From an uncultured Anaerolineales bacterium (GTDB lineage: Bacteria; Chloroflexota; Anaerolineae; UBA4142): a stretch of DNA of 53,818 bases. Positions 1-53,818 of the stretch are shown here, piece after piece. The stretch is taken from positions 1 to 53,818 of the forward strand of contig CAIKBD010000488.1 in NCBI GenBank assembly GCA_903825565.1. The letters run 5' to 3'. Every line of letters starts with the position of its first letter. Position 1 is the first letter of the stretch. The notes under the pieces were generated by a model that did not search any database, was not told the origin of the DNA, and worked only from the letters and a program-made list of their open reading frames with translations. Made by a program: the position numbers and the translations under genes.

Positions 1-159
1 GGCGAGGCGTGGCCCAACAACGATCATATCCGCCTGTTCATTGACCTCGATCTAAAAATGTCGCGCCTCGTCCCCGTGTTCGAGTCGTTCAAGGAACCAC
101 TCCTCGACGCGGTTAAACTGTGGTTACCCGGCAGTCTACCTTCAATTTTCAATTTGTGA
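1..159 (+). CDS. C-terminal end of an unidentified protein (partial)
   Basis: An open frame runs in from the left edge for about 52 codons and stops with TGA at 157-159. That TGA overlaps the ATG of mutS2 as TGATG, a layout typical of translational coupling. The visible peptide is amphipathic and mixed in composition (for example RLFIDLDL and VFESFKEPLL), as expected of a real protein end. The last residues (PSIFNL) come from a short 7-bp repeat, TTCAATT twice at 141-154. I do not recognise the family. The coding call rests only on the open frame and the overlap. Confidence 0.45.
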   Translation, partial: GEAWPNNDHIRLFIDLDLKMSRLVPVFESFKEPLLDAVKLWLPGSLPSIFNL

Positions 160-2525
160 TGAACCCAAAATACTTTCGCACACTCGAATTCGACAAAATC
201 CTCGCGCGGTTGGCGACGCACGCCGCGTTTGCCGCCAGCGCCGAACTGGCGTGCGCGCTGACGCCCGCGACCGATGCGGCAACCGTTGCGCGCTGGCAAA
301 GCGAAACGACCGAAGCGCGCGCATTGATCGATCAAAATTCCGAAATCAGCGTGGGCGGCGCGCATGACGTGCGCCCGCTCACCAAAAATGCGCGCATCGG
401 CGCGACGCTCCCGCCGCTCGATCTGATCGAAATCCGCCAAACCGTGGTCGCCGCACGCACGTTGCGCCGCGCGTTGGTGCGCCTTGCCGCGACGTACCCG
501 CGCCTCGCCGAACGCGCGACGACGCTCGCCGAATTGCCGGCGCTCGTGGAGACAATCGGGCGCGCGATCAACGAACGCGCCGAGGTCGCAGACAATGCGT
601 CGCCGGAACTCGCGCGCATCCGCCACGACCTCGGCGTGCAACGCGCACGGTTGATGGAAAAATTGCAACGGCTGATCGGCTCCTCCGCCAAAGTCGTCCA
701 AGAACCCATCATCACCGAACGCGACGGGCGGTACGTCATCCCGCTTCGCGCGGAAGCGAAAGGCAAAATCCCCGGGATCGTGCACGACACGAGCGCGAGC
801 GGCGCGACGATTTTCATCGAACCGCTCGCCGTGGTGGAGATGGGCAACCGCGTGCGCGAACTGGAGCGCGCCGAAGCGCGCGAAGTCGAACGCATTTTGC
901 GCGAACTCACCGCGCTCGTCGCCGCGCACGCCGACGAACTGGATTGGACGGTGGAAACGCTCGCCGAGATCGATCTCGCATTGGCGAAGGCAAAGTACTC
1001 GGCGGGGATTCGCGGCGTCGCGCCTAAATTCGAAATTCCAAATTCCAAATTGGCAATCCCGATTTTAGAGCTAGTGGAAGCGCGGCATCCTCTGCTCGAT
1101 CCCGAACACGTCGTGCCGATCACCGTGCGGCTCGGCGGCGAGTTTTCGATCTTGATCATCACAGGACCCAACACCGGCGGCAAAACCGTCACGCTGAAAA
1201 CCGTGGGCTTGCTCGCGTTGATGGCGCAAAGCGGTTTGCACATTCCCGTGCGCGCCGGCTCGCGCGTGCCGATTTTTACCGGCGTCTACGCCGACATCGG
1301 CGACGAGCAATCCATCGAACAATCGCTCTCCACGTTTTCGTCGCATCTCAAAAACATCACCGAAATTTTGCGTGCGGCTGATTTGCAATCGCTCGTCCTG
1401 CTCGATGAACTGGGCGCGGGCACAGACCCCGTCGAAGGGGCGGCGCTGGCGCGCGCGATTCTGCGCCACTTGTTGGAGCGAAAAATCCCCGCGCTCGTCG
1501 CCACGCATTACGCGGAATTGAAAGCGTTCGCGCACACGACGCCGGGCGCGCAAAACGCTTCGATGGAATTCAACGTCGAAACGCTTTCGCCGACGTACCA
1601 CCTGACCATTGGCTTGCCCGGTCGCTCGAACGCGTTTGCGATTGCGACGCGCCTGGGTCTCGACCCGGCGATCATCGCACAGGCGAAAACGGCGTTGACG
1701 CAAACGGATGTCGAACTGGAGGCGATGCTCGCGCAGATCAAACGCGCGCATCAGGATGCGGCGTCCGCGCGCGCGCACGCCGAGATCGCGCAGCGCGAAG
1801 CGGAGCAACGCGCAACCGAGACGCGGCGCAAGCTGGCGGAGATCGAAGCGGCGCGCGCGGCAATTCTCGAACAGGCGCACGCGCAGGCGCAAGCCGAGAT
1901 CGATCTCGCGCGCGCAGAACTCGAACGGCTGCGCCAAGAATGGCGCGCGACGCCGGCGACGCGCGATTTCGTCGCCGACGCGCAAACCAAGTTGAGCGAT
2001 TTGGCGGCGGTGTTGCCCAAACCGGCAACGTCCGCGCTCATGCCGCCGCCGCCCGCGCCGGTTGCGCCGGGCGAAATCAAAGCCGGCGATCATGTGTGGG
2101 TCGCGCGTCTGGGTCAGCGCGGCACCGTCCTCGCGCGCGATGCGAGCGGCGCGGATGTCCAAGTTGGCAGTTTTCGCGTGCGCTTGAAACCGGAAGAACT
2201 GGGCGATAAACTCGCCGCGCCCGCCGAGCCGGCGCGCGAAATGGCGAGCACGATCAGCGTGCCGGTCGCCGATTCGCCCGGCGTCGAAGTGAGTTTGCGC
2301 GGGATGCGCGCGGATGACGCGCTCGAGACGTTGGAAAAATATTTGGATCGTGCTTATGTGGCGGGGCTACCTTACGTGCGCGTTGTGCACGGCAAAGGCA
2401 CCGGCACTTTGCGGAAACTCACACGCGATTTGTTGCGCGCTCACCCGTTGGTTCATTCGATTCGGGAAGCCGCGGCGCACGAAGGCGGCGAGGGCGTGAC
2501 GGTTGTGAAATTTGTCAGTCGTTGA
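159..2525 (+). CDS. mutS2: Endonuclease MutS2 (MutS-family ATPase with Smr nuclease domain)
   Basis: This 788-residue protein matches MutS2, which binds branched DNA and in some bacteria rescues collided ribosomes. The core begins MNPKYFRTLEFDKIL, so ATG 159 is chosen over a GTG 39 bases upstream; it also overlaps the previous stop as TGATG. Walker A (GPNTGGKT) is near residues 336-343 and Walker B (LVLLDELGAGTDP) near 412-424. A long Ala/Arg/Glu-rich coiled coil follows near 520-610. The C-terminal Smr domain starts at SLRGMRADDALE (about 712) and contains HGKGTGTLR. An oddity is the stretch KFEIPNSKLAI near residue 290, encoded by tandem 7-bp repeats at 1026-1060. Length and domain order are normal for the family. 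Confidence 0.95.
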   Translation: MNPKYFRTLEFDKILARLATHAAFAASAELACALTPATDAATVARWQSETTEARALIDQNSEISVGGAHDVRPLTKNARIGATLPPLDLIEIRQTVVAARTLRRALVRLAATYPRLAERATTLAELPALVETIGRAINERAEVADNASPELARIRHDLGVQRARLMEKLQRLIGSSAKVVQEPIITERDGRYVIPLRAEAKGKIPGIVHDTSASGATIFIEPLAVVEMGNRVRELERAEAREVERILRELTALVAAHADELDWTVETLAEIDLALAKAKYSAGIRGVAPKFEIPNSKLAIPILELVEARHPLLDPEHVVPITVRLGGEFSILIITGPNTGGKTVTLKTVGLLALMAQSGLHIPVRAGSRVPIFTGVYADIGDEQSIEQSLSTFSSHLKNITEILRAADLQSLVLLDELGAGTDPVEGAALARAILRHLLERKIPALVATHYAELKAFAHTTPGAQNASMEFNVETLSPTYHLTIGLPGRSNAFAIATRLGLDPAIIAQAKTALTQTDVELEAMLAQIKRAHQDAASARAHAEIAQREAEQRATETRRKLAEIEAARAAILEQAHAQAQAEIDLARAELERLRQEWRATPATRDFVADAQTKLSDLAAVLPKPATSALMPPPPAPVAPGEIKAGDHVWVARLGQRGTVLARDASGADVQVGSFRVRLKPEELGDKLAAPAEPAREMASTISVPVADSPGVEVSLRGMRADDALETLEKYLDRAYVAGLPYVRVVHGKGTGTLRKLTRDLLRAHPLVHSIREAAAHEGGEGVTVVKFVSR
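1026..1060 (+). repeat. Tandem 7-bp repeats inside mutS2
   Basis: Consecutive units AAATTCG, AAATTCC, AAATTCC, AAATTGG and CAATCCC lie head to tail within the mutS2 reading frame. The unit length is not a multiple of three, so each copy is read in a different frame, yet the gene stays open. AT-rich repeats in an otherwise GC-rich gene stand out clearly. Confidence 0.75.
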
Positions 2526-2552
2526 TGTGTCCCCCTCAACGGTGAGGACAAG

Positions 2553-3704
2553 ATGACTCGGGAGCGATGTGCCTTTTGTGATTTGACCGCCGATTTGGCG
2601 GCACTTGAAAGTACGGATTTACGCGGCTTGGTCAGCGTGTTGACCGGTTATGCGATCCGAAACCTGGGAGTCAGCGCGGCGGATGTGTTGCTGTTCGACG
2701 CGCCGACGCAAAAATTGGTGAATGCCGGCGGACGCAGTTTTCAACATAGCATCGAGGGCAAGACGTTGCGCTTGGACGATTCGCTGGCTGGGCAGGTTGT
2801 GATTGGGCGCAGCCCGATTCGCCTTGCTCATCTGGCGCGCGCGAAAAATGATTACGCCAATATTCCCGATCTCATTACCGAAGGTTTTGTGATGTACGCG
2901 GGCGCGCCGCTGATCGCGCACAACCAAGTGCGCGGCGTGCTCGAAGTGTTCTGCCGCGACAGTGTCAATCCGCATAACGGTTGGTTCGATGCGCTTGCCG
3001 AGATTGCCGAAAAAACTGCGCCTGCGCTCGATCATGTTTTGCTGGCGCGCCGCTTGCAACGCGCGAACACCGATCTCGCGCAAGGCATTGACGCGCTGAT
3101 CGAGGGCTGGTCGAACGCGCTCGAACTGCGCGACTTTGAACCGCAAGGACACACGATGCGCGTCACCGAGTACACCGTCGAATTCGCGCATCTGGTCGGT
3201 GTGCCCGATGCGGAACTGGTGCACGTTCGGCGCGGTGCGCTGTTGCACGATGTTGGCAAAATGGGGATTCCCGATCAGATTCTGCTCAAGACCGAATCGC
3301 TGAGCGATGATGAATGGGCGGTGATGCGCCAGCATCCACTCATCGGGTACCAGTTTCTCGCCGAAGTGGAAATTCTCAAGCCCGCGCTCGATATTCCGCG
3401 CTATCATCATGAACGCTGGGATGGTGCGGGGTACCCGCACGGCTTAAAGGGGGAGCAAATCCCGTTTGCCGCGCGTTTGTTTTCGATTGTGGATGTGTGG
3501 GACACGCTGAAATCGGATCGCCCGTACCGCAAGGGCTGGGTGGATGAAAAAGTGCGGCAATTCATTCATGATGTGGGTGGGCGGCAGTTCGATCCCGATC
3601 TGGCGGATAAATTTCTCAAATTGCTGGAAGGTGGCGACAAGCGTCGTCATAGCGAAGAAGCTCAGTACTCGCGCACATACCAAGATGTCCGGTTCAACGT
3701 CTAG
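2553..3704 (+). CDS. GAF domain / HD-GYP domain protein (probable cyclic-di-GMP phosphodiesterase)
   Basis: The protein has 383 residues. Residues about 20-165 look like a GAF sensor domain. Residues about 195-355 are an HD-GYP domain with the HD pair in LLHDVGKMGIPD (His232, Asp233), the HHE of HHERWDG (about 285-287) and the diagnostic GYP at about 293-295. HD-GYP enzymes degrade cyclic di-GMP, so the likely role is a soluble signal-responsive phosphodiesterase. No membrane segment is seen. The start ATG has GAGG upstream (GGTGAGGACAAG). It lies 27 bases after mutS2 on the same strand and may be co-transcribed, though a functional link is not obvious. Confidence 0.92.
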   Translation: MTRERCAFCDLTADLAALESTDLRGLVSVLTGYAIRNLGVSAADVLLFDAPTQKLVNAGGRSFQHSIEGKTLRLDDSLAGQVVIGRSPIRLAHLARAKNDYANIPDLITEGFVMYAGAPLIAHNQVRGVLEVFCRDSVNPHNGWFDALAEIAEKTAPALDHVLLARRLQRANTDLAQGIDALIEGWSNALELRDFEPQGHTMRVTEYTVEFAHLVGVPDAELVHVRRGALLHDVGKMGIPDQILLKTESLSDDEWAVMRQHPLIGYQFLAEVEILKPALDIPRYHHERWDGAGYPHGLKGEQIPFAARLFSIVDVWDTLKSDRPYRKGWVDEKVRQFIHDVGGRQFDPDLADKFLKLLEGGDKRRHSEEAQYSRTYQDVRFNV

Positions 3705-3794
3705 CGGTCGCCGATTGCTTCGAGCTTGTGTGGTATTGCAAATGATTTGACAAGCTAGGGCGAGAATCGGAAACGCGTCTGGTTCTTCCATCTA

Positions 3795-3859
3795 AAACTG
3801 CGGGGTCAGAGATTCTTCGGGTTTCCCCAAAAACCGAAGAGTCGCTGACCCCGCAGTTT
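3795..3859. repeat. 65-bp nearly perfect inverted repeat between convergent genes
   Basis: The outer arms AAACTGCGGGGTCAG (3795-3809) and CTGACCCCGCAGTTT (3845-3859) are perfectly complementary. Inner arms around TCTTCGGGTTT and AAAACCGAAGA extend the stem almost to a small loop. It lies between the convergent HD-GYP and lysR genes and could end transcription on both strands, but its size resembles a palindromic intergenic element. A smaller hairpin (AGCTTGT 3723-3729 with ACAAGCT 3750-3756) precedes it. I see no gene in 3705-3948. Confidence 0.75.
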
Positions 3860-3948
3860 GATCTAGCGGGAATGAATTTACGTTCGCGTTAAACCCGCCC
3901 GCGAAGGAGTATTGCCGGTTGGCGCAAGCCGTGGTTTCCGCGCGCAGC

Positions 3949-4848
3949 TTACACCACTTTGGTCCGGGCTTCAACAGACTGGCGCGTGCATTGTATAAAA
4001 TGTGCGGCGGCATTGGATAACGTAACCCCTTTGGGATAGCACAGATAAATTTGCGAAGCCATGCTCGGTGAAATATCCACAATCGAGACTTTGGGATTAA
4101 AGTCGTAGCGCGCCAATTGTTTCCACATTAGGGCAACGCCCATGCCCTGAGTTACCAAATCAATGAGGTTTTCAAACTTGCTGTCGGTATGCGCCACTCT
4201 GGGTTTGAAGCCGCTTTGGTTGCAGGCGCTGGTACAGAGTCTATACTGCGTCGAGCTTTTTTCGGGCAGCAGAAAATCCTCGTTCGCCAACATTTTCATA
4301 GATATGGTTTGCTGCTTAGCCAAAGGATGATCGCTGGGGAGCACTGCCGCCAGCGTATCCACTGCAAAGAGTATTTTGACCAGATCTTTATCCACACCAT
4401 TCGTTGCGCGAATAAAGGCAAGCTCACATTTTTTTTGGCGGAGCATTTCCTTCAATTCCTCCGACGTCGAGATTCCAATATTGATCATGGATTTAGGACG
4501 GCTTTTCTTATATCTGCCCAGAATTTCTGTAATGTTATATTGCGCTAAAGAGTGGAAGGAACCCAGCGTCAGGATTTCGCGCGTGGTCGCCAGGTTGCTC
4601 TGGATTAGGGTAGTATACTTGTCCTCAAGCTCCACGATTTGCTTGGCATAGGGCAGTAAGAGCTGACCGAAATCGGTGATCTCGACCTTGCGTGATGTGC
4701 GGTCAAAGAGGCGAACGCCCAATTCGGATTCAGCTTTTCTAAGATGTTTGGACAGAACGGAGGGCGAGGAAAACAGCACATTGGCGGCTTGTACAAAATT
4801 TCTGGTTTGTGTAATGACCACAAATTCCCTTAGAAAGTTAATATCCAA
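3949..4848 (-). CDS. LysR-family transcriptional regulator, TTG start
   Basis: The N-terminal winged helix-turn-helix (LREFVVITQTRNFVQAA, then SSPSVLSKHLRKAESELG and LFDRTSRKVEIT) and the C-terminal effector-binding domain are typical of LysR regulators. An ATG at 4950 would add 34 residues, but I prefer the TTG at 4848. It is preceded by AGGTGAG at proper spacing, gives the usual 299 residues beginning LDINFLREF, and lies downstream of a good minus-strand promoter at 4888-4916 that would sit inside the longer version. The gene is divergent from the peptide-type ABC operon at 5284 and is the obvious candidate regulator of it (inference from position). Confidence 0.88.
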   Translation of the reverse strand: MDINFLREFVVITQTRNFVQAANVLFSSPSVLSKHLRKAESELGVRLFDRTSRKVEITDFGQLLLPYAKQIVELEDKYTTLIQSNLATTREILTLGSFHSLAQYNITEILGRYKKSRPKSMINIGISTSEELKEMLRQKKCELAFIRATNGVDKDLVKILFAVDTLAAVLPSDHPLAKQQTISMKMLANEDFLLPEKSSTQYRLCTSACNQSGFKPRVAHTDSKFENLIDLVTQGMGVALMWKQLARYDFNPKVSIVDISPSMASQIYLCYPKGVTLSNAAAHFIQCTRQSVEARTKVV

Positions 4849-4887
4849 TTTCTCACCTGCTTTCTGTTCGTGTCCAATCTGGAAATG

Positions 4888-4916
4888 ATCGTACTCAAAA
4901 TCGAAACAATTGTCAA
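4888..4916 (-). promoter_or_regulatory. Predicted sigma70-type promoter of the lysR gene
   Basis: Reading leftward: TTGACA (4916-4911), a 17-base spacer, then TACGAT (4893-4888). The expected transcript start is about 30 bases upstream of the TTG start codon at 4848. The 16 bases around the -35 box, CTATTGACAATTGTTT, recur exactly at the promoter of the ROK regulator gene (39853-39868). Confidence 0.6.
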
Positions 4917-5191
4917 TAGTTTGTGCTGTATAATTGAAACGACGTATCATTTTTACCTATGCCCGGCGTTGGCGTCTCTAATCTCAAAGAGGAGAAAATG
5001 AATTACTTTTGCGATGGCGCTTACCTTTCCACCGCTCGGCATTGTTTGTTCAGCACCTTCCTCTTGAAGCGAGTCACCAACGCAGAACGCGCCCGCGTTC
5101 AATGTGTGACCAGGGTCACTCTCCACGACTCGCCATTTTGCAGTTCTGCACTCATCGCCGATACCATTTCCCCATTTGTATTGATGCGTGC
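4917..5191. other. Intergenic region between lysR and the ABC operon
   Basis: No convincing gene. Short open frames here lack family character and good ribosome binding sites. A TATAAT at 4929-4934 (plus strand) has no good -35 partner at normal spacing, as can happen at activator-dependent promoters. LysR operator sites would be expected here but none could be assigned by eye. Confidence 0.5.
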
Positions 5192-5220
5192 TTGGCACAC
5201 GCGAAAGGAGGCACTATACG
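5192..5220 (+). promoter_or_regulatory. Predicted promoter of the ABC/catabolic operon
   Basis: TTGGCA (5192-5197), a 17-base spacer, and TATACG (5215-5220). A transcript starting near 5227 would have a leader of about 57 bases before the ATG at 5284. Confidence 0.45.
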
Positions 5221-5283
5221 CTTCACGCCCCAATCAAGCCACGCGATAACGGTATCAAAAGGATAAACCCACGAGGAGAAAAA

Positions 5284-7041
5284 ATGAAAACCCAAAAATT
5301 TCTGTTAATGCTTGTCGGCTTGATCGTGCTGTTGAGTTTGATCAGCGCATGTTCTGCCGCAACGCCTGAACCGACCAAAGCCCCAGCGCCAACCTCCGCA
5401 CCAGCCGCGCCAACCAAAGCGGCGGCGGCGGAACCGACCAAAGCGCCCGCCGCGCCCACGACTGCCGCCGCCGCTACCAAGGCACCGGAACCCACTAAAG
5501 CGGCGGCTCCGTCCGCTTCGGCGTGGCAAGCCAAGCCCGCCAACTGGACTGAGGCGATGGCGACCAAATCGTTTACGTACCACACCTCCGAAGATATTGT
5601 CGCGCTCGCCAAGTGGTCCACCACGACGAACAATACGATCCAGGTCATCAGTTACCTCGTCTTTGATCCGCTGATCGTGCAAGACGAAGATGGTCAATAC
5701 AAACCCTGGCTCGCCAAAGCGTGGAAATTTACGGATGATGCCAAGTCCGTCACCTTTGAATTGCGCGATGATGTGTATTTTACCGATGGCAACAAAATGA
5801 CTGCCGCCGATGTCATCTTTACGCTCGAACAACTCCGCGATGACAAGACGCATTATCCCGATTCCGTCGTCAGCAATCTGCGCCGATTCTTTGGCAAGAT
5901 GGAGAAGATTGACGATTACAAGTTCACGCTCAACTTGAACCAGCCCATGCCCGAGTTTTATTATCAAATGACCGCGCCAGGTTTGGAAATCTTCAGCAAA
6001 GCCGCCTTTGAAAAGATGGGCTATGACGCATTCTGGAAAAATCCCGTCGGCACGGGCGCGTACGTCGTCGAATCTTACAATCAACCCAACAGCATCATCA
6101 AACTGACTCTCCGTACCGACAAGAACGGCTACTGGGGCTACAAAGCGAGCAATCGTTATACCAACGTCAAGAACATTACGATCCAGTACTCGGCGGAAGC
6201 GCAGACGCGTTTGGCTTCGCTCCGCTCCAAAGAAATCCAAATGATCAACACCGTGCCGCCGACCGAAAAAGCGAATCTGGACAAGCAAGGTTTCACGACC
6301 ATGCTCCTGACGCCGATGAATACGGTCTTTCTCCAGATGGCGACTGCCAAGGGCGATACGTTTGAAAATGCGAAACTGCGCGAAGCCCTGTCCTTGGCGA
6401 TTGACCGCGATGTGATCGTGGCAACTCTGCTGAACGGTTATGCGACGCCCGCGCGTTGGCCCGCGCGTCAAGGCGACCTGGGCTATGAAGAAAAGCCGGC
6501 GACGCCGATTACGTACAACAAAGCCAAAGCCCAACAGCTCGTCAAAGAATCCGGCTATACGGGCAAAGAAGTCAATTTCATCTACACCCAGGCGTACGTC
6601 AATATCGGCAACGAGTTGGCGCAAGCCATTCAATCTATGGCGGCTGAGGTTGGCATCAAGGTCAAGATCAGTCCGCTCGAACGCGCCACGTACGATGAAG
6701 CGCGTTTGAAACATCAATTCGACATCGTGCTTGCCGCGATTGGTTACAGTGGCAATGCCTGGTACAAGACCGCGCACGATGTGATCGGCATGGATCGGTT
6801 CAACACCGGGGTCCAGAACAAGAAACTCAAAGACCTTGCCATCTCGCTGGAAAACATTGTGGATGAGCCAAAAGCCGCCGCCATCTACAAACAAATCTAT
6901 GCCATCGAAACCACGGAATTTGATCCGCACATCTATCTCTATTGGCCCAGCAATATCAATGCGTGGGATGTCAAGGTGACCGGTGCCCTGTGGCACAAGA
7001 ACCAGTATCCCGATTTGAGCAGTTTGGTGATCAAGGACTAG
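5284..7041 (+). CDS. Family-5 (peptide/nickel/opine type) ABC substrate-binding lipoprotein
   Basis: The protein has 585 residues. The N-terminus is a lipoprotein signal (LLSLISAC, lipid Cys23), followed by about 60 residues of Ala/Pro/Thr/Lys repeats that probably tether the domain outside the membrane. The rest resembles SBP_bac_5 proteins: an early FDPLIVQDEDGQYKPWLAKAW, FELRDDVYFTDGN, VGTGAYVV, and LREALSLAIDRD. Such proteins bind oligopeptides but also opines, nickel chelates and oligosaccharides, so the ligand cannot be named. The start ATG follows GAGGAGAAAAA. It is the first gene of a co-directional series of permeases and ATPases. Confidence 0.93.
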   Translation: MKTQKFLLMLVGLIVLLSLISACSAATPEPTKAPAPTSAPAAPTKAAAAEPTKAPAAPTTAAAATKAPEPTKAAAPSASAWQAKPANWTEAMATKSFTYHTSEDIVALAKWSTTTNNTIQVISYLVFDPLIVQDEDGQYKPWLAKAWKFTDDAKSVTFELRDDVYFTDGNKMTAADVIFTLEQLRDDKTHYPDSVVSNLRRFFGKMEKIDDYKFTLNLNQPMPEFYYQMTAPGLEIFSKAAFEKMGYDAFWKNPVGTGAYVVESYNQPNSIIKLTLRTDKNGYWGYKASNRYTNVKNITIQYSAEAQTRLASLRSKEIQMINTVPPTEKANLDKQGFTTMLLTPMNTVFLQMATAKGDTFENAKLREALSLAIDRDVIVATLLNGYATPARWPARQGDLGYEEKPATPITYNKAKAQQLVKESGYTGKEVNFIYTQAYVNIGNELAQAIQSMAAEVGIKVKISPLERATYDEARLKHQFDIVLAAIGYSGNAWYKTAHDVIGMDRFNTGVQNKKLKDLAISLENIVDEPKAAAIYKQIYAIETTEFDPHIYLYWPSNINAWDVKVTGALWHKNQYPDLSSLVIKD

Positions 7042-7072
7042 CGCAACCGCGCGAGGTCATCCCTTGCAATGA

Positions 7073-7107
7073 GGTGTTGTGCATACGATTGTTGTATGCA
7101 CAACACC
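7073..7107 (+). promoter_or_regulatory. Intercistronic hairpin after the substrate-binding protein gene
   Basis: GGTGTTGTGCATAC (7073-7086) pairs perfectly with GTATGCACAACACC (7094-7107) around a 7-base loop. No long T run follows directly; a TTTTT occurs about 17 bases later. Hairpins in this position commonly protect or partly terminate the mRNA so that the binding protein is made in excess over the permeases. Confidence 0.7.
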
Positions 7108-7204
7108 AAATCAAGTCAGGACTTTTTGTCACTGCGCAGAGATTTCTCGTCGCTTTGTTCCGCGAAATGACAATTAAGCGAAAGCCCAAATGAAGGTTGA
7201 ATCC

Positions 7205-8125
7205 ATGAGAAATAATTTACTCAAACGACTCGGTCTGACGGTGTTTGTCCTGATCGGGGTAACGCTGATCGCGTTTGTCCTGATGCGGCTGGGGGGCGGT
7301 GACCCAGCCGTGATGATGGCTGGCGGCATGGCAACCAAAGAAGAAGTCCAAGATTACCGCGTCCGCATGGGGCTGGACCAATCTTATCTGGTCCAGTATC
7401 TGACCTACATGAATGGTATTTTGCATGGCGACCTGGGTTACTCGTGGAGTTATCACACGAGTGTCGGCGAAGTCCTTTCCGTCAGATTGGTCCAAACCTT
7501 CAACCTGACTCTGTTTGGTTTTTTCATCGCCTCGATTTTTTCGATGCTCCTGGGTACGATTGCCGGCATCCGTCACGGGAGTCCGATTGATTTCGTCGCG
7601 CTCCTCTTTGCGATTATCGGTCAGTCCATGTCCATCGTCTGGCTTGGTTTTGTCTTGATCCTGATCTTTGGGGTCCAACTCAAATGGTTGCCGACACAAG
7701 GTCTCGGCGGACTCCAACACATGATCATGCCCGGCATTTGTCTTGGGTTTGGTTATGCCGCTGTGCAAACCAGGATGATGCGTTCGGGCATGGTGGATGT
7801 TTTGAAAGAAGATTACGTCGTCGCCACCCGCGCGCGCGGCATTTCAAAGAGCAGGACGTATTTGGTCTATGCGTTGCGCAATGCGTTATTGCCCATCATC
7901 ACCAACATGGGCAATCAATTCGGGCATCTGTTGGCGGGCGTGGTGGTCGTCGAAACTATATTCAATTGGCCCGGCATCGGACAATTGCTTGTGCAAGCCA
8001 TCAATATGCGCGACTATCAACTAGTCCAGTCGGCGCTTCTGATCACTTCGATCTTGCTGGTATTGTGTAATTTGCTTGCCGACATTTTGTATACGGTCGT
8101 TGATCCGCGGATCTCATTTCAATAG
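7205..8125 (+). CDS. ABC transporter permease, DppB/OppB type
   Basis: This 306-residue membrane protein has the usual first helix immediately after MRNNLLKRLG, a large loop, and five further hydrophobic segments. The cytoplasmic EAA-like loop reads RARGISKSRTYLVYALRNALLP, and the end VETIFNWPGIGQLLVQAI is characteristic of the DppB family. Start ATG 7205 (AAGGTTGA upstream) fits the family better than an ATG five codons earlier. It forms the transmembrane channel with the next gene. Confidence 0.93.
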   Translation: MRNNLLKRLGLTVFVLIGVTLIAFVLMRLGGGDPAVMMAGGMATKEEVQDYRVRMGLDQSYLVQYLTYMNGILHGDLGYSWSYHTSVGEVLSVRLVQTFNLTLFGFFIASIFSMLLGTIAGIRHGSPIDFVALLFAIIGQSMSIVWLGFVLILIFGVQLKWLPTQGLGGLQHMIMPGICLGFGYAAVQTRMMRSGMVDVLKEDYVVATRARGISKSRTYLVYALRNALLPIITNMGNQFGHLLAGVVVVETIFNWPGIGQLLVQAINMRDYQLVQSALLITSILLVLCNLLADILYTVVDPRISFQ

Positions 8126-8139
8126 AGGAGGAGTAGGTT

Positions 8140-8997
8140 ATGAAATTCAGCACCCTTCTTCGCAAGATGAGCAAGAGCATCTTGTTCATGGTCGGTTTCT
8201 CGCTCATCGTTCTGATCATTCTAACCTGTGCGACCTCCAGCAGTTGGACGCAATGGAGCCCAACCATCTCAAAGCTGACCGAGCGGCTCAGGGAGCCGGA
8301 TTGGTTTGCGAATGGTGGACTCGCCGGTCATCCGTTAGGCACCGATCCCTTGGGGCGCGATGTGCTTACGCGGTTGTTGCAAGGCGGTTGGACTTCGCTC
8401 CAAATCGCGTTCATCGTTACGCTGATCAGCATGAGCATCGGCGCATTTGTCGGACTGATCACCGGCTATTTTGGCGGCGTCTTTGATATGATTGTCATGC
8501 GGATCTGCGACGTGCTAATGTCCATTCCGAATATCATGCTCGCGCTGTGCGTGGTGGCGATCCTGGGATCGAGTATGTTCAACCTGATCTTTACGCTTAC
8601 TGCGATTGGCTGGGTTTCGACGGCGCGCATCGTGCGCTCGGTCGCGCTCAAAACGAAACACCAAGAATTTATTTCGGCGTCCAAAGTGTTGGGCGCATCC
8701 ACGTGGCGCATTCTGTGGAAAGAAATGTTTCCGAACGCGATCACCCAACTGATGATTGCCGCGAGCGCGTATTTCGGCGGGACGATCTTGGTCGAAACGA
8801 ACCTGAGTTATCTCGGCATGGGCGTGCCGGTGCCGCAACCATCCTGGGGCAACATGATTTCGGACGGACGGCAATACCTTGCCGCCGCGCCCTGGGTCGT
8901 CATCGCACCGGGCATTGCGTTGATGCTGACCGTGCTCGCGTTCAACTTTATGGGCGATGGCATCCGCGATGTGTTCGATCCCAGAAACAAGAACTAG
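8140..8997 (+). CDS. ABC transporter permease, DppC/OppC type
   Basis: The protein has 285 residues. The N-terminal helix is followed by the family block HPLGTDPLGRDVLTRLLQGGWTS. The EAA loop is SASKVLGASTWRILWKEMFPN, and the end carries ETNLSYLGMGVPVPQPSWGNMI. GAGGAGGAGTAGG is a strong ribosome binding site. It partners with the DppB-like permease 14 bases upstream. Confidence 0.93.
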   Translation: MKFSTLLRKMSKSILFMVGFSLIVLIILTCATSSSWTQWSPTISKLTERLREPDWFANGGLAGHPLGTDPLGRDVLTRLLQGGWTSLQIAFIVTLISMSIGAFVGLITGYFGGVFDMIVMRICDVLMSIPNIMLALCVVAILGSSMFNLIFTLTAIGWVSTARIVRSVALKTKHQEFISASKVLGASTWRILWKEMFPNAITQLMIAASAYFGGTILVETNLSYLGMGVPVPQPSWGNMISDGRQYLAAAPWVVIAPGIALMLTVLAFNFMGDGIRDVFDPRNKN

Positions 8998-9008
8998 TGG
9001 AGACGATA

Positions 9009-10016
9009 ATGAAAGCAACGGGGCTTTTGGAAAAACAAGCGACACAATCAGATCAAGTCCTGCGGATTGAAAATCTGCATGTGGAATATCGTTCGGGTGG
9101 TGGCATTGCCAAAGCGGTCAACGGTGTGAACCTGACCTTGCACAAAGGCGAAGCCGTTGGGCTGGTAGGCGAAAGCGGCGCGGGCAAAACAACGACCGCG
9201 CTCTCGATTCTGAACCTGCTCCCGGAAGGTACGGGCTATATCACCAAAGGCGACATTTGGTTCAACAATGAATCAGTTTTGAAAAAGAGCGAAACGGAAC
9301 TCAACAAAATGCGCGGCGGACAAATCGGCATGGTGTTCGCCAATCCGTTGACCTCGCTCAATCCAGTGTTTACCATCGGGCATCAGGTGGCGATGGTGTT
9401 GATGAAACATCGCGGCATCAAAGAAAAACAAGCGAACGAAACTGTCAAGCAACTCTTGGAGATGGTGGGCATTCCGGGGGCGCGGCTCAACGATTATCCG
9501 TACCAACTTTCCGGCGGAATGCGCCAACGGGTCGGCATCATCGCGGCGTTGGCGTGCTCGCCGCAATTGCTCATCGCCGACGAACCGACCACCGCGCTCG
9601 ATGTGACGATTCAAGCGCAAATCCTGGAATTGATGAAAAAACTGCAAGCCGAGTATGCGTCGTCCTTGTTGATGATTACGCACAACCTGGGCATCATCTC
9701 CGAGCTGTGCCAACGCGTCGCGATCATGTACGGCGGCGAAATCGTCGAGTACGGCTCGGTGCGCGAAATTTTTACTGCGCCCAAACATTGGTACACTTAC
9801 GGACTGCTTCATGCAATTCCCAAGTTGACCGGTCCGCGCGAAACACTCGAAGCGTTGCCCGGCTTGGTTGCCAATGCCCAGAATTTACCGGCGGGGTGCA
9901 AGTTCCACGAACGGTGCAGTCATTGCTTGGAAAAATGCAAATCGCAAATTCCACCCATGTTCAAGATCACGGATAATCATTCCGTCGCGTGCTGGGATGT
10001 AGAGGGACAAGTATGA
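9009..10016 (+). CDS. ABC transporter ATPase, DppD/OppD type, with altered Q-loop
   Basis: The protein has 335 residues. Walker A is GESGAGKTT, the signature is [10 protein letters not shown] and Walker B is [14 protein letters not shown], all normal. The Q-loop, usually FQ(D/E)P, reads [12 protein letters not shown]: codon GCC at 9339-9341 puts Ala111 where Gln is expected. The C-terminus has the Cys-containing oligopeptide-transporter extension ([17 protein letters not shown]). The stop overlaps the next ATG as ATGA. It powers import together with the following ATPase; see the finding on site asymmetry. Confidence 0.92.
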
Positions 10017-10999
10017 GCGAGCCATTGATCAAAATCGAGGGTCTGAAAAAATATTTCCCGGTCAAAAAAGGGATGCTCCATGCGATTGACGATTTCTCGC
10101 TCGACATTATGCCGATGGAAACGGTGGGGCTGGTGGGCGAGAGCGGTTGCGGCAAAAGCACCGTCGGCAATGTGCTCGTGCGCTTGCTGGATGCGACCGG
10201 CGGGCATGTTTGGTTTCAAGGTCAGGACGTGGTCAAAGCCAAGCCCAAGGAACTAAAAGAAATCCGGAAAAAAATGCAAATGATTTTCCAGGACCCGTAC
10301 TCGTCGCTCAATCCCCGGGAAACGGTCGGGGCGATTCTGTCCGCGCCCTATCAGATTCATCACCTTGCCAGCGGCAAAGAACTCAAGCACAAGGTCACGG
10401 AACTCGCTGTTTCAGTTGGACTCGAACCGTACATCCTGGAAAAATTTCCGCACGAGTTGGACGGCGGCAAACGCCAATTGACCGGCATTGCGCGCGCCTT
10501 GTCGCTCAATCCGAAATTCATCATTTGCGATGAACCCGTGTCCGCACTCGATGTTTCGGTGCAAGCCAAAATCATCAACTTGCTCATCAGCATGAAACAA
10601 AAAATGGGTTTGTCGTACCTGTTCATCTCGCACGACCTGAGTGTGGTGCGCCACATTTCTGACCGCGTGGCGATTATGTACCTCGGACAAATCGTCGAGA
10701 CCGCGCCGACCGAAGTGATTTTCGGCAACACGTTGCACCCGTACTCGATTGCGTTGCTGTCCGCCGTGCCCCAAGTGGATTCCAATAACAAATCGAAACG
10801 CATCGTGCTCAAGGGCGATGTACCCAGCCCGGTGAATCCGAAACCGGGTTGTCGTTTCGCGCCGCGGTGTTGGATGAGCGATGAGAAATGCAAAAGTGAA
10901 ACGCCGGCGCTCGTTGAGGTCGGGAGTGGACACCAGGTCGCGTGCCATTTCTGGAAGCAATCGCGCGCGCAAGCCCAGCGTGTGTTGAATGGCAATTGA
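10013..10999 (+). CDS. ABC transporter ATPase, DppF/OppF type, with LDGGK signature
   Basis: The protein has 328 residues. Walker A is GESGCGKST, the Q-loop [12 protein letters not shown] is intact and Walker B is [14 protein letters not shown]. The ABC signature, normally SGGQ, reads HELDGGKRQ with Asp150 in place of Ser. The C-terminal oligopeptide-type extension ([16 protein letters not shown]) is present. It overlaps the previous gene by four bases. With the DppD-like subunit it should form the ATPase heterodimer of the importer. Confidence 0.92.
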
Positions 11000-11032
11000 C
11001 GCAAACGCGACGATGAAAAGAGACGGCACAGC

Positions 11033-12805
11033 GTGAACAAACATTATCGTTATGAAAATATCGAACTGTGGCAAGAGGCGGTTTGGGCAAATAAGATCAG
11101 CCCGATTGCTGGGTTGGTGAATTGGCTCGGCGCTCACGAGTCAGTGGATCCAGCGCCGTACAAAAATCCGGTGAATGGGCTGTCCGGCGATGCGTGCAAA
11201 ACCTTGCCGTACTATAATCTCAAGACCAACAGCGTCAATCGTCCCGAGGTCATCGCCGCGTGGCGAAACAAGGGTGTCTATTACGATTGCCGCGCGATGG
11301 GCGGCGTCGCGTGGCTGATCATGGCTCCGCTCGCGTGCCTGCAAAATTCCGGTGCGAAATTACCGGCGTTGCTCGTGATGCACCGCACCGACATCACCGA
11401 TCCGTACTGGGCGATGAAAACGCTGGAGCATTATCAAGCGTACAACGAGATGCTCGCGCAAGACCAGGACAAGCTCATCATCTACATTGCGACGCCCGCG
11501 CCGGATTTCAATCGCATCTATGTCAACATTCTCCAGGAAGCATTCGTCTTTGTCCCCGGTGACACGCAACAGGTTTTCCTCGATGTGAGTGTCGTCTACG
11601 AAAATGGTGGCACACTCAAAGACATTCGGGAATTTGTTTACAAGGATTCCAATCCCGATGCGGCGGTCGTCAAGTTTGGATCGGCGCACGTGCCGGCGCT
11701 GGACATTACCGGACTCTGGGAAAGCAAGTGCAGTCTCACGCGCGACCAAGTGACCAAACTCAATTGGAGTTCCGCAAATTTCGACCTGGATCGCGTCATT
11801 CACAGCGAGACCGGCAAGAAAATGATCGAGGGCATCGCGCTCGAATATCAATTCGATTCGGTGGATGATCCTGGGTTTATCCAGTACTGGGCGGAGCGCG
11901 GTCTCAAATACGTCAGCCACGTGACCCAGTTGCGGCGATGGAAAGCGGCGATTCCCTTCGGCGCGTTGCAAATGCCGGAGAAAAAACTGCCGGTCATTTG
12001 CGTGATGCAAGAAGTCAATCATGCGAACGAACATCTCGCCGTCACCGAAGCGAGTTATTTCTATGAATATTTTCGCATCGCCGCGCAGGGCGATTGCATC
12101 CTCGTGAATTTTGTCCTGGAAGACCCGAACGACAACGACCTGTTGTGCGACATTCTCGATCAAGCATTCGCGCTTTATCCGATTGACCCAGGTCGCGTGT
12201 ACATCGCCGGGCATTCGCACAACGGACACTATGCGCTCGAATTCGCCGAACGCCATCCCAGGTTGATCGCCGCCGTTGCGACCCTGGGTGATCCACCGGG
12301 CTTGATGACGACCGGGTTGATTCCGTTCACCGATGAAAAGGTTGAGCAGTTGCGAACGCGGGATATTCCTCTAATCAATCTTGTCGGCTACGTCGAACCC
12401 AAATGTCATTTCCCGCTCAACCAGGATGCGGCGGGCTATCGCACATTGCAAGACGTGGGACCGCTCGTCACGTTTGAACAGCGCGCGGCAAGTTGGCGGA
12501 GACGATTGCGTGCGTTCAATTGTCCGGACAAATCGTTGCAAGAAATTCAAGCGACACAAAACAGTCCCGATCAAGCCATTCGATTGCTCGGCATTCCAGG
12601 GGACAAGAGCGCGACATTGTGGCTGGATGGTTTTGAACTCTACATCGTGGACATTAAAAACAACGAGGGCAAATTTCATTTGCGAATGGTGGCGGAAGAA
12701 AACATGCCGCACAACACCACGCCCGCGCAACAGGTCATGTCCTGGTCGTTTATGCGCCGCTTTGCGCGCGACACGGCAACCGGCAAGACGATTGAACTCG
12801 ATTAA
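11033..12805 (+). CDS. Large alpha/beta-hydrolase-like protein A (putative esterase), GTG start
   Basis: The protein has 590 residues and no signal peptide. The C-terminal half contains RVYIAGHSHNGHYALEFAERHP, a strand-elbow-helix pattern with GHSHNG as the probable nucleophile elbow (Ser395), as in esterase and PHB-depolymerase-like hydrolases. The N-terminal half is not recognised. A full-length paralogue lies at 21613-23379, sharing for example the N-terminus MNK-Y-Y, the segment EASYFYEYFRIAAQGDC and the same elbow. It follows the ABC transporter by 33 bases, so it may act on the imported compound. The start GTG precedes NKHYRYENIELW, matching the paralogue start. Confidence 0.75.
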   Translation: MNKHYRYENIELWQEAVWANKISPIAGLVNWLGAHESVDPAPYKNPVNGLSGDACKTLPYYNLKTNSVNRPEVIAAWRNKGVYYDCRAMGGVAWLIMAPLACLQNSGAKLPALLVMHRTDITDPYWAMKTLEHYQAYNEMLAQDQDKLIIYIATPAPDFNRIYVNILQEAFVFVPGDTQQVFLDVSVVYENGGTLKDIREFVYKDSNPDAAVVKFGSAHVPALDITGLWESKCSLTRDQVTKLNWSSANFDLDRVIHSETGKKMIEGIALEYQFDSVDDPGFIQYWAERGLKYVSHVTQLRRWKAAIPFGALQMPEKKLPVICVMQEVNHANEHLAVTEASYFYEYFRIAAQGDCILVNFVLEDPNDNDLLCDILDQAFALYPIDPGRVYIAGHSHNGHYALEFAERHPRLIAAVATLGDPPGLMTTGLIPFTDEKVEQLRTRDIPLINLVGYVEPKCHFPLNQDAAGYRTLQDVGPLVTFEQRAASWRRRLRAFNCPDKSLQEIQATQNSPDQAIRLLGIPGDKSATLWLDGFELYIVDIKNNEGKFHLRMVAEENMPHNTTPAQQVMSWSFMRRFARDTATGKTIELD

Positions 12806-12823
12806 TTTCGATTGGAGGGGATG

Positions 12824-13777
12824 ATGGAATTCATAAAGACCAAGGTGCTCAAACGCGAAGAACCGCTTGATACACTGAGCGCGGCGTATATGAAATTGCT
12901 CCGCGAAAAAGATAAAACGAAAAAAGTCTACGGCATTGATCCGTACGCCGAAGTGTACCAATTCCGCGATAATGTCTACGGCATTCTGACCGAAAGTTTG
13001 GATGGCATGGGCGCGCCGTGGATGTACTTGATCGTCGGTCCCGAAAAAGCGATGCTAATTGATACAAGTTTCGGGCTGGGCAACCTCAAAGGTTTGGTCA
13101 ATGAAATCACCGGCGGGATGGAATTGGTCGTGGTCAACACGCACGCCACGTTCGATCACTCGTACGGCAACCATCAATTCGAGCGCGTGTACTGCCACGA
13201 GTTTTGTGTGCCGTATCTGCAAAAACAATTGACGCCCAAGTTGTGGGACTTTTTGTTCGACGAAAACGGCAACGGCAAATGGGCAGAGTTCGACAAGCGC
13301 GACATGATCCAATACAAGGAATATGAAATGATCGGGTGTCCGAATGGTCACATTTTCAACCTGGGCAAGGATCACGATATCGAATTGGTTTTCATGCCGG
13401 GGCATCAAGCCGGTCACGCCGCATTCCTCGACAAGAAAAATCGCATCTTGTTTGGCGGCGATGATTTTTGCAGTATGCGCGTTGGGCTGGGTGGACCCAA
13501 AGAAGGTTTGCCGTACGGCGAGTACGCGACTGTGACCGCGCTCGCGCGCGAACTTGAAAAACTCGTCAAGCGCACGAACGAATTCGATGTGATCTACCCA
13601 GGGCATTTCATGGTTGAACTCGATAACTCGGTGGTGCAAAATTTGTTGGAGGCGTGCCAGGCGGTCGTCGCCAATCCCAACGACTATGACTACTTGCATG
13701 TGCTCAAGGGCAAGACGTACAAACTCAAATACATCAAAGAGTTTGGCGTCCTGGGTTACACCGACCGCAGTGTTTGA
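12824..13777 (+). CDS. Metallo-beta-lactamase-fold hydrolase 1 (altered metal motif)
   Basis: The protein has 317 residues. After a 50-residue N-terminal extension the fold is visible: LIDTSFGLG, the metal motif NTHATFDH, MPGHQAGHAAF, GGDD, and YPGH near the end. The canonical HxHxDH has become H-A-T-F-D-H, losing the second His, so binding of metal 1 may be weakened or different. ATG 12824 sits five bases after GGAGG; an ATG at 12821 is possible. It is the first of three adjacent MBL-fold genes. Confidence 0.85.
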   Translation: MEFIKTKVLKREEPLDTLSAAYMKLLREKDKTKKVYGIDPYAEVYQFRDNVYGILTESLDGMGAPWMYLIVGPEKAMLIDTSFGLGNLKGLVNEITGGMELVVVNTHATFDHSYGNHQFERVYCHEFCVPYLQKQLTPKLWDFLFDENGNGKWAEFDKRDMIQYKEYEMIGCPNGHIFNLGKDHDIELVFMPGHQAGHAAFLDKKNRILFGGDDFCSMRVGLGGPKEGLPYGEYATVTALARELEKLVKRTNEFDVIYPGHFMVELDNSVVQNLLEACQAVVANPNDYDYLHVLKGKTYKLKYIKEFGVLGYTDRSV

Positions 13778-13792
13778 GTCAAGGGAGCGCAT

Positions 13793-13823
13793 TGTAGAGA
13801 CGTTGCAATGCAATGTCTCTACA
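13793..13823. repeat. Imperfect palindrome, possible intergenic repeat element
   Basis: TGTAGAGACGTTGCA and TGCAATGTCTCTACA form a nearly complete 31-base palindrome in the gap between two MBL-fold genes. It is followed by ATTTTGTTTT, so it could also reduce read-through. From memory, palindromes built on GTAGAGACG with CGTCTCTAC are dispersed in many Chloroflexota and cyanobacterial genomes. Confidence 0.65.
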
Positions 13824-13846
13824 TTTTGTTTTAGGGATCATTCAGC

Positions 13847-14704
13847 ATGAATCAACTCAACTTTTTCAGCCACGAACAAATTTCGCAACGGCTCTGGATT
13901 TTTACCGAGGGCTATTCGATGGTGCACCGCTTTACGATTGGCGTCATCATCGGCGACGAAAAAATTCTCGTCGTTGATTCAGGTCTCGGCGCGACGAACG
14001 ATTTGCGCGAAACGATTGAGAGCGTCGTCGGAAAAGACAAACCGCTCATTTGCGTTTGCACGCATCTGCATCCCGATCATGCCGGCAGTGCCAAGCGCTT
14101 TGACGAAGCGTACTGCAGTCACCTCGATTGGCCCGCGCGTTCGGATTTTGCGTTGAACGCGCAACAACGCTTGACCGACTTGGAAGGATTTTCGCTCAAC
14201 AATGCCGAGGTGCTGGCATACGGCAAGACGCACATTATCGAAAATGCCGATTCGACATTCAAGGACATCCAGGACGGCGACATTTTCGATTTAGGCGGCG
14301 TTCAGATCGAAGCGGTGCATGTGCCGGGTCACTCGGCGGGGAGCATGGCGTTTTTCAATCGCGCCGAAAAATATGTGTTTACCGGCGATGCCATCAACAC
14401 CGATGTGCGTTTGCGAAAACTGGGACGCGCTGGCTTTTCAAGTTACATCGAAATGCTCAGTCGCTTTATCGCGCGTGTGGGCGAGGATGTTACGCTTTAT
14501 CCCGCGCATCTGCCACTCGCGATGGATATTTCGATTGCGCGAAATCTCATCGTGATTTGCCAAGACCTGCTCGACGGAAATACGGCGGGCGATCCGCCGG
14601 GCGAAACGATTTTCGCCGAACGCAACAACAACCCAGATGTCCGGATGCATTATTACAACAACACCTGCATCGTTTACAGTGAAAAAATGCTGGCGGAGAG
14701 TTGA
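13847..14704 (+). CDS. Metallo-beta-lactamase-fold hydrolase 2 (canonical motif)
   Basis: The protein has 285 residues, beginning MNQLNFFSHEQISQRLW. It has the complete motif set: VVDSGLG, CTHLHPDHAGS (HxHxDH intact), VPGHSAGSMAF, TGDAIN and YPAHLP. It closely resembles the next gene (TEGYSMVHRFTIGV is identical in both). The MBL superfamily includes lactonases, glyoxalase II and phosphodiesterases, so only a hydrolase role is proposed. This paralogue is the best candidate for a fully active binuclear enzyme among the three. Confidence 0.87.
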   Translation: MNQLNFFSHEQISQRLWIFTEGYSMVHRFTIGVIIGDEKILVVDSGLGATNDLRETIESVVGKDKPLICVCTHLHPDHAGSAKRFDEAYCSHLDWPARSDFALNAQQRLTDLEGFSLNNAEVLAYGKTHIIENADSTFKDIQDGDIFDLGGVQIEAVHVPGHSAGSMAFFNRAEKYVFTGDAINTDVRLRKLGRAGFSSYIEMLSRFIARVGEDVTLYPAHLPLAMDISIARNLIVICQDLLDGNTAGDPPGETIFAERNNNPDVRMHYYNNTCIVYSEKMLAES

Positions 14705-14711
14705 GATCAAC

Positions 14712-15560
14712 ATGCGACGTTTAAATTTTTACAGTCACGAAAAAATATCGGATCGAATCGTCGTGGTGACCGAAGGGTACTCGATGGTGCACCGGTTTAC
14801 CATCGGCGTAGTGATCGGCGACAAACAGGTGCTCGTCATTGACAGCGGTCTGGGCATGACCGGCGATTTGCGCCCTTACATCGAATCCATCGTGGGACGC
14901 AAGAAACCGCTCCTCTGCGTTTGCACACACGGCAACATTGATCACATCGGCGCGGCGTGCACGTTCGATGAAGCGTATCTCAATCACGGCGACTGGGATG
15001 ATGTGGCGCGCGCGTTGGATCGAGAGCGACGGATGCGCGACCTGAATTCGTTTTCCTTGTTCAACAAAGAAGTCGTCGAGTATGGGCGCGTGCACATGGT
15101 TGACAATAGCAAGACCGAGTTCAAGGATGTGGTCGAAGGACAAAACTTTGACCTGGGCGGAGTTGTCGTCGAGCCGATTGATTTGTACGGACATACCTGG
15201 GGACATTACGGTTTTTACATTCGCCAGGAAAACATCGCGTTCGGCGGCGATGGCATCAACGTGGATACGCATCTCAAACGACTCGACCGCGCGGGATTGT
15301 TCAAGTATCGCGATACCTTGCGTCGCTTCCTGTCCATCACCGGCGACGATGTGAAAATTTATGCGGGGCACTTGAATCGCCCGCACAAATCGAACGTGGC
15401 GAAAAATGTTGCGCTCGCATGTGAAGAGGTGGCGAACGGACAGACCCAGGGCGATCCGCCTGCCGAAACGATCTTCCTCGAAAAAACCGGCAACCCGGCG
15501 ATGCGAATGCACTATCACGGCAACAGTTGCATCATTTACGATGCGAGCAGGTTGAAATAG
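14712..15560 (+). CDS. Metallo-beta-lactamase-fold hydrolase 3 (altered metal motif)
   Basis: The protein has 282 residues and is a tandem paralogue of the preceding gene, from which it is separated by seven bases. Motifs: VIDSGLGMTGD, CTHGNIDHIGA, YGHTWGHYGF, GGDGIN and AGHLN. The HxHxDH motif reads H-G-N-I-D-H, with the second His replaced by Asn, so metal 1 lacks one ligand. It may be an inactive partner of hydrolase 2 or have shifted substrate or metal use. Confidence 0.85.
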   Translation: MRRLNFYSHEKISDRIVVVTEGYSMVHRFTIGVVIGDKQVLVIDSGLGMTGDLRPYIESIVGRKKPLLCVCTHGNIDHIGAACTFDEAYLNHGDWDDVARALDRERRMRDLNSFSLFNKEVVEYGRVHMVDNSKTEFKDVVEGQNFDLGGVVVEPIDLYGHTWGHYGFYIRQENIAFGGDGINVDTHLKRLDRAGLFKYRDTLRRFLSITGDDVKIYAGHLNRPHKSNVAKNVALACEEVANGQTQGDPPAETIFLEKTGNPAMRMHYHGNSCIIYDASRLK

Positions 15561-15564
15561 AAAT

Positions 15565-17082
15565 ATGAGATATTTATTGGCGCACGACCTGGGAACGTCC
15601 GGCAACAAGGCAACGTTGTATACGGTTGAAGGTGCGCTCGTGAAAAGCACCGTGTATGCCTACCCCGTTTATTATTTCAACAACAACTGGGCGGAGCAAG
15701 ACGCCGACGATTGGTGGCGAGCCGTTTGCGCGACCACGCATGAAATTTTGCAAGGTATCAACAAAGAAGATGTAGTTGCTGTTTCGTTTAGCGGACAAAT
15801 GATGGGGTGCTTGTGTGTGGATCGCAACGGGCAACCGCTGAGAAGATCGATCATCTGGGCAGACCAACGCGCGATCCGCGAGATGGACGAGATCAAGGAA
15901 CACATCAGCGCGGAAAAATTTTATCGTATCACCGGTCATCGCATCAGCGCGTCGTATACGCTTCAAAAATTGATGTGGATCAAAAACAACGAACCCCAGG
16001 TCTATGCCCAGACATTCAAAGTGCTGAACGCCAAGGATTATATTTTATTCAAGTTGACCGGCAGGTTCGTGACCGATTATTCGGATGGCACGAGCACGAA
16101 CATGGTAGACCTGAATCGTCTGGTGTGGTCGGATGAAATCATCACGACGATGGGGATGGATGGCGACAAGATGCCCGAACTCTTGGCGTCCACCGCCATC
16201 GTTGGCAATGTGACGAAACAAGCGGCGCAAGAAACCGGATTCTCGGAAAAGACGCTCGTGATTTGCGGCGGTGGCGATGGCGCGTGTGCGGCAGTTGGCG
16301 CGGGGTGTGTCAAAGAAGGCGTCGCGTACAACGTCGTCGGTTCATCGTCCTGGATTTCGATCAGCACACGCAAGCCGATCTATGACGAACAGATGCGAAC
16401 GTTCAATTGGGCGCACGTCGTCCCAGGATACGTTCTGCCGTGCGGTACGATGCAAGCGGCAGGCGTTTCGTACAACTGGCTCAAGCATGAAATCTGCACG
16501 AGCGAAGTGGCGCAAGCGGAGAAACTGGGTGTCAGTCCGTATCAATTGATGGATGCGGAAATCGCTAAATCGCCGGCGGGCGCGCGCGGATTATTATTTT
16601 TGCCGTACCTTCTCGGCGAGCGTAGTCCCCGGTGGAACCCGAATGCGCGCGGCGCGTTTATCGGCTTGAAAGTCGAGCACAAACGCGAAGATGTTTTGCG
16701 ATCCGTCCTCGAAGGCATCACATTGAACCTGAATGTAATCCTGGACGTGTTCAAACAGCAAACCGACATTCAAGAAATCGTGGCAATCGGTGGCGGAGCC
16801 AAAGGCAAGGTCTGGCATCAAATCATGGCGGACATTTACGGCGTCAAAATCTTGCGCCCCAATTATCTCGAAGAAGCCACCTCGATGGGCGCGGCTGTTG
16901 TCGGCGGGGTGGGCGCGGGCGTGTTCAAAAGTTTTGATGTGATTGACCAATTTATCCGCATCGAGTCCGAGCAAATGCCGATTGAATCGAATCGCCGAGT
17001 GTACGAAAAAATGATGCCCATTTTTGAAAAAAGTTATCATGCGCTCCTGGATGTTTATCAAGACCTGGCGGCGTTGGGATGA
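15565..17082 (+). CDS. FGGY-family carbohydrate kinase (xylulokinase-like)
   Basis: The protein has 505 residues, typical for FGGY kinases, which phosphorylate sugars or polyols with ATP. The N-terminal phosphate-binding loop HDLGTSGNKATLYT, the middle block GGGDGACAAVGAG, and the C-terminal IGGGAKGKVWHQIMAD plus SMGAAVVGG fit the xylulokinase group best. The true substrate cannot be read from the sequence; xylulose, ribulose and polyols are all handled by close relatives. It starts four bases after the MBL gene, so it is surely in the same transcript. Confidence 0.9.
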   Translation: MRYLLAHDLGTSGNKATLYTVEGALVKSTVYAYPVYYFNNNWAEQDADDWWRAVCATTHEILQGINKEDVVAVSFSGQMMGCLCVDRNGQPLRRSIIWADQRAIREMDEIKEHISAEKFYRITGHRISASYTLQKLMWIKNNEPQVYAQTFKVLNAKDYILFKLTGRFVTDYSDGTSTNMVDLNRLVWSDEIITTMGMDGDKMPELLASTAIVGNVTKQAAQETGFSEKTLVICGGGDGACAAVGAGCVKEGVAYNVVGSSSWISISTRKPIYDEQMRTFNWAHVVPGYVLPCGTMQAAGVSYNWLKHEICTSEVAQAEKLGVSPYQLMDAEIAKSPAGARGLLFLPYLLGERSPRWNPNARGAFIGLKVEHKREDVLRSVLEGITLNLNVILDVFKQQTDIQEIVAIGGGAKGKVWHQIMADIYGVKILRPNYLEEATSMGAAVVGGVGAGVFKSFDVIDQFIRIESEQMPIESNRRVYEKMMPIFEKSYHALLDVYQDLAALG

Positions 17083-17091
17083 AATGAGAAT

Positions 17092-18081
17092 ATGAAATAC
17101 ACTTATCTGGGTCGAAGCGGAATGCGCGTCAGTCGCTTGTGTCTCGGCACGATGAACTTTGGCTCGCACACGCCCGAGCAAGACGCCTTTGCGATTATGG
17201 ACAAGGCGCTTGAAGTGGGCATCAATTTTTTCGACACAGCGAACGAGTACGGCAAACACAACAACGGTCGTACCGGTTGGACGGAAGAAATTATCGGACG
17301 CTGGTTTGCGTTGGGCGGCGGTAGGCGTGAAAAGGTCGTCCTGGCGACCAAGGTGTACGCAAACATGAAAGACGAGACCGAAGGACCGAATGCCATCCCA
17401 GGTCTATCCGCGTTCAAAGTGCGCCGACACATCGAAGGTTCGCTAAAACGTTTGCAGACCGGCCACGTCGAACTATACCAGATGCACCACATTGACCGAC
17501 ACGCGAACTGGAACGAGATGTGGGGTGTGTTTGAAAACCTGGTCAACCAAGGCAAGGCGTACTACATCGGCTCCAGCAATTTTGGCGCACGTCACTTGAT
17601 TTACGCGCAGACCGCCGCGAACAATCGGCATTTCCTGGGTCTCATCAACGAGCAACACAAATACAATTTGTTGTGCCGCTTGCCTGAACTCGAAGTGTTG
17701 CCGACTGCCCGTGACCTGGGGATTGGCATTACGCCCTGGAGTCCGTTGTTCATGGGCTTGCTTAGCGGCAGTGTGTTGAAGACGATTGATGCGAACCAAC
17801 GATCTGTCAAGTACGCCGGCAAATTGAGCGATGCGCAGATCGCGCAACTCACCATCTATTCCGAACTCTGCAAACAAATCGGCGAGAGCGAATCCACCGT
17901 TGCGTTGGCGTGGTTGCTGGCAAACCCAGTTGTTACCGCGCCAATCATCGGACCGCGCACGGTCGAGCAGTTGGAAAACTCATTGCGCGCGGTCGAGGTC
18001 GAGCTGACCCAGGATGTCATGAAAAAACTCGATGAGATATTCCCAGGTCCGGGCGAATCGCCGGAAGCTTACACCTGGTAA
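17092..18081 (+). CDS. Aldo/keto reductase
   Basis: The protein has 329 residues and an (alpha/beta)8-barrel pattern. The catalytic tetrad is visible: Asp in FFDTANEYG, Tyr in NEYG, Lys in LATKV, and His in YQMHHIDR. The C-terminal NADP-binding region includes PIIGPRTVEQLENSLRAVEV. It reduces aldehydes or ketones, or oxidises the alcohol, with NADP(H). Position between a sugar kinase and a phosphotriesterase-like gene points to carbohydrate or polyol breakdown; the substrate is unknown. Confidence 0.92.
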   Translation: MKYTYLGRSGMRVSRLCLGTMNFGSHTPEQDAFAIMDKALEVGINFFDTANEYGKHNNGRTGWTEEIIGRWFALGGGRREKVVLATKVYANMKDETEGPNAIPGLSAFKVRRHIEGSLKRLQTGHVELYQMHHIDRHANWNEMWGVFENLVNQGKAYYIGSSNFGARHLIYAQTAANNRHFLGLINEQHKYNLLCRLPELEVLPTARDLGIGITPWSPLFMGLLSGSVLKTIDANQRSVKYAGKLSDAQIAQLTIYSELCKQIGESESTVALAWLLANPVVTAPIIGPRTVEQLENSLRAVEVELTQDVMKKLDEIFPGPGESPEAYTW

Positions 18082-18086
18082 GCAAA

Positions 18087-19043
18087 GTGGAATCCACTCA
18101 TCTTCCCATGCCGCGACCGGTGATGACGGTGCAAGGAGCAATGACATTCGACCAACTGGGAATTGCCGACGCGCATAATCACTTGTGGATTGCGCCAGTC
18201 CCAGGTGCTCATTCGAATAGTCCAGTTCTAAATCAGTTCGATGCGATTTTGCAAGAGTTGGTCGAGTACCGACAAAAAGGTGGGGGCACGCTGTTGGATT
18301 GTCAACCGGCGGGCTGTGGACGCGACGGAAACAGGTTGCTCGCTCTTTCAAAATCATCCGGCGTCAACTTGATTGCCTGCATCGGATTTCATCGCAAAAA
18401 ATATTACGCGCCCGATTACTGGCTGTGGCAAGCCGACACTCAACAGGTGTGCGATTTTTTGCGTGACGAACTCGAACGCGGTCTGGTTGAAACTTTGAGT
18501 ACATCACCGGCGCGAGCCGGGTTCATCAAGATTGCGCTCGAATCTACCTGGAACGAATGTCCACGTGCCGCAGTGGAAGGCGCGGGGCGTGCCGCTTTGC
18601 AAACCAAATCGCTCATCGCGATTCACACTGAAAAGGGCGCGCTCGCCGAAAAAATTTGCGACTATTTCACCGACCTGGGATTGCCGCCCACGCAAATTGT
18701 TTTGTGTCACCTGGACAAGCGCCCCGATTTGCATCTGCATCAAGAACTTGCACGCCTGGGGGTTCTGCTCGAATACGATACGTTTTACAGGCCAAAATAT
18801 AATCCCGCTGAAAATCTTTGGCAGTTAATCGAAAAAATGGCGGGTGCCGGCTTCGCCGATCGGATTGCATTTGCAACCGACATGGCAGAAGCGGAACTCT
18901 ATCACCACATTAGTGGCGGTCCAGGTTTAGCAAGTTTGCCCGGCGAAATTCAAAAGCAACTCATCGCAAAAGGATTTTCGGAAACCGACCGAATGCAAAT
19001 GCTGGGTGGTAATATCGCGCGCCGACTTGCCGGAATAAATTAA
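18087..19043 (+). CDS. Phosphotriesterase-like amidohydrolase
   Basis: The protein has 318 residues. It matches the PTE-related branch of the amidohydrolase superfamily: an early H-x-H in IADAHNHLWI, a Lys likely to bridge the metals in GFIKIALES, His in IAIHTEKG, His in VLCHLDKRPD and Asp in FATDMAEAE. Family members hydrolyse lactones (including phosphorylated sugar lactones), esters and phosphotriesters. In this operon a sugar-lactonase role is attractive but inferred. The start is GTG 18087, five bases after the previous stop; ATG 18108 is an alternative. Confidence 0.83.
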   Translation: MESTHLPMPRPVMTVQGAMTFDQLGIADAHNHLWIAPVPGAHSNSPVLNQFDAILQELVEYRQKGGGTLLDCQPAGCGRDGNRLLALSKSSGVNLIACIGFHRKKYYAPDYWLWQADTQQVCDFLRDELERGLVETLSTSPARAGFIKIALESTWNECPRAAVEGAGRAALQTKSLIAIHTEKGALAEKICDYFTDLGLPPTQIVLCHLDKRPDLHLHQELARLGVLLEYDTFYRPKYNPAENLWQLIEKMAGAGFADRIAFATDMAEAELYHHISGGPGLASLPGEIQKQLIAKGFSETDRMQMLGGNIARRLAGIN

Positions 19044-19060
19044 ATCCAGGTTGGAGAGAA

Positions 19061-19633
19061 ATGGATTTCCCTTTTATTTTCACACTCCCGATGCCGCAGG
19101 TCATCCCTTCGCGTGTGGATAATCACATCGAACGTCGCCTCTCAGCGATGCAGGGTCAGTTCCTCGACCAGGAAGCATACGCGGAAATGCTGGCGCGGGA
19201 TGACCGGTTGGTTTATGAAGTGTACGAAATCGAACGACCTGAAGTTGAAGGCGAAATGCTCATGGGCATTTCGATTGTGCATCCGGGCAAAGTGGGCAAG
19301 GAATTTTTCATGACCAAAGGGCATTATCATTCCATCCTTGAAACCGCCGAAATCTATTATTGCTTGCGCGGCGAAGGATGCATGGTCATGGAAAATCCAG
19401 AGGGCTATATGTGCGTGGAGACGCTCGTGCCGGGGACGGTGCTGTACGTGCCACCGCGCTGGGCGCATCGCTCGGTGTGCACATCGCGCCAAGACGACCT
19501 GGTGACGATGTTCATTTATCCCGCGAATGCCGGTCACGATTACGGCACGATTGAGCGGCAAGGTTTTCGCAAGCTCGTCGTGGAGAGCGCGAGTGGCGGT
19601 TCCGAGGTGATTGATAATCCGCGTTGCAAATAA
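19061..19633 (+). CDS. Cupin-type glucose-6-phosphate isomerase
   Basis: The protein has 190 residues, the size of cupin-type (archaeal style) phosphoglucose isomerases. The cupin metal motif is seen in TKGHYHSILETAEIYY, with His, His and Glu ligands, and the last His in PPRWAHRSV. The final strand PANAGHDYGTIERQGFRKL is typical. It would interconvert glucose 6-phosphate and fructose 6-phosphate, or a related sugar phosphate made by the operon's kinase. GGAGAG precedes the ATG. Family assignment is firm; the physiological substrate is inferred. Confidence 0.9.
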   Translation: MDFPFIFTLPMPQVIPSRVDNHIERRLSAMQGQFLDQEAYAEMLARDDRLVYEVYEIERPEVEGEMLMGISIVHPGKVGKEFFMTKGHYHSILETAEIYYCLRGEGCMVMENPEGYMCVETLVPGTVLYVPPRWAHRSVCTSRQDDLVTMFIYPANAGHDYGTIERQGFRKLVVESASGGSEVIDNPRCK

Positions 19634-19635
19634 AA

Positions 19636-20604
19636 ATGATGAACCTGAAAAATTGTCGCGTGTTGGTCACGCCCACCTCGTACGCGAAAAATGATGCGCA
19701 ACTCAAAACAGAATTGGAATCCCAGATCGGCGAGGTGATTTACAATCCGATTGGAAAACCGTTGACCTCGCATGAGCTGGCGAAATTGTTGCCCGGCGTG
19801 CATGGCTATATCGCGGGCTTGGACGAGATTGATGCGCGCGCCATCAACGCGGCGGATTGTCTCCAGGTGATTTCGCGTTACGGCGTCGGGGTAGATAACG
19901 TAGACCTGGATGCGGCGCGCGCAAAAAACATCATCGTCACGAACACGCCCGGCGCAAACTCGGTTTCGGTAGCGGAACTCGCGCTCGGCTTGATGCTGGC
20001 ATTAGCGCGGCAAATTCCCGAAGCGGTGGACGCGATTCATCAGGGCAAGTGGCCCCGCTTGGCGGGGGTGAGTATCGAGGGCAAAACGATTGGCATCCTG
20101 GGTCTGGGTTCGATTGGCAAACACCTCACACGCCGTCTCGCCGGTTTTGATTGCAAGATTGTCGCGTTCGATCCGTTCGCGGATGTTGCCTTCGCTCAAG
20201 CGCATCACGTCGAACTTGCCGATCTGGACGCGGTCATCGCGCAAGCCGATTTTCTGAGTTTGCATTTGCCGCTCACCGCTGAAACGCGCGGCATGGTTGA
20301 CGATGTTTTTTTGAGCAAAATGAAAACAGGTTCATTCCTGATCAACACGGCACGCGGCGAAATCGTGAATGAAGATGCGCTGTTGCGGGCACTGCAAAAC
20401 GGTCGTCTCAAGGGCGCGGGGTTGGATGCGTTGACGGTCGAACCACCCGAACCTGGGAATCCGCTGTTGGCTCTGCCGCAAGTGATCGCCACGCCGCACC
20501 TGGGCGCGCAGACCGATGGCGCAGTCCACAATATGGGTTGGTGGTCAACGAAAGATTGTCTCGCGGCGTTGAAAAACGAAAAGCCAGATTTCCGGGTTGT
20601 ATAA
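19636..20604 (+). CDS. D-2-hydroxyacid dehydrogenase (phosphoglycerate dehydrogenase-like)
   Basis: The protein has 322 residues. The NAD-binding motif GLGSIGKHLTRRL lies in the middle, and the catalytic residues are Arg in INTARGEIV, Glu in TVEPPEPG and His in TPHLGAQT. It lacks the C-terminal ACT domain of full serine-pathway enzymes, so general D-2-hydroxyacid oxidation or reduction is the safest call. It starts two bases after the isomerase gene (an ATG at 19639 is also possible) and belongs to the same operon. Confidence 0.9.
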   Translation: MMNLKNCRVLVTPTSYAKNDAQLKTELESQIGEVIYNPIGKPLTSHELAKLLPGVHGYIAGLDEIDARAINAADCLQVISRYGVGVDNVDLDAARAKNIIVTNTPGANSVSVAELALGLMLALARQIPEAVDAIHQGKWPRLAGVSIEGKTIGILGLGSIGKHLTRRLAGFDCKIVAFDPFADVAFAQAHHVELADLDAVIAQADFLSLHLPLTAETRGMVDDVFLSKMKTGSFLINTARGEIVNEDALLRALQNGRLKGAGLDALTVEPPEPGNPLLALPQVIATPHLGAQTDGAVHNMGWWSTKDCLAALKNEKPDFRVV

Positions 20605-20621
20605 AAAACAGTGGAGATGGT

Positions 20622-21581
20622 ATGAGCCAGTTTGATTATCCAGTCATAAAAAAATCAGTGCCGACATTTTATTTCATCGGCGTGACGACCGGCAAATCCT
20701 CAATCATAAAAGTGTTTCCGTCGTGGATGCAAGTCCTGGGACGCACCGAGGTTGTCATCGAAGGGATAGATTGCAAAATCCATGATGATGCTCAGGTGTA
20801 TCGTCGAGCCGTTGCCCAGATCAAATATGATCCCAATTCGCTCGGCGCGTTGGTGACGACGCACAAGATTGATTTGCTCAACGCCGCGCGCGACATGTTT
20901 GAATATCTCGATCCTTACGCCACGATCACCGGCGAAATTTCGAGCATCTCGAAACTGGATGGTCGCCTCGAAGGTCATGCCAAAGACCCGCTGACATCGG
21001 GCGCAAGTTTGGACGCGATCGTTGAGCCAGGTTACTTTGGAAAAACCCAGGGGCAGGTATTGTGTTTCGGCGCGGGCGGGTCGGGGGTTGCCACCTTGTT
21101 GCACCTGATCAACAAAAAAGATCGCGCGGATCGTCCCGCCAAGTTCACGTTCGTCAATCGTTCCCAGGGGAGGTTGGAGCATGCGCGCGCGATGGTGAGC
21201 ACGTTAAAGACGGACATTCAGGTCGAATACATTTGCAGTTCCGATCCGGTGGCGAACGATTCGATCATGGAAAAATTTCCGCCGCACAGCATCGTCATCA
21301 ACGCAACGGGCATGGGCAAAGATACGCCCGGTTCACCGATCACGTGGAATGGAAAATTCCCCCTGGACAGCATCGCGTGGGAATTCAACTATCGCGGCGA
21401 ATTGGATTTTATGCACCAAGCGCTCGCGCAAGCGGCAAGCCGCAAGGTCAAGGTCGAGGACGGGTGGATTTATTTTGTGCATGGCTGGACGCAGGTCGTC
21501 GCGCAGGTGTTGCATTTTGATCTCACGCCGGAATTGTTCACCAAGTTGAACACGGCGGCATCATCGGTGCGAGGAAAATAA
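20622..21581 (+). CDS. Shikimate/quinate dehydrogenase-like protein (AroE family)
   Basis: The protein has 319 residues. The catalytic Lys is kept in LVTTHKIDL and the partner Asp in GHAKDPLTSG; the NAD(P) loop is CFGAGGSGVATL. The C-terminal block GWTQVVAQVLHFDLTPE resembles the AroE helix. It is longer and more divergent than housekeeping AroE, and it lies in a catabolic operon, so oxidation of a quinate- or inositol-like cyclic polyol is more likely than aromatic amino-acid synthesis (inference). Confidence 0.82.
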   Translation: MSQFDYPVIKKSVPTFYFIGVTTGKSSIIKVFPSWMQVLGRTEVVIEGIDCKIHDDAQVYRRAVAQIKYDPNSLGALVTTHKIDLLNAARDMFEYLDPYATITGEISSISKLDGRLEGHAKDPLTSGASLDAIVEPGYFGKTQGQVLCFGAGGSGVATLLHLINKKDRADRPAKFTFVNRSQGRLEHARAMVSTLKTDIQVEYICSSDPVANDSIMEKFPPHSIVINATGMGKDTPGSPITWNGKFPLDSIAWEFNYRGELDFMHQALAQAASRKVKVEDGWIYFVHGWTQVVAQVLHFDLTPELFTKLNTAASSVRGK

Positions 21582-21612
21582 ATCGGTATATTTAGAGTCT
21601 GGAGGATTTTTT

Positions 21613-23379
21613 ATGAACAAGTATTACCAATACAAGCACAAGGAACTTTGGGATGAGCACATCTGGGACAAACGCCTGAGCCCAATCATTCCGCTCGCGC
21701 GCTGGATTCAGGTCAAGAACCGGGAACTCAATCGCATCCCAGGTCGCCCCAAGGATGAACGTCGCACGACCGGCATCTTTGATCCCAAATCGAATGCGTT
21801 GTCGGACCCGGAAATTTTAGATGGCTGGGAACAGCGCGGTTTGCATTATCACTGCACAAGCATGAACTTGCCCTGGATCGCCATGACTCCCACCGGGCAC
21901 ATGGGCGTCAAAGGGTATCGTGACGAGATGGACACGATCCTGGTTTTGGTCAACGCCGAACTTGCGGATCCGAATTGGTGTATGTACACGCTGGAGAAAT
22001 ATCAAACGTATTTGGAACAAGCGGCACAGCACAAGTTCGCGCTGATCTTTTTGGCGTCCGATACAATTGATGCTTCCGATCACTATATCAGCATCGTCCA
22101 GGAAGCGGTCATCCTCTTTCACCTCAACTATAACCGAATGTTTTTGGATGTGAGCACGATTTATCAAGCGGGGACTGACCTGAAAAGCATCCCAGGATTC
22201 AAGTATCCCGGCGAAGCAAATCCCGACGCAGTCGTTCGCCGCATTGCCGGAATTTCTGCCCTGGATATTGCCGGCAAGTGGACGAATAAAAACAGTCTTT
22301 ACGATCATCTCATCATTCATCCCACCGGCAGTAGCAACTTGGCGTTCGACAAGGACGCGCTCATCCACAGTCAGGTCGGCAAAGATTTGGCGGAGGCGAT
22401 TTATTACGAGTACGCGTTCGACGATGCCGAAGATCCCAGGTTGCTTCAAGAATGGGAAGCGCGCGGGATTCGATGCGAGTTCCACGATAAAAATGGCGAG
22501 CAATGGATCACGCTTGCGCCGTTGAGCGCATACGATGCGCCCGCGAAAAAATTGCCGTGCATGTGCATCATGCACGAGGTCAATCGTTTCGATCCGCATC
22601 AAGCGATTACCGCGTTCAGTTATTATTACGAGTTCTTGAACATCGCCGCGCAAGGCGAGTGCATTTTATTATTCTTTGCGCTCGAATCGCTCAACGACAA
22701 CGATCTGCTCCACGACATCCTGGACGATGCGAGCCAGCTGTATCCGATTGATCGCCGTCGCGTGTACATCACTGGGCACAGCCACAACGGACGTTTTGCG
22801 GCAGAGTACATGCGCCGCCACCAAATGGATATTGCGGCAGTCGCAACCCTCGGCAATGAACCAGGTCAACTCTCGCCGGAAGTGACGGGTGGATTTTTCG
22901 TTGTGACGGATGAACAAATCGCCAAGCAAGCATCGGTGGATACGCCGCTCATCAACATCAGCGGGTTTAACGAACGCAACAGCATGTTCCCACTGCACAG
23001 CGACGCGCCGTTCGTGCGACCAGGACAATGGGTCGCGTTGAACACATTCGAAAAACGCGCGGTGAGTTGGCAACGCCGATTGAAATCGGCGCGATGCCCA
23101 GCCAAGACGATTGAGGAAATCGCGGCGACGAAAAACAGTAGCAATTCGGTGGAACGTCTGCTTGGTATTCCTGCCGATAAGACCGAAGTGCTTTTCAAGG
23201 ATGGCGGTGAGAATTACATCGCCGATATTAAAAATGGGGACGGCAAATTTCATTTGCGAATCGTCGCCCTGGGCAACATGCCGCACACCGTCACCTCGAC
23301 GATGATCGAATTGGCGTGGTCGTTTCTCCGGCGTTTCGCGCGCGATCAAAAAACCGGCGAGTGCATCGAACTGTATTGA
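21613..23379 (+). CDS. Large alpha/beta-hydrolase-like protein B (putative esterase)
   Basis: The protein has 588 residues and is homologous to hydrolase A (11033-12805) over the full length. Shared landmarks are MNKYYQYKHKELWDEHIWDKRLSPI near the start, YYEFLNIAAQGEC, NDNDLLHDILDDA and the elbow RVYITGHSHNGRFAAEY (probable nucleophile Ser390). GGAGG lies before the ATG. The two copies bracket the enzyme cassette, one behind the ABC importer and one before the TRAP importer. Substrate unknown. Confidence 0.75.
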   Translation: MNKYYQYKHKELWDEHIWDKRLSPIIPLARWIQVKNRELNRIPGRPKDERRTTGIFDPKSNALSDPEILDGWEQRGLHYHCTSMNLPWIAMTPTGHMGVKGYRDEMDTILVLVNAELADPNWCMYTLEKYQTYLEQAAQHKFALIFLASDTIDASDHYISIVQEAVILFHLNYNRMFLDVSTIYQAGTDLKSIPGFKYPGEANPDAVVRRIAGISALDIAGKWTNKNSLYDHLIIHPTGSSNLAFDKDALIHSQVGKDLAEAIYYEYAFDDAEDPRLLQEWEARGIRCEFHDKNGEQWITLAPLSAYDAPAKKLPCMCIMHEVNRFDPHQAITAFSYYYEFLNIAAQGECILLFFALESLNDNDLLHDILDDASQLYPIDRRRVYITGHSHNGRFAAEYMRRHQMDIAAVATLGNEPGQLSPEVTGGFFVVTDEQIAKQASVDTPLINISGFNERNSMFPLHSDAPFVRPGQWVALNTFEKRAVSWQRRLKSARCPAKTIEEIAATKNSSNSVERLLGIPADKTEVLFKDGGENYIADIKNGDGKFHLRIVALGNMPHTVTSTMIELAWSFLRRFARDQKTGECIELY

Positions 23380-23488
23380 ACGACGCATTGACCGTTCGTA
23401 GCCAGCACAAGGGAGGTGGTACGAGCAAATAAAAATTCTGGCTAGTCTAGTCATTCGAGTCAATTTCTCAATTCTCATGGAGGAGAAG

Positions 23489-24526
23489 ATGAAAAAGTTA
23501 CTTGTCGTTGCGATGCTTGCCATCGCGTTGCTTGTTGTCGCATGTGCGACGCCAACCGCCGAACCGACCAAAGCGCCGGCATCGTCCGCGGCAAGTCCGA
23601 CCAAAGCCGCGTCGCATCCCGAAGTCAAAGTGAACATCTACACGTCCTCGTTCGGTACGCTCAACTATACGTTCTCGTTCGCGCTCGGCGATATGATGAA
23701 CAAGAAACATCCCTGGTTGCGAATTGCCGTGCAGGAAACCACCCAGGCGGCGGACGCGATCAAGACGGTGGCGGCAGACCCCGCGCTGAGAAAAAACAGT
23801 ATGTTCCCACTCGCTTCGTCCATTCACTATGATGCCACGAATGGCACCGGCGCATTCGTCAACAATGCGATCAAGTACCAAGCCGTTGCGATGTACAACT
23901 CGAACGCAGTCGCGTTTGTCGCGCTCGATTCCAAAATTCAAACGGTCAAAGACCTGGATGGCAAACGGATCACGGTCGGTTCCGCCGGCGGCGCTGCGCC
24001 AACCTTCGAATCCATCATCGCCGCGTATGGCATCAAGCCAGCCAAGATTGACAAGATCAGTTGGGAACCCGGCAAAGATGCGTTGATTGACGGCAAGACC
24101 GATGCGTGCGCGCAGACCTTGGGTGATGTGGGTCTCAATCCATATCAACCCAATGCGACGATTTCGCAACTGCAAGCCACGAATGGTTTTCATCTCGTCG
24201 CGATGGACCCCGAACTGGTGAAAAAAGCCGCGACAACGGTTCTGCTCAGTCCCATTGACCTGCCTTCGGGGACGCTGGGACTCTCCAAGCCGACGACCGT
24301 GGCGTTGAACACCAACACGTTGGCAGTCCTGCCCGAATTCGATTCCGAAGCCGCGTATGAAATCGCCAAGTTCATCGTTGAGAACGCGGATGGATTCAAG
24401 GACTATGACAAGTCCCTGGGTTCGGTGAAAAAGAGTTCGGTGGCTTCGTTTGCGGTGCCGATTGTGACAGTCAATCCGGGCGCGGAAAAGTACTATAAAG
24501 AAGCCGGCATGAAGATCGGACAGTAA
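23489..24526 (+). CDS. TRAP transporter substrate-binding lipoprotein, TAXI family
   Basis: The protein has 345 residues. The lipoprotein signal is LLVVACAT (lipid Cys19), followed by a short Ala/Pro/Thr/Lys linker. The mature part fits the TAXI family: DLDGKRITVGSAGGAAPTFE, a QTLGDVGLNPY-type centre and AYEIAKFIVENAD near the end. These proteins deliver organic acids or related anions to TRAP permeases. Start ATG 23489 follows GGAGGAGAAG. The fused permease is the next gene. Confidence 0.9.
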   Translation: MKKLLVVAMLAIALLVVACATPTAEPTKAPASSAASPTKAASHPEVKVNIYTSSFGTLNYTFSFALGDMMNKKHPWLRIAVQETTQAADAIKTVAADPALRKNSMFPLASSIHYDATNGTGAFVNNAIKYQAVAMYNSNAVAFVALDSKIQTVKDLDGKRITVGSAGGAAPTFESIIAAYGIKPAKIDKISWEPGKDALIDGKTDACAQTLGDVGLNPYQPNATISQLQATNGFHLVAMDPELVKKAATTVLLSPIDLPSGTLGLSKPTTVALNTNTLAVLPEFDSEAAYEIAKFIVENADGFKDYDKSLGSVKKSSVASFAVPIVTVNPGAEKYYKEAGMKIGQ

Positions 24527-24680
24527 AGCGACTGGATAGTCCCTCTCCAATGAAATCGTTGCACAAAATGCAAGGATTTTGGGACGCGGATATTTTTTAT
24601 CCACGCTCGGCCGCGTCCAAGCAAATGAATTGGGTTTCGGCTTGTCCGAGTTAGGATAGAGCCAGACCGACGGTGACACG

Positions 24681-24726
24681 CCCGCTTGGTTTGCCCGAAC
24701 CAAGCGTTTGCCGCAAGCCAAGCGGG
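24681..24726 (+). promoter_or_regulatory. Alternative hairpins between TAXI and TRAP permease genes
   Basis: CGCTTGGTT (24683-24691) can pair with AACCAAGCG (24698-24706), or the same 5' arm CCCGCTTGG (24681-24689) can pair with CCAAGCGGG (24718-24726). The two structures exclude each other. A further hairpin occurs upstream in the same 238-base gap (GGACGCGG with CCGCGTCC, about 24575-24640). No gene is seen in 24527-24764. Confidence 0.55.
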
Positions 24727-24764
24727 ATCGCTCACGGTCAAGTTTCGCATTCGGGAGAAAAACA

Positions 24765-26702
24765 ATGGCATCACAGGGTTCCGATGAACTCATCGGCAAG
24801 TACATGGTGGACGGTCAGCAGTCGAATACCAAGCCCTTGGGCGTTTTGCAAATCGCCATCTATGTTTTTGCGATTGCAATGATTCTGTTTCAATTTTTTG
24901 GCGATAGCGTAATGTCCATGAGCGAATTGGCGTTCAAGGATATTCATTATGCTTTTGTGCTGACGATCTCGTTTCTCGTCCTGATGAAAAAACACCCCAA
25001 GCAAAATTGGCTGTGGGCGATTCTTCTCGTCGTCTCGCTGTTCTCGACCGGCTATGTGTACTTTTACGAGGAAGCGTTGATCCTGCGCGCGGGTCAGCCC
25101 ATCGGCTTGGATATTCCGGTCGGCATTGCGCTCCTCGTGGTCGCGCTCATTGCGACGTGGCGCACCTGGGGCATGGCAATCCCCCTGATGAGTCTCGCCT
25201 TTATCGGCTATACGTTTATCATCCAGTACTTGCCGCCGCCGTTTTACGGTCCCTCGCCGACGCTGGCGCGCATGGTCACGACACTCACGATTGGTCTCAC
25301 TGGGATGTGGGGCACAATGATGAGCACGTCGGCGAATACCATTTTCTATTTCATGGTGTTTGGTTCCGTGTTTGAAATGACGGGGACGGTGCGTTGGTTC
25401 GACGAGATCGGCAAAGTCATCGGGCGCTTTTCCAAAGCGGGCGCGGCGCAGACCTCGGTAGTGACGAGCGCGTTGTTCGGTCTCACCAGCGGCTCGGCGA
25501 TGGCGAATGTCGTGACTTCTGGCATCTTTACAATTCCGGCGATGAAAAAAGCCGGCTTTAAGCCCGAAGACGCCGCGGCGATTGAAGCCACGTCCTCGGT
25601 GGGCGGTCAGATCATGCCGCCGATCATGGGCACGACCGCGTTCATTATGGCGGCGGTGATTGCGACGCCGTATGCCGAGATCGCGTTGCGCGCCGCGATC
25701 CCGGCGTTGCTGTTCTTTCTCGCCTGCGGAGTTCAGGTGGAATTGATCGCGCGCAAAGAACGCACGACGGTCGCCGATGAACAGGTGAACGTGAAAGAGT
25801 TGATCTTGATGTCGCCCTTGTTTATCGTGCCGATGGTCCTCCTGACCTGGTTGCTGTTTGAAGGGCACAGTGTTGCTTACTCGACCGGTCCCGCCATCCT
25901 CAGCATGATCGTGATTAGCATGTTACGCAAAGAGACGCGCCCAACTTGGCGCGGCGCGCTCGAAGGTCTCTCCGATGGCGCGATCAAGGGCGCGGAGTTG
26001 GGAATCACTTGCGCGGCAATGGCGCCGATTGTCGTGCTCACGACCTATACCGGCTTGGGCATCAAGTTTCCCGGTATTGTGCAAATGTTCAGCGGCGGCA
26101 ACATGCTGATCGCGTTGATTCTGACTGCCATCGTCGCGCTTGTGGTGGGCTTGGGCGCGCCGACCTCGGTCACGTATTTGATCGTGGCGATCATCATCGC
26201 GCCCGGTCTGGTCAAGATGGGCGTGCCCTTGCTCGCGGCGCATATGTTTGCATTTTACTATGGCATCATCGGGGCGGTGTCGCCGCCCGTCGCGCCGGCG
26301 GTGCTCGTTGCCGCCCGCATGGGCGATGCGGACTATATGAAAGCCGGTTGGGCATCCATGAAATTTGCCGTCGTCGGTTTTATCGTGCCGTTTCTTTTCT
26401 GCTTCAACCCGGTTCTGCTCGGTTATTTCAAGGACCCTGTTTCGGATATTGTGGTTCTGGTGATGACGTGCGTCCTGGTTTTTATCCTGTCGGTCGCATT
26501 GGTCGGTTGGTATCTCACCCGGCTCAACGTAATCGAGACGCTCGTTGCCGGGTTGAGCAGTGCGCTCCTGGCATTCTACATCGGGACAAACAACCTTGTG
26601 CTTTTGGTTGCGGCGTTGGTTTCATTCGGACTCTTGACCCTCTGGCAAGTCAAAAAGAAAAGGGCGGAAAAAAATTTGCAAGCCGGGGCAAGCCCTGCTT
26701 GA
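24765..26702 (+). CDS. Fused TRAP transporter permease (DctQM type)
   Basis: The protein has 645 residues and is almost entirely hydrophobic. The N-terminal third corresponds to the small DctQ-like membrane subunit and the rest to the large DctM channel. DctM blocks include VTSALFGLTSGSAMANVVTSG, EATSSVGGQIMPPIMG, VVGLGAPTSVTYLIVA and GAVSPPVAPAVLVAA. Fusions of this kind pair with TAXI binding proteins and use a sodium or proton gradient. Start ATG 24765 is preceded by GGGAGAAAAAC. Confidence 0.94.
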   Translation: MASQGSDELIGKYMVDGQQSNTKPLGVLQIAIYVFAIAMILFQFFGDSVMSMSELAFKDIHYAFVLTISFLVLMKKHPKQNWLWAILLVVSLFSTGYVYFYEEALILRAGQPIGLDIPVGIALLVVALIATWRTWGMAIPLMSLAFIGYTFIIQYLPPPFYGPSPTLARMVTTLTIGLTGMWGTMMSTSANTIFYFMVFGSVFEMTGTVRWFDEIGKVIGRFSKAGAAQTSVVTSALFGLTSGSAMANVVTSGIFTIPAMKKAGFKPEDAAAIEATSSVGGQIMPPIMGTTAFIMAAVIATPYAEIALRAAIPALLFFLACGVQVELIARKERTTVADEQVNVKELILMSPLFIVPMVLLTWLLFEGHSVAYSTGPAILSMIVISMLRKETRPTWRGALEGLSDGAIKGAELGITCAAMAPIVVLTTYTGLGIKFPGIVQMFSGGNMLIALILTAIVALVVGLGAPTSVTYLIVAIIIAPGLVKMGVPLLAAHMFAFYYGIIGAVSPPVAPAVLVAARMGDADYMKAGWASMKFAVVGFIVPFLFCFNPVLLGYFKDPVSDIVVLVMTCVLVFILSVALVGWYLTRLNVIETLVAGLSSALLAFYIGTNNLVLLVAALVSFGLLTLWQVKKKRAEKNLQAGASPA

Positions 26703-26715
26703 CCTCCTCTTTATA

Positions 26716-26742
26716 GGGGTGGCGTGTCACTGCCGCCACCCC
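26716..26742 (+). promoter_or_regulatory. Hairpin between TRAP permease and first UGSC gene
   Basis: GGGGTGGCG (26716-26724) and CGCCACCCC (26734-26742) form a 9-bp stem with a 9-base loop. No T run follows, so it is more likely a processing or stabilising element than a strong terminator. Confidence 0.5.
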
Positions 26743-26787
26743 AACCCTTGCGCCAATGATTGAATTTTTTCAGCCGAGATAAGACGT

Positions 26788-28521
26788 ATGAACCCCGCAA
26801 CCCCGGTGAAACTTCAAGTATTCAACCCCACCAGTCGAGTGAACATTTCCGCGCCGAATGCGCCGCGTCTGGACACCTTGAATGGCAAGACCCTCTGTGA
26901 ATTGTGGGTCTCTGGCAATTGGGCCGGCGAGCGAACGTTTCCGGTTCTGCGCGCAATGTTGCGCGTGCGTTTTCCCGGGATCAACATTGTGCCATACACC
27001 GAGTTTCCGTACACCGAAAAAGGATTGTCCACGCGCGCCACGTATGAACCGTACTTTGAAAAAATGGGCGAGCTGTTGCGCGCCCAGGGATGCGATGCCG
27101 TTTTGATTGGCAATGGCGGTTGCGGGTGCATCATCCCGGTCAGCACCGTCGCGGCGCTCGTCGAAAAAGCCGGGTTTCCGACCGTCACGATTGTCTCCGA
27201 TGAATACGCGGAGGTGATCAAGGTTACGGCGCAAGGACAAGGGCTTGCCGCATTGCCAAGCGCGTCGTTCCCCAGCCAGGTGATGTGGCGTCAGGTTGAG
27301 GACGTGCGCCCCGCGTGCGAAAACGCGCTCGATGCGATCATCGCCGGCTTGACGACCTGGCGACCCGATGAATCAAATGCAACCGAGCCGAGCGAGTTTG
27401 TGTTTGAAGGTGCGGATTATCAGGATGCGGTTGACCAAATGGAAAGCGCATTTCTTGCGCGCTGGTGGAGCGATGGCTTGCCGCTGATCCCGCCAACCCG
27501 GGAGCGCGTCGCGTGGCTGTTGACCGGCACCGATTTGCCGCGCGAGCAAATCGTCACCCAGAAAATTTCGCCGCGCTATGGCGCGATCACGGTCGAGACT
27601 GTTGCGATCAACGCGGCGATGGCGGGCGCGCGCCCGGAATATCTGCCGGTGATTTTGGCGGCGATTGACGCGCTCGGCGCGACGAAAGCGGGCTTGGAAC
27701 TGAGTTATGTTTTTCAAGAGACCTTGTCGCCGGTCGCGCCCTGGTTTATCGTGAATGGGCCCATCGTGCAAGAACTGAACATCAATTCATCGTTCGGCGT
27801 CCTGGGTCCCGGTTGGAAAGCCAATGCGACGATTGGGCGCGCCATCGGGTTAGTGCTGAACAATGGCGGCGGTGGCAATTCGGGACCAGCGGGCACACGC
27901 CGGGCGCAATCTACGGCGGCGCGCTACACCTGTTGCTTTGCGGAGAACGCCGCAGAAAATCCCTGGAGTCCGTTCCAGGTCGAAAATGGTTTTGGCGCGG
28001 ATGTCAGCACGGTGACGATTATGGCGGGCAAAGGCACACACCTGGTTCACGTTGTAGATGGCACCGAAGAAATTTTGCGAGCGGCGGTGCGTGCGTTAAA
28101 AGGATTCACGTATCACGACATCGGCGTACCCTGGGATCAGTGGCTCATCCTGTCGCCCGACCATGCCCAGCGGCTTGCGCGCGGCGGCTGGACGAAAGCG
28201 AGTATTCGCGCGTACATTCACGAACGCGCGCGGATACCTTTGGTGGAAGCAAAAGCGGACGGTATCTTTTTGCGCTTTAGCGAAAGTTGGCTGAAACAAG
28301 TGGCGACGACCCAGGATCACAACCTGCCAATCCCGATCACGGAAAAACCGGAGGATTTGAATATCGTGGTGGCGGGTGGCACCGGCAACGGCAATTCGAC
28401 GCTGGTTGCCGGAATGCGGAGAAAAGTCATCGCAGAGGTAGACCAGTACAAACCGCGAAACTGGGTGCAACTCCTGGAACGAGCCAGGCAAGATTTAACG
28501 TCAAGAGTGGATATATGCTGA
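26788..28521 (+). CDS. UGSC-family protein, cysteine form, with large C-terminal domain
   Basis: The protein has 577 residues. The N-terminal domain (about 1-200) aligns with the three TGA-containing paralogues downstream, for example NGKTLCELW, RFPGINIVPYTEFP and CDAVLIGNGG. At the place where those have TGA, this gene has TGC (27121-27123, Cys112) in the motif GGCGCIIP, so the redox pair is Cys112-Gly-Cys114 rather than U-G-S-C. The C-terminal domain starts with WSDGLPLIPPT (Trp227) and includes AGARPEYLPVI and FIVNGPIVQELN; I do not recognise it. The gene overlaps the following lactonase gene by seven bases. Confidence 0.8.
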   Translation: MNPATPVKLQVFNPTSRVNISAPNAPRLDTLNGKTLCELWVSGNWAGERTFPVLRAMLRVRFPGINIVPYTEFPYTEKGLSTRATYEPYFEKMGELLRAQGCDAVLIGNGGCGCIIPVSTVAALVEKAGFPTVTIVSDEYAEVIKVTAQGQGLAALPSASFPSQVMWRQVEDVRPACENALDAIIAGLTTWRPDESNATEPSEFVFEGADYQDAVDQMESAFLARWWSDGLPLIPPTRERVAWLLTGTDLPREQIVTQKISPRYGAITVETVAINAAMAGARPEYLPVILAAIDALGATKAGLELSYVFQETLSPVAPWFIVNGPIVQELNINSSFGVLGPGWKANATIGRAIGLVLNNGGGGNSGPAGTRRAQSTAARYTCCFAENAAENPWSPFQVENGFGADVSTVTIMAGKGTHLVHVVDGTEEILRAAVRALKGFTYHDIGVPWDQWLILSPDHAQRLARGGWTKASIRAYIHERARIPLVEAKADGIFLRFSESWLKQVATTQDHNLPIPITEKPEDLNIVVAGGTGNGNSTLVAGMRRKVIAEVDQYKPRNWVQLLERARQDLTSRVDIC

Positions 28522-29624
28522 AACAATCCTATATTTATTTTGCGATTGCCGGCGAAGATAAAATCCTGGGTGGTACGCTCGATTCTGAAACTGGGGCGAT
28601 TGAGATTCGCCATGAAATTGCGGTGCCCTGGGGACCCGAGGCGTTAGCCATTGATCCCGGCAAGCGATTCCTTTTTGTAGGATGCCATCCGCGCAATGCG
28701 TCCAAGCATGGTTCTTGCGAGAGCAAGATGTACAGCTATTGGATTGATTGGCAGACCGGCGGCTTGACGCCCATCAACAGTGTTGCGCTCCAAGACGCGC
28801 CGACTTTTGTGGCGGTGGATCAGACATCGCGCTTTTTGCTTTCGGCGTACTATCGCGCTGGCAAAGCGGCGGTGCATTGCATCGGCGCGGATGGCGCGAT
28901 TGGCGAAGCGACGCAATGGTTCGAATCCGGCGGCGGCGCGCATTGTATCCAGGTTGATACATCCAATCGTTTCGCTTTTCTTCCGCACATCGCCACCAGC
29001 AAAGTCAATATCAATTATTGGCCCCCCAATGGAAATTCGAATCACATTTTACCCGGCGCGTCGAATACGATTCTGCAATTCAAATTCGATGACGCGACTG
29101 GGACGCTGATTCCCAATGCGCCATTCAAATTGCCGGGCGAACGCGGCGGCGGACCGCGCCATTATTGTTTTCATCCTAGGTTGAATGTGGTGTACTTTGC
29201 CAACGAACAGGGATGCGCCGTGACCGCGTACGCATTGAACCCAACCGAAGGCACGCTGACGCCGTTTCAACATATCTCGACGTTGCCACCGGAAGGCTAC
29301 GACAACTATGCCAGTTGTTCCAGTTTGCGTGTGACACATTCCGGCAAATTCTTGTATGTGCTGAATCGCGGTCTGGATAGTGTGGCGTGTTTCAGTGTTG
29401 ACCCGACGACGGGTCGGTTGAAATCGAATGGACTCGTGCCGACCGAAGCGCAACCGCACGCGCTCGAACTCGACCTGGATGACCAGTTTCTTTTTGTCGC
29501 CGGACATACTTCAGGGTGCTTGACCACCTATCGCGTACAAGAAGATGGCAAGTTGCAACCAATCGCCTCGCGTGCGATTGGCAAACAACCCAAGTGGATT
29601 TTGGTGACGCGGCAAGAAACCTAA
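28515..29624 (+). CDS. Beta-propeller lactonase (6-phosphogluconolactonase/YbhE type)
   Basis: The protein has 369 residues made of repeated beta-propeller blades, e.g. ALAIDPGKRFLFVGCH, FVAVDQTSRFLLSAYY, LRVTHSGKFLYVLNRG and ALELDLDDQFLFVAGH. This is the seven-bladed Pgl-type lactonase pattern; family members open sugar lactones or cyclise muconates. There is no signal peptide, so it is cytoplasmic. ATG 28515 overlaps the end of the UGSC gene, showing tight coupling. The substrate is probably a lactone in the same pathway (inference). Confidence 0.88.
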   Translation: MLKQSYIYFAIAGEDKILGGTLDSETGAIEIRHEIAVPWGPEALAIDPGKRFLFVGCHPRNASKHGSCESKMYSYWIDWQTGGLTPINSVALQDAPTFVAVDQTSRFLLSAYYRAGKAAVHCIGADGAIGEATQWFESGGGAHCIQVDTSNRFAFLPHIATSKVNINYWPPNGNSNHILPGASNTILQFKFDDATGTLIPNAPFKLPGERGGGPRHYCFHPRLNVVYFANEQGCAVTAYALNPTEGTLTPFQHISTLPPEGYDNYASCSSLRVTHSGKFLYVLNRGLDSVACFSVDPTTGRLKSNGLVPTEAQPHALELDLDDQFLFVAGHTSGCLTTYRVQEDGKLQPIASRAIGKQPKWILVTRQET

Positions 29625-29628
29625 GCCC

Positions 29629-30450
29629 ATGATGATTGTGGATACCCATGCTCATGCGTCGCCTTTTTGGTTCGAACCCATCGAGGTGTTGCTGTTTCAG
29701 ATGAACCGCAACGGCGTAGCCAAGACGATGCTCGTCGCGATCAATGGGCAGACGGATGAAAAATATAATCGGTATCTGATCGAGTGCGCGCAAAAATTCC
29801 CCGGTCGTTTTGCGCCCATCATCCTGGTAGACCCAGAACGCGCGGATGCGCCGACGATGCTGAAGCACTGGGCGAGCCAAGGCGCCGAAGGGGTACGATT
29901 AAAGGTGACGGCGCGTTCGCCGGGCAGTGACCCGCTGAGTATTTGGAGAGCGTGCGCCGACCTGGGTCTCGTCGTCTCATGCCAAGTGCGGCGTCTCGAA
30001 GAGTTTGCGAGCGATGAATTGCGCATCCTGGTCGCGGCATTGCCGAATTTAATTTTTATCATCGAACATCTGGGCAAGCCCAACCTGGACGAAGCCGCGC
30101 CGTACCCCAACTATAAACAGGCGTTGAACCTAGCCCGGTTTCCGAATGTGTACATCAAGGTGGGCGGACTGGGAGAAATTTGCCGGCGACCGTATCCGTT
30201 TCGTGAACCGTTTTATCGGGGAGAGGTGCCGCCGTTTATCAAAATGGCTTACGATGCTTTCGGTGCGGCGCGCATGATGTGGGGAAGCAATTATCCACCC
30301 AGCAGTCAGGTTGAGGGCTATCGCAACACGTTGGGTTATCTCGATGAATATCTCGATTCGTTTTGTAGCGCGCAAGATCAAGCCTGGATGTTTGGCAAGA
30401 CGGCGCTGACCCTCAGTTCAAATCAACGCGGAGTGATGAATCATGAGTGA
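29629..30450 (+). CDS. Amidohydrolase-2 family metal-dependent hydrolase
   Basis: The protein has 273 residues. The N-terminal metal motif VDTHAHASPFW, the middle EGVRLKVTARS, the strand FIIEHLGKP and the late WGSNYPP (where other members have an Asp-containing motif) place it in the amidohydrolase-2 (decarboxylase/lactonase) group. The usual late metal-ligand Asp seems replaced by Asn or Ser (GSNYPP versus GSDWP), an oddity that could alter metal binding. It ends inside the start of the next UGSC gene (ATGAGTGA overlap). Confidence 0.85.
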   Translation: MMIVDTHAHASPFWFEPIEVLLFQMNRNGVAKTMLVAINGQTDEKYNRYLIECAQKFPGRFAPIILVDPERADAPTMLKHWASQGAEGVRLKVTARSPGSDPLSIWRACADLGLVVSCQVRRLEEFASDELRILVAALPNLIFIIEHLGKPNLDEAAPYPNYKQALNLARFPNVYIKVGGLGEICRRPYPFREPFYRGEVPPFIKMAYDAFGAARMMWGSNYPPSSQVEGYRNTLGYLDEYLDSFCSAQDQAWMFGKTALTLSSNQRGVMNHE

Positions 30451-32182
30451 ACCAACCTATCAAGTCGTTTGGCCCCTGGGCAAATCCACCTATCAAATTG
30501 TGGCGATGCAATCGCGGATCAAGGATTTGGCGAGCATCACGGTTGGCGAATTATCGCACGGCGGTTTTCGCGATCAAGAGATTCGCCCCCTCGTCGAAGA
30601 AACATTGGCGAAACAATTTCCGGGGATTAAATTTATTGATCACACCGTTTTCGGCAACATTCACGGTCGCAACGAAGCCGAGGTGGTTGCCGCGTTGCCG
30701 GAAAATTTGCGTCAACACAAAGTGGATGCGGTCATCACCGGCATCGGTTCCTGAGGAAGTTGCACACCCGCCGTGGTGCGGGCAAGCGTGGTCGTCGAGA
30801 AAGCCGGCATTCCTACGGCATCTATTGTGGCGACTGGGTTTCTCGGTCAAGCCAAGGCGACCGCCAAATCACTCGGCATGGCGAACCTGGGATTGGCGGA
30901 ATATCCCGGCATCATCATGAATCACAGCCAAGAAGAGCTTCGCAAGAATGTCGAGACGGTGCTCGTGCCGAATATCATCAAGGTGCTCACAAAACCGACG
31001 GAGAACGCGGTCAAGGTCAACGAGCTAAGAGCGACCGACGTTATTTTCGAGGGGACGCTCGATGAGGTCAACGAATTCTTTTTGCAAAAACAATGGTCGG
31101 ATGGTTTGCCGATCATTCCGCCGACCGTCGAGCGTGTGCAAGCGTTCCTTAAATTTACGGATCATCAACCGGACGAGGTGCTGGGCGTCCTCGCGCCGGA
31201 AAATCGCCAAGCCACCATTTGGAACGTGGCGGTGAACGGCGTGATGGCGGGCTGTCGCCCCGAGTACATGCCGGTGCTCATCGCCGTTGTCGAGGCGATT
31301 GCCGAACCGGATTTTCATCTGCGCGATGCCGGCGCAACGCCGGGCTGGGAGCCGCTCATCATTCTCAACGGACCCATCGCCAAGGAATTGGATTTCAACT
31401 ACGAGTCGGGAATTTTGCGCGCGGGACGCCAGGCGAACACGAGCATTGGGCGATTCATTCGCTTGTACATGCGAAACGTCGCCGGCTTGCGCATCGCGCC
31501 CGGTAGCATGGACAAGGGGAGTATCGGTCTCGGCTTGAATGTGGTCGTGGCAGAGAATGAAGATGCGGTGAGCGAACTGGGTTGGGAATCGTTCAGTAGC
31601 CAACGCGGATTTGATCGCAGTGATAATGTCGTGACGGTGCAAAGCGCACTCAGCACGACGATCCCGATTTACAGCGCCGGCGATACCGCGCTCGATCACA
31701 TGGATACGCTCGTCGAAGTGTTTGGCGGCACGTGCGCGTTCTGGTCGCATACGGCAGTTCGCAAGGGCAAATATTTTCCCCTGCTCATCATCAGCCCGGG
31801 TGTCGCCAAAGTCATCGCGCGTGATGGGTGGACGAAAAGAGAGATTCAGCAACATCTGTTTGAGCACACCAAGGTTTCGGTGCGCGCGTTGCAAAAACAC
31901 GCCTGGCAAATCGGTTTTTCGGAATACGATCTTTACGCGCTCGTCGCCAAAGGTGTGGTGTCGCCCGCGTACGCCGAATCGGATGATCCGGATCGCTTGG
32001 TGCCGGCGTTCATCAAATCGGAATGGATCGGCATCGTTATCGGCGGCGACCCCGGTCGCAATCAGAGCAAGGGCTTTGTGCAGAATCACGATCAAGCGCC
32101 GCCCATCAGCAAAAAAATTATTTTGCCGGCGAATTGGCAGAACCTGGTTGGCAAAGTGAAAAAATCGCATGAAGCCCATTGA
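30443..32182 (+). CDS. UGSC-family selenoprotein 1 (Sec at TGA 30752-30754)
   Basis: Read through the in-frame TGA at 30752-30754, the gene encodes 579 residues. The motif is GIGS-U104-G-S-C107. N-terminal domain marks are LASITVGELSHGGF, QFPGIKFIDHTVFGN, VDAVITG, and after the Sec VVVEKAGIPTASIV. The C-terminal domain begins WSDGLPIIPPT (Trp218) and continues with AGCRPEYMPVLIAV, LILNGPIAKEL-type and GRFIRLYMRNVAG. Both halves are open for 103 and 475 codons in the same frame, and the TGA aligns with Cys112 of the paralogue at 26788. A GC-rich hairpin follows the TGA. Premature termination would remove nearly the whole protein. Confidence 0.85.
30755..30785 (+). promoter_or_regulatory. Candidate bacterial SECIS hairpin of selenoprotein 1
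   Basis: CCCGC (30767-30771) and GCGGG (30778-30782) enclose the 6-base loop CGTGGT, whose second base is G. TTG (30760-30762) and CAA (30783-30785) can extend the stem across an internal loop. The apical loop lies 18 bases after the TGA, in the range of known bacterial SECIS elements. Confidence 0.6.
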
Positions 32183-33386
32183 GGTCGCGCCGTCCGCGAA
32201 CGTAAACGCGGACGCGGTTGACGAGCGATTGCTGTCGGCGAATTTCGTCTTTACCGTCCTGACTAATTTTTTCTATGCGCTCGGTGGGCAAATGACGAAT
32301 GCTATCGTGCCAATGTACGTGTTGAGCATTGGCGGCACGAATGCCGAAGCCGGCTTGATCGGCGGCATCGCTTCGATCACGGCGCTGGTTGTGCGCTCGC
32401 TGATCGGCTGGGTGACCGATGTGTGGCGGCGACGCCCGGTGATCTTGTTGGGCACGATGCTCTATGCGGTCGCCAATTTTATTTATTCCATCAGCGGCGC
32501 AATCGGGATGATCATTTTTGGGCGCGTCATCCAAGGATTGGGCATCAGTTGTTATAGCACGGCGTCCACGTCGTACGTCGCCGACATCGCGCCACCCAAA
32601 CGCCGCGCCGAAGCCATCGGTCTCTTTGCCGCCGCCAATAGTCTGGGGCTCATCCTGGGTCCCGCGATTGGTTTTTATTTGATCGCACTCCTGGGTTATC
32701 ATGGACTGTTTTACATTGTGACGGGAATTTCGGCTGTCGCCGGCATCGTCTCGCTGTTTGCGAAAGAAAAAATAAAGCCGCGCGAGACCAAACGTCCGGC
32801 TTGGTCTTGGCGTTCGGGCATCGTGGCGGTGGACGCGCTACCGATTGCTTGGACAGCGCTGTGTCTGGGCATGGCGTACGGCTCGTTGACCACGTTTATC
32901 GCGATTTTTGCGACCGCGCGCGGCATCGCGAACCCCGGTTTTTATTTCACGGTTCAAGCGATCATGCTTTTGTTGTCCCGCACTTTTTCGGGTCGCTTTG
33001 CGGATAAATATGGTCGCGCGTTCGTGATTGCGCCCGGCTTGATGGCGATGGCATTGGCGTTGGGTATGTTGCCGCTGATGTATGACTTGAGCGGTTTCAT
33101 GATTTCTGCCGCGCTCATGGGCTTGGGCTTTGGCACTGCGCAACCGGCAACGATGGCGCTGTTGGTGGACCAGGTGCGTGCGGATCAGCGCGGACTCGCG
33201 GTTGCCACGTACTCGATGGGGTACGACGGCGGTATGTTCCTGGGCGCGTCCTTGTTCGGCGTGGTCACCCAGGTCTGGGGCTTTAATGTCATGTGGACAG
33301 CGGTAGCGGTTTGCGTATTGCTGGGTCTGTTGGGCATTTTGAGAACCTTGCGCATGAATGTTTCGATTTCAAGTGAACAAAAATAA
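32169..33386 (+). CDS. Major facilitator superfamily transporter
   Basis: The protein has 405 residues with about 12 hydrophobic segments. The loop between helices 2 and 3 carries the MFS-like GWVTDVWRRRPVIL, and the second half repeats it as GRFADKYGRAFVI. An early block GGTNAEAGLIGGI and PPKRRAEAIGLFAAANSLG fit drug- or metabolite-type MFS carriers. Its start overlaps the end of selenoprotein 1 by 14 bases, so the two are translated together. It may import the substrate or export a product of the UGSC system. Confidence 0.92.
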   Translation: MKPIEVAPSANVNADAVDERLLSANFVFTVLTNFFYALGGQMTNAIVPMYVLSIGGTNAEAGLIGGIASITALVVRSLIGWVTDVWRRRPVILLGTMLYAVANFIYSISGAIGMIIFGRVIQGLGISCYSTASTSYVADIAPPKRRAEAIGLFAAANSLGLILGPAIGFYLIALLGYHGLFYIVTGISAVAGIVSLFAKEKIKPRETKRPAWSWRSGIVAVDALPIAWTALCLGMAYGSLTTFIAIFATARGIANPGFYFTVQAIMLLLSRTFSGRFADKYGRAFVIAPGLMAMALALGMLPLMYDLSGFMISAALMGLGFGTAQPATMALLVDQVRADQRGLAVATYSMGYDGGMFLGASLFGVVTQVWGFNVMWTAVAVCVLLGLLGILRTLRMNVSISSEQK

Positions 33387-33393
33387 ATTGACC

Positions 33394-33416
33394 CGGATTG
33401 TGTTGAATTCAATCCG
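33394..33416 (+). terminator. Hairpin after the MFS gene
   Basis: CGGATTG (33394-33400) pairs with CAATCCG (33410-33416) around a 9-base loop. There is no T run after it, so termination is uncertain. It opens a 200-base gap (33387-33586) in which no gene is seen and in which a separate promoter for selenoproteins 2 and 3 might lie. Confidence 0.35.
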
Positions 33417-33586
33417 TGAACACGATTGAAGCGACAAATTGCACGCGCAACATAGCGTAACGTGTAGCAACGCGAAGCAAATTTTGTGCGGCATTCGGCA
33501 TCCAGCGTCCGTTATCGCAAGTGGCAAAATAATTCTGCTCACCTACTTGGTGATTGGAGATACAAGTCAGGAGCTGTGAACATATC

Positions 33587-35299
33587 ATGATCTCATTCCA
33601 AGTGCTCAATCCCTGCGGCGCGGTTGGCTCGACCAAAGGGGCTTATGCGCCGCGTCTGCCCGATCTCGCCGGCAAAACGATTGGGATGCTGTCCAATCAA
33701 TTGGGCGAAGCCGACCGAATTTTTCCGGCGATGCGCGAGTTATTGCGAAAACGATTTCCAACTGCCAACATTATTCCGCACACCGAATTTCCACAGGGCG
33801 GCGACCGGATTGATTCGGCAGAGATTGTGCAAATCGTCCAAAGCAAAAAATGTGATGCGGTCATCGTCGGCAACGCGCAGTGAGGGTCGTGCACCACCAA
33901 AGCCGGTCGGGCTGCGGCAAGACTAGAAAAAGTCGGTATCCCTTCGTTCATCATCACGCGCAAGGGTTTTGCTAAAATCGTGGACAGTGCATTTGCCGGC
34001 ATGGGTTTCCCTGCCGATGCGCCGTCCGTCTTGGAATTCCCGCTCGAAATGTTTGTGCCGGGGAGCGATTTGTCGCCGCTCGAAAAAAACCTGGATCAGA
34101 TTATTTTTGGACTGACGCAATGGAAATCCAAAATCGCCGAACGTACAAGTTACGCGCCGCCGCCCATCACGATTGAGGGCAAGGATTATCCCGCTGCGCT
34201 CGACAACCTGAATTTATTTTTCTTGCGTAACTTGTGGAGCGATGGACTGCCCATTGTGCCGGCGACGCGTGAGCGGGTGGATTGGCTTTTGACCGGCGCT
34301 AATTTGCCGCGCGAAAAAATTCTCGGCACGATGCTTCCGCGCGGCGGCATCGTCACGCTTGAACAGATCGCGGTGGCGCTGGCGATGGCAGGCGGGCGTC
34401 CCGAATATATGCCGGTGCTCATCGCTACCGTCGCGGCATTCCTCGACCCCGCCATCAAACACGAACATTTGCAAACCACGACCGGCAATAATTTTCCGGT
34501 CGTCATCGTCAACGGCGCGATTGCCAAACAAATTCGGCTCAATGCCGGCACAGGGTGTTGCGGACCCGACCCGAATCATCCGGCGGGCGCGAGCATCGGA
34601 CGTGCGTTGCGCTTTTTGCAAATGAACGTTGGCGGCGCAATCCCAGGTCAGGGGACGATGGCAGAGTATGGCGCGAACCGGTTTACGAACATGGTCATCG
34701 CCGAAAATGAAGACGCGCTACCGGCAGGGTGGCAATCGCTCAGCGAGGAGCGCGGCTTTAGCCGAGCAAGTAACACGGTCACGCTGCATTTCGTTGCGTC
34801 CATCATTGACATGATTCCGTCCACGACGACGACGGAGCAGGCGGCGATCTATACCTTGAATCGGTGGGCGGCGTACATCGGTGGTCCGTTCAACATGTAT
34901 TTCGGTTTCGAGTCGCGCTGGGAGCATGGCTCGCCGGGCGTGTTGTTGATGGGTGCGTTGACCGCGCAAGGATTTGCCAACACCGGTTTTTCCAAAGACC
35001 AGATTCGAGAATGCTTGTGGGAAAAATCGAAACTAGCGCCGGAGAAAGTCAAAGAGTACGGCTACGAAAAACATGTGGCGGAGTTGCGCCTCGATCCCAC
35101 CATGCCCTTGCCGGTATCCAAGTCGCCCAAGTCGTTGCTCATTGCGATTGCCGGCGGCGCGCCATCGGGTCATGCGTACTTTATGCCGAACCAGGGCTAC
35201 ACATCGGTTACCCAAGAAATAAAATTGCCGTCCAGTGCGACCTGGGACGATCTTTTGAAACAAGCCGCGCAAGACCTGGGTCCGTTGCCGGCGAGTTAA
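33587..35299 (+). CDS. UGSC-family selenoprotein 2 (Sec at TGA 33881-33883)
   Basis: Read through TGA 33881-33883, it encodes 570 residues with the motif GNAQ-U99-G-S-C102. Before the TGA: VLNPCGAVG, LAGKTIGML and RKRFPTANIIPHTEFP, very close to the Cys paralogue. After it: AARLEKVGIPSFIITRKGF with no stop in frame. The C-terminal domain begins WSDGLPIVPAT (Trp217), followed by AGGRPEYMPVLIATV and VNGAIAKQIRLN. It has an additional Cys-Cys pair in AGTGCCGPD. ATG 33587 is chosen from homology; AGGAG lies a little far upstream (13 bases). It is followed 17 bases later by selenoprotein 3. Confidence 0.85.
33901..33913 (+). promoter_or_regulatory. Candidate SECIS hairpin of selenoprotein 2
   Basis: AGCC (33901-33904) can pair with GGCT (33910-33913) around loop GGTCG, which begins with G. 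An alternative stem is GCCG (33902-33905) with CGGC (33915-33918). The loop starts 22 bases after the TGA. The stem is shorter than in the other two genes, so this is the weakest of the three. Confidence 0.45.
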
Positions 35300-35316
35300 A
35301 ATCGGAGGTTTGAAGA

Positions 35317-36999
35317 ATGCCAGCACATAGTTCCTATCAAGTTCTGTCGCCGATCACCGAATCGCATACGCAAAAAACACGCTTGGCTCCGTCCATCCCC
35401 GACCTCGCCGGGAAAACCATCGGCGCGATGCGCCACACCTTTCGCGCCGACGAAACATTTCCGATGATCGAGCAGTTGTTGCGCGAAAAATATTCCAACC
35501 TCAAGTTCATCTCGAATACGGACATGCCGGACATGCGCCCGACGAACGCGGCGGAAGAAGCCGAGCTAACGCGCGTGCTCAAGGATAAAGGATGCGACGT
35601 GCTCCTTGCCGGCAACGGCGCTTGAGGAACGTGCGCGCCCGCGGCTTCACGGGCAGTCATCACAGCGGAGAAAGCCGGCATTCCTGGCGTGGTCATCGCC
35701 GTCTCCGATTTTCTCACGAGTTGCCGGGCAACCGGCAAAGCGGCGGGCTTGCCCAACCTTCGCGTGGCGGTTTATCCCGGCGCGATTGCTGTGCATCCAC
35801 TTGAGGATGTGCAAAAAAATATCCAGGAAATTGTCTTTCCGCAAATCATCAAATTGTTGACCGAACCAGTCGCGCAAGGCGCGGTGTCAAGCAAGGTTGC
35901 CGCGCAAGAACCGGCGATTGTTTTTCAAGGTAGCTTTGAGCAAGTGAACGAGTACTATACTCAAAAGCAATGGTCGGACGGTTTGCCCATCGTTCCGCCC
36001 ACCGCCGACAAGGTGCAAACGTTCCTTAAATTTACAGAGCATTCGCCCAACGCGGTGTTGGGTGTTTTGCATCCGGCGTTGCGCCCAGCGACCGTTCACT
36101 CGATTGCGGTCAATGGCGTGATGGCGGGCTGTCGTCCCGAGTACATGCCGATCTTGGTGGCGATTGTGCAAGCGATTGCCGACCCGCGTTTTCATCTCGA
36201 AGATGCGGGCAGTTCGGCGGGCTGGGCGCCGCTAATTATTCTCAACGGTCCGGTCATCGCGCGACTGGGTTTCAATGCCGGCACCGGCGTGATGCGCGCG
36301 GGCAATCAGGCGAACACGAGCGTCGGTCGTTTCCTGCGCTTGTATCTACGCAACGTCGCCGGGTTTATTCCCGGCGTGAGCGACATGGCAACGTTCGGGC
36401 GTCCCAATTTTCCGGTGCTCGCCGAGAATGAATCCGCGAGTCCCTGGGAGCCGTTGAGTGTGACGCGCGGATTCGCGCCCGGCGATAGTGTGGTCACGGT
36501 CACTTCGGTGGGGTGCATGAGTTATCAGTTGACGGTGGTCGCGCAAACGGGACACGATATTCTCTACAATCTCACCGCCAAAGTGAAACAGACTTTGCTC
36601 GCGGGCGATGGCTCGGTGATTACCAAAGGTCCCGAACAAGCGCCGCAGTTGGTGTTGAGTCCGGTGGTGGCGCGCTCGTTGGCAGAGGCGGGGTACAGCA
36701 AGCGCGATATTCAACAGCACATCTTTGAGCACGCCAAAGTGCCCGCGTGCGAGTTCGATGCGTGGTTGGCGTTTCAAGGTGTGGTCAACGCGCGCGAGTG
36801 CGTGAAAAAAGGTTTGCTCCCGGCGCAGTTCGCCGAGTCGGATGATCCGCAAAGAATGTTGCCGCTGTATCACGCGCCACACGAATTGCAAATCATCGTC
36901 GCCGGGACGCCAGAGCGCAATCGGTTTTTCGTGACCCAGCAAGTTGGACGGCAAGGACTCGCCACTTCAAAAAAAATCAGCATGGGTTTGCTGGGGTGA
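35317..36999 (+). CDS. UGSC-family selenoprotein 3 (Sec at TGA 35623-35625, motif UGTC)
   Basis: Read through TGA 35623-35625, it encodes 560 residues with the motif GNGA-U103-G-T-C106. N-terminal landmarks are LAGKTIGAMRHTFRADETFP, LREKYSNLKFISNTDMP and CDVLLAGNG; after the Sec come ITAEKAGIPGVVIAVSDF. The C-terminal domain begins WSDGLPIVPPT (Trp219), then AGCRPEYMPILVAIV, LILNGPVIARLGFN-type and GRFLRLYLRNVAG. It is closest to selenoprotein 1 in the C-terminal half. GGAGG lies before the ATG. A strong 5-bp hairpin follows the TGA. Confidence 0.85.
35637..35654 (+). promoter_or_regulatory. Candidate SECIS hairpin of selenoprotein 3
   Basis: GCCCG (35637-35641) pairs perfectly with CGGGC (35650-35654) around loop CGGCTTCA, with G in its second position. 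The loop starts 17 bases after the TGA, nearly the same distance as in selenoprotein 1. Confidence 0.6.
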
Positions 37000-37030
37000 G
37001 CCATGCACTCGTGTTGGAAAACAAGTTAGA

Positions 37031-37060
37031 CGCGGACAAGCGCGGATGAACGCGGATAAA
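37031..37060 (+). repeat. Three tandem 10-bp repeats
   Basis: CGCGGACAAG, CGCGGATGAA and CGCGGATAAA follow one another without gap in the space between selenoprotein 3 and the alcohol dehydrogenase. No gene is seen in 37000-37151. Confidence 0.7.
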
Positions 37061-37108
37061 AACTAGTGGGTGCTCGGGCGTGTGTTATTTCTAAGCAGCG
37101 AGACAATT

Positions 37109-37130
37109 CGTGAGACAAATTTGTCTCACG
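37109..37130. promoter_or_regulatory. Perfect 22-bp palindrome, probable operator
   Basis: CGTGAGACAAAT/TTGTCTCACG is fully self-complementary over 22 bases, centred between 37119 and 37120, 22 bases upstream of the alcohol dehydrogenase start. There is no loop and no T run, so a dimeric repressor or activator site is more likely than a terminator. The cognate regulator is unknown. Confidence 0.65.
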
Positions 37131-37151
37131 TCTTCAAAAGAGGTAAGCATA

Positions 37152-38174
37152 ATGAAACAAGCAGTGATGCCTGCTCCAGGCAAAATCGAATTTAGAAATG
37201 TAGGACAGCCAACCTGCCAGGATGACGAGGTGCTCGTTCAAATCAAACGCATCGGCGTATGTGGTTCGGATATTCACGTCTATCACGGACAGCATCCGTA
37301 CACAACGTATCCGGTGGTGCAAGGGCACGAAGTGTCCGGCACGCTTGCTCAGATCGGGAACGCGGTCAAGAGCTTTACACTGGGCGAGCAAGTTGTGTTC
37401 ATGCCCCAGATCACCTGCGGCGAATGTTATCCGTGTCGCCAAGGCATGTATCACATCTGCGACAACCTCAAGGTCATGGGCTTTCAAACTGGCGGAGCGG
37501 CGCAAGATTATTTTCCGGTCAAGGCGAACATGGTTCTAAAAATGCCGGACGCGATCTCGCTCGATCATGCCGCGATGATCGAACCGATCTCGGTCGCCGT
37601 TCACGCCTTGTCGCGTGTGGGCAGTGTGCAGGGGCGCAAGGTGTTGGTGTTGGGCGCGGGAACGATTGGCAACCTGGTCGCGCAAACGGCGCGTGCGCTG
37701 GGCGCGGCGCGCGTGATGATTACCGATGTGAGCGAATACAAGTTGGACAAGGCGCGTCGTTGTGGACTCGACTGCGCGATCAATTCGCAACAAGAAAATC
37801 TCACGGACGCCATCATCCAACACTTGGGTCCCGACAAAGCCGATGTGATCCTGGAATGTGTCGGCGTCGAGGAGACGATTACGCAAGCGATTGCGAACGC
37901 GCGCAAGGGCACGCCGATTGTCGTCGTGGGAGTGTTTGGCAAAAAGCCGCCGGTGGATTTGGCGATGGTGCAAAATAATGAATTGAGTTTGATTGGCACG
38001 CTCATGTATCAACGCGCCGATTATGAATGTGCGATCGACCTGGTTGCCCGGCACGCGATTCAACTCGACGAATTAATCACGCATCGCTTTCCATTCGAGG
38101 CATACCTGGAGGCGTATCAGGTGATTGAAGCATCGCAAGGCAAATACCTCAAGGTCATGATCGAACTGGACTGA
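37152..38174 (+). CDS. Zinc-dependent alcohol dehydrogenase (sorbitol/threonine dehydrogenase-like)
   Basis: The protein has 340 residues of the medium-chain dehydrogenase family. The catalytic zinc Cys37 is in GVCGSDIHVYHG, followed by QGHEVSGTL. The structural zinc site CGECYPCRQGMYHIC has all four Cys. The NAD(P) loop is VLGAGTIGNLVAQ. Substrates of this group are polyols, threonine or other secondary alcohols. Start ATG 37152 has AAGAGGTAAG upstream. It follows the selenoprotein genes after 152 bases that contain a probable operator, so it may be separately regulated. Confidence 0.92.
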   Translation: MKQAVMPAPGKIEFRNVGQPTCQDDEVLVQIKRIGVCGSDIHVYHGQHPYTTYPVVQGHEVSGTLAQIGNAVKSFTLGEQVVFMPQITCGECYPCRQGMYHICDNLKVMGFQTGGAAQDYFPVKANMVLKMPDAISLDHAAMIEPISVAVHALSRVGSVQGRKVLVLGAGTIGNLVAQTARALGAARVMITDVSEYKLDKARRCGLDCAINSQQENLTDAIIQHLGPDKADVILECVGVEETITQAIANARKGTPIVVVGVFGKKPPVDLAMVQNNELSLIGTLMYQRADYECAIDLVARHAIQLDELITHRFPFEAYLEAYQVIEASQGKYLKVMIELD

Positions 38175-38213
38175 GTGGATGCGTGGAACACGCTGGGAGA
38201 AAATCGGATTGAA

Positions 38214-38254
38214 CCCGCGCAAATTATTTTCACCGATCACGGTTTTTGCGCGGG
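38214..38254. terminator. Bidirectional terminator-like hairpin between convergent genes
   Basis: CCCGCGCAAA (38214-38223) pairs with TTTGCGCGGG (38245-38254). The hairpin lies between the convergent alcohol dehydrogenase and MFS genes, where a shared terminator is expected. Flanking T runs are weak. Confidence 0.55.
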
Positions 38255-38265
38255 GGAGGCATGTC

Positions 38266-39474
38266 TCACATTTTGCGAACGCTAGGCGTGCCGGTATCCC
38301 ACCCAGCGCGTGCCATGCCACAGCCGAATGCGCCAACGGCACAGAGTAGCGCCGTGACGGTCATCGTCGCGGCGAGTCCCCCAACCCCGGCGACCACACC
38401 CAGCACCAAAGGGCACAAGGTGCTTCCAAAGCGAAGCGCGGTGAAACGCAAGCCCAAGGCGAAGCCGCGTTGCTCTGCTGGAACCGCGCTGGCAGTCATC
38501 GCCATGGTCAGCGGATACAAGACGCCGACTGAAATCCCGATCACGCCCGCCGAAAATCCCCACGCCATCATGCCTTGTGTCCAGGGAATTAGCGCAAACG
38601 CCGGAAAACTGATCAGAAACGCGATGAGCATTAGAGTCCGACGTCCGAACCATTCGACCAGCGTTCCTATTCGACTACGGATCACAATACTCGCGGCGGC
38701 AAGCACCGAAACCAGAACGCCGATCTGTGTGGCAGAGTAGCCGGCATGAGAGAAATAAAGCGGGAGAAATGAGACCCGCGCACTGAGCGCGAGAGAACCG
38801 ATAAAGATTGTCCAGATTGCCACGCCCAGCGCCCGGTTGCTCCATAAGGATTTTTGCAATCCCTTTTCCAAGCGAGCCGTGTCCGGCGTTTTAAGCGTAC
38901 GCCGAAATCCTAGCAAGCCGATTACCGACATCCCCGCTACCCATGCGGCGAGACTAAAAACTAGGGGGAGACTGGACCAATCGGCAATCATCCCCGCGAT
39001 GGCGGGCCCCAGAGTTTGCCCGATGGCGGATGTTGTACTGAGCCAGCCGAATGCCTCCAATTGTTTTCTGCGCGACTCGATCCCGGCGAGAAGCGATTGA
39101 TAAGCGATTGAGGTGGAGGCGTACCCGAGACCGCTGAACATCAAAAAAACGACAAGTAGCCAGATGGTCGTTGATGTTCCAAACCCGAATAGCCCCAGCG
39201 CACACAGCGCTGTTCCGAGCATAGCCAAGCGCCGAGTTCCGATGCGATCCACAAGTTTGCCTAAAGGGAGCGCAAAGAACATGGGCACCATTCCCGTGAT
39301 CGCCAAGAGCACGCCAATGACGCTAGGCGATGCCCCTAAACTCGCAAGTTGGAGTACGCTTAGCGGCTGGGTTCCCTGAATGGCAAGCTCTACGCAAAAG
39401 CCGGAAACGTAAATACCAACCAGATCGCGAAAACCGACACCGCCCGACGCGGTCTGATCGGACTGAGTAGACAT
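38266..39474 (-). CDS. Major facilitator superfamily transporter
   Basis: The protein has 402 residues with about 12 membrane segments. It carries the MFS loop GKLVDRIGTRRLAML between helices 2 and 3 and a related GTLVEWFGRRTLMLI in the second half. ATG 39474 (start MSTQSDQTASGGV) follows GAGGGAG at good spacing; an in-frame start 19 codons earlier is less likely. It is convergent with the dehydrogenase and divergent from the ROK regulator gene, and is only distantly similar to the MFS protein at 32169. Substrate unknown. Confidence 0.9.
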   Translation of the reverse strand: MSTQSDQTASGGVGFRDLVGIYVSGFCVELAIQGTQPLSVLQLASLGASPSVIGVLLAITGMVPMFFALPLGKLVDRIGTRRLAMLGTALCALGLFGFGTSTTIWLLVVFLMFSGLGYASTSIAYQSLLAGIESRRKQLEAFGWLSTTSAIGQTLGPAIAGMIADWSSLPLVFSLAAWVAGMSVIGLLGFRRTLKTPDTARLEKGLQKSLWSNRALGVAIWTIFIGSLALSARVSFLPLYFSHAGYSATQIGVLVSVLAAASIVIRSRIGTLVEWFGRRTLMLIAFLISFPAFALIPWTQGMMAWGFSAGVIGISVGVLYPLTMAMTASAVPAEQRGFALGLRFTALRFGSTLCPLVLGVVAGVGGLAATMTVTALLCAVGAFGCGMARAGWDTGTPSVRKM

Positions 39475-39855
39475 GATTCGTGGCTCCCTCAACCATTTGC
39501 CATTGCCTTTTGCTACGTTAGGGCGTGGCACAGTTCATTCCTTGATCAAATGTTGCAACAACGCTCGGCGAGACGCTCGAAAAACCAATGCGGTTCTACA
39601 GGCGCTTTGGAATTTGGCAAGATTTTCTTTTCGAGCAACTGTCGAGTCAGTATACCATGTCCGTTTCGCGCGACAAAATGCGGAAGGAACGACGGCAAAT
39701 GTTTCAATGCGCCCGGGGTGTTCGCCGCGCAAGATTCCTGTCGTGTGTCCGAAACGCTTCGGCATTGCGCCACACAACCGGCGGAGCTGGCGCGCCGCGT
39801 TCTTCACAACCCGCAAGTGACTAGGCACACGCCGTGCGATGCTCAATACTTGCTA
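39475..39855. other. Intergenic region without a supported gene
   Basis: About 380 bases separate the divergent MFS and ROK genes. Open frames of 60-115 codons exist on both strands but they overlap one another, are rich in Arg, Ala and Cys, and lack ribosome binding sites. I see no RNA gene. The right end holds the ROK promoter. Confidence 0.5.
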
Positions 39856-39884
39856 TTGACAATTGTTTTTTCTTCGATTATACT
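39856..39884 (+). promoter_or_regulatory. Strong predicted sigma70 promoter of the ROK regulator gene
   Basis: TTGACA (39856-39861), exactly 17 bases, TATACT (39879-39884). Just downstream, CACCACGTAAGT and ACTTGGTG (39887-39914) form an imperfect inverted repeat that could be an operator for autoregulation. Confidence 0.7.
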
Positions 39885-39937
39885 TTCACCACGTAAGTAA
39901 AAGTAACTTGGTGTAACTAGACGCAAAGGCGCGGTGC

Positions 39938-41116
39938 ATGTTCCACACAATTACCTCGGCTGAAATGCGGAGCGTCAATCGCTCCGCCGTCCTCGATTAC
40001 ATTCGGCGCAATAGCCCCGTTGCGCGTTCCGTCATCGCGCACGCCCTCAAATTGAGTTTGCCCACTGTCATGCGGATCGTGGATGAACTGATCGCGCACG
40101 GCTGGGTGCGTCCCACTGGCACGAAAGAATGGAGCAGTAGCCGCCGCCGCGATTTGCTCGAGTACTATAAAGACGGTCACGCGGTCATTGGCGTTGACCT
40201 CGGCGGCACGAAAATGTTCGGCGCGCTCGCCAACATCGGCGGCGAAATCATCGGCGAGCAAACCGTCAACGGGCACGGCACTTCGGGCGAAGCGAGTTAT
40301 GCGATGCTCGAAGAAATCATTAGCGAATTGATGCGTGTCCCGCGTCCGCGCGGGCAAAAGATTCGCGGCATCGCGGTTGGCGCGCCGGGTGTCACGCGCA
40401 CGCACGATGGCATCGTCGAATGGGCGCCAAGTTTGAATTGGCGCGAGTATCCGCTTAAACAAAAACTCGAAAAACGATTTCGTCTGCCCTGCATCGTAGA
40501 CAACGATGTGAACCTCGCCGCGCTCGGCGAGCAATGGTTCGGCGCGGGCGATGGCGCGCACAACATCGTGCTCATCGCGATTGGCACCGGCGTCGGCGCG
40601 GGCTTGATCGTGGATGGCGTGTTGTATCGCGGGCACAACAACGCGGCGGGCGAAGTTGGTTTTCTGCTCTCGAATCGCGCCGAACTCGATCAGCAGTACG
40701 AAAAATTCGGCGCGCTCGAAAGTGTCATCTCCGGCACGGGTATCGCCGAACGCGCGCAACACGTCCGCACCGGCAAACGCGCGCTCAAAAATCTCACCTC
40801 GCAAGACGTGTTCGAAGCGTACCGTCGGCATGAAACGTGGAGCATTCCGCTCATCAACGAAACGGTGGATTACCTCAGCATCGCGATTGTCAACATCAGC
40901 ACACTCCTCGATCCTGAACTCATCATCCTGGGTGGCGGCGTCTCCGAATCGGCGGATGTGTTACTCCCCGCCGTGCAAGCACGCATCCAAAACATTTTGC
41001 CGAAAACACCCACGCTCAAAGTTTCGACCCTGGGTCGGCGCGCCGCCGTAATGGGTGCGATTGCCCAAATCGTTCACACCACCAGCGACTATTTCGTCGC
41101 ACGCAAGTTGGTGTAA
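39938..41116 (+). CDS. ROK-family transcriptional regulator without the zinc motif
   Basis: The protein has 392 residues. The N-terminus is a winged helix (VLDYIRRNSPVARSVIAHALKLSLPTVMRIVDELIAHGW), followed by the ROK sugar-kinase fold: VIGVDLGGTKMFGAL, VDNDVNLAALGE, IGTGVGAGLIVDG and ILGGGVSES. The usual ROK zinc module (Cys-x-Cys-Gly-x2-Gly-Cys with a preceding His) is missing: GEVGF stands where GExGH is common, and the following loop NRAELDQQYEKFGALE has no Cys. It precedes an amidohydrolase and a sugar ABC importer on the same strand and probably regulates them in response to a sugar (inference). Confidence 0.9.
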   Translation: MFHTITSAEMRSVNRSAVLDYIRRNSPVARSVIAHALKLSLPTVMRIVDELIAHGWVRPTGTKEWSSSRRRDLLEYYKDGHAVIGVDLGGTKMFGALANIGGEIIGEQTVNGHGTSGEASYAMLEEIISELMRVPRPRGQKIRGIAVGAPGVTRTHDGIVEWAPSLNWREYPLKQKLEKRFRLPCIVDNDVNLAALGEQWFGAGDGAHNIVLIAIGTGVGAGLIVDGVLYRGHNNAAGEVGFLLSNRAELDQQYEKFGALESVISGTGIAERAQHVRTGKRALKNLTSQDVFEAYRRHETWSIPLINETVDYLSIAIVNISTLLDPELIILGGGVSESADVLLPAVQARIQNILPKTPTLKVSTLGRRAAVMGAIAQIVHTTSDYFVARKLV

Positions 41117-41172
41117 TTCGCAATTCGCAATTCACAATTCGTCATTTGCCATTTGTCATTTGTCATTCTTCA
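41117..41172 (+). repeat. Eight tandem 7-bp repeats in front of the amidohydrolase gene
   Basis: The units TTCGCAA, TTCGCAA, TTCACAA, TTCGTCA, TTTGCCA, TTTGTCA, TTTGTCA and TTCTTCA follow in perfect register from the ROK stop codon to the ribosome binding site GGAGG at 41173. They fill the whole intergenic gap. Confidence 0.85.
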
Positions 41173-41181
41173 GGAGGTCTT

Positions 41182-42123
41182 GTGGCATATCAAAATTTAC
41201 GCATCATTGATTTTCACGTTCACTTTCCCACCACCAAGCCGATGATGGGCGGCAGTTACGCCGATAGCCCTTCGCATCCGCGCGGACCGGAAAAAGCGGC
41301 AGTGATTCGTGAATGGCAAAAAATGTACAACGAAGATTGGCGGCTCGCCTGGGATTTTCCCGCGCCCGAAAGAGAAAAACAATCCGATGAAATTCTCGCG
41401 GATCGTTGGGCGGCTGAGGTAGACAAGTATGGTTTGGATTGTGTCGGCTTTGTCACCGGCGGCGGCAACGACAATCTCGCGCAAGTGATTGCGCGCCATC
41501 CGAAAAAATTTGTCGGGTTCGCGCATCACAATCTCTTTGCCGAGAATGCGGCGGCAGAACTCGAACGCGCAATCACGCAACTGGGAATGCGCGGCTACAA
41601 ACTGCTCGCGCCCGCGCTCGACAAACCCATCGAAGACAAATCGGCGTGGCCTGTCTGGGAAGTTGCGGAAAAGTACGACATTCCGGTACTGATTCATTTC
41701 GGCGTCCTGGGTTCGGGTGGCGGCGTGTCGTGGCACGAGAACATCAATCCGTTCAAACTGCACGATGTGGCGCGCGCGTTCCCGACCGTGAAATTCGTCA
41801 TCCCGCATTTTGGTTGCGGCTGGGTGCGCGAGGCGTTGCAACTGTGTTGGAGTTGCGCGAACGTGTACATTGACACATCCGGTTCGAATCAATGGGTGCG
41901 CTGGATGCCGGAAGAACTGACCGTGAAAATGTTGTTCCGTAAATACCTGGAAACGATTGGACCTGATCGCTTGATCTTTGCGACGGATTCATCCTGGTTT
42001 CCGCGTGGCTTTGCGATTCGCTACTTGCAAGATCAACTGCGCGATTGCCGCGAGTTGAATGTGCCGCAAGACGCTCTGCAAAAAATCTTTGGCGGCAATG
42101 CCGCGCGCTTGTTGAAAATCTAG
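41182..42123 (+). CDS. Amidohydrolase-2 family protein, GTG start
   Basis: The protein has 313 residues. The metal motif IIDFHVHFP is at the N-terminus, then VLIHFGVLGSGGG, KFVIPHFGCGWVREA and FATDSSWFPRGF with the late Asp present. This fits the metal-dependent TIM-barrel hydrolase/decarboxylase group. GTG 41182 is chosen because it follows AGGAGGTC and directly precedes AYQNLRIIDFH. It lies between the ROK regulator and the sugar ABC genes, suggesting action on an imported or related compound. Confidence 0.87.
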   Translation: MAYQNLRIIDFHVHFPTTKPMMGGSYADSPSHPRGPEKAAVIREWQKMYNEDWRLAWDFPAPEREKQSDEILADRWAAEVDKYGLDCVGFVTGGGNDNLAQVIARHPKKFVGFAHHNLFAENAAAELERAITQLGMRGYKLLAPALDKPIEDKSAWPVWEVAEKYDIPVLIHFGVLGSGGGVSWHENINPFKLHDVARAFPTVKFVIPHFGCGWVREALQLCWSCANVYIDTSGSNQWVRWMPEELTVKMLFRKYLETIGPDRLIFATDSSWFPRGFAIRYLQDQLRDCRELNVPQDALQKIFGGNAARLLKI

Positions 42124-42186
42124 TGAATAGTGGGTAGTGGATAGTGAACAGTCAACTGACCACTACTCACTATCCACTACCCACTA
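42121..42186. repeat. Heptameric repeats forming a long inverted repeat
   Basis: Units TAGTGAA, TAGTGGG, TAGTGGA and TAGTGAA on the left are answered by CTACTCA, CTATCCA and CTACCCA on the right, keeping a 7-base period throughout. AGTGGGTAGTGGATAGTGA (42129-42147) is perfectly complementary to 42167-42185, a 19-bp stem with a 19-base loop. It begins at the stop codon of the amidohydrolase gene. Confidence 0.85.
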
Positions 42187-42190
42187 ATTT

Positions 42191-42254
42191 GAAGGAGGTG
42201 ATGATCTGCCTCGATTCCAAAAATTTCTGCGAACGAATATCCAATCGAAACTGA
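42191..42254 (+). other. Orphan strong Shine-Dalgarno sequence with 17-codon open frame
   Basis: GAAGGAGGTGAT (42191-42202) is an almost complete match to the 16S rRNA 3' end. An ATG at 42201 opens a 17-codon frame ending at 42254 (peptide begins MICLDSKNF), but the spacing is too tight for efficient initiation. It could be a leader peptide or a chance match. The real gene start is at 42280. Confidence 0.25.
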
Positions 42255-42279
42255 TTCAACCCAAAGAGGAGGAGTTCAC

Positions 42280-43620
42280 ATGAAACGGTTAGCATTACTC
42301 GCCCTGTTGGCTTTGGCATTGATCGTGGTTGCGTGCTCCGCACCTGCCGAGCCGACCAAAGCGCCCGCCGCGTCTGCCGCGACATCGGCACCCGCCGCCA
42401 AACCCACCGACGCCCCGGCGGCGAAAGTCGAAATTGAGTACTGGCAGTACTTTTTCGAATCCAAGAAAAACCTCGTGGACGAATTGATCGTCGAGTTCCA
42501 AAAACAAAACCCGAACATTACCGTCGTCCACACCACCTTCCCGTACGAACAATACACCGACAAGGTCGCGGCAAGTGTGCCCGCCGGTCGTGGTCCCGAT
42601 GTGGTCAACCTGTACTATGGTTGGTTGCCGCTGTACATCAACTCGGGTTATCTCGCGCCGTTACCCGACAAGGATTTTCCGATCGCGCAACTCGAAAAAG
42701 ATTTCATCCCGATGATCCAGATCGCCAAAGTGGATGGCAAGTACTATTCCTTGCCGACCGCCGTGCGCAACCTGGCGATTTTCTACAACAAGGATTTGTA
42801 CACCAAAGCCGGTCTCGATGCGACCAAGCCGCCCAAGACGTTTGATGAATTGGCGAGCGCGGCGCAAAAGATGACCAAGGTCGAAGGCGGCAAGATGACG
42901 GTTGCCGGTTGGCGCGTGGATTTGAGCAATCAAGATCACAACCTGTTCCGTGAAATTCTCGTCCGCGCGTACGGTGGTGTGCCGCAGAGCGACGATCACA
43001 AAAAGATTCAGTGGAACGCTACGCCGGGTGGATACGACGCGTGGCAATTCTTGATTGACTTGACCGCGAAACAAAAAGTCAGTGAGCCGACCCTGGGTCA
43101 AGATGGTCCGACCGCGTGGCTCGCGCAACAAGCCGGCATGATGGTTAGCGGCTCATTCTATCTCGGCACGGCAAAGAGCAAGGCAACCTTTAACTGGGGC
43201 GTGTTCCCCATGCCTGCCGGTCCAAAAGCCAGCGCGAACTTTGGTTCGTTCTGGACGCACGGGATCACGACCAAAGCCGCCAAAGATCCGGCGAAACTCG
43301 CCGCGTCGGTCAAGTTTCTGCAATTCCTGACCAGCGCCGAAACAATGAAGAAATGGACGCCCGCGATTGGTGAATTGCCCGCGCGCGCCGAAGTCCTCAA
43401 AGACCCCGTGTTCGCGAACGATCCCTTGCTCGCGCCGTTCCTGCAAACGCTCCCGGTGTCGTACGCCTCGTACTTTGTGGACGAAGCCGCGGATCGTACC
43501 GCGTTGATTGACGCGTACAACGCGGTCATCCTCAAGAACGCCGATCCGAAAAAATCGCTCGACGATGCAACCAAGACTGTGCAAAAATTGTTCGACGATT
43601 ACTGGGCATCGAAGAAATAA
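42280..43620 (+). CDS. Family-1 sugar ABC transporter substrate-binding lipoprotein
   Basis: The protein has 446 residues. The lipoprotein signal is LIVVACSA (lipid Cys19), followed by an Ala/Pro/Thr/Lys linker. The mature domain resembles SBP_bac_1 sugar-binding proteins: IEYWQYFFE, QNPNITVVHTTFPYEQY, LYTKAGLDATKPPKTFDEL, and WGVFPMPAGPKA. It probably binds an oligosaccharide or glycoside. GAGGAGGAG precedes the ATG. Two permease genes follow on the same strand. Confidence 0.93.
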   Translation: MKRLALLALLALALIVVACSAPAEPTKAPAASAATSAPAAKPTDAPAAKVEIEYWQYFFESKKNLVDELIVEFQKQNPNITVVHTTFPYEQYTDKVAASVPAGRGPDVVNLYYGWLPLYINSGYLAPLPDKDFPIAQLEKDFIPMIQIAKVDGKYYSLPTAVRNLAIFYNKDLYTKAGLDATKPPKTFDELASAAQKMTKVEGGKMTVAGWRVDLSNQDHNLFREILVRAYGGVPQSDDHKKIQWNATPGGYDAWQFLIDLTAKQKVSEPTLGQDGPTAWLAQQAGMMVSGSFYLGTAKSKATFNWGVFPMPAGPKASANFGSFWTHGITTKAAKDPAKLAASVKFLQFLTSAETMKKWTPAIGELPARAEVLKDPVFANDPLLAPFLQTLPVSYASYFVDEAADRTALIDAYNAVILKNADPKKSLDDATKTVQKLFDDYWASKK

Positions 43621-43627
43621 AATGTTC

Positions 43628-43654
43628 GTAGGGGCGGGATGATCCCGCCCCTAC
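43628..43654. repeat. Perfect GC-rich palindrome between binding protein and permease genes
   Basis: GTAGGGGCGGG (43628-43638) and CCCGCCCCTAC (43644-43654) are perfect complements with a 5-base loop. No T run follows. It may act as an mRNA-stabilising hairpin, and its sequence resembles widely dispersed GTAGGGGCGGG-type palindromes known from many Chloroflexota and cyanobacteria (from memory). Confidence 0.75.
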
Positions 43655-43669
43655 CCCAATGAGGTGGTT

Positions 43670-44575
43670 ATGGCTGTCCGTGCGCGCGGATTATCCCTGG
43701 GGCAACGCCGAGCAGTGTGGGCGTACATTTTTTTGATCGTGCCGCTTTTGTTTTTCATCGGCGTGCGATTTGCGCCAACCTTGTTTGCGATGAGTGTCAG
43801 CTTGTTCAAGTGGGATATTCTTTCGCCGACCAAACCCTGGTTAGGTTTGCAAAATTACGAAACACTTTTCGCCGACAAGGTGTTTTGGAAATCACTGACG
43901 AACACGTTGTTGTACGTCGTGTTGAGTGTGCCGCTCGAACTCGTGTTTGGTCTAACATTCGCGTTGCTATTGCAAAGCGCGGCGCGGTGGAAAGGATTTT
44001 TTCGCGCGTTATATTTCATTCCGTTCGTCACCTCGACGGTCGCGATCAGTTGGGTGTGGCGTTGGATGTACGAGCCGACGTTTGGTCCGCTCAACAAATT
44101 GCTGGCGTTCCTGAGTCTGCCCGAACAAAAATATCTAGCAAATCCCGATCAAGCCTTGCCCTCGATTGTCATTGCCATCGCGTGGCAAGCCGTCGGATTT
44201 TATATCATCATCTTCCTCGCCGGTCTCGAAGCGATCCCCGCCGATTTTTACGAAGCCGCGAAAATTGACGGCGCGCATGCCTGGGATTTGTTCCGCCACA
44301 TCACCTTGCCCCTGCTCAATCCGACGATTGTGTTTCTCACCGTCATCGGCACGATCAACGGCATTCAAGTGTTCACCCAGGTTTTGAACATGAGCTTTCA
44401 AGGCACGGGCGGTCCGCTTGATGCGACCAAGTCGCTCGTGTTGTTCATTTATCAGCAAGCCTTTCGCTCGTTCAAGATGGGCTATGCCTCGGCCGGCACG
44501 GTCGTGTTGTTTGGAATCATTTTGCTCATCACCTTGATTCAACTCAAAGTGACCACGCGTCGGGTGGAGTATTAA
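43670..44575 (+). CDS. Sugar ABC transporter permease (MalF/UgpA type)
   Basis: The protein has 301 residues with six membrane segments. The EAA loop reads FYEAAKIDGAHAWDLFRHITLPLLNPT, and the periplasmic-side block WRWMYEPTFGPLNKLL is typical. ATG 43670 is chosen because it follows GAGGTGG. It is one half of the channel, paired with the next gene. Confidence 0.94.
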   Translation: MAVRARGLSLGQRRAVWAYIFLIVPLLFFIGVRFAPTLFAMSVSLFKWDILSPTKPWLGLQNYETLFADKVFWKSLTNTLLYVVLSVPLELVFGLTFALLLQSAARWKGFFRALYFIPFVTSTVAISWVWRWMYEPTFGPLNKLLAFLSLPEQKYLANPDQALPSIVIAIAWQAVGFYIIIFLAGLEAIPADFYEAAKIDGAHAWDLFRHITLPLLNPTIVFLTVIGTINGIQVFTQVLNMSFQGTGGPLDATKSLVLFIYQQAFRSFKMGYASAGTVVLFGIILLITLIQLKVTTRRVEY

Positions 44576-44576
44576 C

Positions 44577-45416
44577 ATGAATCAAACTCAAACCCGCGGT
44601 TTGCCGCGCTGGACGACGCAAACGATTTTGTACGCCGTGTTGTTGATCGGCGGAATTTTGATGATCATTCCCTTTGTGTGGATGTTGGCAACCTCACTCA
44701 AACCGGCAAAAGAAGTTTTTCTCGGCAACTTTTTTCCCATCGCGCCGACGCTGGATAACTTCCAAGCCGTGCTGAAAAAAGTTCCGTTCGCGCGCTGGTA
44801 TCTCAACAGTCTCATCGTCGCCACGCTCAGCACACTCAGCGTCGCGTTTTTTGATTCGCTTGTCGGCTTTGTGCTCGCCAAGTACGAGTTTCGCGGCAAG
44901 AATGTGATTTTCGTTTTCATTCTCAGCACCCTGATGGTGCCGACCGAAATGCTCATCATTCCCTGGTTCATTTTGTCGAACAGCTTGAACTGGGTGGACA
45001 CGTACTGGGGCATTATGTTTCCCGGTATCATGACCGCGTTCGGCGTATTTTTGATGAAGCAATTCATGGAAGGCATTCCGTCCGAACTGCTCGACGCCGC
45101 GCGCATTGATGGCGTATCCGAGTTTGGTTTGTTCTGGCGCATCGCGATGCCGCTCGTCAAACCCGCACTCGCCGCACTGTGCATTTTCAATTTCCTGGGC
45201 AACTGGAACGCGTTCCTGTGGCCCGTCATCATCACCGAAAAAATGGACATGCGCACCGTGCCGGTTGGCTTGGCATTTTTCTCCGGCGAAGCCGGGTCGG
45301 CGTGGGAATTGATCATGGCGGGCGCGAGCATGGCGACGATCCCCTTCTTGATCGTGTTCTTGATTTTCCAGCGCCAAATCATCAAGGGGATTGCGCTCAC
45401 CGGACTCAAGGGATAA
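44577..45416 (+). CDS. Sugar ABC transporter permease (MalG/UgpE type)
   Basis: The protein has 279 residues with six membrane segments. The EAA loop reads LLDAARIDGVSEFGLFWRIAMPLVKPA, and the C-terminal block NFLGNWNAFLWPVI is family-specific. It starts one base after the stop of the MalF-like gene. No ATPase gene follows, so the transporter must use one encoded elsewhere, as is common for this family. Confidence 0.94.
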   Translation: MNQTQTRGLPRWTTQTILYAVLLIGGILMIIPFVWMLATSLKPAKEVFLGNFFPIAPTLDNFQAVLKKVPFARWYLNSLIVATLSTLSVAFFDSLVGFVLAKYEFRGKNVIFVFILSTLMVPTEMLIIPWFILSNSLNWVDTYWGIMFPGIMTAFGVFLMKQFMEGIPSELLDAARIDGVSEFGLFWRIAMPLVKPALAALCIFNFLGNWNAFLWPVIITEKMDMRTVPVGLAFFSGEAGSAWELIMAGASMATIPFLIVFLIFQRQIIKGIALTGLKG

Positions 45417-45421
45417 AAAAA

Positions 45422-45448
45422 TCTGGCTAGTTTTGAAAACTAGCCAGA
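45422..45448 (-). terminator. Terminator between convergent permease and DUF6516 genes
   Basis: TCTGGCTAGTTTT (45422-45434) and AAAACTAGCCAGA (45436-45448) form a perfect 13-bp inverted repeat. On the minus strand it is followed by seven T (45421-45415), a classic intrinsic terminator for the DUF6516 cassette. It could also end the plus-strand permease transcript. Confidence 0.8.
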
Positions 45449-45452
45449 GTGC

Positions 45453-45839
45453 CTACTTGCCCAACCACGTTTCGATTTCAGCCAAGATTTGGCTCAAGGT
45501 CGGTTGTTCGGCTGGCGCAAGTCGGTCATTTGCGCCAAGATGTTTGTGATGCGGATGCGTGATGATTTCGGGATGATGCGGTGCGTTGTCGTAGCGAAAG
45601 ATGCGTTGCCCTTGGCGTAGAAAAGTGTACGCATAATGCACGCGCACCGGATAACCCAATTCGGTCGAAACTACTTCGTAGATATCGAGACAAGAATCAT
45701 CCCAGAATATCACGCGGCAACGAAGTAAACCGTTGTAATCGTCAGAAGCAAGGCAGGTCACCGCGTCCGCGATTTTGCCCGCACGCAGATTTTGGCGCAA
45801 GCCGCGTTCGAGCGCGGAAAAATAATCGTCAATGGTCAC
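45453..45839 (-). CDS. DUF6516-like protein (possible toxin of a two-gene cassette)
   Basis: The likely product has 128 residues from GTG 45839, which overlaps the stop of the upstream small gene as GTGA. It begins TIDDYFSALERGL. Recognisable features are VIFWDDSCLDIYEVVS, YAYTFLRQGQRIFRYDNAPHHPEI and THPHHKH. I recall this pattern from the DUF6516 family, whose genes usually follow a small partner gene and are suspected toxin-antitoxin modules. The function is not established. A longer version from 45917 is unlikely because of the overlap. Confidence 0.65.
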   Translation of the reverse strand: MTIDDYFSALERGLRQNLRAGKIADAVTCLASDDYNGLLRCRVIFWDDSCLDIYEVVSTELGYPVRVHYAYTFLRQGQRIFRYDNAPHHPEIITHPHHKHLGANDRLAPAEQPTLSQILAEIETWLGK

Positions 45840-46057
45840 GCGCTCACCAACGCCGATTTTTGCATCAATTGACGAATCGGAAGCGAGGTCAAGTACAGAT
45901 GGTACAACCCCGCCCACATCATCAAATCGTCATTGTCGCCCAGTTCGCCGTTTTGAAACCGCCGGTAAAATTCGATGGTGGAGTAACCGTATTGTTGTTC
46001 GTACGTTTTCAACCGGTCGCTCAACTCGCCAAAACTTAATCGGTTCGGTTTGAACAT
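45836..46057 (-). CDS. Small partner protein of the DUF6516-like gene (possible antitoxin)
   Basis: The product has 73 residues, starting MFKPNRLSFGELSDRLKTYEQQYG and including TIEFYRRFQNGELGDNDDLMMWAGLYHLY. It is acidic and mostly helical in appearance, with no DNA-binding motif that I can name. GGAGTGGAGAAA precedes the ATG, and a good promoter lies at 46088-46116. It overlaps the DUF6516-like gene by four bases, so the two are translationally coupled. The antitoxin role is inferred only from arrangement. Confidence 0.65.
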   Translation of the reverse strand: MFKPNRLSFGELSDRLKTYEQQYGYSTIEFYRRFQNGELGDNDDLMMWAGLYHLYLTSLPIRQLMQKSALVSA

Positions 46058-46087
46058 TTTCTCCACTCCATTTCTTTCAGCGGCAAA

Positions 46088-46116
46088 ATTATAGCACGTT
46101 CCGATTTTACTGACAA
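46088..46116 (-). promoter_or_regulatory. Predicted promoter of the DUF6516 cassette
   Basis: Reading leftward: TTGTCA (46116-46111), exactly 17 bases, then TATAAT (46093-46088). The transcript would start about 25 bases before the small gene. It lies in the short divergent gap to argH. Confidence 0.7.
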
Positions 46117-46133
46117 CCAATCAAGGAATTTGT

Positions 46134-47606
46134 ATGGCTCACACATTTCCCCATCCCGCTTACGCCAAAACTGTGCTCGCGCCCAATTTCGAGCAGACCA
46201 AAAATTATCTCGTGCCCGCAATGTTGAACGCGACGCGCGCGCATCTCGTGATGCTCGTGCGCCAAAACATTTTGGATCGCGCCACCGGCAAATCGCTCAT
46301 CGAAGGACTGTGCGCGCTCGAAGCCGAAGGCGTGCGCGATGTGATGTACGATGGCAAATACGAGGACTTGTTCTTTTTCATGGAACATCGGCTTGGCGAG
46401 TTGACGAGCGAAGACGCGGTCGGCAACATGCAAGTTGCGCGCAGTCGCAACGACCTCGACGGCACGATGTGTCGCTGGGTCGTGCGCGAAAAAATATTTG
46501 CGCTCTTGCAAGGCATCCACACCTTGCGCGCGCGTGTGCTCGCGATGATGCGCGAACACACGGACACCTTGATGCCGGGTTACACGCACACGCAACCCGC
46601 GCAACCGACCACACTCGCGCACTATCTCGGCGCGGTCGCCGCATTCCTCGAACGCGATGCGGCACGTTTGCAATCCACATTCGCGCGCGTGAATCTTTGT
46701 CCGCTCGGCGGCGTCGCGTTCACCACGACCGGCTTTCCGATTGACCGCGCGCTCGTCGCCGACTTGCTCGGTTTTGACGCGCCGGTCGTAAACAGTTATG
46801 ATGCGGTTGGCGGCGCGGATTATCAAACCGAAATCGCGGGTGTTGTGCAAACGGCGGCGGGTGGCTTGTCGCGTTTCGCCACCGATTTGCTGTTCTGGGC
46901 GACCCAGGAAGCCGGCGCGCTCCGCATCGGCGACGAGTTCGTGCAGATTTCGAGCATCATGCCGCAGAAACGCAATCCAGTTGTGCTCGAACATTTACGC
47001 ACGCAACTGGGTTACATTTACGCCGACGCGCAAGCCGTGTTCACGCTTCATCACAACGCGCCGCTCGGCGACGTGAACGATGTCGAAGACCCGATCTATC
47101 GTCCGCTGTTTCGGATGTTGGATTACGCGATTGGCGTGTACGAATTGCTCGACGCCGTTCTCGCGAGCGCGACCTGGAATGTTGAGCGACTCGCATCGCG
47201 CGCGGCGGATGGATTCACCACGGCGACCGAACTCGCGGACACACTCGTGCGCGAAGCGAAATTGCCATTTCGATCCGCGCATCGCGTCGTCGCCCAACTC
47301 GTCCGCACGGCGATTGCGGAAAATATTTTGCCGCGCGACATTCGTGCGCAACACGTTGACTCTGCCGCACAAAAAATCCTGGGTCGCGCACTCGGCTTGA
47401 CCGATCAAATCGTGCGCGAGGCATTGGACGCGCGACACTTTGTTGCGATTCGCGCGATTCCCGGCGGACCCGCGCCCGATGCGACGCGCGCGATCATCGC
47501 CGCGCAATCCGCGCAACTCGAACGCGATGTGGCATGGCGCGCACAACAACTCGCGCGATTGGAACAAGCGCGTGCGCGATTGAACGAAGCGATGCAAAAC
47601 ATTTGA
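46134..47606 (+). CDS. argH: Argininosuccinate lyase
   Basis: The protein has 490 residues of the fumarase/argininosuccinate lyase superfamily. Marks are ARSRNDLDGTMCRW, GYTHTQPAQPTTLAHY and the signature SSIMPQKRNPVVLEH. The reaction releases arginine and fumarate from argininosuccinate. Residues are more divergent than in housekeeping ArgH (for example the N-terminus and the C-terminal third), and no argG or other arginine gene is near, so a related lyase reaction cannot be excluded. Confidence 0.85.
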   Translation: MAHTFPHPAYAKTVLAPNFEQTKNYLVPAMLNATRAHLVMLVRQNILDRATGKSLIEGLCALEAEGVRDVMYDGKYEDLFFFMEHRLGELTSEDAVGNMQVARSRNDLDGTMCRWVVREKIFALLQGIHTLRARVLAMMREHTDTLMPGYTHTQPAQPTTLAHYLGAVAAFLERDAARLQSTFARVNLCPLGGVAFTTTGFPIDRALVADLLGFDAPVVNSYDAVGGADYQTEIAGVVQTAAGGLSRFATDLLFWATQEAGALRIGDEFVQISSIMPQKRNPVVLEHLRTQLGYIYADAQAVFTLHHNAPLGDVNDVEDPIYRPLFRMLDYAIGVYELLDAVLASATWNVERLASRAADGFTTATELADTLVREAKLPFRSAHRVVAQLVRTAIAENILPRDIRAQHVDSAAQKILGRALGLTDQIVREALDARHFVAIRAIPGGPAPDATRAIIAAQSAQLERDVAWRAQQLARLEQARARLNEAMQNI

Positions 47607-47610
47607 TAGC

Positions 47611-47662
47611 AAGGGCGAAGGATTTTTTAACCATAGTTCTGCTGAAAAAATGCTTCGCTCTT
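47611..47662. repeat. Intergenic palindrome overlapping a possible start codon of the kinase gene
   Basis: AAGGGCGAAGGATTTTTT (47611-47628) and AAAAAATGCTTCGCTCTT (47645-47662) are complementary at 16 of 18 positions with a 16-base loop. The ATG at 47650 lies inside the right arm. The palindrome resembles GCGAAGCATTT-type repeats that I remember as dispersed in related genomes. Confidence 0.75.
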
Positions 47663-47691
47663 ACGCGGCACCCAAGGATGGCACTATTTAT

Positions 47692-50600
47692 ATGTCTACG
47701 GTAACGCAGTCCGCGCATTTGGAATGTCCGCCGGATCGCGCCGATCTGACTCGGCTTATTGCCGCCGTTTTGCGAATCAATCGTTCGTTCGAACTCACCG
47801 AAATCCTCGCCGCCAGTCTGGAAAGCATGGGCGATGCCCTGCGTTGTGATCTTGGGTGTCTTTTCCTCTTTGGCTCCGCTCAACGCGTCGTCGAGTTGAA
47901 AAACGTTTGCGGTTTGTCGCCCGCCTTGTACGAACAGCTCGCGCATGTGACGCTCGATTACGATGTCTACGCGCGTTTGCCGGACGCGGAGCGGCAAATG
48001 CGGCTCCCTGCCGAGTTGAGTTCCCAAGTTCGCCAAATTTTTGATCAGCACGACATTCGCACTGTGTGCTTGATTCCACTGACCGCGCGCGAGAAAGCCG
48101 TCGGGCTAATCGCGCTTGCCGCGTCGAGTTTGACGTTGGCGCAACCGGATTTGGATTTGCTCTGGTCTATCGGCGAGCAGGTAGGCATGACTGTTGAGAA
48201 CGCGCGCGCGTGTGCCGCGTTGAAAGAATCGGAAGCGTGGGCGCGCACGTTCATCGAAAAAAGCCCCGATGGTTTTATCGAATGTTCAGTCAGCGACGGG
48301 CGCATCTTGTACGTCAATGACGCGCTATGTGATTTGCTCGAAACCGACCGCGCGACGATCCTGCAAATGCCTATCTTTGACTTTATCGGTGAGAATGTCG
48401 TGTCCGCCGAAGCCAGCGCGGACGGGCGGCAACCGATTTACCCCACGCATCGCCAAACCTGGGTCAAGTTGCCCAACGGCAAAACCAAAAAAGTCGCCGT
48501 GTCCAACCATTTTGTGCGGCAGGGGCAGGGACACGCAATCCGCTTTCAATCCATCGTGCGCGATATCAGTCAGCAGGATCAAACGCTCGAATCGCTGAAT
48601 CGGCGCAACCAAGAGCTTGCCGCGTTGAACGCCATCGGTAGCATCTTGAGCCACCCGCTTGAATTAGAGCGCGCGCTCGATCAAGTATGCGAGCAAATTG
48701 TGTCCATCATCGGGATGGACAGTGTGTCGTTGTATCTCGTGGACGGCACGCGGCAATACCTCGACTTGCTGGCGTGGCGCGGCATCGGCGAAGATTTGTT
48801 GGGGCAAATTCGCCGGCTCGGTTTGGATGATCCGGTGACGCGCCAAATTGCGGCGGAAGGCAATTTTTTCGCGCTGGATGATGTGGCGGCGTATGCCGGC
48901 ACATCGGGGGCGGGTCCCCGCGCGGCTGGGTATCACGCTGGAATCGGCGTGCCGATTCGCCGCCACAATGAGCCGATTGGCGCGATCTTTGTCGGCAGTA
49001 AAACGAAAATGCGCTACGAACAGTCCGATGTGGATTTACTGATCAACATTGGCGGGCAAATTGCCGTCGCGCTCGAAAATCGCGATCTGTACACGGCGAT
49101 GCAAGAGCGCGTTGCCGAGTTGGACGGCTTGGCGCAATTCAGCGCGGTGTGCGCCAGCCAACTCGACACCCGCGCCATTGGCAACATCGCGGTGGAGTGG
49201 ACGCAGAAATTTTTGACGGTGGATATGTGCAGCGTGCGCTTGGTAGAAGGCGAGACCCAACGGCTCATCGCCAGTTATACCAGGAACGGGGTGCCGTTGC
49301 TGGAGCAGTTGCCGATTGATCACGTGACCCGGTCTATGCTGACGCAGCGACGCCCGGTTGTGTTTTCAGATTTTCCAGCCGATCCGTCGGAATCTCCCAT
49401 CATTCAGGCGGCGCTGCGCCAAGCCAAGCCGCGCGCCGGTTTACTCGTGCCTCTGCCGGGTCACACTCACCCTATCGGCATGTTGAGCGTTGGCAAGAAC
49501 CAAGCCCACGTGTGGACGCAACGCGAAATCAATCTGATGCGGACGCTCGCCAACCAAGTTGGTGTGGCGCTTGCCAACGCCAGTCTCTACGAACAAGTCC
49601 GGCGGCGCGCCGAGGAGTTGGACGGCTTGGCGCAACTCAGCGCGGCATTCGTCACAACGCTCGATCCCAAAACCATTTCCGAATTAGCGGTAACTTGGAC
49701 GCGTAAATTGATCCCTGCGCAGATTTGCTCGGTTCGGCTAGTCAAAGACCATGCGTTGCAACTTGCCGCCCGGTATACCGAGTTGGACAACCTGTTCGCG
49801 GAAGAACTGGTTTTGGACGAGGCTCTGTTGCAACACGCGCACAATCGCGCGGTGTATGCCATCTCCGACCGCGACGATCCGCAACTGCCCGCAGCGCATC
49901 GCCAAATTTTGCTTGACCTTCATGCCAGTGCGGCGTTGCTCGCGCCGTTGCCCACTTCGGATCGCGTGCTGGGTTTTATCAGTATTGCGTACCGCGAGCC
50001 GCACGCGTGGTCGGTGTACGAAATCGGTTTGCTCCAAACGATTGCGAATCAAACGGCGAACGCGTTGGACAATGCGTTGCTCTTTCAACGCGTGATGAAT
50101 GAACAGCGCAAGGTGCAGGCGATCTTCGATAGCGGCTTGAGCGGCTTGTTTGCGACGGACGCCGCCGGGCGGATTGTCATGTTTAACCGCGCGGCGGAAC
50201 GCATTACGGGCTGGAGCCGCCACCACGTCGAGATGCGCCAATGGGACGAAGTGTTTTCCCAGCCCAATGATGAAGCCGCGTTCAAATCGCTGATCAACGA
50301 AGCCCTCCAACACCGGCGCAATGTGTATGTGCCGAGTGGACGCAAAATGCGGACGCGTGATGGGCGCGTCATTCCCGTTGCCCAAGCCATCGCCCCGCTG
50401 TTCGATGAGCAGAGCAACATCGCCGGCGCGGTCGGCGCATTCTGGGATCTGACGAAAGAACAGTTATCCGAACTCGAACACGAAAATTTCTTGACGCTCG
50501 TCGCGCATCAACTCCGCTCGCCGCTGACGACGGTGTTGAGCGCGTTGGAATTGCTCGACCGGCGCGATTTGCCGAGCGCGCGCCGGAAAGAATTATGGAC

Positions 50601-51147
50601 GCTGATTCAAGCGGAAGGCACGCGTCTCAAAGCGTTCGCCGATCAATTTTTGGATCGGCAAGCGGCGGTGCGGTCGGCGTTGCCGTTGCGGTTTGAAACG
50701 TTTTCGGTGGTCATGCTGGCGCGGCAACTGACCAAAGAATTTCAGGCGCGGTGCGCCAGCCCGCGTTTTTTCGTGCGCTATGTGCATCCCGAACCGCTGG
50801 CATTTGCGGATCGCCAACGCGTCGAGAACGTACTGCGGAATTTGCTCGACAATGCCGTGACGTATGCGCCCGCCGGCAAACGCGTGACGGTGGCGATCAA
50901 AGCCGAGAATGTCGAACAGATCAAAGTAACGGTGCGCGATCAGGGACCCGGTATTCCCTTCGCCGCGCAAGAACACATCTTTACCCCGTTCTATCGTTCC
51001 ACCTTGCCGGTTGACCGAAGCGTGTACGGGCATGGACTGGGGCTGGCAATTGCCAAGGAAATGGTGACGGCGATGGAAGGTAAAATTTGGTTAGACTCGG
51101 GGCGGCGCGGCACGGCGTTTCATTTTACTTTACGGAGGGCGCAATGA
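47692..51147 (+). CDS. Multi-GAF/PAS sensor histidine kinase
   Basis: The product has 1151 residues from ATG 47692. An ATG at 47650 is possible but lies inside a repeat; neither has a clear ribosome binding site. Domain order by eye: GAF (about 25-180), PAS (185-300), three GAF domains (310-470, 475-640, 645-800), PAS (805-920), HisKA with the phospho-acceptor in VAHQLRSPL (His939), and HATPase with N-box VLRNLLDNAVTYA, DQGPGIPF and GHGLGLAIAKEM. There is no membrane segment, so the kinase is a soluble sensor. Three successive GAF domains share the phrase AELDGLAQ(F/L)S and look like internal duplications. It overlaps the response regulator gene as ATGA. Confidence 0.93.
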   Translation: MSTVTQSAHLECPPDRADLTRLIAAVLRINRSFELTEILAASLESMGDALRCDLGCLFLFGSAQRVVELKNVCGLSPALYEQLAHVTLDYDVYARLPDAERQMRLPAELSSQVRQIFDQHDIRTVCLIPLTAREKAVGLIALAASSLTLAQPDLDLLWSIGEQVGMTVENARACAALKESEAWARTFIEKSPDGFIECSVSDGRILYVNDALCDLLETDRATILQMPIFDFIGENVVSAEASADGRQPIYPTHRQTWVKLPNGKTKKVAVSNHFVRQGQGHAIRFQSIVRDISQQDQTLESLNRRNQELAALNAIGSILSHPLELERALDQVCEQIVSIIGMDSVSLYLVDGTRQYLDLLAWRGIGEDLLGQIRRLGLDDPVTRQIAAEGNFFALDDVAAYAGTSGAGPRAAGYHAGIGVPIRRHNEPIGAIFVGSKTKMRYEQSDVDLLINIGGQIAVALENRDLYTAMQERVAELDGLAQFSAVCASQLDTRAIGNIAVEWTQKFLTVDMCSVRLVEGETQRLIASYTRNGVPLLEQLPIDHVTRSMLTQRRPVVFSDFPADPSESPIIQAALRQAKPRAGLLVPLPGHTHPIGMLSVGKNQAHVWTQREINLMRTLANQVGVALANASLYEQVRRRAEELDGLAQLSAAFVTTLDPKTISELAVTWTRKLIPAQICSVRLVKDHALQLAARYTELDNLFAEELVLDEALLQHAHNRAVYAISDRDDPQLPAAHRQILLDLHASAALLAPLPTSDRVLGFISIAYREPHAWSVYEIGLLQTIANQTANALDNALLFQRVMNEQRKVQAIFDSGLSGLFATDAAGRIVMFNRAAERITGWSRHHVEMRQWDEVFSQPNDEAAFKSLINEALQHRRNVYVPSGRKMRTRDGRVIPVAQAIAPLFDEQSNIAGAVGAFWDLTKEQLSELEHENFLTLVAHQLRSPLTTVLSALELLDRRDLPSARRKELWTLIQAEGTRLKAFADQFLDRQAAVRSALPLRFETFSVVMLARQLTKEFQARCASPRFFVRYVHPEPLAFADRQRVENVLRNLLDNAVTYAPAGKRVTVAIKAENVEQIKVTVRDQGPGIPFAAQEHIFTPFYRSTLPVDRSVYGHGLGLAIAKEMVTAMEGKIWLDSGRRGTAFHFTLRRAQ

Positions 51148-51842
51148 AAACGAAACCTCGCATTTTGATCGTGGATGATGACGACGCGTTACGCAAGGTG
51201 TTGCACTTGTTGCTCGAAGCGGAAGGGTTTGCCGTACTCGAAGCCGCCAGCGGCGAAGAGGGTTTGCGGTTGGCGGGTAGTACGTCGGTGGACTTGATCT
51301 TGCTGGATATTATGATGCCCGAAATGGACGGTCGCCAAATTTGCCAACGCCTGCGCGAAACATCCACCGTGCCGATCATCATGCTCACGTGCATTTCCAG
51401 CGAGCGCGAAAAAGTGGAGCGGCTGAACCAGGGCGCGGACGATTACGTGACCAAACCGTACCGCAACGACGAACTCATCGCGCGCATCCGCGCGATTTTG
51501 CGGCGCACGCGGCGCGATCCCGAAAGTGTGGGCCGCGTGTACGACGACGGCTTTTTGCGCTTTAATCTCGATCTGCGCCAAGTCTACGTCGAAAACCAAC
51601 TCGTCAATCTCGCGCCCAAGCAATGGCATCTGTTCGAGTGCTTGGTCAAGAACCATCGTTGCACGTTGAGCCACGAAACGCTATTGCGTACGGTCTGGGG
51701 CGCGGAATACCTCAACTCGATCAGTTATCTCAAGGTGCAGATTTCGCACCTGCGCGATAAACTGCACGAGTCGGCGCACGCGTCACGCTACATTCACACC
51801 GTGCGCGATCAGGGGTATCGCTTTGCGCCGCCCGACAAGTAA
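51144..51842 (+). CDS. OmpR/PhoB-family response regulator
   Basis: The protein has 232 residues. The receiver domain has the acidic pocket VDDDD, phospho-acceptor Asp55 in LLDIMMPEMDG and Lys in DDYVTKPYR. The C-terminal winged helix includes PKQWHLFECLVKN and LRDKLHESAHASRYIHTVRDQGYRF. It is translationally coupled to the upstream kinase, its likely partner. The target genes are unknown. Confidence 0.95.
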   Translation: MKTKPRILIVDDDDALRKVLHLLLEAEGFAVLEAASGEEGLRLAGSTSVDLILLDIMMPEMDGRQICQRLRETSTVPIIMLTCISSEREKVERLNQGADDYVTKPYRNDELIARIRAILRRTRRDPESVGRVYDDGFLRFNLDLRQVYVENQLVNLAPKQWHLFECLVKNHRCTLSHETLLRTVWGAEYLNSISYLKVQISHLRDKLHESAHASRYIHTVRDQGYRFAPPDK

Positions 51843-51877
51843 CGCCGCGCATTGGTGCGCCCCACAAAAAAATCTAG

Positions 51878-52555
51878 TCACTCGCCAACCTTGCCCAACT
51901 CTGTTGCGGCAAGGTTTTTGATCGGCGCGAAGGAGACGCGATGCGCCGGCGACGCACCCAGGTTCTCAAGCGCGGCGCGATGCGCGGCGGTGCCGTACCC
52001 TTTGTGTTGCGCGAATCCATAGCCGGGAAACTGCACGTCCAGCTCGCGCAGCTGCCGGTCGCGCGTCACTTTGGCGAGGATGGACGCGCACGCTATCGAA
52101 AGCGCGAGTTGATCGCCGCGAATGATCGCCTGTTGCGGAAGTTGAATCGCCGGCAGAGTGAGCGCGTCAATCACCAACGCGTCCGGCGGAATAGTGAGCG
52201 CGGCGAGTGCGCGTTGCATCGCCAACCGCGTGGCAGGCACGATGCCGAGCGCATCAATCTCTTCGTGCGAAGCCGCGCCGGTGGCGGCGGCAAGCGCAAC
52301 CGTACGGATCGGCTCGAACAAGGCATCGCGTTGCGCCGGCGAAAGCAGTTTGGAATCGCGTGCGCGCGCGAGGTCGCGGAGCGCCGCATCCGTCCACCAT
52401 TCTTTCACGCGGCGCGGGTGCGGCAAAATGACTGCGCCGGCGACGACAGGACCCGCCCACGCGCCGCGGCCGGCTTCATCCACGCCGGCGACGTGCGCGA
52501 GTTGGCGTACCCACAGCGCGCGCTCAAATGCGAGCGATGGAATCGGCGCAGGCAT
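51878..52555 (-). CDS. rnhB: Ribonuclease HII
   Basis: The protein has 225 residues. The catalytic acidic residues are in VAGVDEAGRGAWAGPVVAGAVIL (Asp and Glu), DALTLP, and SIACASILAKVTRDR; HKGYGTAAHRAAL is the typical C-terminal block. It removes ribonucleotides from RNA-DNA hybrids. ATG 52555 overlaps the stop of the lipoprotein gene (TGATG), and a TTG one codon earlier is less likely. Confidence 0.95.
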   Translation of the reverse strand: MPAPIPSLAFERALWVRQLAHVAGVDEAGRGAWAGPVVAGAVILPHPRRVKEWWTDAALRDLARARDSKLLSPAQRDALFEPIRTVALAAATGAASHEEIDALGIVPATRLAMQRALAALTIPPDALVIDALTLPAIQLPQQAIIRGDQLALSIACASILAKVTRDRQLRELDVQFPGYGFAQHKGYGTAAHRAALENLGASPAHRVSFAPIKNLAATELGKVGE

Positions 52556-53007
52556 CAATAAATTACGCAGGTGAACGCGCGAGCGACGATTCGCAAATCG
52601 CGCGGGTGGAATAAATAGTACGCGTCGCGCAAGTGCGGTTCGGGAATGGCGGGCGGCTCGGTCGGCGAAAGGCGGGTGCGCGGAATGGCGGTGGCGGGCT
52701 TGGGCGACAGAATGGCTTGCCAGTACGTTTCGTTTGCGTCCACCGGTTCATTGTCCGGCGGCTTGCCGTCGCGCTTGCCGCCGATGCAGGCGAACGGGTT
52801 GCGGTCGCCGTACCGTTTCGCCACGTCACTGCCTTTTACCTGGCGCACCTCTTTCACATCCCAGTTCGCGCGGTTGCGGGACGATGTGAACGGGATGAAA
52901 TCCTGCCACGCGCTTTCGACGATTTGGCTTTCGGCGCTCGGTGTGGCTGGGGCGGTGCAGGCGGGGAGCAGGAGAAGGAGGATGAGGAGTGTGAGCGATT
53001 TAGACAT
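52555..53007 (-). CDS. Hypothetical lipoprotein
   Basis: The product has 150 residues. The N-terminus MSKSLTLLILLLLLPAC is a lipoprotein signal with Cys17. The mature part contains IPFTSSRNRANWDVKEVRQVKG and CIGGKRDGKPPDNEPVDANETYW, ending HPRDLRIVARAFTCVIY. I do not recognise the family. ATG 53007 follows GGAGGCACA at good spacing. It lies between rplS and rnhB and its stop overlaps the rnhB start. Confidence 0.8.
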   Translation of the reverse strand: MSKSLTLLILLLLLPACTAPATPSAESQIVESAWQDFIPFTSSRNRANWDVKEVRQVKGSDVAKRYGDRNPFACIGGKRDGKPPDNEPVDANETYWQAILSPKPATAIPRTRLSPTEPPAIPEPHLRDAYYLFHPRDLRIVARAFTCVIY

Positions 53008-53026
53008 TGTGCCTCCGATAAACAAA

Positions 53027-53070
53027 AAGCCGCAAAACCCACTTGCTTGAGAAAGTGAATCTTGCGGCTT
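53027..53070 (-). terminator. Intrinsic terminator after rplS
   Basis: On the minus strand AAGCCGCAA (53070-53062) and TTGCGGCTT (53035-53027) form a stem, and T-rich sequence TTTTTGTTT follows. An inner pairing of CACTT and AAGTG strengthens it. It lies between rplS and the lipoprotein gene, which therefore may need read-through or its own promoter. Confidence 0.8.
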
Positions 53071-53086
53071 GCTTATTTCGAGCGAT

Positions 53087-53491
53087 TTACTCTTTGGGCG
53101 CTTCAGCGGGCTTTTCCGCCGGCGCGGCGCTGGTAGGTTCGACCATGCGCTTTTCTTTCAGGCGCGCGGCTTTGCCATGCAGACCACGCAGGTAGTAGAG
53201 TTGCGCGCGGCGGACGTGCGTGTGTCCCGCCACTTCCACTTTTTCCACGCGCGGCGAGTTGAGCAGGAACGTGCGCTCGACGCCGATGCCGTGCGTGGCG
53301 ATGCGGCGCACGGTGAAACCGGCATTGGGTCCCTTGCCCTTGCGGAGGCGCATCACGGTACCTTGAAAGACCTGAATGCGTTCGCGATCCCCTTCGACGA
53401 TGCGGGTGTGCACTTTGACGCGGTCGCCCGGGTGGAGTTCCGGAATATTCGGGTTCGCTTCACGTTTCGTTACGGCATGTACGAGGTTCAT
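53087..53491 (-). CDS. rplS: 50S ribosomal protein L19
   Basis: The protein has 134 residues, slightly longer than usual (about 115) because of an Ala/Pro/Glu-rich C-terminal tail (TSAAPAEKPAEAPKE). The family core is clear: IPELHPGDRVKVHTRI, FQGTVMRLRKGKG, GIGVERTFLLNSPRVEKVEV and RRAQLYYLRGLHGKAARL. It sits at the 30S-50S interface. AAGGTGAACGAAA precedes the ATG. Confidence 0.97.
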   Translation of the reverse strand: MNLVHAVTKREANPNIPELHPGDRVKVHTRIVEGDRERIQVFQGTVMRLRKGKGPNAGFTVRRIATHGIGVERTFLLNSPRVEKVEVAGHTHVRRAQLYYLRGLHGKAARLKEKRMVEPTSAAPAEKPAEAPKE

Positions 53492-53516
53492 TTTCGTTCA
53501 CCTTCCATTTGAAATC

Positions 53517-53580
53517 AGTAATTGGGCAATCGGTCAACCAGTCAACCGCTAACCGATTGACGGATCGCCGGATTGACTGA
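53517..53580. repeat. Short repeats and inverted repeats in the rplS leader
   Basis: Variants of GTCAACC, CTAACC and GATTGAC recur about every 7-8 bases, and AATCGGT pairs with ACCGATT. They lie between the predicted rplS promoter and the ribosome binding site. They could fold in the leader mRNA, but no known ribosomal-protein leader was recognised. Confidence 0.45.
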
Positions 53581-53603
53581 GCCATTTCCAAAGCGCGGGG
53601 GCG

Positions 53604-53632
53604 ATTATAACATCAAACCCTAAATCGCGCAA
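53604..53632 (-). promoter_or_regulatory. Predicted extended -10 promoter of rplS
   Basis: Reading leftward: TTGCGC (53632-53627), 17 bases, then TATAAT (53609-53604) preceded by TGT, an extended -10 element. The leader would be about 105 bases. Confidence 0.55.
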
Positions 53633-53637
53633 AACCA

Positions 53638-53664
53638 AACCCCAGAGCCAACTGCTCCGGGGTT
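53638..53664 (-). terminator. Terminator of the tRNA-Leu transcript
   Basis: On the minus strand AACCCCGGAGC (53664-53654) and GCTCTGGGGTT (53648-53638) form an 11-bp stem with one G-T pair and a 5-base loop, followed by TGGTTTT. Confidence 0.7.
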
Positions 53665-53674
53665 GAACGAACCA

Positions 53675-53758
53675 TGCCGAGCCAGGGACTTGAACCCTGA
53701 TGAACTTACGTTCACACGCCCCTGAAACGTGCGCGTCTGCCAATTCCGCCAGCTCGGC
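53675..53758 (-). tRNA. tRNA-Leu (CAG)
   Basis: An 84-base cloverleaf: acceptor GCCGAGC with GCTCGGC and discriminator A, D arm with GGCGGAATTGGCAGACGC, anticodon stem CACGT/GCGTG, loop TTCAGGG with anticodon CAG at 53724-53722, a long class II variable arm (TGAACGTAAGTTCA) and T arm with GGTTCAAGTCC. CCA is not encoded. The long variable arm and the D-arm sequence are those of leucine tRNAs. Confidence 0.96.
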
Positions 53759-53768
53759 GTTCGAGTGC

Positions 53769-53796
53769 ATTGTATTCACATCGCGCGTTTTGTCAA
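53769..53796 (-). promoter_or_regulatory. Predicted promoter of tRNA-Leu
   Basis: Reading leftward: TTGACA (53796-53791), 16 bases, TACAAT (53774-53769), ending about 10 bases before the tRNA 5' end. Confidence 0.65.
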
Positions 53797-53818
53797 ACAA
53801 TCGAGACGACGGATCGCC

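Follow-up and report, generated by a model that had tools for sequence, protein, structure and literature searches.

Three long genes in the 53,818-nucleotide stretch of DNA analysed here (contig CAIKBD010000488.1 of an uncultured Anaerolineales bacterium, hereafter the window) each carry an in-frame TGA codon that is almost certainly decoded as selenocysteine (Sec) by the host's own machinery, yielding three full-length UGSC-family selenoproteins which are accompanied by one cysteine (Cys) paralogue. Gene structure, homology, exchange of Sec and Cys, decoding machinery and a SECIS signal at the level of the family were all observed directly, and the explanation taken overall is considered very probable, its reductase mechanism being graded separately as having about an even chance of being right.

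The three genes lie on the forward strand at positions 30443-32182, 33587-35299 and 35317-36999, and their frames are open for 579, 570 and 560 codons apart from one internal stop each, a TGA at 30752-30754, 33881-33883 and 35623-35625 respectively. In all three the TGA is followed by Gly-Ser-Cys or Gly-Thr-Cys, giving the motif UGSC in selenoproteins 1 and 2 and UGTC in selenoprotein 3; for the middle gene, the ATG at 33587 is a more likely start than the TTG at 33554. Alignment of the window proteins places the three TGA codons in a single column, for which the chance with three random stops is about 3e-6, in agreement with a sequence-only reading of this DNA that had described three genes split at one point of one domain. 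That reading had also held both halves of each gene to be open in one frame, and each half is indeed recognised by an HMM built from 49 homologues, all from other genomes, with E values of 3.7e-32, 5.2e-19 and 1.3e-19 for the upstream halves and of 7e-208, 8e-89 and 2e-169 for the downstream halves of genes 1, 2 and 3. Conventional ORF calling returns six truncated ORFs (103+469, 109+439 and 102+436 aa), just as had been expected; gene callers truncate UGSC selenoproteins, and a widespread two-domain Sec enzyme is thus easily missed.

The fourth homologue (26788-28521, forward strand, 577 aa) is the same two-domain protein without an internal stop, and its TGC at 27121-27123 aligns to the TGA column as had been proposed. 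Its motif is C-G-C, a CxC which is one residue shorter than UxxC, so that the earlier description of Sec and Cys aligned at UxxC motifs stands for the Cys in the column and fails for the spacing. The genes do form one cluster, but calling it a tandem array of three goes too far: an MFS transporter gene (32169-33386, forward strand; PF07690, E 1.3e-52) separates selenoprotein genes 1 and 2, only the last two selenoprotein genes are truly adjacent, and the four proteins are distant paralogues with 28-43% identity. A recent tandem duplication was likewise rejected on account of this low identity and of the separate places of the proteins in the tree, where, judging from their sequences, the three selenoproteins belong to distant subfamilies; they are thus three different selenoproteins of one UGSC family, as had been inferred before.

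Relatives were sought in one genome per species, whereby more than 570 were found and 80 loci kept, and the residue at the aligned site was counted in 103 rows made up of the kept loci together with own-genome and family genes covering the site. The codon was TGA in 88 rows and Cys in 13, the remaining two being one Ser and one Gly, so that this check, which had been suggested with the original claim, returned Sec or Cys in 101 of 103 cases. In the tree, the Cys forms of Curtobacterium, Novosphingobium and Nocardioides are nested in Sec clades, that of Curtobacterium as sister to selenoprotein 1, which points to several exchanges between Sec and Cys. Of 37 genomes with Sec forms, 30 had SelA above cut-off, as against 1 of 11 with Cys forms, that of Novosphingobium (Fisher p 2.7e-5); the seven Sec-form genomes that lack a full selA are apparently draft assemblies. 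In a sample of 400 genomes of the phylum, about one in ten has UGSC genes, and a genome may have as many as eight. Three UGSC copies share a contig of a Lachnospiraceae MAG (L089, L091), one with Sec, one with Cys and one with neither of them at the site, and selA was not found in that assembly.

The host genome (6.37 Mb in 530 contigs, 93% complete, 4.55% contamination) was searched for sel genes, another of the checks suggested earlier, and it holds the whole set that defines a host of bacterial selenoproteins, namely SelA, SelB, SelD and tRNA-Sec. The selA gene is on contig C7, selD followed by selB on contig C39, and tRNA-Sec genes are found on contigs C347 and C435. The selD gene has an in-frame TGA of its own, reading CAG-Sec-ASKM, with a strong hairpin after it (p 0.0005 against synonymous codons), and the ORFs beside selD and selB encode a putative YedE-like transporter and a SufS-like desulfurase, both named by sequence resemblance. 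Given 530 contigs and 4.55% contamination, an origin of the scattered sel genes in a different organism is possible in principle; their tetranucleotide composition agrees with that of the window (r 0.92-0.97, compared with 0.96-0.98 for pieces of the window).

Some further features of these contigs were noted. The two tRNA-Sec genes of the assembly (L026 1034-1130 and L030 3033-3126) are clearly different from each other, and several tRNA-Sec genes per genome are known but unusual (PMC5330540). In addition to the full SelB on C39, contig C188 has another SelB-like gene (L029, about 5720-6830), which is about 390 codons long and stops short of the C-terminal SECIS-binding winged-helix domains. 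On C39 (L031 1-795, forward strand), a protein with an in-frame TGA (FHDT-U-NSCGLL) and coding-like sequence on both sides had no Pfam or NCBIfam match, and a paralogue of it at L026 2-895 (minus strand) is cut by the contig end before the TGA point; this protein may possibly represent a new selenoprotein family next to the sel genes.

The SECIS signal is clearest when the family is considered as a whole. A hairpin whose loop lies some 17-26 nt beyond the UGA reaches a mean stem score of about 18.0-18.1 in the 88 Sec genes, whereas the Cys homologues lack it (mean stem score 9.7, n=12 genes). In a permutation null, obtained by swapping codons between sequences that share an amino acid at a given alignment column, the stem score was 15.9 +/- 0.25 and none of 200 permutations reached the observed value, although the permutations ignore relatedness and the z-score hence overstates independence. 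The signal peaks only at the canonical distance and is lost when the scanned interval is slid, while the hairpin sequence differs by subfamily (CCCGC/GCGGG, GUCGUGG/CCACGAC and CCGGCCGC/GCGGCCGG). Within the window, SECIS-like hairpins on the forward strand were found at 30767-30782 (CCCGC[CGUGGU]GCGGG, loop 18 nt after the UGA) and at 35637-35654 (GCCCG[CGGCUUCA]CGGGC), and a short, weak candidate at 33901-33913 (AGCC[GGUCG]GGCU). Taken singly, the hairpins after 30752, 33881 and 35623 do not stand out from synonymous-codon controls (p 0.16, 0.61 and 0.36), and the SECIS evidence is accordingly supportive for 30752 and 35623 and weakest after 33881. Single-gene SECIS energies compared with dinucleotide shuffles carried no information, and an Rfam search of the window gave no match.

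Decoding as Sec was weighed against other origins of the in-frame TGA codons. Pseudogenes, or split genes with genuine TGA stops and downstream halves started at an internal GTG, would agree with the six ORFs of standard calling and with the GTG start candidates present in the downstream halves, but such an origin is very improbable, as none of the three genes contains another stop or a frameshift, the TGA occupies the same codon and column in all three, both halves keep strong matches to outside families, the codon is TGA in dozens of unrelated genomes and the Cys forms are unsplit. Reassignment of TGA in this bacterium, to Trp for instance, or nonspecific readthrough is extremely improbable: it has nothing in its favour besides the in-frame TGA itself, while window genes end in TGA, including the natural ends of selenoproteins 1 and 3, homologues carry Cys and not Trp at the site, and the genome holds complete Sec machinery. 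Sequencing error, which the sequence-only reading had named as a possible refutation, is ruled out as the source of the TGA codons since the same codon is TGA across dozens of independent genomes. The decoding of the three codons as Sec, on the other hand, draws strong support from the Sec machinery, the residues of the homologues and the co-occurrence with SelA.

Regarding family membership, the UGSC domain (residues 8-183 of selenoprotein 1) corresponds to Pfam PF24696, for which selenoproteins 1, 2 and 3 and the Cys paralogue score 98.2, 87.2, 84.8 and 54.4 bits (E 7.6e-28, 1.9e-24, 1e-23 and 2.2e-14), all above the gathering cut-off of 25. In all four the UGSC motif begins with Sec or Cys, the Cys copy having CxC. 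Their scores for the NCBIfam equivalog NF041046 are 34-66 bits, below the curated cut-off of 125; a UGSC (seleno)protein family thus exists in the databases, as had been stated, and the window genes are further members of this known, functionally uncharacterised family. They share with it and with the UGSC-containing protein of PMC2398784 the domain and the Sec or Cys in U-G-[ST]-C; they differ in lying outside the NF041046 equivalog and in that three divergent selenoproteins and a CxC paralogue stand in one cluster. UGSC selenoproteins are a major family of the 2008 Global Ocean Sampling survey (PMC2398784), which reported a fusion of UGSC to an unknown domain; this partner may or may not be the C-terminal domain seen here. 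What is new is that three divergent selenoproteins and a CxC paralogue are found at one locus, and that the evidence from Sec/Cys, SelA and SECIS has been put into numbers.

The C-terminal domain (residues about 195-579 of selenoprotein 1, about 385 aa), which is present in the same two-domain build in selenoproteins 2 and 3, had no Pfam or NCBIfam match, its stand-alone copies had no Pfam match either, and a PDB sequence search together with a search of PDB and viral structures gave nothing solid. In other genomes, stand-alone UGSC genes and stand-alone C-terminal-domain genes neighbour each other, an arrangement that speaks for joint action of the two halves. The AlphaFold2 model of selenoprotein 1 is of high confidence (pLDDT 94.9, pTM 0.94); the full model had no convincing match in the PDB and no good one among viral structures, and thioredoxins were absent from its top PDB hits. 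When the C-terminal domain is compared alone with the PDB, class I fumarate hydratases take all of the first 24 places (best E 3.5e-4), with poor superpositions (TM about 0.2, rmsd about 18 A), and this modelled resemblance may serve as a lead only.

A relationship of another kind was seen at the active site, where the UGSC segment aligned to selenoprotein B of glycine reductase (GrdB, TIGR01918) with an hhalign E of 7.9e-7 over 45 columns, Sec on Sec. The related PrdB model (TIGR04483) was matched weakly by 15 of 56 family members; the PrdB score obtained for the window was 21.1 bits against a cut-off of 300, and GrdB had no match in this genome. The UGSC proteins fall short of these cut-offs and are not members of the glycine/D-proline reductase selenoprotein B family; judging from the aligned segment, their active-site region is nevertheless a distant relative of the selenoprotein B of glycine, betaine, sarcosine and D-proline reductases, a tie which is proposed in the present analysis and on which literature searches brought up general surveys only. 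Common to both would be the Sec in a UxxC loop within about 45 columns of related sequence, whereas the UGSC proteins have neither the third Cys of the GrdB motif UGTCTRC nor the remainder of GrdB, their C-terminal domain being another one.

The gene context points to the metabolism of imported compounds. Upstream of the cluster on the forward strand are a TAXI-type TRAP transporter solute-binding protein (23477-24526; TIGR02122 above cut-off) and a TRAP transporter fused permease (24708-26702; TIGR02123 above cut-off); within it are a 7-bladed beta-propeller lactonase (28359-29624; PF10282, E 6.8e-54) and an amidohydrolase family 2 or lactonase-like hydrolase overlapping the start of selenoprotein 1 (29629-30450; PF04909, E 8.5e-33), and after it comes a zinc-type alcohol dehydrogenase (37110-38174; PF08240 and PF00107). 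Elsewhere in the same genome, the genes around a UGSC gene on contig C20 include those for a Pyr_redox_2 flavoprotein, an oligopeptide-type ABC transporter, a carboxyltransferase and a MaoC-like protein, and those around another on contig C357 encode E1 dehydrogenase subunits and an Fe-S/CCG protein. The nearest same-strand neighbours in other genomes (n=101) include, as raw counts, 17 TctC receptors, 8 family-5 solute-binding proteins (SBP_bac_5) and 7 Pyr_redox_2 flavoproteins. These neighbourhoods look like catabolic gene clusters in which one step is reductive, and a thioredoxin-reductase-like gene was not found among the window genes scanned. Long ORFs at 21613-23379, 20538-21581 and 11033-12805 of the window had no Pfam match at E 1e-5.

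We infer that the UGSC proteins would be Sec-dependent reductases of imported small organic molecules, glycine-reductase-like at the Sec loop. The reaction is argued from the 45-column GrdB match and the gene context, no PDB structure convincingly matching the full model, and it is the GrdB-related active-site region which leads to the proposal of a Sec-selenolate mechanism on an electrophilic substrate. The neighbouring transporters would bring in the substrates, which the products of the lactonase, amidohydrolase and dehydrogenase genes would process. The N-terminal alpha/beta UGSC domain would carry the catalytic UxxC loop, and the Sec selenolate may attack or reduce the substrate held between both domains, then become linked as a selenenyl-sulfide to the Cys three positions further along, and be restored by a donor of the thioredoxin or FAD-reductase type. 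This joint scheme of Sec attack or reduction, selenenyl-sulfide and regeneration, in which reaction, electron donor and substrate are the deduced elements, could be right or wrong with similar probability; the GrdB link together with the transporter and redox neighbours offers a first testable idea of UGSC family function.

Two other functions were weighed against this proposal. True selenoproteins with a peroxiredoxin/thioredoxin-like antioxidant role or a metal/metalloid-binding role, rather than one in substrate catabolism, are conceivable but doubtful: the UxxC motif, the thioredoxin-like fold assumed in the 2008 survey (PMC2398784) and the metal binding supposed for other selenoprotein families (PMC13188914) speak for such a role, while the sole sequence relatives found are GrdB/PrdB-type reductases, the high-confidence model has no thioredoxins among its top PDB hits, the neighbours are solute receptors and catabolic enzymes, and several divergent paralogues per genome fit a diversity of substrates. 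It is unlikely that the UGSC domain acts as in glycine reductase while a fused hydro-lyase-like or carrier C-terminal domain performs the main chemistry; the fumarate hydratase matches and the stand-alone C-terminal-domain genes beside UGSC genes would suit this division of labour, but the TM and rmsd values speak against a real common fold and a sequence match is lacking.

Reductases based on Sec, as preferred here, may have diversified further in this organism. A seventh UGSC homologue on contig C435 (L026 1190-3136, minus strand) has a signal peptide and four in-frame TGA codons, two of them adjoining as TGA-TGA at the active site (UUAC) and two spaced as TGA-ACC-TGA close to the C-terminus (U-T-U), and family sequence resumes in frame after each pair. 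The first pair is followed by the hairpin TTGCGATGG[GTA]CCATCGCAG (p about 0.05; z -4.9 against dinucleotide shuffles) and the second by GGCTCG[GTT]CGAGCC (p 0.08-0.10); about 60 nt separate the gene from the start of a tRNA-Sec gene downstream of it. The protein is on a long branch of the tree, it is represented by this one contig, and no second double-Sec homologue was seen in 400 genomes of the phylum and 396 of the class. That it is an exported family member with four Sec and two SECIS-like hairpins, forming with the window selenoproteins a Sec-based catabolic reductase family diversified in one organism, is a proposition for which the balance stands even. If true, four Sec residues in one protein would go beyond the range of 2-3 stated for prokaryotic selenoprotein families in a 2026 review (PMC13188914).
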